Positions 1-38,610 of a stretch of DNA of 38,610 nt are shown here, piece by piece (within the stretch, counting starts at the first letter, position 1; every line of letters starts with the position of its first letter). A program made the translations under genes and the position numbers. The notes under the pieces were generated by a model, which saw only the letters and a list, made by a program, of their open reading frames with translations, was not told where the DNA came from and searched no databases. Source of the stretch: Gloeopeniophorella convolvens (lineage: Eukaryota > Basidiomycota > Agaricomycetes > Russulales); contig WTXD01000122.1 in assembly GCA_022496205.1 (NCBI GenBank), positions 1 through 38,610 on the forward strand, given 5' to 3'.

Positions 1-46
1 GATCAGACAGGACGAGCGTGGAGGCGTACCCTGCTTACTACTGCGG

Positions 47-53
47 TATAAAG
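47..53 (+). promoter_or_regulatory. TATA box of the reductase gene
   Basis: The sequence TATAAAG lies 87-93 nt upstream of the start codon of the enoyl reductase-like gene. It is the only TATA-like motif in the short upstream region and sits at a normal distance for a fungal promoter with a leader of about 60 nt. Confidence 0.5.
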
Positions 54-139
54 CTTGCACCGGACTTGCAAAGATATCACTAACCCCACAAGGTTGTCTC
101 TTCCCTGTCCATCGTGTCCTCTACAGACCCACTGCAGAA

Positions 140-1372
140 ATGGCACCTAACAAGCAAAGAGCTGCCGTGATAACTAGAGACGGTGTCGCCTTCAGCTCTG
201 CAGACGTTGCAAAGCCAGCTTCTGGTCAAATCCTGGTGAAGATTGTAGCTGCGGCACAGAATCCTAGTGACTGTAAGTGCAATCCTTTCCTTAGCGTCTT
301 TCAGAATTACAAAATGTATCGCTCAGGGAGAACCTCGGGTAGCTTGGTGAAGGAAGGGACCTACGGAGGCATCGTCGGATGTGACTTCGCAGGCACGGTT
401 GAGGAGATTGGACCTGGCGTCCCGGAGGGCGCGAGAGCCATTGGCGAGCGCGTGGCAGGCTTCATTTTTGGCTGTCAGTCATTCGCACTTCACGCGATGA
501 CATGATCTGGCTGAACCATATAATCCAGCGATCTCTCCGAATGGTGCCTTCTCTGAATACGTTATAGCGAATGCGGAGTACGGCCTCGTACCCATCCCGG
601 ACGACTGGTCGTTCGAGGAGGCTGCACAGCTCGGGGCCACACCCTTCACTGCCCTGCAGGCTCTCCACGAAGGTCTCCGACTCCCCTCCCCATTAGAGCC
701 CCAGACTGGTCCGCAGCGCAACATCCTGATCTGGGGCGGTTCCTCCTCTATTGGACAGTACACTATCCAGTTCGCGAAGATCGGCGGCTTGCGCGTCATC
801 ACCACCGCCTCTGCCAGAAACTTTGACCTCGTCAAGGGACTGGGAGCAGATGAAGTGTACGACTACCACGATGCAGATGTCGTTCAAAAGATCCGCGCGG
901 CCACCGGCAACACACTTGACATCGCAGTAGATACGATTTCGGAGGGCCAGACGCCACAGCAGGTAACCGACTCGATTGGCCCACACGGGGGCAGCGTCGC
1001 CATCGTCGTCCCGTACGAAAGCCCTCGTGCGGATGTGAAAGTTACATTCAGCGCGGTCCCTGATTTGTTGAAGCATGTGAGTAACTCTGCCTCGTGGTAT
1101 GCGCCATCTCACGAGCCGTCACGCGCCATAGGAGCCGCACAACGCTTGGTTCGTCAACCTGTACAAGAAGATCCTTGCCACTGGAAAGATCAAGCCCAAC
1201 CCAATTCTCTTTTGGCCAAACGGCATCGCCGGTGTGAAGGACGGCTTGCAGTTCATGCAGGATGGAAAGGTAACGTTCTGACTCCGGTCGTTCGATAGAG
1301 TGAAACTTACGACTTCCCCAGGTCAGCGCTCAGAAGATCACTTATCGTATTGCCGAAACACCTGCGCCCTGA
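140..1372 (+). CDS. Zinc-less medium-chain dehydrogenase/reductase (ToxD-like trans-enoyl reductase type), 5 exons
   Basis: Splicing out introns 273-326, 474-528, 1077-1131 and 1270-1321 (52-55 nt, all GT..AG) gives an uninterrupted protein of 338 residues, a little short of the usual 340-370 for this family. The first intron removal creates the NPSDW motif typical of ToxD-like enoyl reductases; the second creates GSISPNGAFSEYV, the usual substrate-domain strand. A Rossmann nucleotide-binding motif GGSSSIGQ (near residue 165) indicates NAD(P)H use. No zinc-ligand cysteine pattern is seen, so it is probably a quinone/enoyl reductase type enzyme in the cytosol. Such proteins can work in trans with polyketide synthases, but no biosynthetic cluster lies beside it, so the substrate is unknown. 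The ATG at 140 is preceded by a TATA box and the frame ends at TGA 1370-1372. No lesion is seen. Confidence 0.88.
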
Positions 1373-1987
1373 GTGCTCCTGAATATTCATATATGGTACT
1401 TTCTCAATTTGTGGTTCGTAAAGCGCATGGAAATGCTATACTGTACATACGATTTCTTCATGGTGGCGTCAACGCGGCTACGGAGCAAGAACAAGCGAGA
1501 ATTTTCGAAAGATCGGCATTGCAGAGGAAGGTACAGGAATGATGAAAAGGATTCTCTGCCAGCCATATGCCCTTGGAACGTCGCTGATCCTATATATATG
1601 AGTCTACGAATCTCGCTGAGACGCTGACCTACGACGTTGCGATGATGAGTCCGACCCTGACAAACCCCTTCCGATCCCTTCCAGACATCCATTCGCGCCG
1701 CTTTAACCAACGCGATGACTTCATACCGTCTTTGTGGCTGCATTGGTTGCATTCGCTTAGGGGAGCGCCGTAACATCATCTGTTTAGCGTGAGCGGGAAT
1801 TGCGCGCATACGGTGACGTCCGCAGCGTTGACTGTTTGCCAACGATGGCTCGGTTGGACGATCTCCCTGGAATTTTCCATTGAGTGGAAATAAAACGCAT
1901 ATGGGCGGTGTAATAACTCCCAGCTGTGTTGAGGGAAGGGCGCGTCGATCGTAGCCGACGGTGTTTATGCAGCCTGTGCGGTACTAA
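1373..1987. other. Intergenic stretch, no gene seen
   Basis: No frame shows family motifs or a plausible exon. The first part, with ATATATGAG near 1593, may be the 3' flank of the reductase gene. The right edge is the MITE boundary. Confidence 0.5.
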
Positions 1988-2284
1988 CACTGGGCCGATG
2001 CCAAACTCTTTGTCGGGAAAGAGCGTGGAAATGGTGAGAAAAGAGGATAACTATATCCAGGCTCTTACGGCGTAAAGTAACCTAAATAAAGTTTAACTTC
2101 TTCCCTGAATTTCAGGGTAATTTGCGTGAATAGTTTAACTTTTGAGCCGAACACCGAGAAAACTCTGAGTAGAGTTGAATTATTTTCACACATATTTGAA
2201 ATACAAGAGTGTGGATATAGTTATCCTCTTTTTCTGACTATTTCCACGCTCTTTCCCAACAAAGAGGTTGGCATCGGCCCAGTG
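1988..2284. mobile_element. MITE with 71/72 bp inverted termini, CACTG ends and TAA target duplication
   Basis: The left end 1988-2058 starts CACTGGGCCGATGCC and the right end 2213-2284 is its near-perfect reverse complement, with about five differences over 72 positions. The 3 bp TAA at 1985-1987 is repeated at 2285-2287, as expected of a target-site duplication. The 154 bp core is AT-rich with no coding capacity. CACTG termini with a 3 bp duplication are the hallmark of CACTA/EnSpm-type (CMC) elements, so this is probably a non-autonomous derivative. PIF/Harbinger also makes 3 bp TAA/TTA duplications but usually has other terminal bases. The high arm identity suggests recent activity. Confidence 0.85.
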
Positions 2285-2442
2285 TAAGCACAGCGTCTAC
2301 AGGAAATGGGGACATATTGTATCTCCTTTGTCTTCCGCTGCGAGTAGTTCTGCATGCTTATACTCGCATTATGGTTGGAAACGCGATTCTTTGTCCTGTA
2401 CTAGAGGGTCAGGACAAGGGTATTCATTTAGCGCATCGCGGC

Positions 2443-3039
2443 GGAAGACGCGCTGAGGTCACGGGACCTCAATTTGCGGTCAGGTGGATACAACGTGACT
2501 CGCACTCAGGCTGGCGCCGTGACGAACATCACCTTCTCCAACTTCTCGATCATCATCCCATAGTAGTCCGACGCCCACACGTCTTGGATACAGTATCCCG
2601 TCTGGACAGGTGGACGTTCTATCCCGTCTCAGGGCGCTTCGCGGTTCTGGGAAGCGCTTGGTAAGTCTGTGTTCTTCTCTGTTGCGTCTTCTTCTCCTTT
2701 GCAGTGCCCTTGTATTTTGAGGTCGCGCGAGGAAATATCCCCCAATGGTCCATCTCGATGCGTGCTTGTGGGTATCCAAGACGTCTTTGCCGCTAGTGCT
2801 GTTTTCTTCGACCCTGATTCCGGGGCTTCGACACGTCCCAACCGCCCTCATGTCCGACGCACCATTGCCCAATATGGCCCCACCACGAATGGCCTGCAAC
2901 CGCTGTATCTCCCCAGGTCTGTTGGCTTGCCACAAGTTGCTGATACCAGCCCTGGCCTTTACAAGGAGCGTTGGATACGAGTTACGTCCACCGTACTCCC
3001 TCCGACGTCCCTCACTAACGGGACTCCTCTCACCTAATC
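2443..3039 (+). other. Possible relic of a spliced gene, unrecognised
   Basis: One plus-strand frame gives a continuous stretch with residues such as AVTNITFSNFS, then two adjacent stops (TAG TAG near 2561), then YPVWTGGRSIPSQGASRFWE leading into a clean donor GGTAAGT. The segment 2661-2704 has perfect intron borders (GTAAGT..TTTGCAG). After the acceptor another frame stays open to about 3037. This resembles a decayed two-exon gene, perhaps of a secreted beta-helix protein, but I cannot name a family. It may be chance. Confidence 0.25.
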
Positions 3040-3118
3040 TCACGAGACCTTGACCTGCGAACTCCTTGTCATACCTCCATCGTATCCTCCATACTAGAAC
3101 ATCGTCAAATCCATTACT

Positions 3119-3901
3119 ATGTCTATCCAACCCACATGTCGCTCTCCCTGTGGATACGTGTGTGCTCGCCGCCCGCCCCCACTCACATTGCCGCAGCCTG
3201 TCTCGAACGCATATACTGTCATCATTGATATTCCGGAGGACACCGGCATACGGGTCACCACGATGCCGATGATGCAGGTCATCAATATCAGTCCTGGTGG
3301 GTCTTCGCACACATACTCGTACACAAATACGCCAGCAAGGTCTGCACGCCCTCTCCCTGCGCCGTCGCCACAAGTACAACGAATTCAGTCACCAAGGGAG
3401 AGCACACACTCTCCATACTACTCGCCACGAGATACATCCAGATCTTATGCTACCCCTACCCTTTCCCCGCGCCTCCCCACGAGCCCGCCGCCGCAGGCAG
3501 GCCAGTACGCTCAAGGCCTGGGACTTGATCTTCATCACGGCGTGCCCTCGCCGCGGGCATCTCATACTCCACTTCCCCAGTCTCCTCCGCACTCCCCTTC
3601 CTACTACTCTACACAGTACACCGGAGCACCCAGACTGTACCATGGGCCTTCAACGTCATTCCCGCGCCCTCCCGCGAGCCCACTGCCGCAAGCGAGTCCG
3701 CGCACTCAAGGTCTACGACCCGATCCGCACCCTAACTACTACTCTACGCCTCGGAGCAACTACACCGCGAGTCGGTCGAATGAAGGGCAGGTTGGTCCTG
3801 GGGTCATTCGGGCGGCTTCTCCCGAAACGCGGAAGCGATATCTGAACGCGACCTGGGGGATCACGCCGGACCTCTTGCCGCAGTTGGGCCTTTCTGAATA
3901 A
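3119..3901 (+). CDS. Pro/Ser/Tyr-rich hypothetical protein, 260 aa
   Basis: This single-exon frame runs from ATG 3119 to TAA 3899-3901. Residues 1-65 are mixed and contain a hydrophobic beta-like stretch (AYTVIIDIPEDTGIRVTTMP). Residues 75-220 are low-complexity and proline/serine/tyrosine-rich, with repeated SPRxxxxSP and PPQAxxxxQGLxxDxHxG-like units; two related units near residues 120-150 and 190-215 suggest internal duplication. The C-terminus is better ordered, with SPETRKRYLNATWGITPDLLPQLG, and could be the functional module. There is no signal peptide or membrane segment. The strong composition bias and length support a real gene, probably an intrinsically disordered cytosolic or nuclear protein. 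I do not recognise a family. Confidence 0.6.
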   Translation: MSIQPTCRSPCGYVCARRPPPLTLPQPVSNAYTVIIDIPEDTGIRVTTMPMMQVINISPGGSSHTYSYTNTPARSARPLPAPSPQVQRIQSPRESTHSPYYSPRDTSRSYATPTLSPRLPTSPPPQAGQYAQGLGLDLHHGVPSPRASHTPLPQSPPHSPSYYSTQYTGAPRLYHGPSTSFPRPPASPLPQASPRTQGLRPDPHPNYYSTPRSNYTASRSNEGQVGPGVIRAASPETRKRYLNATWGITPDLLPQLGLSE

Positions 3902-4391
3902 GGTACTGCACAGTTCGGAATGCTCCGTGATGAGCTGTTTATTGCACTGCAAGTGATGCAGATGCGAGTCTGGAGAGACCTCTGGTATGTCATCGTTTAT
4001 GTCTGACGTTATAAGCATTCTGCCCAGCCTGTCCGTATCACGGTATTAAGTACGAATACAATTTGTCTGCTTTCACCTACACCGTTGGTCCAAGTATACG
4101 CTGCTGGTCCAAACCACAGTGGCACGAGAAGCTGAAGCGCTGAAGTCGCGACCAGGTGCCACCAGGCGCAAAATGAGAAAGCCCAATCTATCAACTAGTA
4201 ACTGCTACGTACTTCATCGATGAGTCCTCCGTTCAACTCAACGAATCGTGCCCGGATGCCATCTCATCGTCTTCCGTACGTGATGATTCCTCGAATCCAT
4301 CTTGAGCGGCGATCACCGCGCGAGGGCAACTGCCTTCCACAGAATTCGGGTTCAAGTTGCCAAAGGTTGGAGTGGCGTCACTTTGCGCAGA
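3902..4391. other. Convergent intergenic region; right part belongs to the segmental duplication
   Basis: No gene is seen. From about 4165 rightward the DNA aligns with the region starting at about 15930, including the blocks CCCAATCTATCA and GAATCGTGC, so it is the 3' flank of the duplicated membrane-protein gene. The left 260 bp is the 3' flank of the Pro-rich gene. Confidence 0.5.
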
Positions 4392-5760
4392 TCAAATAAG
4401 TGGGAGGCCTCTATATACGGCTGGATCAGGTCGTGGCTCAGGACTGGGGCCAACGAAAAAGGGTAACTCTGCGGGCATAGGCGGGAACGTTCTTGAATCT
4501 GATGGGTTCTATAGATGACGCGTTAGAATTGGCCGAAAGCGTAAAAAGAAACGAGCACGCACGTAATAGCGAGGAGGTGGCGTTACCTGGTAGGGCGGCG
4601 GATCGATATCGTGAGGGGCTACTTCCACCATTGCGGGTGATGGAACAAGTTCAGCAGTAGATGAATGTTCAATCGAAGAGGGAAGCGCGAATTGAGGTGC
4701 TCCCCGTACACGAAGGTGCCGACGTCTAAGATACGCCGCCAAAAGTGCCAGGATGAGAAGAACGAATGTGCCAGCGACACCACCGACTATGGGTCCAGTA
4801 CGGCTTGGATGTAAGGAGTCCTGCGGACTCTGTTGTGGCAGAAGATTCGGTGCAGCAGTAGCGCCGCTAGTTGGCGGATCGGTGTCTGATGTTGTCGAGG
4901 TCGCGGTGTCTGATGTTGTCGAGGTCAAAGAAAGGATCACCGTCACAGTCGCAGGTTGAGAACTAGAGCCGGCATGCACTATAGGACCGAATGCAGACCA
5001 TGCCCAGGGTACTGTCGGATCTGGAGAAGGTGTGACTGAAGGTGACGCAAGGAGTTCGGGAATGGGATCATTTGATGTCTGCGTGGGGGCGGACGGCGTT
5101 TGAACAATCGGACTGGCCTCATTACTGGTTACAGTGCTGGCCGCTGGCGTTGGGTGAACAGTTGAAGTTTGGGCTGTAGTTCCAGGCGATGAAATGGGCA
5201 GGACTGAGTGCGTGGCAACACTTATGATACTCCTCGGCGAGGCTGAAGTGGGTATACAATTTCCTGGTAAACCGGGGGCATCATACGTGTACCATTAATG
5301 GGACGGAGGCAAAACAGAGACGGGGAACACACCGCACTGGGCCCTAGCCCCATGTGAGGGGAGGCCTATGATTAGTAGGAGCGGGGTGGTCCCAGCAGAA
5401 CTAGCACGGGGCGTGTCCGAAAGTTCACCCATTCCCAAACGAGTAATGGCGCAGAGGTAGGAGGAGCAGAGAAACCGATACAGTACACATATCTACCTTC
5501 AGGCATAAGTACAGGCAATGGTGCAGCTACGCCGACGCTGCGATCCAATCAACTTGGTCACCGTTCTTGGGCCGGTATCTCGTAACAAAGAAGACATGGT
5601 GTGTGTCGAACATTGATGTAGTTGCGGTCTGACTCAAGAGGGTGCGCCTAAAAATTTCAAAGCCATCATCTGGACTGAAGTCCGGACAAGGACGAAACCT
5701 GAGGCCTTCTGAACAGATCATGAACGGAGATATAACCATCGCCTGCTGTGCTCATGAGCA
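4165..5760. repeat. Segmental duplication, copy 1
   Basis: This segment aligns with 15930-17215 in the same orientation, covering the 3' flank, both main exons, the intron and the 5' leader of a membrane-protein gene. Conservation is patchy (my estimate is 75-85 percent in exons). Copy 1 carries about 115 bp near the start codon (roughly 5335-5450) and further upstream DNA that copy 2 lacks. Confidence 0.8.
4392..5490 (-). CDS. Single-pass membrane protein with Ser/Thr-rich ectodomain (copy 1)
   Basis: On the minus strand the main exon 5263-4563 encodes a Ser/Thr/Pro-rich, probably O-glycosylated region, then one membrane segment (GPIVGGVAGTFVLLILALLA) followed by basic YLRRRHLRV, giving an outside-to-inside topology. 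The cytoplasmic tail contains PPPYQVTPPP. Intron 4562-4509 (54 nt, GTGCGT..CTATAG, with CTAAC branch) joins a last exon 4508-4392 ending in VYRGLPLI and TGA. The same exon and frame in the diverged copy supports this model. The 5' end is unresolved: ATG 5490 begins a hydrophobic leader MCTVSVSLLLLPL conserved in copy 2, but its reading phase does not join the phase-1 acceptor at 5264 cleanly. A second ATG about 15 nt upstream with a GTAGAT donor would fit the phase but gives no leader. The family is common in basidiomycetes and of unknown function, perhaps a wall or surface sensor. Confidence 0.7.
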
Positions 5761-6685
5761 AACCGGAAATTTGTTTAGAAAGAGAGAGAGGATTAAGCCA
5801 CGAAGGTCGAGGGCAGTGGTCGTGGCGATGGCGTGGCGTTCGGGTGGCGTTTGCAAGCACAGCTAATTATGTAAGTAAACCCGGTACTCTGGCTCGAGGG
5901 AGTCTGGCTGCGCTGCGGCACTTTCGGTCGACTTGAGTCACTTACCAGGCTTGGCCTTGAGACTTTTACTATTATCTCTGTGTTTGTATACCACAGCAAT
6001 TGATGCTACACTAAGACACAGTTGTCGGGTATCTACGACAATTACGGGTCGGGGGTGCGGTTACAATCTAGGCATGTACACATGAATGATCATGAGCGTT
6101 ATGCCAGGAAAGGATTCCAGCCGGGGGAACATGCAGCAGCGGGTAAGTAGCTTCAAGTATGGACACGAGCATCGCAGCTCCACCTTCTGCGATTCCAGAA
6201 AGGTTTGCGAGTAATCTTGGTCAATAGGTCGGAGGTGGGTGGCGTGCGTGTGCTGTTTCAAAAAGCGGGCATTCGCAAATGACATGTTCTGGTGTTTGCA
6301 ATGGGGGAGGGTTTGATGGTGAGCCACACACGCAAGACGTGGGGCGGCCTGGTGAGGGAAAGAAGCGGGCGGTGTAGGAACCTGTAGGCTGTGAATTCGA
6401 ACACATGCCAGCCAGTGAGGAGACGAATGAAGGTGCAAAACACAGACCGGGAGCTTTGCGCTGCCGCGTTGCTTCAATGGCCGGAGCCATCTTGCCATTT
6501 GGGGGGTTGGACAGGCCTGGGTAGGCTTGGCATCGGCGGTTTGATGCGTGCCAGCGTTGTTGCCATCTTGCCACGTGGTGATGCAGATGGCTGCTAGAAG
6601 CAGCCAGCAGCCTTGAGACAAGTCGCGCATCGCGCATCGCTGGCCTCGGCCGATCAGGCCGGCGCCCCGCTTTATTCCCGCACCA
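5491..6685. other. Upstream region, no supported gene
   Basis: 5491-5760 is the leader or promoter of the membrane-protein gene and is partly shared with copy 2. From 5760 to 6685 there are open frames on both strands, but none shows family motifs or consistent splice sites. The last 60 bp may be an upstream, more decayed part of the Copia relic. Confidence 0.4.
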
Positions 6686-6985
6686 CAATTCCTCGACAAC
6701 CCGGGCAACGCGCACTACATGGCAGCAGTGCGCATCATGAGGTACTTGCTCAGCACGAAGTTCCTCGCGCTGACGTATTGAGCATGCCAGCATGGCCTCG
6801 TCGGCTTCACCGACGCCGACGGCGCAATCCAGTATGAGTCACCGCCGCACCATAGCAGGCTACGCCTACCTCATCGACGACAGCACCATCTCTTGGAGCT
6901 CACGCGAGCAAGAGCTCATCACACTCCCAACCGCAGAGGCTGAGTACATCACTATGACGCACTTGCTGGCCGTGGAAGGGAGTAT
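6686..6985 (+). mobile_element. Ty1/Copia polyprotein relic (RT end and RNase H)
   Basis: Translation gives QFLDNPGNAHYMAAVRIMRY followed by LLSTKFLALTY, the classic Copia segment between reverse transcriptase and RNase H. An in-frame TGA follows, then GLVGFTDADGA. After a frameshift near 6830 come SHRRTIAGYAYLID, ISWSSREQELITLPTAEAEY and the end of the RNase H motif. No LTRs or other domains are found nearby, so this is an old fragment of about 300 bp. At least two lesions, one stop and one frameshift, show it is dead. Confidence 0.85.
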
Positions 6986-9116
6986 GCTGGAGGGAAAGGC
7001 TACCCATTGGCTCGTACAATATTGGTGACCGGCGACTAGTCACTCTTCTTGGACGTGCTTGCCACCCGCGGGCCAAAAGCATCTCGAGGAGACCCGCGGC
7101 GGAACGCTTCTCGGTCCCGTTCAGGATCAGCGTGCGAATAGACATACGCTGGTAGCCGAATGTTCCTGTCTGAACACAGGGGCGAAATATCCGATGTTCG
7201 CTCGAGCCCACTGATCGAAGTAATGAAAGCGGCTACTATGTACAGCGGATCGCATAATCTTAGGCCCTTTCTCGATCGTTTACACACGCAGGCGTTTGAT
7301 CCCCGCCCTGCCCAAAATGGAAGGTCCGTCTGAAGCGCACTCATTTCGATTAGTCATGCTTGGCTAATGGGTGCGCGGGCAAATGTGATTGGACGGTTCC
7401 TGCTGCCTGGTGATAGTTCCGATCCCCGCTAGACTCCGGCTGCGTGTGTAAAAAGTCAAAAAGGGGCCTATCGTTTTGCAATCCGCTGTAATGTATGACG
7501 GAAGAAACAATCACATCTCATATTGCATGACTGTTGGTACAATGTTGCACGGTGACCATAACGCTTTAAAACATCCAGGATTATGAATGATATGAGGCTG
7601 CGTGTGCGGAAACAGGGGTCCGGAAGCTCAAACGGGGCTCAGATGGTGCTCGCTGCAATTCGGGCGTGAGCATTCAGCGTGACGGTCAGACGTTTGACGA
7701 GAAGTATGACTGACCTCGTGATGCGGGCGCATTCGCCAATCGGTCTGCATTGTCTGCATCCTTGATGTTCCATTGTGTGGGCAGACCCGGGACGTGGAGG
7801 TAGTGAGGGCTGCGTGGTATCGTGGTCCGCGAACACTGCGATGCAGGCGAACTAGAGCACGAAATCGAGGTCGGTGATTGCGTATACGGCGACTCGTCGG
7901 AGGTAGTGCTGCGGCGCGACGGGATGGAGAGTGGGTGGAGATATTGGGTCATTGCGATGTTACTGCAGACACAGAAACGCGATGGTTCGATGGTGGGGAG
8001 CAGAAGCGTGATGTGTGTGCGGGTCAGGAGGTGTGGTAGGTGATGGGATGGTTGCCAGACTAGTCGTCGCCTTCCGCCTTATGTACTTCGCGGGACCCCT
8101 GAAGTAGTGGTTGCAATGGATCAAGGCGGTGCAGCGACCCCAGATCCACGGCCCCACTCAGCCACGAGAGAATCGCTTGACCGCGCCACGATGAAGGAAA
8201 GCGGAAAAAGAAGGTGCTGTCGAAGCGTTGCACAGTGTGTGCTCGCAGAGGCCCCGTCCGTCGGCGCCAACAAGCACATACGTCGAATAAGTTGGTATGG
8301 CCGATGCACGGGGGGCGGTGCATGGCCACGCTGAAGCGCGTTGGTCTCAGGAACAACTTGCCGGTGGGAATCAATGAGGATCAATGTCACCAGCGTGACA
8401 GATGCGTACCGCATGTCCCGCATTCATACACGTCCAACTGTTCAAGAGGGCTTCAACTAGGTTTAACCTGTAGGTCAAGTCGCAGGGCGGTGCTGGCGAA
8501 GCGTGGGCCGTTGGGTACCAGAACAGGAAGGCACGTCAGGCCAGCGGTAGCCATGGCACAGCTATTGATTTCTCCAAAGGTTCTAGCAGTTCGTCGACCC
8601 ATGTCACAGGGAGAACTGAGGTGGAGGTGCTTGGCCAAAGGGATGATGCTGGCGCTGGTGACGATTTGGCTGCGCCGGTTGGCGGTTGTCGATGTCCCGG
8701 CCCCGGCAACTGCCGGCAACTGCACAAGCGGTTCACGGCTGGTTTCAAGCGCCGATCTTGGTCGTGGCGCCGGTTGTCCATGTCAGAGCCCAGTGCTGTC
8801 ATGATCACTCACCGCCACCGTTGGCCTTCAAGGCCTTGAGATCCCTCCGTATTGGCGAAGCTGGACCTAGACGCAAGACTCACGGTATCAAGCTGCAAGG
8901 CATGCTATACGCGTGGATACCAGTGTGAGTGCCTTGCTCCTGATATCATCTCTGGCACTGGAAGCCAAATAGCCATCTCAACAGTTGCTCACATACACGG
9001 CGGATACTTTGTGCCTCGCCCAATAGGATGCAATATTTTCATCTGATGACTTCTGCGTGCAAGTCCGGGATGGCTGTGGCTTCAGCGCCTCAAGGCCTCA
9101 TTCAGCGCTTGCAGCG
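6986..9116. other. 2.1 kb with no supported gene
   Basis: Many short overlapping frames occur on both strands but none has recognisable motifs or a believable exon chain. 7435-7500 contains a block (AAAAAGGGGCCTATCGTTTT) that loosely resembles 28470-28515, so it may be old repeat DNA. The last few hundred bases are probably the promoter of the NLR-like gene. A GC-rich minus-strand stretch at 8540-8640 looks mildly protein-like (VTWVDELLEPLEKSIAVPW) but stays isolated. Confidence 0.4.
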
Positions 9117-11984
9117 ATGCCGGACCGCCCAAGTGCGGTGCCTCATGGGCCTTATGCTGCGCCTTATAACAACGGGCTGTCCCTAGCCCCCACGACCTCA
9201 TCCATGTGCAGTATCGTCCACCATCCATTTCCAAGCTCGAGCTCCGCCTCCTTCCGGTCGCTTTTCGACGCTGTGTTAGCAGAATATGCGAAGAAAACAG
9301 GCACGGATCTCGCTTCCCATCCGCTCACTAGCCGACTCGGAAACTGCGATTCCATCGATGATGTCGTGCTTGTGCTCCAAGAGCAATTAGGAGCATTGAA
9401 TGAGCGCAAGAGCGACCGGAGCGTGCGGTTGATGGAGCGGCTAGCGCCAACAATTGGGATCGGACTCGAGCTTAGCAAGGTTTTGGGCGACGGCATCGGC
9501 TTGGTGAGTCGCATTGGTTTCTCAAGGAAGCCCTCACGGGACAAGACTGGATTTATATCAGGCATTCCCTCCAGCAACCTTCATCTTCAGCAGTATCGGC
9601 ATCCTTCTTGCAGTGCGTATTTTCGGCGACCCTTCCCACAGAATCACGTGACGAGAGAGCATGCCAGATTTCAGACAGTGATCAAGAATTATGATGCGCT
9701 GGTCGAGCTCTTCGATAACGTTGGGAACTTTCTTGAGCGGCTCAAGATCTACACAAGGATCTCAATTCCCGACGCGCTGATGGGGGTCGTCGTGAAGACA
9801 TTGGCGGAAGTGTTGTTGATCCTCGGGCTTGCGAAGAAGCAAATCGACGAAGGGTTGCTCAGTGAGTCGCAGTGCCTTTCCTCGGCGGCAGTATTATGCT
9901 AATCTATCACAGAGAAGTGCGGAAAGATGCTTCTTGGAGGAAGTGGAGATGTCCGTGACGCCCTACAGAGGCTGGACAGACTCACGAAAGAGGAAGCTCA
10001 AATGACGGTGGCACAGATTCTGGACGTGATTCATGGTCTTGTGAATAATATGAAGGTCGTAATGGAAGGTGGGCAAAAACGTTTCGCGCGCCGAGGCCCG
10101 ACCCTAATTTATAAGAGCAAGATAGGGAGATAAGCACAGAAGCAGTCCAGCATACTCTTCGTACGCCATCCGATCGACTGGTGCAGGCCCGCACTGATTT
10201 CGGGAACTAGGCATCATGCAGCAGACAGCAAGCGATATCAGTAAAACGAAACGTCAGTCATTCCGGTCCATCATCACGCATACTAACAGCTGACTATCGT
10301 ACAGGAGACAGACTATTGAGCGATTGCCATGCTTGGTGGTTCTATCCGAACCCGTCGACAAACCACAACATCGCGCGCAAAGCCCACCTACCCGGTACTG
10401 CCGAGTGGCGCATTCAGGGAGAGGTATTCGTTAACTGGAAAGCGGGGGTTCTCTGTTATGGCTCTATGGCAAGCGTATGCTCTTCTTCGGGTGCTGTCAT
10501 TTCCCTATGCTGATCGTCAAAATCATAGCGGGATCCGGAAAAAGTATTATCTGGTACGTTGATTCGTATATGTGAGATAGCTTAACCTTACCTCATGATT
10601 AGTTCCGCGGTCATCGAAGATCTTTCGCACTCTTACGTGCAGTTGGGGCTGGCATCTATGGCCTACTTCTACTGCGACTTTAGAGATTCCGCCAAGCAGC
10701 ATCTCCGCGGCCTGCTCTGTTCTCTCTTGATCCAGTTCTGCGCTCAATCCGACTCGTATCACGACATCCTCTCTCGTCTCTACTCCAAATACGCAAGTGA
10801 TCTCCGGGAGCCTAGTGAAGTTGAGCTCGTCAAGCATCTGAAAGAGATGCTCGGAGTCCCGGACCAAGGCGCAAAGTTCATCATCTTGGATGCCCTAGAC
10901 GAATGTCCTGATTCGGGAATGTCATCCCCTCGAGAAGAAGCCCTGGGCTTCTTGAAGGATCTTCTCGGCGTAGGCTACTCCGGTTTGCGCATATGTGTCA
11001 CTAGCCGCCCCGAGGAAGATATCTGGAGCGAGCTGGACCCTCTAGTCTCTCATCGCGTGGCCCTCGACCGGGAGAGCGGCCAGCGGCAGGATGTCGTCGA
11101 CTACATCAGATGGGCAGTCAACTCGGACAGAAAGATGCGGAAATGGAACGCGGAGGACAAGGAACTAGTCATTGATACGCTGTCAAGAAATGCTAATGGC
11201 ATGTGAGTCGCGTCGCTGAGATGACATACACCACTCATTGGCGTTAAATCAAAGGTTCCGATACGTTTTCTGCCAGCTGGATGTGCTACGTGGGTGTCAC
11301 CCAGCGGACATTTGATCCGTCCTCGAGATGCTCCCCGAAACTTTGGACGAAACATATCAAAACACCCTTTCGCGGATCGATAAGCAACAACAGAAATGGG
11401 CTCATCGCATTTTCCAATGTTTAATAGTTGCCGTGAGACCGCTCAGTGTCCGAGAGATCGCCGAAGTTCTTGCGGTCGACTTCAACCACAAGACCCCAGT
11501 GCTGAACGTGAAGCGGCGCCCAGACGACCCAGAACAAGCCATCTTATCTACCTGCCCCGGAAGTTTTATAACCACCGTTCCCGGTCCAAGAGGCACACGA
11601 ATAGTGCAGTTTGCGCATTTCTCGGTGCAGGAGTTCCTAACTTCGGACCGCCTTCTACGCGTACAAAGTCAAACGATTTCCCGCTATTTTGTTCTCTCAG
11701 AGCCCGCGCATACGGTTCTCGCCCAAGTCTGCCTCGGTGTACTCCTTCAACTTGGCGACCGCATCAAAGGAGACATATACCAGGACTTTCCTCTGGCATA
11801 CTACGCCGTATGGAACTGGATGCGACACGCGCGGTTCATGGATGCTTCGCAGCACCTCAAGGACGCTATAGAGTGTCTGTTCGATGGCGGCAAGCCGCAT
11901 TTTGCAGCCTGGGTCCAGCTCTACGATGCGGACTCGACTTTGCCGTACGGCCGTAACTCGGTACATCCGCTGCGACCTGACCAG

Positions 11985-13890
11985 ACGCCACTATATTACG
12001 CTGTCATATGCGGTCTCAACGACCTGGTCGTTCACCTAATTGGGTCTCACCCACAAGATATATGCGTGCGCGGTGGCGCGTACAGCACCGTGTTGCATGC
12101 GGCTTCGGCACACGGATATCATACTATCGCGAAGCTTCTCCTCGATCACGGCGTACCAGTGGATGCACGGGACTTCCAAGACACTACAGCATTCCAAGTA
12201 GCATCGGCGCGGGGCATGTTGGGGTCGCTCGGCTATTGCTCGACCACGGCGCAGACGTCAACGCAAGCAGCAGTTATCACGGCACGGCGTTGATGTAGCT
12301 GTGGACAAAGGCCGTCTCGATGTCGTCCGGCTTCTTCTCGATCACGACGCTCATGTCAATGCACCCGACTCCACGCTCGTTACACCATTGCATATGGCGT
12401 CCGCCACAGACACGTTGAAGTCGTGCAAAGGCTTCTGGAGTGCGGCGCGGACGTCCATGCGCGGGCAAGGACGGTAGGACCCCACTCCACAATGTTTCAG
12501 ATGACATCGCATTCGAGTCCTTGAGCAGTGGGCCGTCGATCGCGAGGCGATCCCAAGGACCCAGTGAAATTGTGCATGAAAGTCACGAAACTGCTGCTCG
12601 ATCACGGCGCGGACGTGAATACGCAAGACAGCCTCGGCATCACGGTATTACAGCTGGCCACGACGAACGCAAACCTACGCTCATGCAGCTGCTCCTCGAT
12701 CTTGGCGCGGATGTCCATGGACGGGACTCAGATACAGGACCCCACTGCATACGGCATCGGCGGGCGAAAGCGTCAATACCACCAAGGCGGTCGAACTGCT
12801 TTTACGACACGGTGCAGACATCAATGCGCGGGACGAAACCTACATGACACCGCTGCACCTGGCGTCAAACCTCGGCCACCTCCCGATTGTGGAGCTCCTG
12901 CTTGGCCGGGGTGCGAAGACAGATCCACGCAGCAATACGGGTGTCACTTCATTGCACCTGGCCTCGGCGCTTGGACACCGCCACACCTCAAGTCTGCTCC
13001 TCGAATACGGCGCCGACATCCACGCCCAGACCGACCTTTCTGCTACCGCGCTTGATCTGGCGCTTGAATGGGAGCACCACGAAACCGCACTGTTTTGCCT
13101 CGACCACGGCGCAGACGTGAATAGGACGGATGCCTGGTCCACTACGGCGTTGCACGTGGCATCGGCGCATGATAATGAGCCGGCCGTCCAGCTGCTAGTC
13201 GAACGCGATGCCGATGTCCATGTTCGGAGCGCCTACTATGGTACCGCACTGCATGCGGCGGCAGCCTGCAATCATCCTGGGGTCGCGCAACTCCTCCTTT
13301 CCAACGGAGCAGACGTCAACGCCCAGACCCCCGCGCTGGTCACGCCGTTGCATCTGACATCGGCTCACGGACGGGTGGAGGTTGTGAACCTGCTCCTTGA
13401 TCACGGCGCCGACATGCGCGTACGGTGTAGCGAATATAGGAATCCTCTCGATGCGGCCTTGAATGGTGGGCACTTCGAAGTTGCCCAGGCCCTCCTTGAT
13501 CACGGAGCCGACGTCAACGCGCAAGATCCTTGGTCTACCACGGCACTGTGAATATTCCGTGACTCAAGACCGGATGGTGTCGCCCGTCGAGGTAAGGAGG
13601 GATGAATCCGTTTGTCTACACAGTCGTGTGTCAAACGGTAAGGAACAAAAGAGCGTACGCTACGACTAAACTATGTTCGATATCCTTATCTTATCACTGT
13701 CCGACGATCATGATTCCAACAGGCACTGCACGTGGCGTCGGCACACGGTCGCGTCGAAGTTGTGCGTTTTCTGCTGGACCACGGGGCAGACACCCAAGTG
13801 CGAAGTCGGTACTACAAGACAGCGCTGCATGCGGTGTCCAAGCGCAGAAATAGCGAGGTCGTAGGGTTGCTGAGCGATGTGAACGCCTAA
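11985..13890 (+). repeat. Ankyrin repeat array of the NLR-like pseudogene
   Basis: At least a dozen ankyrin units of about 33 residues recur with LLLDHGADVNA and TALHVASAHG signatures. The frame changes near 12213 (one base missing before HVGVARLLLDHG), near 12296, near 12400, near 12670 and near 12745, then runs clean from 12844 to 13548 through seven units. After a 174 bp interruption the last one and a half units continue from 13729 to the stop TAA at 13888-13890. The repeats vary more than in recently amplified arrays. Confidence 0.85.
13549..13722 (+). other. 174 bp interruption in the ankyrin frame flanked by GCACTG
   Basis: The ankyrin sequence STTALHVASAHG is split: GCACTG at 13543-13548 ends the first half and GCACTG at 13723-13728 restarts it. 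The interruption has an intron-like right end (CCAACAG) and a possible donor GTGAAT at 13548, but splicing there shifts the frame by one base and would be unusually long for this genome. It could be an unusual intron, a small insertion with a 6 bp target duplication, or a decayed repeat unit. Confidence 0.4.
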
Positions 13891-14733
13891 AGTGGTGAGC
13901 GTCGACAGTTGGTTCTGTTTGGCACTGTGTGTTTATCCGCAATTCGTGGCGTTTTGTATAGTGTATTGTGATATGTGGCATCCTGAGGGCGTCGGTTATG
14001 TCTATTACGCTCGATCAATCACCTCGATCCCCGACCGAACCCGTGTCATCCAAGCGTTCAGGATTGCATTTCTGCAACTGCCTCCAGGCACAAGCGCTGT
14101 GGCTGTAGCGTCATTGTACACGTCCTTAGCTTGTGCATGGGTACGGATATCGGTCGTTCTACGATCTGTAACTAACTTGAAGCGATGCGTTTCATGCTAA
14201 GGAAACACATTTCTCTACCCCTCTCAGTATTCGCCCAAGTTGTCGTCAAACTCATCGACGCAAGTTTCCCTATCCTGCACCGTGATTTTGTAGTGTGCAT
14301 TATCAAAGGAATAGCCACGAAATCTGTGCATTTCGAGACCTGCGACGGAAGCTTTATTGATTACGCATCACAGGGTAGACTGCCTTCTATGTTCCTGAAT
14401 CTTACAGTGCACGGTATATATCAGCCTGGTGGCTCAAATTGAGTGTGAAGTACAAAGCGTGATCAGGAAATTTCTGCGCGCAGATTCACGGTACGTTTGT
14501 GACTTGTTCCTCCGCCTTGACTTTTGTCCCAGGATTCCACATTCCGTACGCATATCACTGGTACCCATTATTTGCCCATTGTGTTCAGCCACATCCGGCA
14601 CTTCATTTCGGATGCGGGTGAGGTCGTGGTCACTGCCTTGGATGTCGTTAAAAGGCACGTATTGAATCTCAATCATGCAGTACTAGATACTTCCCACCCA
14701 TTCCCTCCATCCACAGGGCATTCCCCGCGCATC
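13891..14733. other. Intergenic, no gene seen
   Basis: The region is relatively AT-rich. Frames at 14185-14442 and 14429-14665 lack motifs. The 150 bp before 14734, ending in CCATCCACAG, could contain a leader intron of the orphan gene, but this is not provable here. Confidence 0.4.
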
Positions 14734-15564
14734 ATGAATATCCCCAACTATTCTCGTCCTCCCTTGCGTCTCTCCGATCATGGCCCCCCGTTATACCGGT
14801 TCCCCACTTCATGCGAGCGTTCGACGTCCGGCTGGCATGTTGACGAACCCCTCCCCACTCCCGACCCGAAAATGATCTATCCGCCCCTCCCGCCCTCGTC
14901 CGACTGGACCGACGAATTGCGCGAGATCTGCACTGCCCTCTCTAGGCTCGGTGATTCGGGCATGTTGGGACGCGTCCTTCCCCTCCAGTGGCCGCCGAAG
15001 AATGCACCCATCATTTTGTTCTGGAATCCCCTAGCGGGTAGGACAAGGCGCCAATATGATACTCCGACCGGTGGGCGGCACGCTGTCAGCTTGAGCAGCT
15101 CTGGGGAGCTTGTCCGCCAGCCCTCCTACATCGCCGAACTGGAAAATCAAAATGGAGGGCGTGGTAGATATTCGCTCTACCTCCTCGCCCAAGTGGAGGC
15201 GCACGTCAAACCATGGTCAGCAGGACACGTGGAGCAGGCATACTTCAAGGTGTTCGCAGATTTTTTCTGGAAACCAGAGGACAGGCACCAATACCTCCAC
15301 CATGTGGGCCTGGGGCCCCAGGATGGAAAAGCAATGATGGGGTTATTTCTGAGGCACATCCAGCAGTCGCTCAGCCCATACCCATGGTATCAGGGAGCGG
15401 CAACGGATGCTGAAGCCTTCGGTTCTGTGATGGCACTCGCAGAGATCTCGCAGCGAATTGGTACGTATATGGGCAAATTTCTGCAACAGCCACTCTCGCA
15501 GCGCGGCCCGGTGCCTGTTGTCGTCATCGGGGAGCTGACTCCTCGGCCTGGAATCACCATGTAG
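14734..15564 (+). CDS. Orphan hypothetical protein, 276 aa
   Basis: The frame starts at ATG 14734 (MNIPNYSRPPLRLSDHGPPL) and ends at TAG 15562-15564; it is open further upstream but without another ATG, so this start is the simplest. The first 60 residues are proline-rich. The rest looks like an ordered soluble domain, with WTDELREICTALSRLGDSG, a conserved-looking NAPIILFWNPLAG strand and a helical region with HVEQAYFKVFADFFWKPEDR. It ends in PVPVVVIGELTPRPG. There is no signal peptide or membrane segment. The balanced composition and lack of lesions favour a real gene. I do not recognise the family. Confidence 0.6.
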   Translation: MNIPNYSRPPLRLSDHGPPLYRFPTSCERSTSGWHVDEPLPTPDPKMIYPPLPPSSDWTDELREICTALSRLGDSGMLGRVLPLQWPPKNAPIILFWNPLAGRTRRQYDTPTGGRHAVSLSSSGELVRQPSYIAELENQNGGRGRYSLYLLAQVEAHVKPWSAGHVEQAYFKVFADFFWKPEDRHQYLHHVGLGPQDGKAMMGLFLRHIQQSLSPYPWYQGAATDAEAFGSVMALAEISQRIGTYMGKFLQQPLSQRGPVPVVVIGELTPRPGITM

Positions 15565-16147
15565 TAGATGATATGCTAATGGATCCCAATCCCCACTCGG
15601 GATTGTGTTGGAATGGGGATCCTATAGGATCATATATCAAGGTCTTCTCATGTACTGACGGTGCTATTGGTTGAACAGTCGCCAGCGACATCCATCGGAG
15701 AACGACTGCCTCCTTCGATCGGATGAGGTCAGCTACGGAGACTAGCCAGCGACGTGCTGTATGTATGCTCATTTGGTCCAATAGCCTGATATACCACTAC
15801 TATACGCTCCCTGATTGGTTTATGTTTAATGCGCAACAATATTTATACATCCTCCCGTCCGATGATGCAATTCCTTCATGTCGCGATCGGATCGCGCGCA
15901 TGTGCTCGAGCTCTCCCCGCACTCGCCGTTGCAGAACGAGAAAGTCCAATCTATCACTAGGAGATTCTGTGTATGTACTTCGGCGATGGGCGCCTCATTC
16001 AACCCACCGAATCGTGCTCGGAGATCATCTCATCATTCGCCATACGGTCACTAATTGATGACATCGATAATTCCTCAAGTTTATCTTGAGAGACGATCTC
16101 CGCGCGCGGAAGTTGCCAAAAGTCGGAGTGGCACCATTCTGCGCGGA
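15565..16147. other. Intergenic; imperfect palindrome then 3' part of duplication copy 2
   Basis: At 15570-15640 lies an imperfect inverted repeat centred on GGATCC..GGATCC blocks, which may form a hairpin behind the orphan gene. From about 15930 the DNA aligns with 4165 onward. No gene is seen. Confidence 0.4.
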
Positions 16148-17215
16148 TCAGACGAGTGGAAGGCCTCTGTATACGGTTGGATCGGGCCATGGCTCAGGAC
16201 GGGGGCCAACGAGAAAGGATGAGTCTTCCGGCATAAGCGGGAACGTCCTTGAATCTGATGGGTTCTGTGGATGGTTTGTTAGAATTTACCGAAAGCGTAA
16301 AGAAACGAGCACGCACGTAGTAATGAGGTAGTGCTATCCGGTAGGGAGACGGATCGTGATGGACTGCTTCTACCATTGCGGGTGTTGAGACAAGTTCAAC
16401 GGTAGATGAGTGCTCTATCGAAGATGGAAGCGCGAGTTAAGGCGTGCCCCGGCGTACACGAAGGTGCCGACGTCTAAGATACGCCGCCGAAAGTACCAGG
16501 ACTAGAAGAATGAACGTTCCGATGACACCACCGATTATGAATCCAGTGTGACCGGAATGTAAGGGGTCCTGTAGACTCCATTGTGGCGAAGGATTCGATG
16601 CAGCAGTAGCGCCGCTGATCGGTGAAGGGGTGTCTGATGTTGTTAAGGTCGCCGAAGCGATCACTGCGGCCGTAGCGGGTACAGACGTAAATATGGTTTT
16701 CAATGCAGGTGAGGCGGAAGATGGATCTGGAGGGGATATAACCGAAGTTGACACAGAGCACCCGGGGGCGGAATCATTTGATGTCTGAAATTTTGGGGCG
16801 GAGGATGTTTGAAGAATTAGACTGCCCCCCTTGCTAGTTACAGTGCGGGCCGCTGACGTTGGTGTGATCCCTGGCGACGAAATTGGCAGGACTGGGTGCG
16901 TAGCAACACTTGAGACACTCGGCGGGGTTGGAGTAGAGGTACAGCCCCCTAGTAGACCGGGGACATCAGACGTGCACCGTTAATGGGACGAATGGGAAAT
17001 TAGAGCCTAGTGAACACACCTAGACCGCAGAGGCAGGAGGGGAAGCAGGGAAACCGACGCAGTACACATATCTACCTTTAGACATAAGTATTGACAGTGC
17101 AGCTGCGCCGATGCTGTGATCACAGGCCCCCACAACCAATTCAATCGCTGCTCTCTGGCCGGTACCTGCAACACTGAGCAGATCATGAACAGAAGACTGA
17201 GCGTCTGCTGTGATC
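15930..17215. repeat. Segmental duplication, copy 2
   Basis: This is the second copy of the membrane-protein segment at 4165-5760, in the same orientation and about 11.7 kb away. It is shorter by roughly 115 bp near the start codon and by more DNA upstream. The match ends near the block GAGCAGATCATGAACAGAAG, which corresponds to about 5715 in copy 1. Confidence 0.8.
16148..17069 (-). pseudogene. Single-pass membrane protein (copy 2) with premature stop
   Basis: The frame follows copy 1 throughout: a Ser/Thr-rich ectodomain, one membrane segment (FIIGGVIGTFILLVLVLSAA), then YLRRRHLRVR. At 16437-16439 a TAA replaces the CAA of copy 1, just after the membrane anchor. Beyond it the same frame stays open and still matches copy 1 (LALPSSIEHSSTVELV, then MVEAVHHDPSPY). 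The intron 16316-16265 (52 nt, GTGCGT..CCACAG, CTAAC branch) and last exon to TGA 16148-16150 are also kept. So the lesion is a single nonsense change in an otherwise well-kept gene; a tail-less protein that is still anchored could be made. The hydrophobic leader ATG is at 17069 (MCTASVSLLPLLPL), with the same unresolved 5' splice as copy 1. Confidence 0.75.
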
Positions 17216-18040
17216 GTGTGGGTTAAAAAAGATGAGACTATCTGGAAGAGTCCTCACCGAGTGCCAAGCAATACCTGAGCGCCGCATCTCAGGCTCAGGT
17301 TGGGCCGATGACTAGAAGGACCCAGTCCAATTAGCTTGATACGTCACGCCAAGAAACGATAGCATCACTGACGATGCACACATCGGCGAGCTACAGCGAA
17401 TCAAGAAGCTAGTGCGGTGACTGATGTATTGATATGCGACTGTCCGCTCGGATAGCGATGCTACTCTCTCACTTTGAATTCAAAGTGCTGCCAGAGAGTG
17501 ACTCAGAGCCGCGATAGACAGGTTTAGAATGTGGCGCAGGATCATCGCCAGAGCAAGAAGCTGAGAAAGGAGGTGGGCGGAATCGTGGGAGAAGGTCATA
17601 AGAAGAAAGAGATGGTGACAAGGCATTAGGTATACAGAGACAGGAGATCTATATTCAGAGTTATCGTATGGCGTAGCATATACAATATGTCCGGGAGAGG
17701 CCTACCACTGGCAGCTGCTGGCGTCACAATTTGTCGCCATCCTCGATTTGGCAACTGTCCACCTGTTTGTCTCTATTGTCGTCGCTCGGCTGCCTCCGAT
17801 TTCAAACGCGGTTTATTCGCGATAAGACCCGGTACCCACGCGCGCCGCCACAGGAACTGGATTCGCGCGGCCGCCGGGCACGAGGGCGGGCCACGTAGTA
17901 TGTTACATGAGTACAGGCAAGAGAGACAGATGGGCGAGAAACCAGACAGATGACGCCGTGGAACCGGCACAAGTACAGGGACGCAGCAGACATGTAAAGA
18001 ACGCAGTCAATTTGCCTGCACCGACCTAGAACCCACTGTG
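17216..18040. other. Intergenic, no gene seen
   Basis: There is a palindrome near 17470 (ACTTTGAATTCAAAGT, enclosed by CTCTCT/AGAGAG). The minus-strand frame of epoxide hydrolase 1 reads through past 18041 to 17802, but that extension has no family similarity and probably results from a frameshift before the true stop. Confidence 0.4.
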
Positions 18041-19551
18041 TCAGTATGATGTCTGCCGCTGACCCATCCTTCCCAAACATCCGCCGAAGGTCGTCAACGA
18101 GCGCCTCCGGCTTCTCATACGCAGCAAAGTGGCCGCCAGCTGCATGCTCCGACTCGAACACGACGTTCGACTGTGCGTGAATGAACCTGTAACGAGTACA
18201 TCATCGCATCAGCGCCACGCACACGGAGAGGCTAAAGTGGCCAACGACGAACGTTTTAGGGGCACGGGCCAACTCCTTGGGGAAGTACGATATGCCGAGG
18301 GGCACAGCCATCTGCGGTTGGCGGGGGCCTCTCCTGACTTGCTAAGCTCGTGTAGATCCTGAGCGATGCAGCCGGCCCTGCACGCGAGAACAAGTAGATC
18401 GAGACCCAAGTAAGGACTATACAGTTCGGAAGTGCAACGTCAGCCGCAGAGATGGACACGAGTTGAGTACCTGCCTTCGTCGTCCGTCCAGGGGTAATCG
18501 TCTGCCCAGAGCACGAGTTTCTCGTAGATCCACGCAGCAAGCCGACGGCGAGTCTGCAAGCCCGTATCCGAGTGTCTGGGGCCGCGTTGCTTGCTGAAAA
18601 AATAACCCATCCCGTCGCCCTATGGATCTTCTCATATGCCATGGTCTTGCGCTCGTGTCCGTGTACGGTGTCAGAAGTATTTGAGATACTGATAGGGCTG
18701 CGCGAAGCGTGAGCGCGTTGGCCTGGAAACACGTGTGATGAGAAATATGCGGTGAGACAAAGCGAGAGTTGTTCATACAGGGCCATATTTGTGTGACATG
18801 CCTTGACATGCTTGGGGCCGTACCGGGCGGCAAGGGCACGGGTCAGCTGGGAGAGTTCAGGAAAAGAAATCAACGGTGTATGAGGGGACCCACAACATTT
18901 CCCCAATCTCCGCCTTGCGTCACGTACTCGGGATACCCTAGGGATTCATCAACTTATTGAAGAGCTGATAAGCTCGAGCCGTGAGATTCAACGACTAAAC
19001 AGTTCAACGAATATACGCACCTCCGCATAATTCTTTCCATGAAATCCCGGGTTCAGAATGGCTTCTGACCACGCATATCCTGGGAGGCTCGGTGCAACAA
19101 CGTGGAACGACGGATGGCCGGGCTCTTCCGCCGTGAGCAACGGTAGGATCTTAGACATCTCTATGATGCTCCCCGGCCCTGTCATGACGAGTTCAGTGAG
19201 GTAGATCATACCGGTATCGGTATGGTGCTCACATCCGTGCACAAATAACAACGGGATGGCGCCGGCCACAGGACTTCTCTTATGCACATAATGCACGTTC
19301 ACAGTTCCAAAATCTTCAAGCTCAATGTCACGTGTGAACATTGGCAACTGCTCGTTGATTTCGCGCTCGTGAGCACGCCAGTCGTAACCCCCGCGCCATC
19401 TGCCGACGAGACGCTTGACGTCTGAGAGTGGGACGCCGTAGGCCCAGTCGCCCCCTCATCTCGTCAGGAAAGCGGGCGTCATCGAGCTTGCTCTTCAGGA
19501 GGGAAAGATCATCGTCCGCGACAGAGATCTGAAAAGTTTCTCGTTGGTCAT
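18041..19551 (-). pseudogene. Epoxide hydrolase (microsomal type, alpha/beta hydrolase), copy 1, frameshifted
   Basis: Motifs in order on the minus strand: N-terminal EHN segment (MTNEK..FQISVADDDLSLLK, RFPDE, WAYGVPLSDVKRLVGRWR), HGWPGS oxyanion motif made by removing intron 19232-19179 (54 nt), HVVAPSLPGYAWSE, nucleophile motif [39 protein letters not shown], and catalytic-His motif [18 protein letters not shown]. Such enzymes add water to epoxides, often in detoxification. Intron 19020-18965 and others of 50-60 nt are clear. All catalytic residues remain, but the frame breaks near 19536, 19452, 18957, 18614 and 18597, and again near the end. Each break is explained by one missing base, usually in a C, G or T run. 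Either it is a young pseudogene or the consensus sequence is poor here. The likely stop is TGA 18041-18043. Confidence 0.8.
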
Positions 19552-20033
19552 TTGGGCGCAGGTCGCGTAGGTCGCCGTTCTGGGTGAGGAATCGATGTCG
19601 ACCAGCCCCGTTTATATGGGCCCCCGTGTGAGATTCAATATAGGAAGCTCTTAGCTGACGTGAAGATGCACAAGTCGGCACCGAGCTCGCTGCTTCGAAT
19701 TTGTAGAGGGTATTATCATTTCGTATCACCCGGGCAAGTATCCCATTTGAATAGGGTGGAGATTTATGAAGACGGATGACCGAAAAGGCGGGAGGAGGGG
19801 GGAACATCATTTCAGCACAAGGGCGATGGAATGAGGCTGCTATTGAACCGCGCTCGACCGCGTCCTCGAATTTCCGGCCGGAAGGCGGCTTTCCCACAAG
19901 CCACACATGAGTCACAAGTCAGCATCATGCAGTCAGCAGTCAAGCGCTCAGCCATCAAGCTAGCCAAGCTTCAGAGACATGGTCAACTTCCTCGGCTTCT
20001 ACTGAACAGACGCAACGCTAGTAGCCACTGTGA
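19552..20033. other. Spacer between the two epoxide hydrolase genes
   Basis: This 480 bp region holds the 5' flank of copy 1 and the 3' flank of copy 2. There is no further gene, and no TATA box in a convincing position. Confidence 0.4.
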
Positions 20034-21545
20034 TCAGTGACTAAACCCGCTGCAGGGCCCCCTTCCCAACATCCTCCTCAGGTCATCAGCCAGCGCGTCT
20101 GGCCTCTCATACGCTGCAAACTGCCCGCCTGCATTGTGCTCGGACTCGAACACGATATTAGCCTCTGCATAAAGGAACCTGGGTATATGTGCCTCTAGGT
20201 CAGCGGGCGTGGAGAAGAGCATGAAGGCGATCCGATGTACGCTTTGGGCCTAAGGAGGATATCTTTCGCGAAGAATGAGAGGCCCACGGGAACGCTCGTG
20301 CGCGGGAGGCGAACCACCTCGTCTGCCTTTGCGAGCTCGTAATATAACCCGATCGATGCGACGGGACCCGCCCGGGAGAACCAGTAGATCGAGACCCAGG
20401 TCAGAACTGCCGGTCATGTCCGTGAGGTCAGGATACCGCGGCATCAGATAGAAGAGACTGGTACCTTCGTCGTCGCTCCAGGGATACGCGTCTGTCCACA
20501 AGACGAGTTTCTCGTAAATCCATGCAAGGAGGGCGATCGGAGAGTCTGCAAGCTATAGCCGAGCGTCTGCGGGCGAGTGGATTGCTGCATGAGGTATCCC
20601 ATGCCCGTCTTCTGGAACTCTTTGCCTCGGGCAGGCCCTCTCGCTCACGAGGTGTGTAAGGCGTGAAGAGGTATTTGACATACCGGAGTGGGTTGGTGTT
20701 AGCACTGGCCCTATGTGTAGACGCGTGAGTCCTGACTGGTGGGTTACTGGGTTGGAGGTTACCTGGGAGAGTCGATATGTTGTGCCTTGACATGTTCAGG
20801 TCCGTATTGAGCGGCTAGGGAACGAGTTAACTGTAACTGTCGTGAAATGTAACTGCAAGTAGTTCGAGGGTAGAGCAAAGGCGTACAATGTGCCCTCTAT
20901 TTCCACTCTAGGTCACATACTCCGAGTATCCCAGCGAAACCATAAGCTTATTGAGGAGCTGGTAGCATTGTGCTTAAGGACACATGCACGAGACGCTTTC
21001 GGACGTGGCGGAACATACCTCGGCATAGTGCTTGCCGCAGAAACCTGGCTTGAGAACCGCCTCCGACCACGCGTATCCTGGAAGGCTGGGCGCGACGACG
21101 TGGAATGACGTATATCCAGAGCCCCTAGCCGTCAGCAGCGGCAGGATCTTCACCACATCGATAAAGCTTCCTGGCCCTGTCGAAGTGTCAGTCTTTCCTG
21201 GCTAAGCGTTCACGAGCGGACGCTTACATCCATGCACGAACAGCAACGGTATGGCGCCTTGTACCTCGCTTTCTTGTGCACGTAATGGATGTTCACGGCC
21301 CAAAGCCTTCGACCTCTATTTCGCGCGCGAACATCGGGAGTTTCTCATTGAGCTCGCTTCATGTATGCGCAGTTGTAGTCCGTGCGCCACCTTTCGAGGA
21401 GGCGTTTGACGTCCGCGAGCGGCACACCGTATGCCCAGCCCGCACCTTCTACCTCATCTGGGAGGCAGGTATCCGAGAGCTTGCGTCGCAGGCGCGCGAG
21501 ATCCTCTCCCGGAACGGCGATTGTGAAAGGCGTTTCCGCAGACAT
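20034..21545 (-). pseudogene. Epoxide hydrolase, copy 2, frameshifted and catalytically mutated
   Basis: This is a tandem paralogue of copy 1 in the same orientation. It starts MSAETPFTIAVPGEDLARL and keeps GWAYGVPLADVKRLLERWR, LPMFAREIEVEGFG, the intron-split [81 protein letters not shown] and [11 protein letters not shown]. Frames change about six times, mostly by single bases. Unlike copy 1, key residues are also gone: at 20910-20925 the expected TQGGDWG reads as T-stop-SGNRG (nucleophile Asp to Asn, Gln codon to TAG), and the catalytic-His motif GGHF has become GGQF. These substitutions cannot be explained by homopolymer miscalls, so this copy is very probably dead. The frame ends at TGA 20034-20036 after GPCSGFSH. 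Confidence 0.8.
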
Positions 21546-21981
21546 AATGGGAATCTTCGCTCCCTCTTCTGCAGGGGAAGTGGGATTCTGAAAGTAGGCA
21601 GCGTGGGGGAGATATCAATTCGAGAGGATTTTATGAGGTATTGGGGATTGCAGCGGGATTCCGAAGTATTCCGAGGCGAACAAGTCGGCTTCAAGTGACG
21701 TCGCGCTTGGGGTATGGAATGATCTTGATATGCTTGGTGCCTAGCAAAAGCATGGCGAGGGCCACAAGGGAAGCGAGAGAGATAGCACGGCATCATAAGG
21801 TAGCAGATGAGAACTCGTGAAATGATAATGTCATGAGTTGACATCTGGATGAGCACCTCACCGGTGAAGGAGAACTCTCCGACCCGTCCGTGTCGTCATG
21901 TGAATAGCCGTCAAAGCCAGTCGACAGAAAGCAGGATAGAATAATGTCGTAGCAGGGTATTTACAGATACCACGAGGGATT
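21546..21981. other. Intergenic, no gene seen
   Basis: This 436 bp stretch holds the 5' flank of epoxide hydrolase 2 and the 3' flank of the p24 gene. Both genes are on the minus strand. Confidence 0.4.
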
Positions 21982-22846
21982 CTATACCCTATACCGCCGT
22001 GCCGTCTTGTTAAAGAATGTCTGGAGGACGTATACCTGAAGCCTGCTAAGGTGTCAACAATGACGAAGGGGAAATTCAGTAGTAGACGTACACTGCCATA
22101 GCTATGACCCCCAATGTCTCGAACACAGCATACCAAAACAGTCGGCTGGGTTTTACAAAGCGTCAAATTACTAGTGCCGACTGTTACAGTCACGGTGACG
22201 CACTTTTGTGTAGACTTGACTATCGAAAAGCCACGGTTCTCGCGCGTGTGGAAGCTATAGAGATACAACGATTAGTATATGCGCATTGAGCATAACAGCC
22301 GAGGAGTACGCACTACTTCTGTGTACGTTTGATGTTCATCAACAAGCTGTTCAGCCTAAATATGCTCTCCTCGAGGGCAGACGTCTGCTCGGCGATTTGG
22401 CCTGGCTTTGCGGGTGCTTCTCGTCTTGGCTCGCTCTCCACCATGATATCGAAGTCGACGAGCTTGTCGGTGAGCGTACTCATGTCGTTCTCGAAGCAGA
22501 AGGCATATTCGCCAACGGCGTTGGCAGTAAGAACGTAGTCGCCCTGGCGCTCGCGCTGGCCGTCAAGTAGGACCTTTTCATTCGGGTCCTTGACTTCGAA
22601 GTCGATGTCGAACGAGCCTCCGGACTGAACAGCAAAGTAGAACTATGAGAGCGAACGGTGAGCGCGCGTATCTATGTGGTGACGGAAGGGTAGACGCACG
22701 CCGATCTTTTCGCCGGCCTTATCTACGTCCGCATAGAAGCATAAGCGTTCGTTGGTGTGAGTGCGTCGTGAGAGCAGAAGCATAGGATGTTGTCGCAAGC
22801 CGAGGACACTGCAGAGGACGGCGAAGAGCCAGTGAGAGGCCACCAT
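21982..22846 (-). CDS. p24/emp24/gp25L family cargo receptor (TMED), 5 exons
   Basis: Exons on the minus strand are 22846-22700, 22642-22314, 22254-22204, 22145-22092 and 22042-21982; the introns (49-59 nt) all have GT..AG borders, and the total of 642 nt gives 213 residues. The GOLD domain shows ERLCFYADVDKAGEKIGFYF, SGGSFDIDFEVKDPNEKVLL, QGDYVLTANAVGEYAFCFEN and DKLVDFDIMVE. A coiled-coil (SALEESIFRLNSLLMNIKRT) and HTRENRGFSIVKSTQNRLFW follow, then a C-terminal membrane segment (AVFETLGVIAMAVLQVYVLQ) and a short basic cytosolic tail ending RRYRV. These proteins package cargo into COPII/COPI vesicles between ER and Golgi. ATG 22846 gives a leader MVASHWLFAVLCSVLGL. The 15 residues between leader and NERL read better (SYASALTTH) in another frame, so two compensating single-base errors are possible there. 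Confidence 0.88.
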
Positions 22847-23127
22847 GGCGGAGAGAAGAAAAGGAAACACCCGTGGGAAAGGCACGCCACTTCTCTTGGC
22901 ACTTTGATACGACCGCGCGTCGAGAGCAGTTTCTCCTCAAGCATTTTGACTGTCGACCACCATGTTCTCCTCCAAAATTTCCCTTCCGCCATCGCAACAC
23001 AGTCCTGCACAACTCAGGCCCTCCTTCACGTTTCTCGGCTCTTTCTCGCGCTCTTCGTCGACCTCTTCAGCTACTTCTACATACCATTCTGCCCTGAGCT
23101 TCCCTATTTTTTCTTCGCCTGTTCGCG
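22847..23127. promoter_or_regulatory. Shared promoter between p24 and Rua1_C genes
   Basis: The p24 gene (minus) and the Rua1_C-type gene (plus) start 281 bp apart and diverge, so this segment must contain both promoters. It is rich in pyrimidine tracts on the plus strand (CTTCTC, TCTTCGTCGACCTC), typical of fungal housekeeping promoters. No clear TATA box is seen on either side. Confidence 0.5.
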
Positions 23128-24547
23128 ATGTTCACCTCGAGATGTATGCGTCCCTTCTCCGCTCAAACAGTCCAGCACCACCATGGGGTATCCTCTCCTG
23201 CCCTAGCTGCCTCTCCACACCTCTTCACACCTCCACTTCCTTTCCGGGACGCGTTCACCCCAGGCATATCTCCGATAGACCGCTCGCCTCGTCCTCGCTC
23301 TCCTCGGAACCCCTGCACTCCTTTGCGCAACTCATCTGGGCAACCTTTTCTAGAGAAGCTTCTTCACGCTCGGAATGATTCTGATGATGATGACTGTGAA
23401 GATGATATCGACAGGTCCTCTTTCCTCCTTCTTCGTTCACTTAGGCTGCACGTCAACTCCTCTGAGGGCTACTCCGGCTCCTTCCGTCTCGCCTTTTTCT
23501 TCACCGTTCTCTACGGCATCCTCTGTTGAAGTCCTCTGTCTTGCTCGCGCGTGGCTCGCCCTGTTCCCAGCTCACTCGGTGTTCAGTCTCCGGCCATCTC
23601 TCTCAAGCGCTCCGCGCCTGTCGAGCTCCCTTCTCGTCCAGAAAGCAAGCGTAGCAAAACTTCTGAGTCTCCCCTGTCGCACCCGGTACCTGCTCTCCAG
23701 CGCACCTTCCCTCCCTCATCCCCATTCACTCAGACTTTCCGGGCTTCTATCGCCGTTTTCCCATCATACCTCCAGTGCTCAAAGTGTAAGTCCAATTCAC
23801 TGTGATGGCGCCTCGTGTAATGATGAAGCAGTCCTTCCGGTTGCATTCTCAACCCGCCGCGAGACGCCCATGACCTTTACACCCCACGCCTCGTTCGAGG
23901 AACTGGTCATGCTAAAGTTGGCCTCTGCCCCATATGCGCCTGCGCGGCGGCGGGCAAAGTCTGGCTTAGCACGAAATTTTCCGCATACAAGTGGTATGTT
24001 CCGTTCAAAGTGACATGACGATCTGGACATTTTCCGTTAACCCCTCGTTGCAGAGCTCCCTATCTTCTACCTCTAAACTGATAACGTTGATCTTCATGCA
24101 GTTATCATATGCAATATTTTCATGGTTTGCTACCCTGTACTCTCCGTGGGCAATCTATTGTTGAGGCACAAAATAGGTATCTCTGCGGCTTCGGCACAAC
24201 CGTTCTCACCACCGACGGCGTTCCGAACCACACAACGCCCACGACCCGGCAAGCTTGAGCGTACGCACATGCTTGAAGGCCGTTGCCATCGCTGCAAGCG
24301 CTGGGTCGCCGTGCAAGGCGTCAAGGACGCCGAGGCTAAAGTCAGCCCCTTTTACCTGTCCTTTCCATTCTGGCGATTGTTGCTGATTGCTACCATGTAA
24401 GGTTAAGGAACTTTTCTGGTGAGTTCTAAGAGCACGCTCGTTACTCTGACCTACATTACGCATCCACAGGTGGAAACACGCAGCAGCTTGTCACGGCACG
24501 AGCACACTCCCGGCGAGCGCGATATCTTTTTGGACTCCGTCGAATGA
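23128..24547 (+). pseudogene. Rua1_C (DUF4451)-type zinc-binding regulator, frame broken
   Basis: The N-terminal half is low-complexity Ser/Pro-rich with CTPLRNSSGQPFLEKLL and an acidic NDSDDDDCEDDID patch, then SLKRSAPVELPSRPESKRSK, a likely nuclear localisation signal. The C-terminal half gives DLYTPRLVRGTGHAKVGLCP, CPIC, YHMQYFHGIS, GRCHRCKRWVAVQGVKD and WWKHAAACH, the Cys/His pattern of the Rua1_C domain known from the Ustilago transcription regulator Rua1. Introns are 23786-23831, 23991-24101, 24125-24176, 24341-24401 and 24419-24469. The reading frame breaks near 23413, 23535, 23735 and 24505; each break is repaired by one base in a short run. The gene may be real with local sequence errors, since its neighbour p24 is nearly clean, or may be decaying. 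The role is inferred as transcriptional; targets are unknown. The likely stop is TGA 24545-24547. Confidence 0.75.
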
Positions 24548-25370
24548 TATCACTCGAGTTGCAGAACGGAGCCAGGTTCCTGCATTGACCTTTCTCCAAC
24601 ACGGCTCAATCGTCTACCTCCCCGACAAGACCATGGACTCTCAGACTGACGCATTTTCGCCGTGCTGCAATCAAATTACCCAAACGCTGTATCTCTATCT
24701 CTGTCTCCCCGTTCCCCAATCTCCTCCCGTTTCTTTCACCTGCTGTATTTCTCCCGCTACCGTCTCTTTGTCTCCCTTATATCAAATCCACCACCCCCTC
24801 TGCAAGTTGTATCCTGTATCTGGATCACACTTTCATGGCATATCTTATTCACACTATTGCTCACCGGTCCCCGTATTCTTCTTCATGTGCCTTCATCCCT
24901 TCACTACCGGTATCCGGTCCTCGTCTCACTTCATTTCCACTGACCCTCCCGCTCTACTACCAACGTCACCGCCGCCATCATCATCTTGCGCATTTATCGT
25001 ACTTTTCTCGGCCTCTCGTCACGGCAGTAATTCAAACCAAGGACTTTTGATCTCACTAGTCGGTTTCCGGAGTGCACATGGCCATTTACTTGCTCAAACA
25101 ACACGTCGGCATCAGGGAAACCCTCCCTCGCTAATTCATGTGAATTACCGTGAATTAACGCGGAGGCGCCCATTATCCTGATTAACAACCCCCCCTTGAA
25201 TCTATGTTAATTTTCCTCGCTAGCAAGGATTAGACTTGGTTTAGACTCACGAGCACAATATACTAGCCACTGATTTCCCCAGGTTCTACTTTCAGCTCAG
25301 GGATATTTATGGACTGAATCAAGCCTTTTATTGCACAGAGCATCTCGAGTTATGTACATTTTTTATACAG
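24548..25370. other. Pyrimidine-rich 3' flank and intergenic DNA
   Basis: 24650-25030 is strongly C/T-rich on the plus strand (CTCTATCTCTGTCTCCCC and similar), so long frames there are composition artefacts, probably 3' UTR of the Rua1_C gene. At 25110-25150 short inverted AATTCA/TGAATT motifs occur. No gene is seen. Confidence 0.45.
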
Positions 25371-25764
25371 CTACAAGGGCGTACCACACAAGTCGGAATG
25401 GATCGAGGGCAACGATACCGGGGCCGGCGCGCAGCATGTCAGGGCACCGCCGACCAGACACCAGCGTGGTGGCACGCCCGTGTACACCGTACCGATCCTG
25501 GTCGACCCGCGCACAGAGACAGCGCTCACTGACTCGCTGCCACTCACGCTCGCGCTTGAGCGCGTGCACCCCGACATGCCCACACTCTTCCCACCGGGTA
25601 GTGAAGACACGATCGCCATGTTCGATCCTACGGTTATGCACAGCGTCGTTATGGAGCTCACGCCGATGGTCATTTTGCGCATGCACGCACAGCTTGTCAT
25701 GCCCACAGGGAGTGCGTTCTCCCACAGGAGCCGCGAGCACTTGCTCCACGGACGGCTTGAGTAG
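25371..25764 (+). pseudogene. Glutathione transferase N-terminal domain relic (etherase/GTE-like)
   Basis: A single frame reads YKGVPHKSEWIE, then GGTPVYTVPILVDPRTETAL, TDSLPLTLALERVHPDMPTL and FPPGSEDTIAMFDPTVMHSV. This is the thioredoxin-fold part of basidiomycete etherase-like glutathione transferases; the cis-proline loop is TVPIL. A plausible acceptor (TTTTATACAG) ends at 25370, but no exon for the first 30 residues (normally with the catalytic Ser/Cys) is found upstream. A TAG at 25762-25764 ends the frame, although the codons beyond it (ELPMPGHWIALHDVLA-like) still look coding to about 25840. The helical C-terminal domain is missing. It is a truncated relic. Confidence 0.6.
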
Positions 25765-27540
25765 CTCCCGATGCCTGGGCACTGGATTGCGCTGCACGAC
25801 GTGCTCGCGCAGGGGCAGATGAGCAGGAGACATATGCGTCAGATATTGTTGTGTATGCATGGCTGGCGCGGTGCGAACTTACCAGAGTGGAACGAGATCA
25901 AGTGACGGGACAGGGGGTAGTGGGGGCGGCTCGTGGATGTGTTCAGGAAATGGGAGTACACAGATGTACGAGCGCAACAACAATCAGTTGCGGCACGAGC
26001 GGGCCCAGGACCTGCAGCATGCATCAGATCCAAGAGGGAAATGGAAAGGGGAGACCCAGAAGTAGCGCACAGTCGGCTGTCGTGCTGAGCCCGAGGCTCA
26101 CAATGTAATTCCACAGTCATCCATGGCGCAGGAAATGTCTGCACGTGCGGCACCTGCTGTTTTGGCAATGAAGCTTGTAAGCTGCACTTGTGGCATTGTG
26201 GAGTATGCCATCGAGCTTACAACTATAGCACACATCTGCAGCATTGGATATTCCAGGGCCGGTGCCACTTCTGCGAGTGCCGGGTCTGGGGGCGGGTGTA
26301 CCTTGCACTGTGCCGAAGGATCCCAAGTAACTGATACACTGCAGCCCTTGCTGCAGCCTGCTTGTGCCTATAATCACCTTGTTGAGATATCAATGAATTC
26401 AAAGTGATACTTGCCTACCACACGGGATGCACACAGAAGCAGCAAAAAGACAGTAGTGACCAGGGTCTCTATGGATGCTCGGAAGAAAGAGGCCAGTGAA
26501 CTTGTTGTCACGTCGACGTGGCAGGCTCAGCTTGTGCTTGGCGGAGTTTCGATTGGGCATGTGATCGCCGGACCGCAAATCCGAGAAAGTGTGCAAGAAT
26601 TGCTGTCGTGAGTTGACTTCAACCTTCCGAGTCATGCATGTGCTCCGACGTGCGTCCGCATCTCTCCTAACTGCCACGCCACCCTGAAACACCTTCGCAA
26701 ACGATGTCAAGAAATCGTGCATATCCACTGTGGCCTGCTGAAGAGGGTTGTCATCTTGGCAGCATCCCCAAAGGTTGCACGGGCGGACATGAGCGGGGTG
26801 AAGTGAATACCCACATACATTTGCACAATTCGGCGACGCGGGCTGAGGCGTGCTCGGTGCACCCCTTACAGTGAAGTATCTCGCACCCAACTCGCACCTG
26901 CAACGCGACTCACGATCGCACGCACTGCATACGCGGCACTCGCGCTGCGGCGGCATTGTGTCGCATATGCTGCGCGCGTCTTGCACGTCCCACGTGGGCC
27001 TCTGAATTTTGGTTGCTGAGGTGTGAGCGTGTAGGGACGCTGAGGCATGCCCAGCGCGCGGCAGTTGAGTAGAGCCATGCGGCCGTGGCGCAGGTGTGGG
27101 CGGGCGGGCGGCGGCGGGGTACACGGCGTGCCCATCACACGCCATGTCTCGGAGATCAGCTCAAATGGTGGTGGCCCCTCGAGGCGAGCACGCGCGAGGT
27201 TAAGGTGTTGCAGGACTGGACTGCCCATCTCTCTCCAGCAATGTACGTGGAGAGCACGTGGTGCGCAGTGGGACGATGGACGGAGCGCATGCGGAGGATG
27301 TCAGGAGGGCAGGGAGGAGGGCAGGGATGTGCGTGGCGCACAGTGCGGAGAGGAGGTGCATCGTACTGGCTAGAACCTGCACAGTGGGCATCAGTGGCGT
27401 GGAGAGGACGCACCTGCTCGGACATCCCGTCGCCAAGGAGGCCGAGCGAGCAGCGCGCCGCAACAGCAGCGGCATTGCTCAGCGCGGCAGTGTACATGAG
27501 CTCGCGCCCATGGTTGAACAGGTACTCACTACAAAATCAT
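25765..27540. other. GC-rich stretch with many overlapping frames, no gene recognised
   Basis: Both strands are open over long distances because of high GC. On the minus strand a Cys-rich stretch (RECRVCSACD near 26920, CQNSRCRTCRHFL near 26130) and ELMYTAALSNAAAVAARCSL near 27480 look mildly protein-like and could be parts of one decayed minus-strand gene spanning 26.1-27.5 kb. A possible intron is GTGAGT..CTGTAAG around 26920-26870. I could not join these into a model. Confidence 0.35.
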
Positions 27541-29486
27541 GTTAAAATAAGCTATAATTTCGATCCTATGACTGTGACTCAAGAGGCGCCGGTTTAAGGT
27601 ATCGCTAGAAGTCGCTAGAGGCCTTGTACGTCGCTAGACGGATTGATGTTAATCTCAACCCGTCTTAGCAAGGGAGGGATTCCCTGATGTCATAGCAATC
27701 ACCGACGGGTGCAGAAATCCGTTGTGGCCGTTCTCTATGTTGTTACGGGGACTACTGTATTGGAAAAGCACGACTAAGCACCAGCGGGCTTGAGAACTTC
27801 CGCTCTATACTTACCTCCACCGTGGGCGACAGTGATGGCTCGGCAGAACAACGGCACACCTTTCTCACTCACGTGTTGTTGCATTGTTCATCAAAGCGCT
27901 GCGGCTCGGCGCGTTATGGGAGTACGACTACTCAATCAGAACACAGGTTGGCCCCTGCGATCGGGGCTGGTCTACCACAGTCTCCTAATGGTACTTTCTC
28001 TGTTGTGAACTGTTCTAGAAATCGCCGTCCATACAGCGCAGAAGACCTTCAGGATGGCTCGGATGCAAAGGCCACTGATACGAACGGTGATGCACCCTGC
28101 GGAGCTGTCATCTCGGAGCGTCGAGTTGACGGGCCTGAACAATGCCGTGTCTGCTTTTGACTCACCATGTGTGTCAAAGGCGCACTCCATGGCACGCAAG
28201 TTACAGTCGAAATCAAAAACATAGGCCCCGCGCTGACGTCCGTTCAGAACAGCATTCGGGCGGAGCATGTAAATAAGCCCCAGCCAATCAGAGTGGCCTC
28301 AACCGTGCGTGAGGTAAGACGAACACGCAAGTTTTCTGGATAGCGAGAACGACGCCGACTGAGTAAACCCGGCCAGTGCTCAATATGATTGCACCGTGCG
28401 AACCGCACTTTTGTGTAGTTTTTGCGAGAGGGATATGCTGACATTAAAACCCCGCCTGTTCTGAAGGGCTGTTGAAAAAAGGCCTATCATTTTGAATTCA
28501 GCTGTACTTATTTGACTGCATACCTTCACAACTTCTCGCTCACCACTGATAGGACTTTCTCCCCTCCAAATCTATAGTGGGGTGCACCTCGGTGTACGGG
28601 GCCCCACTGTTACTAAATACGTATGTCCGTCTAAAGCACCCTGCCCATACATTCATAGAGTTATTTTCAGTGCAACGCCGCAGTGTCGCTTTTCTTCATC
28701 AGAACAAGATGCCCAGGGGTCGACACTGAAGACAGCACTGATAATTCATCGTCCGGTTCAGCCTTGGGCCCCCTTATTGCACAACACGCACTGAGAGCCA
28801 CTGGCTGCGCGCAAATGCAGTTGCTCGAACATCCTTCAGGGCACATCCGATCTGTGCTCAGTTCCTGGTAGGATCGATCCTCATGCTACTTGTTTTTGGC
28901 GCCTCGCTCGACCGGCGATGCACCCATGTATTTTAGGACAATTACCGTTGGGCTGCCTGAGTATGTCCCTTCCGGCATGAAGACTGGCCAGATCGGCCTT
29001 AATTCTCAGCGTCCTTGCTCATATCCTGCTAGCCGCCTCAATTGCGGCACTTTCAGCCGCTGAGGGTCGAATCAGTAGGTTTTGGATCGCCGCTTCTTCG
29101 GATAGTTCTTCCTACCCCGCGTGAAGTCGTGTTAACTCCACTGATTCCAGCTTCGGCTCCTCGACCACGGCAATTGATCAACTACGTGGAAAACCACGCT
29201 TGAATCAGGAACTTTGAAGGGTGGGGAGTATACTGGAAGCAGAAAGTCGCACGAGTGGGCTACTGAGCGGCCTTGGAGCGGCCTCTCAGAGCGTTGCGCA
29301 TCCTACTGTTTAGGCAGGAACAATCGTACACCCCATGTATGTCGGGACAATTGCCGCCGTATTTCCCCCTGAATATGTTCTTTCGACATCATGATGAGGA
29401 TCCTAGAGCATAAACATGCGCGCCATCTCGTGCCCAGCCACACCGCACACCTCCACCCTCGGACCCACAACCGACTCGGACTCACC
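27541..29486. other. 1.9 kb with no supported gene; contains repeat fragments
   Basis: A GTCGCTAGA motif recurs three times at 27602-27640. 28470-28515 loosely resembles 7440-7490. 28915-28985 resembles 29325-29395 (CCCATGTAT..GGACAATT..CCG), the upstream flank of the first small-protein gene, so this may be a remnant of a fourth copy of that unit. After it, a frame gives hydrophobic SVLAHILLAASIAALSAAEG but has no ATG. Confidence 0.4.
29409..29415 (+). promoter_or_regulatory. TATA-like box of small-protein gene 1
   Basis: CATAAAC sits 72-78 nt before the ATG, the same position as the clean TATAAAA boxes of genes 2 and 3. It is a weakened match, so expression may be lower. Confidence 0.45.
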
Positions 29487-29751
29487 ATGCACAGAATCAT
29501 GTTCTCGCTCATCATTGTCATACTCGCCACCTTGGCTGCAGCACTGCCAGTGGTGCTGCCAGTTGCTGAAAGGGACGTAAAGCCACTGAGTTCGTGATTG
29601 CTGGAATTTCTTCACCTCAAAGAGTTGCTCATCCAGACTTGTTCACTTAGATTCCCTCCCTCCACCCCGCTTGACTCCTGATGGGGGTTTCTTCAATAAG
29701 ATTGTGGTAGATGTCGTAGACCGGCGCGCGGATGCCTACGGCCACCCTTAG
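29487..29751 (+). CDS. Tandem small-protein family, gene 1 (67 aa, 2 exons)
   Basis: Exons are 29487-29589 and 29651-29751, with intron 29590-29650 (61 nt, GTTCGT..TTCACTTAG, phase 1). The product begins with a hydrophobic leader MHRIMFSLIIVILATLAA, predicted to be cut after ALA/ALP-like residues. It continues LPVVLPVAERDVKPLN and exon 2 gives SLPPPRLTPDGGFFNKIVV. The intron is inferred because the same acceptor phase in the two paralogues yields the shared LPPxxL....GGF block. Without splicing, the frame ends at TGA 29595. The C-terminal third has no match in the other copies and lacks a terminal cysteine, so this copy may have a replaced 3' end. It is probably secreted; function unknown. 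Confidence 0.6.
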
Positions 29752-30249
29752 GCGTTAGCATCCCCCCCCCCCCCCCACCCTCTGATGTCGCGCGTGCAGT
29801 TCTCTTCTCAAGTATGCGCGACAGCCAATAAGGACGTTTCCATCCCAGAACCTACGGTAGTATAAATAGGCTGTATCTACGACGAGCAAAGGGGAAATTT
29901 TTGCTGTGAATAAAGGTACCCCGGTCGAGAGTTGCCTCGTTCATCCGGTACAACCGTCGACTTGCGCAACGTACTGTGACACCGCGCATAAGCAGCCCTC
30001 ACCTGTGTATTGCATAAGGGCTTTCTGGGTTGGTGAGAAATCTGTGGATTCCCGAATACTGCACCAGGACATTCGACACCGACATGGCGTCTGATATAGA
30101 TATCCGATACTGCAGCCCCAGTTATGAGACCACTGTACATGTGCTTCCTCATATATTTAGCAAGTCCAGCCGATCACCCATGCATATTAGCAGGACCGCG
30201 ACTAGGTTGCCCCGAATAGTTCAGTTTCAGCATGAGGACCATAGATTAG
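29752..30249. other. Spacer between small-protein genes 1 and 2, with C15 tract and duplicated module
   Basis: A run of 15 C lies at 29762-29776. 30030-30165 is a module repeated at 31072-31200 upstream of gene 3 (AGAAATCTGTGGATTCCCGAA, then ATATATTTAGCA). No coding frame is seen. Confidence 0.5.
30030..30165. repeat. Upstream module, copy A (gene 2 promoter region)
   Basis: This aligns with 31072-31200 through GAGAAATCTGTGGxTTCCCG, GATATCCGAxxCTG and a TTCCTxATATATTT block. The module lies 150-290 nt before the ATG of gene 2, as does its partner before gene 3, so it was duplicated along with the gene. Confidence 0.7.
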
Positions 30250-30256
30250 TATAAAA
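30250..30256 (+). promoter_or_regulatory. TATA box of small-protein gene 2
   Basis: TATAAAA lies 66-72 nt before the ATG. It is followed by a C-rich leader containing CCGACCGACAACCGA, also found just before the ATG in genes 1 and 3 (CCCACAACC). Confidence 0.65.
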
Positions 30257-30321
30257 CTTGCGGCCCTTCGCGCTCGGCCATACAGCCCATCTCCATTCCC
30301 CCGACCGACAACCGATTCACT

Positions 30322-30568
30322 ATGTACATGTACACAGTCGCGTTCTCGCTCATCCTTGTAGCGCTAGCCGCTGTGGCGGCGCGGCTGCCTAACGCGGCGC
30401 CAGCTGCTGAGAGGGGCGGATTACCAAGTTCGTTGCTGACAGTTTTTTCGCCTTGGTACCCAGTGTTCACCTAGAATTGTCCACCCAGACTTCCTCCCGC
30501 CATCTAGCTTGGACGCTGCTGGGGGTTTCACCGGCCATGATTCAGAAGAGTGTTGCATCAGCGTTTGA
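30322..30568 (+). CDS. Tandem small-protein family, gene 2 (61 aa, 2 exons, CAAX-like end)
   Basis: Exons are 30322-30427 and 30489-30568, with intron 30428-30488 (61 nt, GTTCGT..CCACCCAG, phase 1). The hydrophobic leader is MYMYTVAFSLILVALAAVAA, followed by RLPNAAPAAERGGLPN. Exon 2 gives FLPPSSLDAAGGFTGHDSEE and ends CCISV at TGA 30566-30568. The last four residues, CISV, fit the CAAX prenylation pattern, and AERG contains the Glu-Arg pair used in basidiomycete pheromone precursors. However, the strong N-terminal leader is not typical of pheromones, and ER lies far from the end (about 31 residues). A second in-frame ATG is at 30328. Without splicing, TAG 30472 ends the frame. The family is unrecognised. 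Confidence 0.65.
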
Positions 30569-31298
30569 GCATCGGTGACTGGTGGTAGGTTGGATTAGCC
30601 TGCTAATATGTAAGCGGATCATACTGTTTGATGAATGTGTGCTTTCCCGGCACAACGCATAGACAGAGCATCATCCTTCGGATGGAACGGGGCAGCGGCG
30701 TGCGAAGCGGCAAGAGAGATGCTGGGATAGTGCACTTGCCAAGTATCCAACTCAGGGAGGACACGAAGTTCTTGAAGTAGGTCAGTATCGTCGACATCCT
30801 GTGTAGTCGGAGGCAACTGCCGCTGTGACGAGTTGGCAGAAGAATTGAAGGCACATGATTCGATCGGAGTCGTTCGGCGTAAGGACACATGCGCCGGAGT
30901 CGGCCCGCCGGCCCGATCGCGAGACGCGTTCAGCTTGTTCAGTGGCAGCGTGTACTCTACTCGTAAGTAAGGCTGGCGCAGCGCCACGTTCGGCATATCA
31001 AAGGACGCTGGTACAACCGGATCGTGGAGCAGTCCGAAATGCGTAGCCCCTTATCGCATATGATCTTCCTGGGTTGTGAGAAATCTGTGGGTTCCCGAAC
31101 ACCGCCCAGGATACATCTGATATCCGACGCTGTAGCCTCAGATCTGAGAACACTACGGTGCTCAGATTGTGCTTCCTTATATATTTGGCACTAGCGCCAG
31201 CCGTTCATCTACAGTCCTTTGTACCAGGGAGGACCATAAGTGGGTTCAAGCTCCGAACGGTATAGTTCCCTTCCAGTACGGAGATCACTACAGACCGG
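30569..31298. other. Spacer between small-protein genes 2 and 3
   Basis: 30600-31030 has no counterpart between genes 1 and 2 and holds a 125-codon minus-strand frame (30996-30619) with LDTWQVHYPSISLAASHAAA. It could be an inserted fragment of another gene, but I recognise nothing. The rest is the duplicated promoter module. Confidence 0.4.
31072..31200. repeat. Upstream module, copy B (gene 3 promoter region)
   Basis: This is the partner of 30030-30165: same order of blocks, same distance from the TATA box of the following gene. Confidence 0.7.
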
Positions 31299-31305
31299 TA
31301 TAAAA
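31299..31305 (+). promoter_or_regulatory. TATA box of small-protein gene 3
   Basis: TATAAAA lies 73-79 nt before the ATG, followed by CCCGCACCCC and a CCCACAACC leader as in the sister genes. Confidence 0.65.
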
Positions 31306-31377
31306 CCCGCACCCCTTCTCAACGGTTCAGCCATTATACCGCGCATTTCTATCCCTTGCACCCACAACCAACTCGCC

Positions 31378-31582
31378 ATGCGCAGAATCGCCTTCTCACT
31401 CATATTTGTCGCGCTCGTTGCCATGGCTGCGCCGCTGCCTAACGCGCTGCCACTTGCCGAGAGGGGCGAATTGGCAGGTTCATTACTGACAGTCCCCCCG
31501 GTGTTCACCTATAATTGTTTGCCTAGACACCCTCCCACCATCCAGCTTGGATGCCAATGGGGGTTTCATTAACCGGTTATGA
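31378..31582 (+). CDS. Tandem small-protein family, gene 3 (51 aa, 2 exons)
   Basis: Exons are 31378-31477 and 31527-31582, with intron 31478-31526 (49 nt, GTTCAT..TTTGCCTAG, phase 1). The leader is MRRIAFSLIFVALVAMAA, then PLPNALPLAERGELAD; exon 2 gives TLPPSSLDANGGFINRL and TGA 31580-31582. Compared with gene 2, about 4 extra bases after GGF shift the frame. In the gene 2 frame the DNA still reads GYESPEYANCIDI and then CGA where gene 2 has its TGA, so a CAAX-like end has been lost by indel plus stop loss. Without splicing a 64-codon frame runs to TAA 31570, an alternative I consider less likely because its C-terminus is not shared. Confidence 0.6.
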
Positions 31583-31741
31583 ATCGCCAGAGTACGCAAA
31601 TTGCATCGACATTCGAGCGTCGGTGGCTGGTAGTAGACTGAAGCCTGGCTATTGGGGTGTAAGCGGGTTGGATGGTCGGATAAACTCTGTGTTCTCTATA
31701 TATCCGGCCGACATATGGAATGCCATTCATCGGACGGAACG

Positions 31742-31854
31742 GGTGTAACGTTCGTGCGCGACTCAGGTTCGGGCGTCGAATCGTCGTCGCTTGGCACGGA
31801 CGGTTCGGGTTCACGTCGGGGCTCCCAGTCGGGACGCGCTGCGACGAAGGGTTC
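31742..31854 (-). mobile_element. Truncated internal start of inverted Gypsy copy
   Basis: This is the reverse complement of 33251-33362 (start of Gag: GACTGGGAGCCCC to CGCACGAACGTTACAC). The homology stops abruptly at 31742, where unrelated flank begins, so the copy was broken about 113 bp inside its body. Confidence 0.85.
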
Positions 31855-32264
31855 TGTTGGAGTCAAGGTTGTGGATCCGCGTGGATCCTCGTCGATCGGC
31901 TGGGACGTGGTGACGATGGGCGACCAATCGGGTCGCTCGGACTGAGGGTAGAGAAGAGAAGGGACTCGGATTCGCGCTGTAGCTACTGTACTGGAGAATA
32001 CAGGAGGACAAGCTTGTAGTTACAGAGCGAATGAACTAGTCCTTAAATACTCGACGTGGCACAGCTATATCGTACAGAGGGGTTTGCATAAGACGAAGAC
32101 AGGGATCCTGGTAGTCGTAAACGAGGCGCGAGGAGTCAGGAAAAGCGATGCGGCGTAAGGGAATGAGGAGACAAGTCAAGCGGCGCAGCGCGGGAACGAG
32201 GCGTGTACCGTACGAAAAAGGAAAGAGTAAGAAAAATAATAGGGCAGTACGTGAAGTCGTAACA
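31855..32264 (-). repeat. LTR of the inverted Gypsy copy (410 bp)
   Basis: In its own orientation it runs TGTTACGACTTC.. to ..CTCCAACA with TGTT/AACA termini and a GTATTTAAGG TATA-like box, followed by the internal leader GAACCCTTCG. Confidence 0.85.
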
Positions 32265-32281
32265 ACGGGGTAGTACCATAC

Positions 32282-32691
32282 TGTTACGGCTCTACGTACT
32301 GCCCTACTATTTTTCTTACTCTTTCCTTTTTCGTACGGTACGCGCCTCGTTCTCGCGCTGCGCTGCTCGACTCGTCTCCTCGTTCCCATACACCACATCG
32401 CCTCTCTGACTCCTCGCGCCTCGTTTACGATTACAAGGATCCCTCTCCTTGCCTTATGCAAACCTTTCCTGTACGATACAGCAGTGCACCGTCGAGTATT
32501 TAAGGACAAGCTCGTTTGCTCTGTAGACTTAAGCTTGTCCTCCTGTATTCTCCAGTACAGTAGCTACAGCGCGAATCCGAGTCCCTTCTCCCTTCTATCC
32601 TCAGTCCGAGCGACCCGATTGGTCGCCCATCGTCACCACGTCCCAGCCTATCGACGAGGATCCACGCGGATCCCTGAACCTGACTTCAACA
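32282..32691 (+). repeat. 5' LTR of the main Gypsy copy (410 bp)
   Basis: It starts TGTTACGGCTCTACG and ends ACTTCAACA. It is the same length as the inverted LTR and about 90 percent identical, so the two face each other across 32265-32281. TATTTAAGG near 32498 is the likely promoter. Confidence 0.85.
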
Positions 32692-32693
32692 GA

Positions 32694-33245
32694 TGTTGGA
32701 ATAAATCTCGTATGTCCTTATTCATTTACTATACGCTTCATATTCTATGCGTGCGCGTGCGGACAAACGCGCGCGAGTCCTTTTACCTTCGTACTTTCTG
32801 TGCCGGTGGCCCGGGCCGGGCCCCGGCGACTCGTTTCGCGCTAAGTCGTGCGCGTTGTCTATGCCCGCAAGGGCTTGCACATTTGCTTCCGGGTGGCTTG
32901 AATTTTGGTACTGTACAGCAGTGGCTGAGCCTGTTGATAACCGACTGTTCGAGCACCAGCCACCTCAGTTCTCGCCTTACCAGCGCGCGAGTATACTGAG
33001 GTGAGCATACTTTAGTTAGTTTGATTGCCAAACCTGTACTTAACTGCCTCAGCGGCGCTTCCGTTTCGTACAGGTGAATAAACATATAGTTCTCACCTTA
33101 CCAGCGCGCGAGTATACTGAGCGGCGCTTCCGTTTCATACAGGTGAATAAACATATAGTTCTCGCCTTACCAGCGCGCGAGTATACTGAGAATCGCTTCG
33201 CGCGCTTTCGAGAACCACCCGATACCCGGGCTATTTATTTCTACA
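32694..33245. mobile_element. Solo LTR of a second retrotransposon family, TSD ACAGA
   Basis: This 552 bp block starts TGTTGGAATAAAT and ends TTTCTACA. It is bracketed by ACAGA at 32689-32693 and 33246-33250, a 5 bp target duplication. Removing it with one ACAGA restores the LTR/leader joint CAACAGAACCC seen in the inverted copy. Its sequence is unrelated to the 410 bp LTR. TGTTGGAAT starts are common in Copia LTRs, so it may be of Copia type. A solo LTR forms by recombination between the two LTRs of a full insertion. Confidence 0.85.
33051..33188. repeat. Two tandem 69 bp units inside the solo LTR
   Basis: 33051-33119 and 33120-33188 each run AGCGGCGCTTCCGTTTC to GCGCGCGAGTATACTG, with two mismatches noted. 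A partial third unit (TTCTCGCCTTACC..GTATACTGAG) lies at 32968-33000. Confidence 0.9.
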
Positions 33246-33305
33246 ACAGAACCCTTCGTCGCAGCGAGTCCCGACTGGGAGCCCCAATGTGAACCCGAAC
33301 CGTCC

Positions 33306-34934
33306 GTGCCCAGCGACGACGATTCAACACCTGAACCCGAGTCGCGCACGAACGTTACACTAGGACAAGCTTTCTTAGCTCTCACCCCGGGACGAAACAA
33401 ACCCCTTGATCAGCAGCCGCTGCCGTTTGCTCAGCTAGAGCAACCTATCGAAGTTCGAGGAACCGAACAACACTGGAACCGACGTCTTGGTCACTACAAG
33501 ACATTCTCTGAATCTGGGCGCCCCCACCGAACCTACTTGCGGCCGGACTACACTTGGGTGTATCTCCACCTTGACGAACGCACTCTTACGTTCTCAATCA
33601 CCGACGAACATCTTGCAGAAGTACCGTACCCGGAACACATTCACCAATACTTCCAGGAAGTTGCGCAAGCATCGCAACTAACCGAACAAATTGCACCTGG
33701 CCGACTCATCGACCAAATCCAACAAGAAGACGAATATCACGTCGAAACACGTCGCGAAACTGAAACCGAGTCAGTAATTGAATCAGTCGCCGCCATCCAA
33801 CTCAACAGTATGTCGGTCAACGTAACCAACACGACCCCGGCCCCAACTCGCACTTCCAACGGCAAACTAGCCGGTGAAGCTCCCATCCTATTCAATGGGA
33901 AATCCGAATTCTATCGCGCCTTCATGCGCCAGTTCGAGCTGCTCTGCCAACTCAACTCAGGAGTCGACCTCGTCGACCAACCAATGAAGCGAGTCACGCT
34001 CGCTCTTACATACTTCAGAGGCCCTATCATCGAAGACTGGGTCGTAGAGAAGCTCGCCTGGCTTGCCAAAGTCAGGGCACAGAAGGCAACCGACCCAGCC
34101 GAACCACCAGCCACACCAGACGAAGCATGGGACAAATTCAAGGAAATGGCGGACGAGAAATTCCTCGATCGCGCATCGGCAACCCGTGCCCGCACCATCC
34201 TCAAAGTCATGGGATGGATCCCTAGAGCTGAAAGCTTCGACTCCTATGTGGGACGCTTCAGGACCACAGCGCGCCGCGCCGAATATGACCTCAATGATGT
34301 CGAACTCATTCGCATCTTTCTACGAGGACTTCCGGAGGCCCTGGTTATCCGCGTTGTCGAACGAGCCGATGATCCTTTCGGCCACAACAACGCCAAGCCC
34401 AAGTGGAAATTCGACGAATGGACCAAGGAACTGTCCAAACAGCAAGATCACCGTGCCGAGATCAACGATATCTTCAGAAAGGAAGATCGACCGCTTCAAC
34501 CACACTTCCAACCCCGCCCAAACAACGGGAATCAGGGGGGATACAGACCACGACCCCGCAACGATGACGTAGTACCGATGGACGTCGACTCGATCCAAAC
34601 AGATACGATCAACACCAATCCAAGGCAAACCGAACAAAGGGGCCCGCGTCTATCCGAAGAAGAACGACAAAGGTACTTCGCCGAAGGACACTGCTTTAAG
34701 TGTGGAAATCGAGGCCATATGTCAAGGGCTTGCCCTAAGACACAAGGACGTCCCGCAACGGCTCGCAAAATTGCGACCAAGGACGAGGCCAAACCACCAT
34801 ACTACGACCAGCGCCAACATACTCCCACCCCGGCCGAATTCGCGGCATACATAAACAAGGCTTCTATCGAAGACAAAGAAGCATTTTGCAAGGTTCTCTA
34901 TGACGACACGGAGCTCAAAGGGGAGGATTTTTGA
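33306..34934 (+). CDS. gag: Gag of Ty3/Gypsy chromovirus
   Basis: This open frame of about 540 codons ends at TGA 34932-34934. It has no ATG before 33810 (MSVNVTNTTPAP); the frame is open from that ATG back through the leader and into the 410 bp LTR, interrupted by the solo LTR, so the original start is uncertain. The capsid core shows ILFNGKSEFYRAFMRQFELL, TLALTYFRGPIIEDW and ARTILKVMGWIPR; a basic stretch and one CCHC zinc knuckle (CFKCGNRGHMSRAC, near 34692-34733) bind RNA. There is no internal lesion. Gag forms the virus-like particle in which reverse transcription occurs. Confidence 0.85.
   Translation: MPSDDDSTPEPESRTNVTLGQAFLALTPGRNKPLDQQPLPFAQLEQPIEVRGTEQHWNRRLGHYKTFSESGRPHRTYLRPDYTWVYLHLDERTLTFSITDEHLAEVPYPEHIHQYFQEVAQASQLTEQIAPGRLIDQIQQEDEYHVETRRETETESVIESVAAIQLNSMSVNVTNTTPAPTRTSNGKLAGEAPILFNGKSEFYRAFMRQFELLCQLNSGVDLVDQPMKRVTLALTYFRGPIIEDWVVEKLAWLAKVRAQKATDPAEPPATPDEAWDKFKEMADEKFLDRASATRARTILKVMGWIPRAESFDSYVGRFRTTARRAEYDLNDVELIRIFLRGLPEALVIRVVERADDPFGHNNAKPKWKFDEWTKELSKQQDHRAEINDIFRKEDRPLQPHFQPRPNNGNQGGYRPRPRNDDVVPMDVDSIQTDTINTNPRQTEQRGPRLSEEERQRYFAEGHCFKCGNRGHMSRACPKTQGRPATARKIATKDEAKPPYYDQRQHTPTPAEFAAYINKASIEDKEAFCKVLYDDTELKGEDF
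34928..34934 (+). promoter_or_regulatory. Candidate -1 frameshift site at the Gag stop (T TTT TGA)
   Basis: Pol lies in the -1 frame relative to Gag and is open across the Gag stop but has no ATG near its start. The codons GAT TTT TGA give a T-TTT slip directly before the stop, so a stop-assisted -1 shift would join Gag to Pol. A downstream stimulatory structure was not checked. Confidence 0.45.
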
Positions 34935-37900
34935 TAGGCTCAGGAACTTCGATCCTTCCACGAGCCCTCTTCAAGACTGATGTATTCGTACCACTAGACA
35001 ATGCAATTCGAGTCCTTTTGGCTATACGAACATCAGAGAAACGGATCGACAGCGTAGCACTCATCGACAGCGGTGCTACAGACAACATAATAAGCCAAGA
35101 ACTGGCTTATCGACACCACCTACCACTACAAGTACTCCAACGACCGCGCGTTATACGAAACGCAGACGGAACCCGAAACAAGGCGGGAAGCATCACCCAC
35201 TTTGTTGAACTATTGGCCACCGCTTCAGGGCGAACTCGAACACAGAAGTTCTATGTGTCAAATATTGGCAAAGAACAAATCATCCTCAGGTACCCCTGGC
35301 TCAAAGCGTTTGAACCCAAAATCGAATGGGCCAAATGCAAACTAGCAGAAGATGTACATCCCATATCCTTATCCACCCCAGACGCTCATCGCGCACGAAT
35401 AGTCCCTTCAGTCAAAAAGGGAGGAAGACGGACAAAATGGAAGTACCATATACAAAGCGGCACAAATCTTAGGATCGCGGGAATCGACCCGATCTCTCTA
35501 GAAGAGGGGGATGAAATATACCTAGGGTTACCACCAACTGAAACCACCGTCAATCGTATCTCGCAAGCACAACAAATGGCAGAGGCGGCAACGCCTGTTA
35601 CGACGACTAGCATTCCCCCAGAATACCAGCAATATCACAAAGTCTTCAGCGAAGAAGCGGCTTAGAGGTTCCCTGATCCCCGACCATGGGATCATGCAAT
35701 AGACCTCAAAGAAAACGCACCCCCGGAATTGAATTGCAAAGTATACCCGCTCTCGCCATCGGAACAAGAAGCCCTAGACAAATTCGTCAAGGAACATCTC
35801 GACAAAGGCTACATCCGATCCTCAGGCTCCAAATACGCATCACCCTTCTTCTTCGTCAAGAAAAAGGATGGAAAACTACGCCCAGTACAGGACTATCAAC
35901 GATTAAATGAATATACCATCCGGAACCACTACCCCCTCCCCCTCATCGAAGAACTAATCCACAAAGTTCAACACGCAAAGATCTTCACCAAGTTCGATGT
36001 GCGATGGGGGTACAATAACATCCGAATCAAGGAAGGCGACCAATGGAAGGCAGCGTTTAAAACCAACCGAGGACTATTCGAACCCATGGTCATGTTCTTT
36101 GGATTAACCAACTCACCTTCTACCTTCCAAACGATGATGAACGAAATCTTCAAGGAAGAAATCGATTCCGGACTGGTGATCATTTATATGGACGACATAC
36201 TCATCGCAACCCCAAACGACATTGAACTACATCGCAAAATGGTACACCGCGTACTTACCAAACTACAAGACAACGACTTGTACCTAAAACCGGAAAAATG
36301 TACCTTCGAAGCGAACCAAGTGGAGTACCTTGGAGTGGTGATCGACGGAACCGGACTAGCCATGGACCCGATCAAGGTCAAAGGCATCGCAGACTGGCCA
36401 ATACCCAAATCAGTCAAACACGTCTGAGCCTTCCTAGGCTTCGGTAACTTCTACCGCCGGTTCATCAAAGACTTCGGAAAGATCGCACGACCCCTTAATG
36501 ACCTCACGAAGAAGGAGAACCCCTGGCATTGGGGGCAACAAGAACAAAACACGTTTGAACAACTAAAGCGCGCTTTCCTCGACAAACCTGTCCTACGACA
36601 TATAGATCATGACCTTCCCTTCTTCTTAGAAACTGACGCATCCGCGTTTGCCACCGGAGCGGTCCTATCCCAAGAGAAGGAAGACGGCAAGCGACATCCT
36701 GTCGCATATTATTCCAGTTCGTTCACACCCCCGGAACGAAATTATGACATCTACGACCGAGAATTGCTGGCGGTGATCAAAGCCCTCAAGGAATGGAGAC
36801 ATCATCTCGCCGGAGCGCTTCACCCAATCACAATTCTCACGGACCACCAAAACCTCTTGTACTTCCGACAAGCTCGGAAAGTAACAAGAAGGCAGGCGCG
36901 CTGGCACGAGGAACTAGCGGACTTCGACTTCGTGATCAAACACGTACCCGGACGAGATCACACCCCAGCGGATGCACTATCTCGACGACCAGATCACGAC
37001 GACGGAAGTCAAGACAACGAAAATACCATCCTCCTACCAGAGGAAGTATTTGTCCACCTTGCTGAGCTCCCGCCAGACGCAACGCTAGAAGAACGAGTCC
37101 AATACCAACAACGACTAGAACGAACAAGTATACCCCCACAATATACGGAGAAGGATACCGGCTGGATGGAAAACGCCCAAGGAGCATGATGGGTACCGGA
37201 CAACAACGCGCTTAAACAAGAAATCGTGAGACAATATCACGATCGACCAAGCGCCGGACACCCAGGAATCCACAAAACCCAAGAAAAAGTCAAACAACAT
37301 TGGCATTGGGTAGGAATCAACGAATTCGTGCAAAAATACGTACAAGGATGCGCCGACTGTCAAAGGATGAAGGTTCTGACTCACAAACCAAAGGTCGAAC
37401 TCATGCCAATCGAACCAGAACAACAAACCACTCCCTTTAGACACGTCGCAATGGATTTCATCACGAAATTACCCAAGTCCAACGGCTACGACTCAATATT
37501 CGTCGTAGTCGACCACGACAGCACGAAAGGAGCAGTGTTCATACCCTGCAAAGAAGCTATGACGGCGACCGATGTCGCAAAACTCTACATCGACCACGTC
37601 TTCCGACGGTTCGGCCTACCGGCAAGCATCATCTCCGATCGAGACACGCGGTTCACTGCCCACTTCACCAAAGAACTCTGCAAGAAATTGCAGATTAAAC
37701 AAAAGATGTCCACAGCTTACCACCCACAAACAGATGGACAAACTGAACGAGTAAACCAAGAACTCGAACAGTATCTCCGATTCTGGGTAAATGGACGACA
37801 AAATGATTGGGCAGATTGGTTACCACTCGCCGAGTTCGCGCATAACTCAAACCAACACTCCGCCACGAACAAAACCCCATTCGAAGTCATGATGGGGTAC

Positions 37901-38527
37901 CAACCAGACGATACCGGAAGCACAGCCGGAACATCACGATTACCAGGAGTCACTGAACGACTCCAACGAATCAACGACATCCGACACGACGCACACCTTG
38001 CCCTCAAATGGGCAAGCACGAGAATGAAAGAACGACGAGGAGGAACAACCCCCTCGTTGCAAGAAGGCCAACACGTGTGGCTAGAAGGCAAGAACCTTCA
38101 CACAGCGTACCCCACAGCAAAACTAGCACCACGCCGCCACGGACCATTCAAGATAACGAAGAAGTTATCACCGGTCTCCTTCCAGCTAGCCCTTCCCACT
38201 CATTTCCGTATCCACAACGTGTTTCACGCCTCGTTGTTAACGCCATACAACGAGACGACCGAACATGGACCTAACTTCACACCACCGCCCCCTGACCTTA
38301 TCGACGGTGAAGAAGAGCAAGAGATAGAAGCAATCCTCAACTCTCGTGTTTTCCGCAAGAAAATCGAGTACCTCATCAAGTGGCTCGGCTTCCCAGACGC
38401 CGAGAATGAATGGATTCCAGCAAGCCTCATGCACGCACAGGAGGCAATCGAAGCGTTTCACAAAACGCACCCTGACGCACCAGGACCGACTCTGTATCCC
38501 ACGAAGCAACGAGGACGTCGCTCTTAA
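34931..38527 (+). pseudogene. pol: Pol of Ty3/Gypsy chromovirus (PR-RT-RNaseH-IN-chromodomain) with three in-frame stops
   Basis: One frame covers about 1200 codons. In order: aspartic protease (SVALIDSGATDNIIS, near 35060), reverse transcriptase ([29 protein letters not shown] near 36180), RNase H (FFLETDASAFATGAVLS, NYDIYDRELLAVIKALKEW), integrase with the HHCC finger (HPGIHKTQEKVKQHWHW..CADCQRM), catalytic region (VAMDFITKLP, IISDRDTRFTAHF) and a C-terminal chromodomain (RKKIEYLIKWLGFPDAENEW), which targets insertion to heterochromatin. TAG 35663-35665, TGA 36425-36427 and TGA 37187-37189 interrupt it with no frameshift. The two TGA fit CGA-to-TGA transitions. The element is probably immobile, though domains between the stops are intact. 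It ends at TAA 38525-38527. Confidence 0.9.
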
Positions 38528-38535
38528 AAGGGGGG
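38526..38535 (+). other. Polypurine tract of the Gypsy element
   Basis: AAAAGGGGGG overlaps the Pol stop and is followed by TAAT, the usual primer site for plus-strand DNA synthesis just before the 3' LTR. However, the next 75 bp do not start with TGTTACGG, so the 3' LTR is either absent, diverged or begins outside the window. Confidence 0.6.
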
Positions 38536-38610
38536 TAATTTCTCATCTTTTCGTCAGACTCCCCGGTCTACAACAACTCGAACACTTCCTACCATGTCTT
38601 TCACATTCAA

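What the first reader, a model, noticed from the sequence alone, without database searches (positions are those of the whole stretch)
29405..31590. Three tandem genes for an apparently undescribed small-protein family
Three short genes in direct orientation share a TATA box about 75 nt before ATG, a hydrophobic leader (M..I.FSLI.V.LA), a LP...P.AER motif, a phase-1 intron at the same codon, and a second exon with LPPxxL....GGF. The intron is not obvious from one copy; comparing the three gives the same protein block in the same phase, strong evidence that it is real. I know no named family with this layout. Tandem copies with rapidly changing C-termini suggest signalling peptides or effectors under diversifying pressure.
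Basis: partly seen in the sequence, partly recalled or inferred. Interest (0 to 1): 0.75.

Follow-up and report, generated by a model that had tools for sequence, protein, structure and literature searches.

The report
Orphan family of small secreted peptides
A fungus related to the milk-cap and brittlegill mushrooms carries at least six copies of a tiny spliced gene, three of them side by side here, that probably makes a small secreted peptide with no relative found in other species; such orphan genes are common in fungi and its job is unknown.

Summary
Three small genes lie in direct orientation at 29487-29751, 30322-30568 and 31378-31582, each with a hydrophobic leader, LP...P.AER, a phase-1 GT-AG intron (61, 61, 49 nt) and an LPPxxL...GGF second exon. 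The window is a whole contig of a 36.7 Mb genome; protein matches name it Gloeopeniophorella convolvens (Russulales). At least six copies were found there (three here, two on C24, one on C373). The public model of one C24 copy (BC834DRAFT_872441) equals the spliced reading letter for letter. The C373 copy (BC834DRAFT_629844) is annotated unspliced; its frame is open either way. Two protein searches returned no relative outside this species.

Corrections: the array is not one recent tandem expansion; copy 1 groups with the C24 copies, copies 2 and 3 with C373 (bootstrap 99). Copy 1 has a degenerate TATA. Diversifying pressure is not supported: omega is 0.66 overall and 0.43 in the leader, the tails of the two C24 copies show no excess of amino-acid change, and other tails differ by indels and moved stops.

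Best reading: a taxon-restricted small secreted protein family in transposon-rich DNA. Coding and secretion are likely, function only inferred. Modest interest: an ordinary kind of fungal orphan gene.

The parts
29487..29589 (+). copy 1 (c1) exon 1: leader MHRIMFSLIIVILATLAAALP and VVLPVAERDVKPL
   Evidence: 84 of 103 and 86 of 103 nt identical to c4 and c5, no gaps
29590..29650 (+). c1 intron, 61 nt, GTTCGT...TTAG, phase 1
   Evidence: the unspliced frame stops after 36 aa
29651..29751 (+). c1 exon 2: SLPPPRLTPDGGFF plus a tail of its own, stop TAG
29409..29414 (+). c1 TATA-like CATAAA, degenerate, at -78
30250..30255 (+). c2 TATAAA at -72
30322..30427 (+). copy 2 (c2) exon 1, leader MYMYTVAFSLILVALAAVAARLP and NAAPAAERGGLP
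30428..30488 (+). c2 intron, 61 nt, GTTCGT...CCAG, phase 1
30489..30568 (+). c2 exon 2: FLPPSSLDAAGGF plus tail TGHDSEECCISV, stop TGA
31299..31304 (+). c3 TATAAA at -79
31378..31477 (+). copy 3 (c3) exon 1, leader MRRIAFSLIFVALVAMAAPLP and NALPLAERGELA
   Evidence: start seen
31478..31526 (+). c3 intron, 49 nt, GTTCAT...CTAG, phase 1
31527..31582 (+). c3 exon 2: TLPPSSLDANGGF plus tail INRL, stop TGA
27730..29694 (+). 3' part of a duplicated unit that ends in c1 (an inserted element at 28202-28506 lies inside it); its 5' part is at 24555-25107. Two more copies on C24 (L010 2233-4414 and 6861-8994) end with c4 and c5
30008..30588 (+). block shared with 31052-31636 (66% identity) that carries c2 and c3 with their upstream sequence

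Best explanation
The three genes belong to a family of at least six small spliced genes, found so far only in Gloeopeniophorella convolvens. Each encodes a 50-70 residue precursor. An N-terminal hydrophobic leader (with basic residues before it in five of six copies) sends it into the secretory pathway and is removed near residue 17-20 (inferred). What is released is a 30-50 residue peptide or pro-peptide, proline-rich and nearly cysteine-free, with two fixed blocks, P.AE(R) from exon 1 and GGF(F) from exon 2, and a C-terminal tail that is free to change. It most likely acts outside the cell as a small secreted protein of a saprotroph (regulatory or interaction role). The family grew by duplication of multi-kb pieces in transposon-rich DNA. 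Shown: six copies, shared intron phase, open frames, constraint on the leader, one annotated model equal to the spliced reading. Inferred: transcription, secretion, processing, any function.
For: Own-genome searches at E<=10 with three family proteins gave the six copies and one other weak match (C113, E 1.06, 35% identity, not followed); DNA searches at E<=0.001 gave only members of the six. The tool calls its counts lower bounds. 16 of 73 alignment columns are invariant in all six, including F6, S7, L20, P21, P25, A27, E28 and GGF. Exon 1 is 100, 103 or 106 nt in all six, always phase 1; intron lengths run 49-64. A G[CT]TCA[CT] string stands 24 nt from the intron end in c1-c5 and 26 in c6 (that it is a branch site is recalled knowledge). 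Public model of c4 equals the spliced reading. Leader omega 0.43, p 0.010; whole 0.656, p 0.035 (four tests, no correction). Among c1, c4, c5, exon 1 has 82% mean identity and no gap; 0 of 303 overlapping upstream windows match both. Leader: 12-residue core of mean hydropathy 2.4-3.0 in all six, with sites that fit the -3/-1 rule near residues 15-20.
Against: Constraint is clear only in the leader; the LP..AER part (omega 0.75, p 0.44) and exon 2 (0.785, p 0.51) are not distinguishable from neutral, and the c3-c4 pair has dN/dS 1.12. The codon model used c1+c5 as sisters, whereas the tree puts c4+c5 together with weak support (41-44). Between the three nearest copies, wrong frames and the antisense strand match as well as the true frame, so their likeness alone proves nothing about coding. 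Four of six copies (c1, c2, c3, c5) did not come up as annotated proteins. c6 is annotated unspliced and its acceptor does not align with the others. c2 lacks a basic residue before its hydrophobic core. No transcript, SignalP or proteomic data could be used. The lack of relatives is weak evidence, because such small genes are easily left unannotated and no other Russulales genome could be searched.
Confidence: 0.62

Rival explanations
1. Decaying or recently born orphan genes: the leader is still or already translated, but the products have no selected function. Segmental duplication, transposon insertion and indels explain the pattern of copies.
For: Exon 2 and the middle of exon 1 evolve near neutrality, as do the c4/c5 tails; a frameshifting indel separates the tails of c2 and c3; c1 has a degenerate TATA and an indel in its tail; four of six copies not found annotated.
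Against: All six keep ATG, frame, GT and AG, seen in at most 1 of 4000 neutral runs; leader under purifying selection; GGF invariant in six.
Confidence: 0.25
2. Precursors of lipopeptide mating pheromones or related pheromone-like peptides: the ER pair would mark the N-terminal cut of the mature peptide.
For: ER doublet in five of six (its role in pheromone precursors is recalled). c2 ends in CISV, which resembles a CaaX box.
Against: No CaaX-like end in the other five. Every copy has a leader of signal-peptide type. Of 23 STE3 receptor matches 22 are on C350 and one weak one on C267, none on C27, C24 or C373. The Pfam pheromone model has one match in this genome, on C235 and below its cut-off (15.3 of 22 bits), but it may miss short divergent precursors.
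Confidence: 0.03
3. Non-coding: the copies are parts of duplicated transposon-like or regulatory DNA and the frames are accidental.
For: The c1, c4 and c5 genes lie in a unit of about 2.2 kb whose aligned pieces are 71-76% alike over its length, and wrong frames match as well there.
Against: The unit was found in three places only, so it is not an abundant repeat. What c2 detectably shares with the unit is just the gene from its TATA region to GGF (30232-30529 against 29394-29691). Frame retention and leader omega; public gene models for c4 and c6.
Confidence: 0.08

Closest known systems
Small secreted proteins (SSPs) of fungi, e.g. ssp1-3 of Pleurotus ostreatus (PMC5674062, abstract and outline read)
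   Same: Short, with a secretion-type leader, no known domain found, in a saprotroph (lifestyle of G. convolvens from PMC10106355, passages read).
   Different: The abstract says P. ostreatus SSPs have homologues in other basidiomycetes and are strongly induced; here no homologue was found and there are no expression data. The sequences were not compared.
KEX2-processed repeat proteins, KEPs (PMC6339444, passages read; PMC9769878, listing with start of abstract only)
   Same: Leader followed by a short peptide-like region.
   Different: No internal repeats seen by eye; KR/RR pairs are absent in four copies and single in c1 and c5.
Basidiomycete lipopeptide pheromone precursors (Pfam PF08015; features recalled)
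   Same: Small precursor; ER doublet; one copy ends CISV.
   Different: Signal-type leader, no CaaX in five of six, not on a contig with STE3 matches.
Mycorrhiza-induced SSPs (MiSSPs) of Russulales (PMC8417538, passages read)
   Same: Small secreted candidates in the same order; MiSSP induction is described there as mostly species-specific.
   Different: G. convolvens is described as the saprotrophic sister of ectomycorrhizal Russulaceae (PMC10106355, passage read); no host and no induction data.

Membership tests
Fungal small secreted protein (descriptive class) | short protein (under about 300 aa; limit recalled) | tested here: met
   50-70 aa in all six; 71 aa for c6 if unspliced
Fungal small secreted protein (descriptive class) | cleavable signal peptide | tested here: inconclusive
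   Hydropathy and the -3/-1 rule fit in all six; c2 lacks an early basic residue; no SignalP or experiment available
Fungal small secreted protein (descriptive class) | no known domain | tested here: met
   Pfam searches cover all six copies, none over a cut-off; NCBIfam covers P0001 and P0002; PDB
KEX2-processed repeat protein | internal repeats | tested here: not met
   none seen by eye in the six sequences
KEX2-processed repeat protein | KEX2 sites between repeats | tested here: not met
   single RR in c1 and c5, none in the other four
Lipopeptide mating pheromone precursor | C-terminal CaaX | tested here: not met
   only c2 ends in a CaaX-like CISV; five of six do not
Lipopeptide mating pheromone precursor | linkage to STE3 receptors | tested here: not met
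   22 of 23 STE3 matches on C350, one weak on C267, none on C27, C24, C373. The window contig is only 38.6 kb, so longer-range linkage is open
Pleurotus ostreatus SSP1-3 family | sequence homology | not tested
   sequences not at hand; no protein of another species came up

The most novel reading that the evidence does not exclude
A taxon-specific peptide-signal family in which exon 1 carries a constrained secretion and pro-region, and exon 2 carries a minimal GGF(F) core with interchangeable tails: a nearly cysteine-free secreted peptide class of Russulales that current annotation mostly misses.
Probability: 0.12. Interest if true: 0.5.

Novelty: new member of a known kind. Interest (0 to 1): 0.3.

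Why it matters
It adds a small orphan family to a fungus used as the saprotrophic comparison for ectomycorrhizal Russulaceae. Four of six copies did not come up in the protein database searches, which hints that counts of small secreted proteins, a trait used to compare lifestyles, may be underestimates. It would matter more if the family proved expressed and present in other Russulales.

Tried and rejected
Pheromone hypothesis: disfavoured on ends, leader and lack of STE3 on the same contigs. Transposon hypothesis for the unit: disfavoured because the unit was found in three places only (the search skips very common words and gives lower bounds); the stretches of window 24.4-28.7 kb with more hits are separate inserted elements. 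A further gene inside the unit: hydrophobic stretches at L010 3661-3723 and 8235-8285 scored at background level with the exon 1 profile (E 17 and 36) and were not pursued. Diversifying selection: not supported. Six-frame comparison of the three units gave no frame that stood out, a result against a coding claim from the near copies alone. Literature searches listed no paper whose title or abstract start describes this family; the genome paper by Looney et al. 2022 is known only through PMC10106355 (passages) and was not read.
Full report
WHAT IS THERE. Spliced products are 67, 61 and 51 aa. In each, the unspliced frame does not reach the GGF block (36, 50 and 64 aa), and one acceptor puts it in frame. 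The introns are 61, 61 and 49 nt. TATAAA lies at -72 and -79 in copies 2 and 3; copy 1 has CATAAA at -78.

GENOME AND ORGANISM. The window is the whole of contig C27 (38,610 nt) of a 36.68 Mb, 404-contig assembly. The only two database proteins found are from contigs of 617,357 and 123,274 nt, the sizes of C24 and C373, and are named as Gloeopeniophorella convolvens, a Russulales species.

COPIES. DNA and protein searches of the own genome found c1-c3 here, c4 and c5 on C24 and c6 on C373. The protein searches at E<=10 gave 7, 8 and 7 matches, all exons of these six but one, on C113 (E 1.06, 35% identity), which was not followed. The tool calls its counts lower bounds, so six is a minimum. Sixteen of 73 alignment columns are invariant. 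Consensus: MHRIAFSLIIVALATLAAALP..LPAAERG.LPL | NSLPPPRLDADGGFFGH.

THE INTRON. All six have a GTTC[GA]T donor after 100, 103 or 106 nt. c1-c5 need splicing to join the blocks. c6 is open without splicing; the public model P0002 (71 aa) reads through it, while a 63-nt intron would give 50 aa and a 33-nt one 60 aa. The c6 acceptor does not align with the others. The public model P0001 for c4 is letter for letter the spliced reading. I do not know whether that model had transcript support.

CODING EVIDENCE AND ITS LIMITS. A codon model on the six gives omega 0.656 (p 0.035 against 1), with the leader at 0.43 (p 0.010), the middle at 0.75 (p 0.44) and exon 2 up to GGFF at 0.785 (p 0.51) (no correction for four tests; c1+c5 set as sisters). 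Pairwise dN/dS runs from 0.24 to 1.12 over 15 pairs. Among c1, c4 and c5, exon 1 is 83/103 to 86/103 identical with no gaps; of 303 overlapping upstream windows, 15 are as alike, 4 are gap-free and none is both. Neutral simulations retained all four gene features in all six copies in 0 and 1 of 4000 runs (hand-set branch lengths, substitutions only). Against this, other frames and the antisense strand match as well among the three near copies.

HISTORY. c1, c4 and c5 end a unit of about 2.2 kb whose aligned pieces are 71-76% identical and which was found in three places. c2 and c3 share another block of about 600 nt at 66%. The tree of exons plus intron splits c1/c4/c5 from c2/c3/c6 with bootstrap 99; the order inside c1/c4/c5 is unresolved (41-44). 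So the array joins two subfamilies, and copy 1 is nearer to genes on another contig than to its neighbours.

TAILS. After GGF, c3 has 4 nt more than c2, which changes frame and stop; the DNA likeness runs past both stops. c1 has 12-15 nt more than c4 and c5 in its tail and an earlier stop, with a further 16 nt including a C-tract behind it. Between c4 and c5 the tails show pN 0.33 and pS 0.42 over 19 codons. This looks like relaxed constraint at the C-terminus rather than diversifying selection.

SECRETION. All six have a 12-residue core of mean hydropathy 2.4-3.0 and sites that fit the -3/-1 rule near residues 15-20; five of six have a basic residue before the core, c2 does not. This fits a signal peptide but was not tested with a trained predictor. 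The part after the leader, counted from LP, has 31-51 residues and no cysteine except two in c2.

RELATIVES. Profile searches of 5.8 billion proteins returned 2 of 4967 candidates at E<=1 and 2 of 3009 at E<=10, both times the same two proteins of this species. The search needs shared five-residue words and annotated proteins, so unannotated or divergent homologues would be missed. Pfam, run on all six copies, gave one chance-level match; NCBIfam, run on P0001 and P0002, none; the PDB, none for c1 alone and four at E 0.27-0.95 for the alignment.

SETTING. PMC10106355 (passages read) reports, citing Looney et al. 2022, that in ectomycorrhizal Russulaceae small secreted protein genes are associated with transposon nests, and that the saprotrophic G. 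convolvens shares the transposon expansion. The genes here fit in part: sequence that I take for LTR starts 160 nt after c3, a relative of it lies about 900 nt from c6, and two elements have inserted into the unit upstream of c1. I did not test whether c4 and c5 lie in such a nest.

VERDICT. Real genes most likely, an orphan family of small secreted proteins, correctly spotted. The mechanism is open. Interest is moderate to low, because species-restricted small secreted proteins are a common kind.

Noticed in passing
window 28202-28506: 305-nt element whose ends are imperfect inverted repeats (21 of the first 26 nt match; TACAG...CTGTA) with a TA at each end; the paralogous unit on C24 (L010 near 7903) shows the empty site with one TA. 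Near full-length copies at C323 (99%), C342, C101 and C345 (87-90%): a mariner/Stowaway-type MITE (type name recalled).
   Followed up: partly
window, within 25108-27729: About 2.6 kb present here but absent from both C24 units; its 5' edge matches four other places in the genome. Nature not worked out.
   Followed up: no
window 31743-38610: Ty3/gypsy-like element (reverse transcriptase PF00078; class recalled) preceded by LTR-like sequence in both orientations (31743-32264 against 32279-32693 and 33241-33360); a relative lies near c6 on C373. That it is an LTR is inferred.
   Followed up: partly
window 4168-5545 and 15931-17121: Two copies (70% over most of the length) of a locus with an open minus-strand frame of serine/threonine/proline-rich protein with a membrane-like segment; no Pfam match.
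   Followed up: no
window 9027-13551: Possible STAND/NLR-type gene: 'Goodbye' N-terminal domain just under its cut-off (24.7 of 24.8 bits) and, further on, many ankyrin repeats. One gene or several was not worked out.
   Followed up: no
window 30023-30062 and 31066-31105; L012 3423-3375: Conserved upstream element about 220-310 nt before the ATG of c2, c3 and c6: TGAGAAATCTGTGG in c2 and c3, a similar but not identical string in c6; possibly regulatory.
   Followed up: partly
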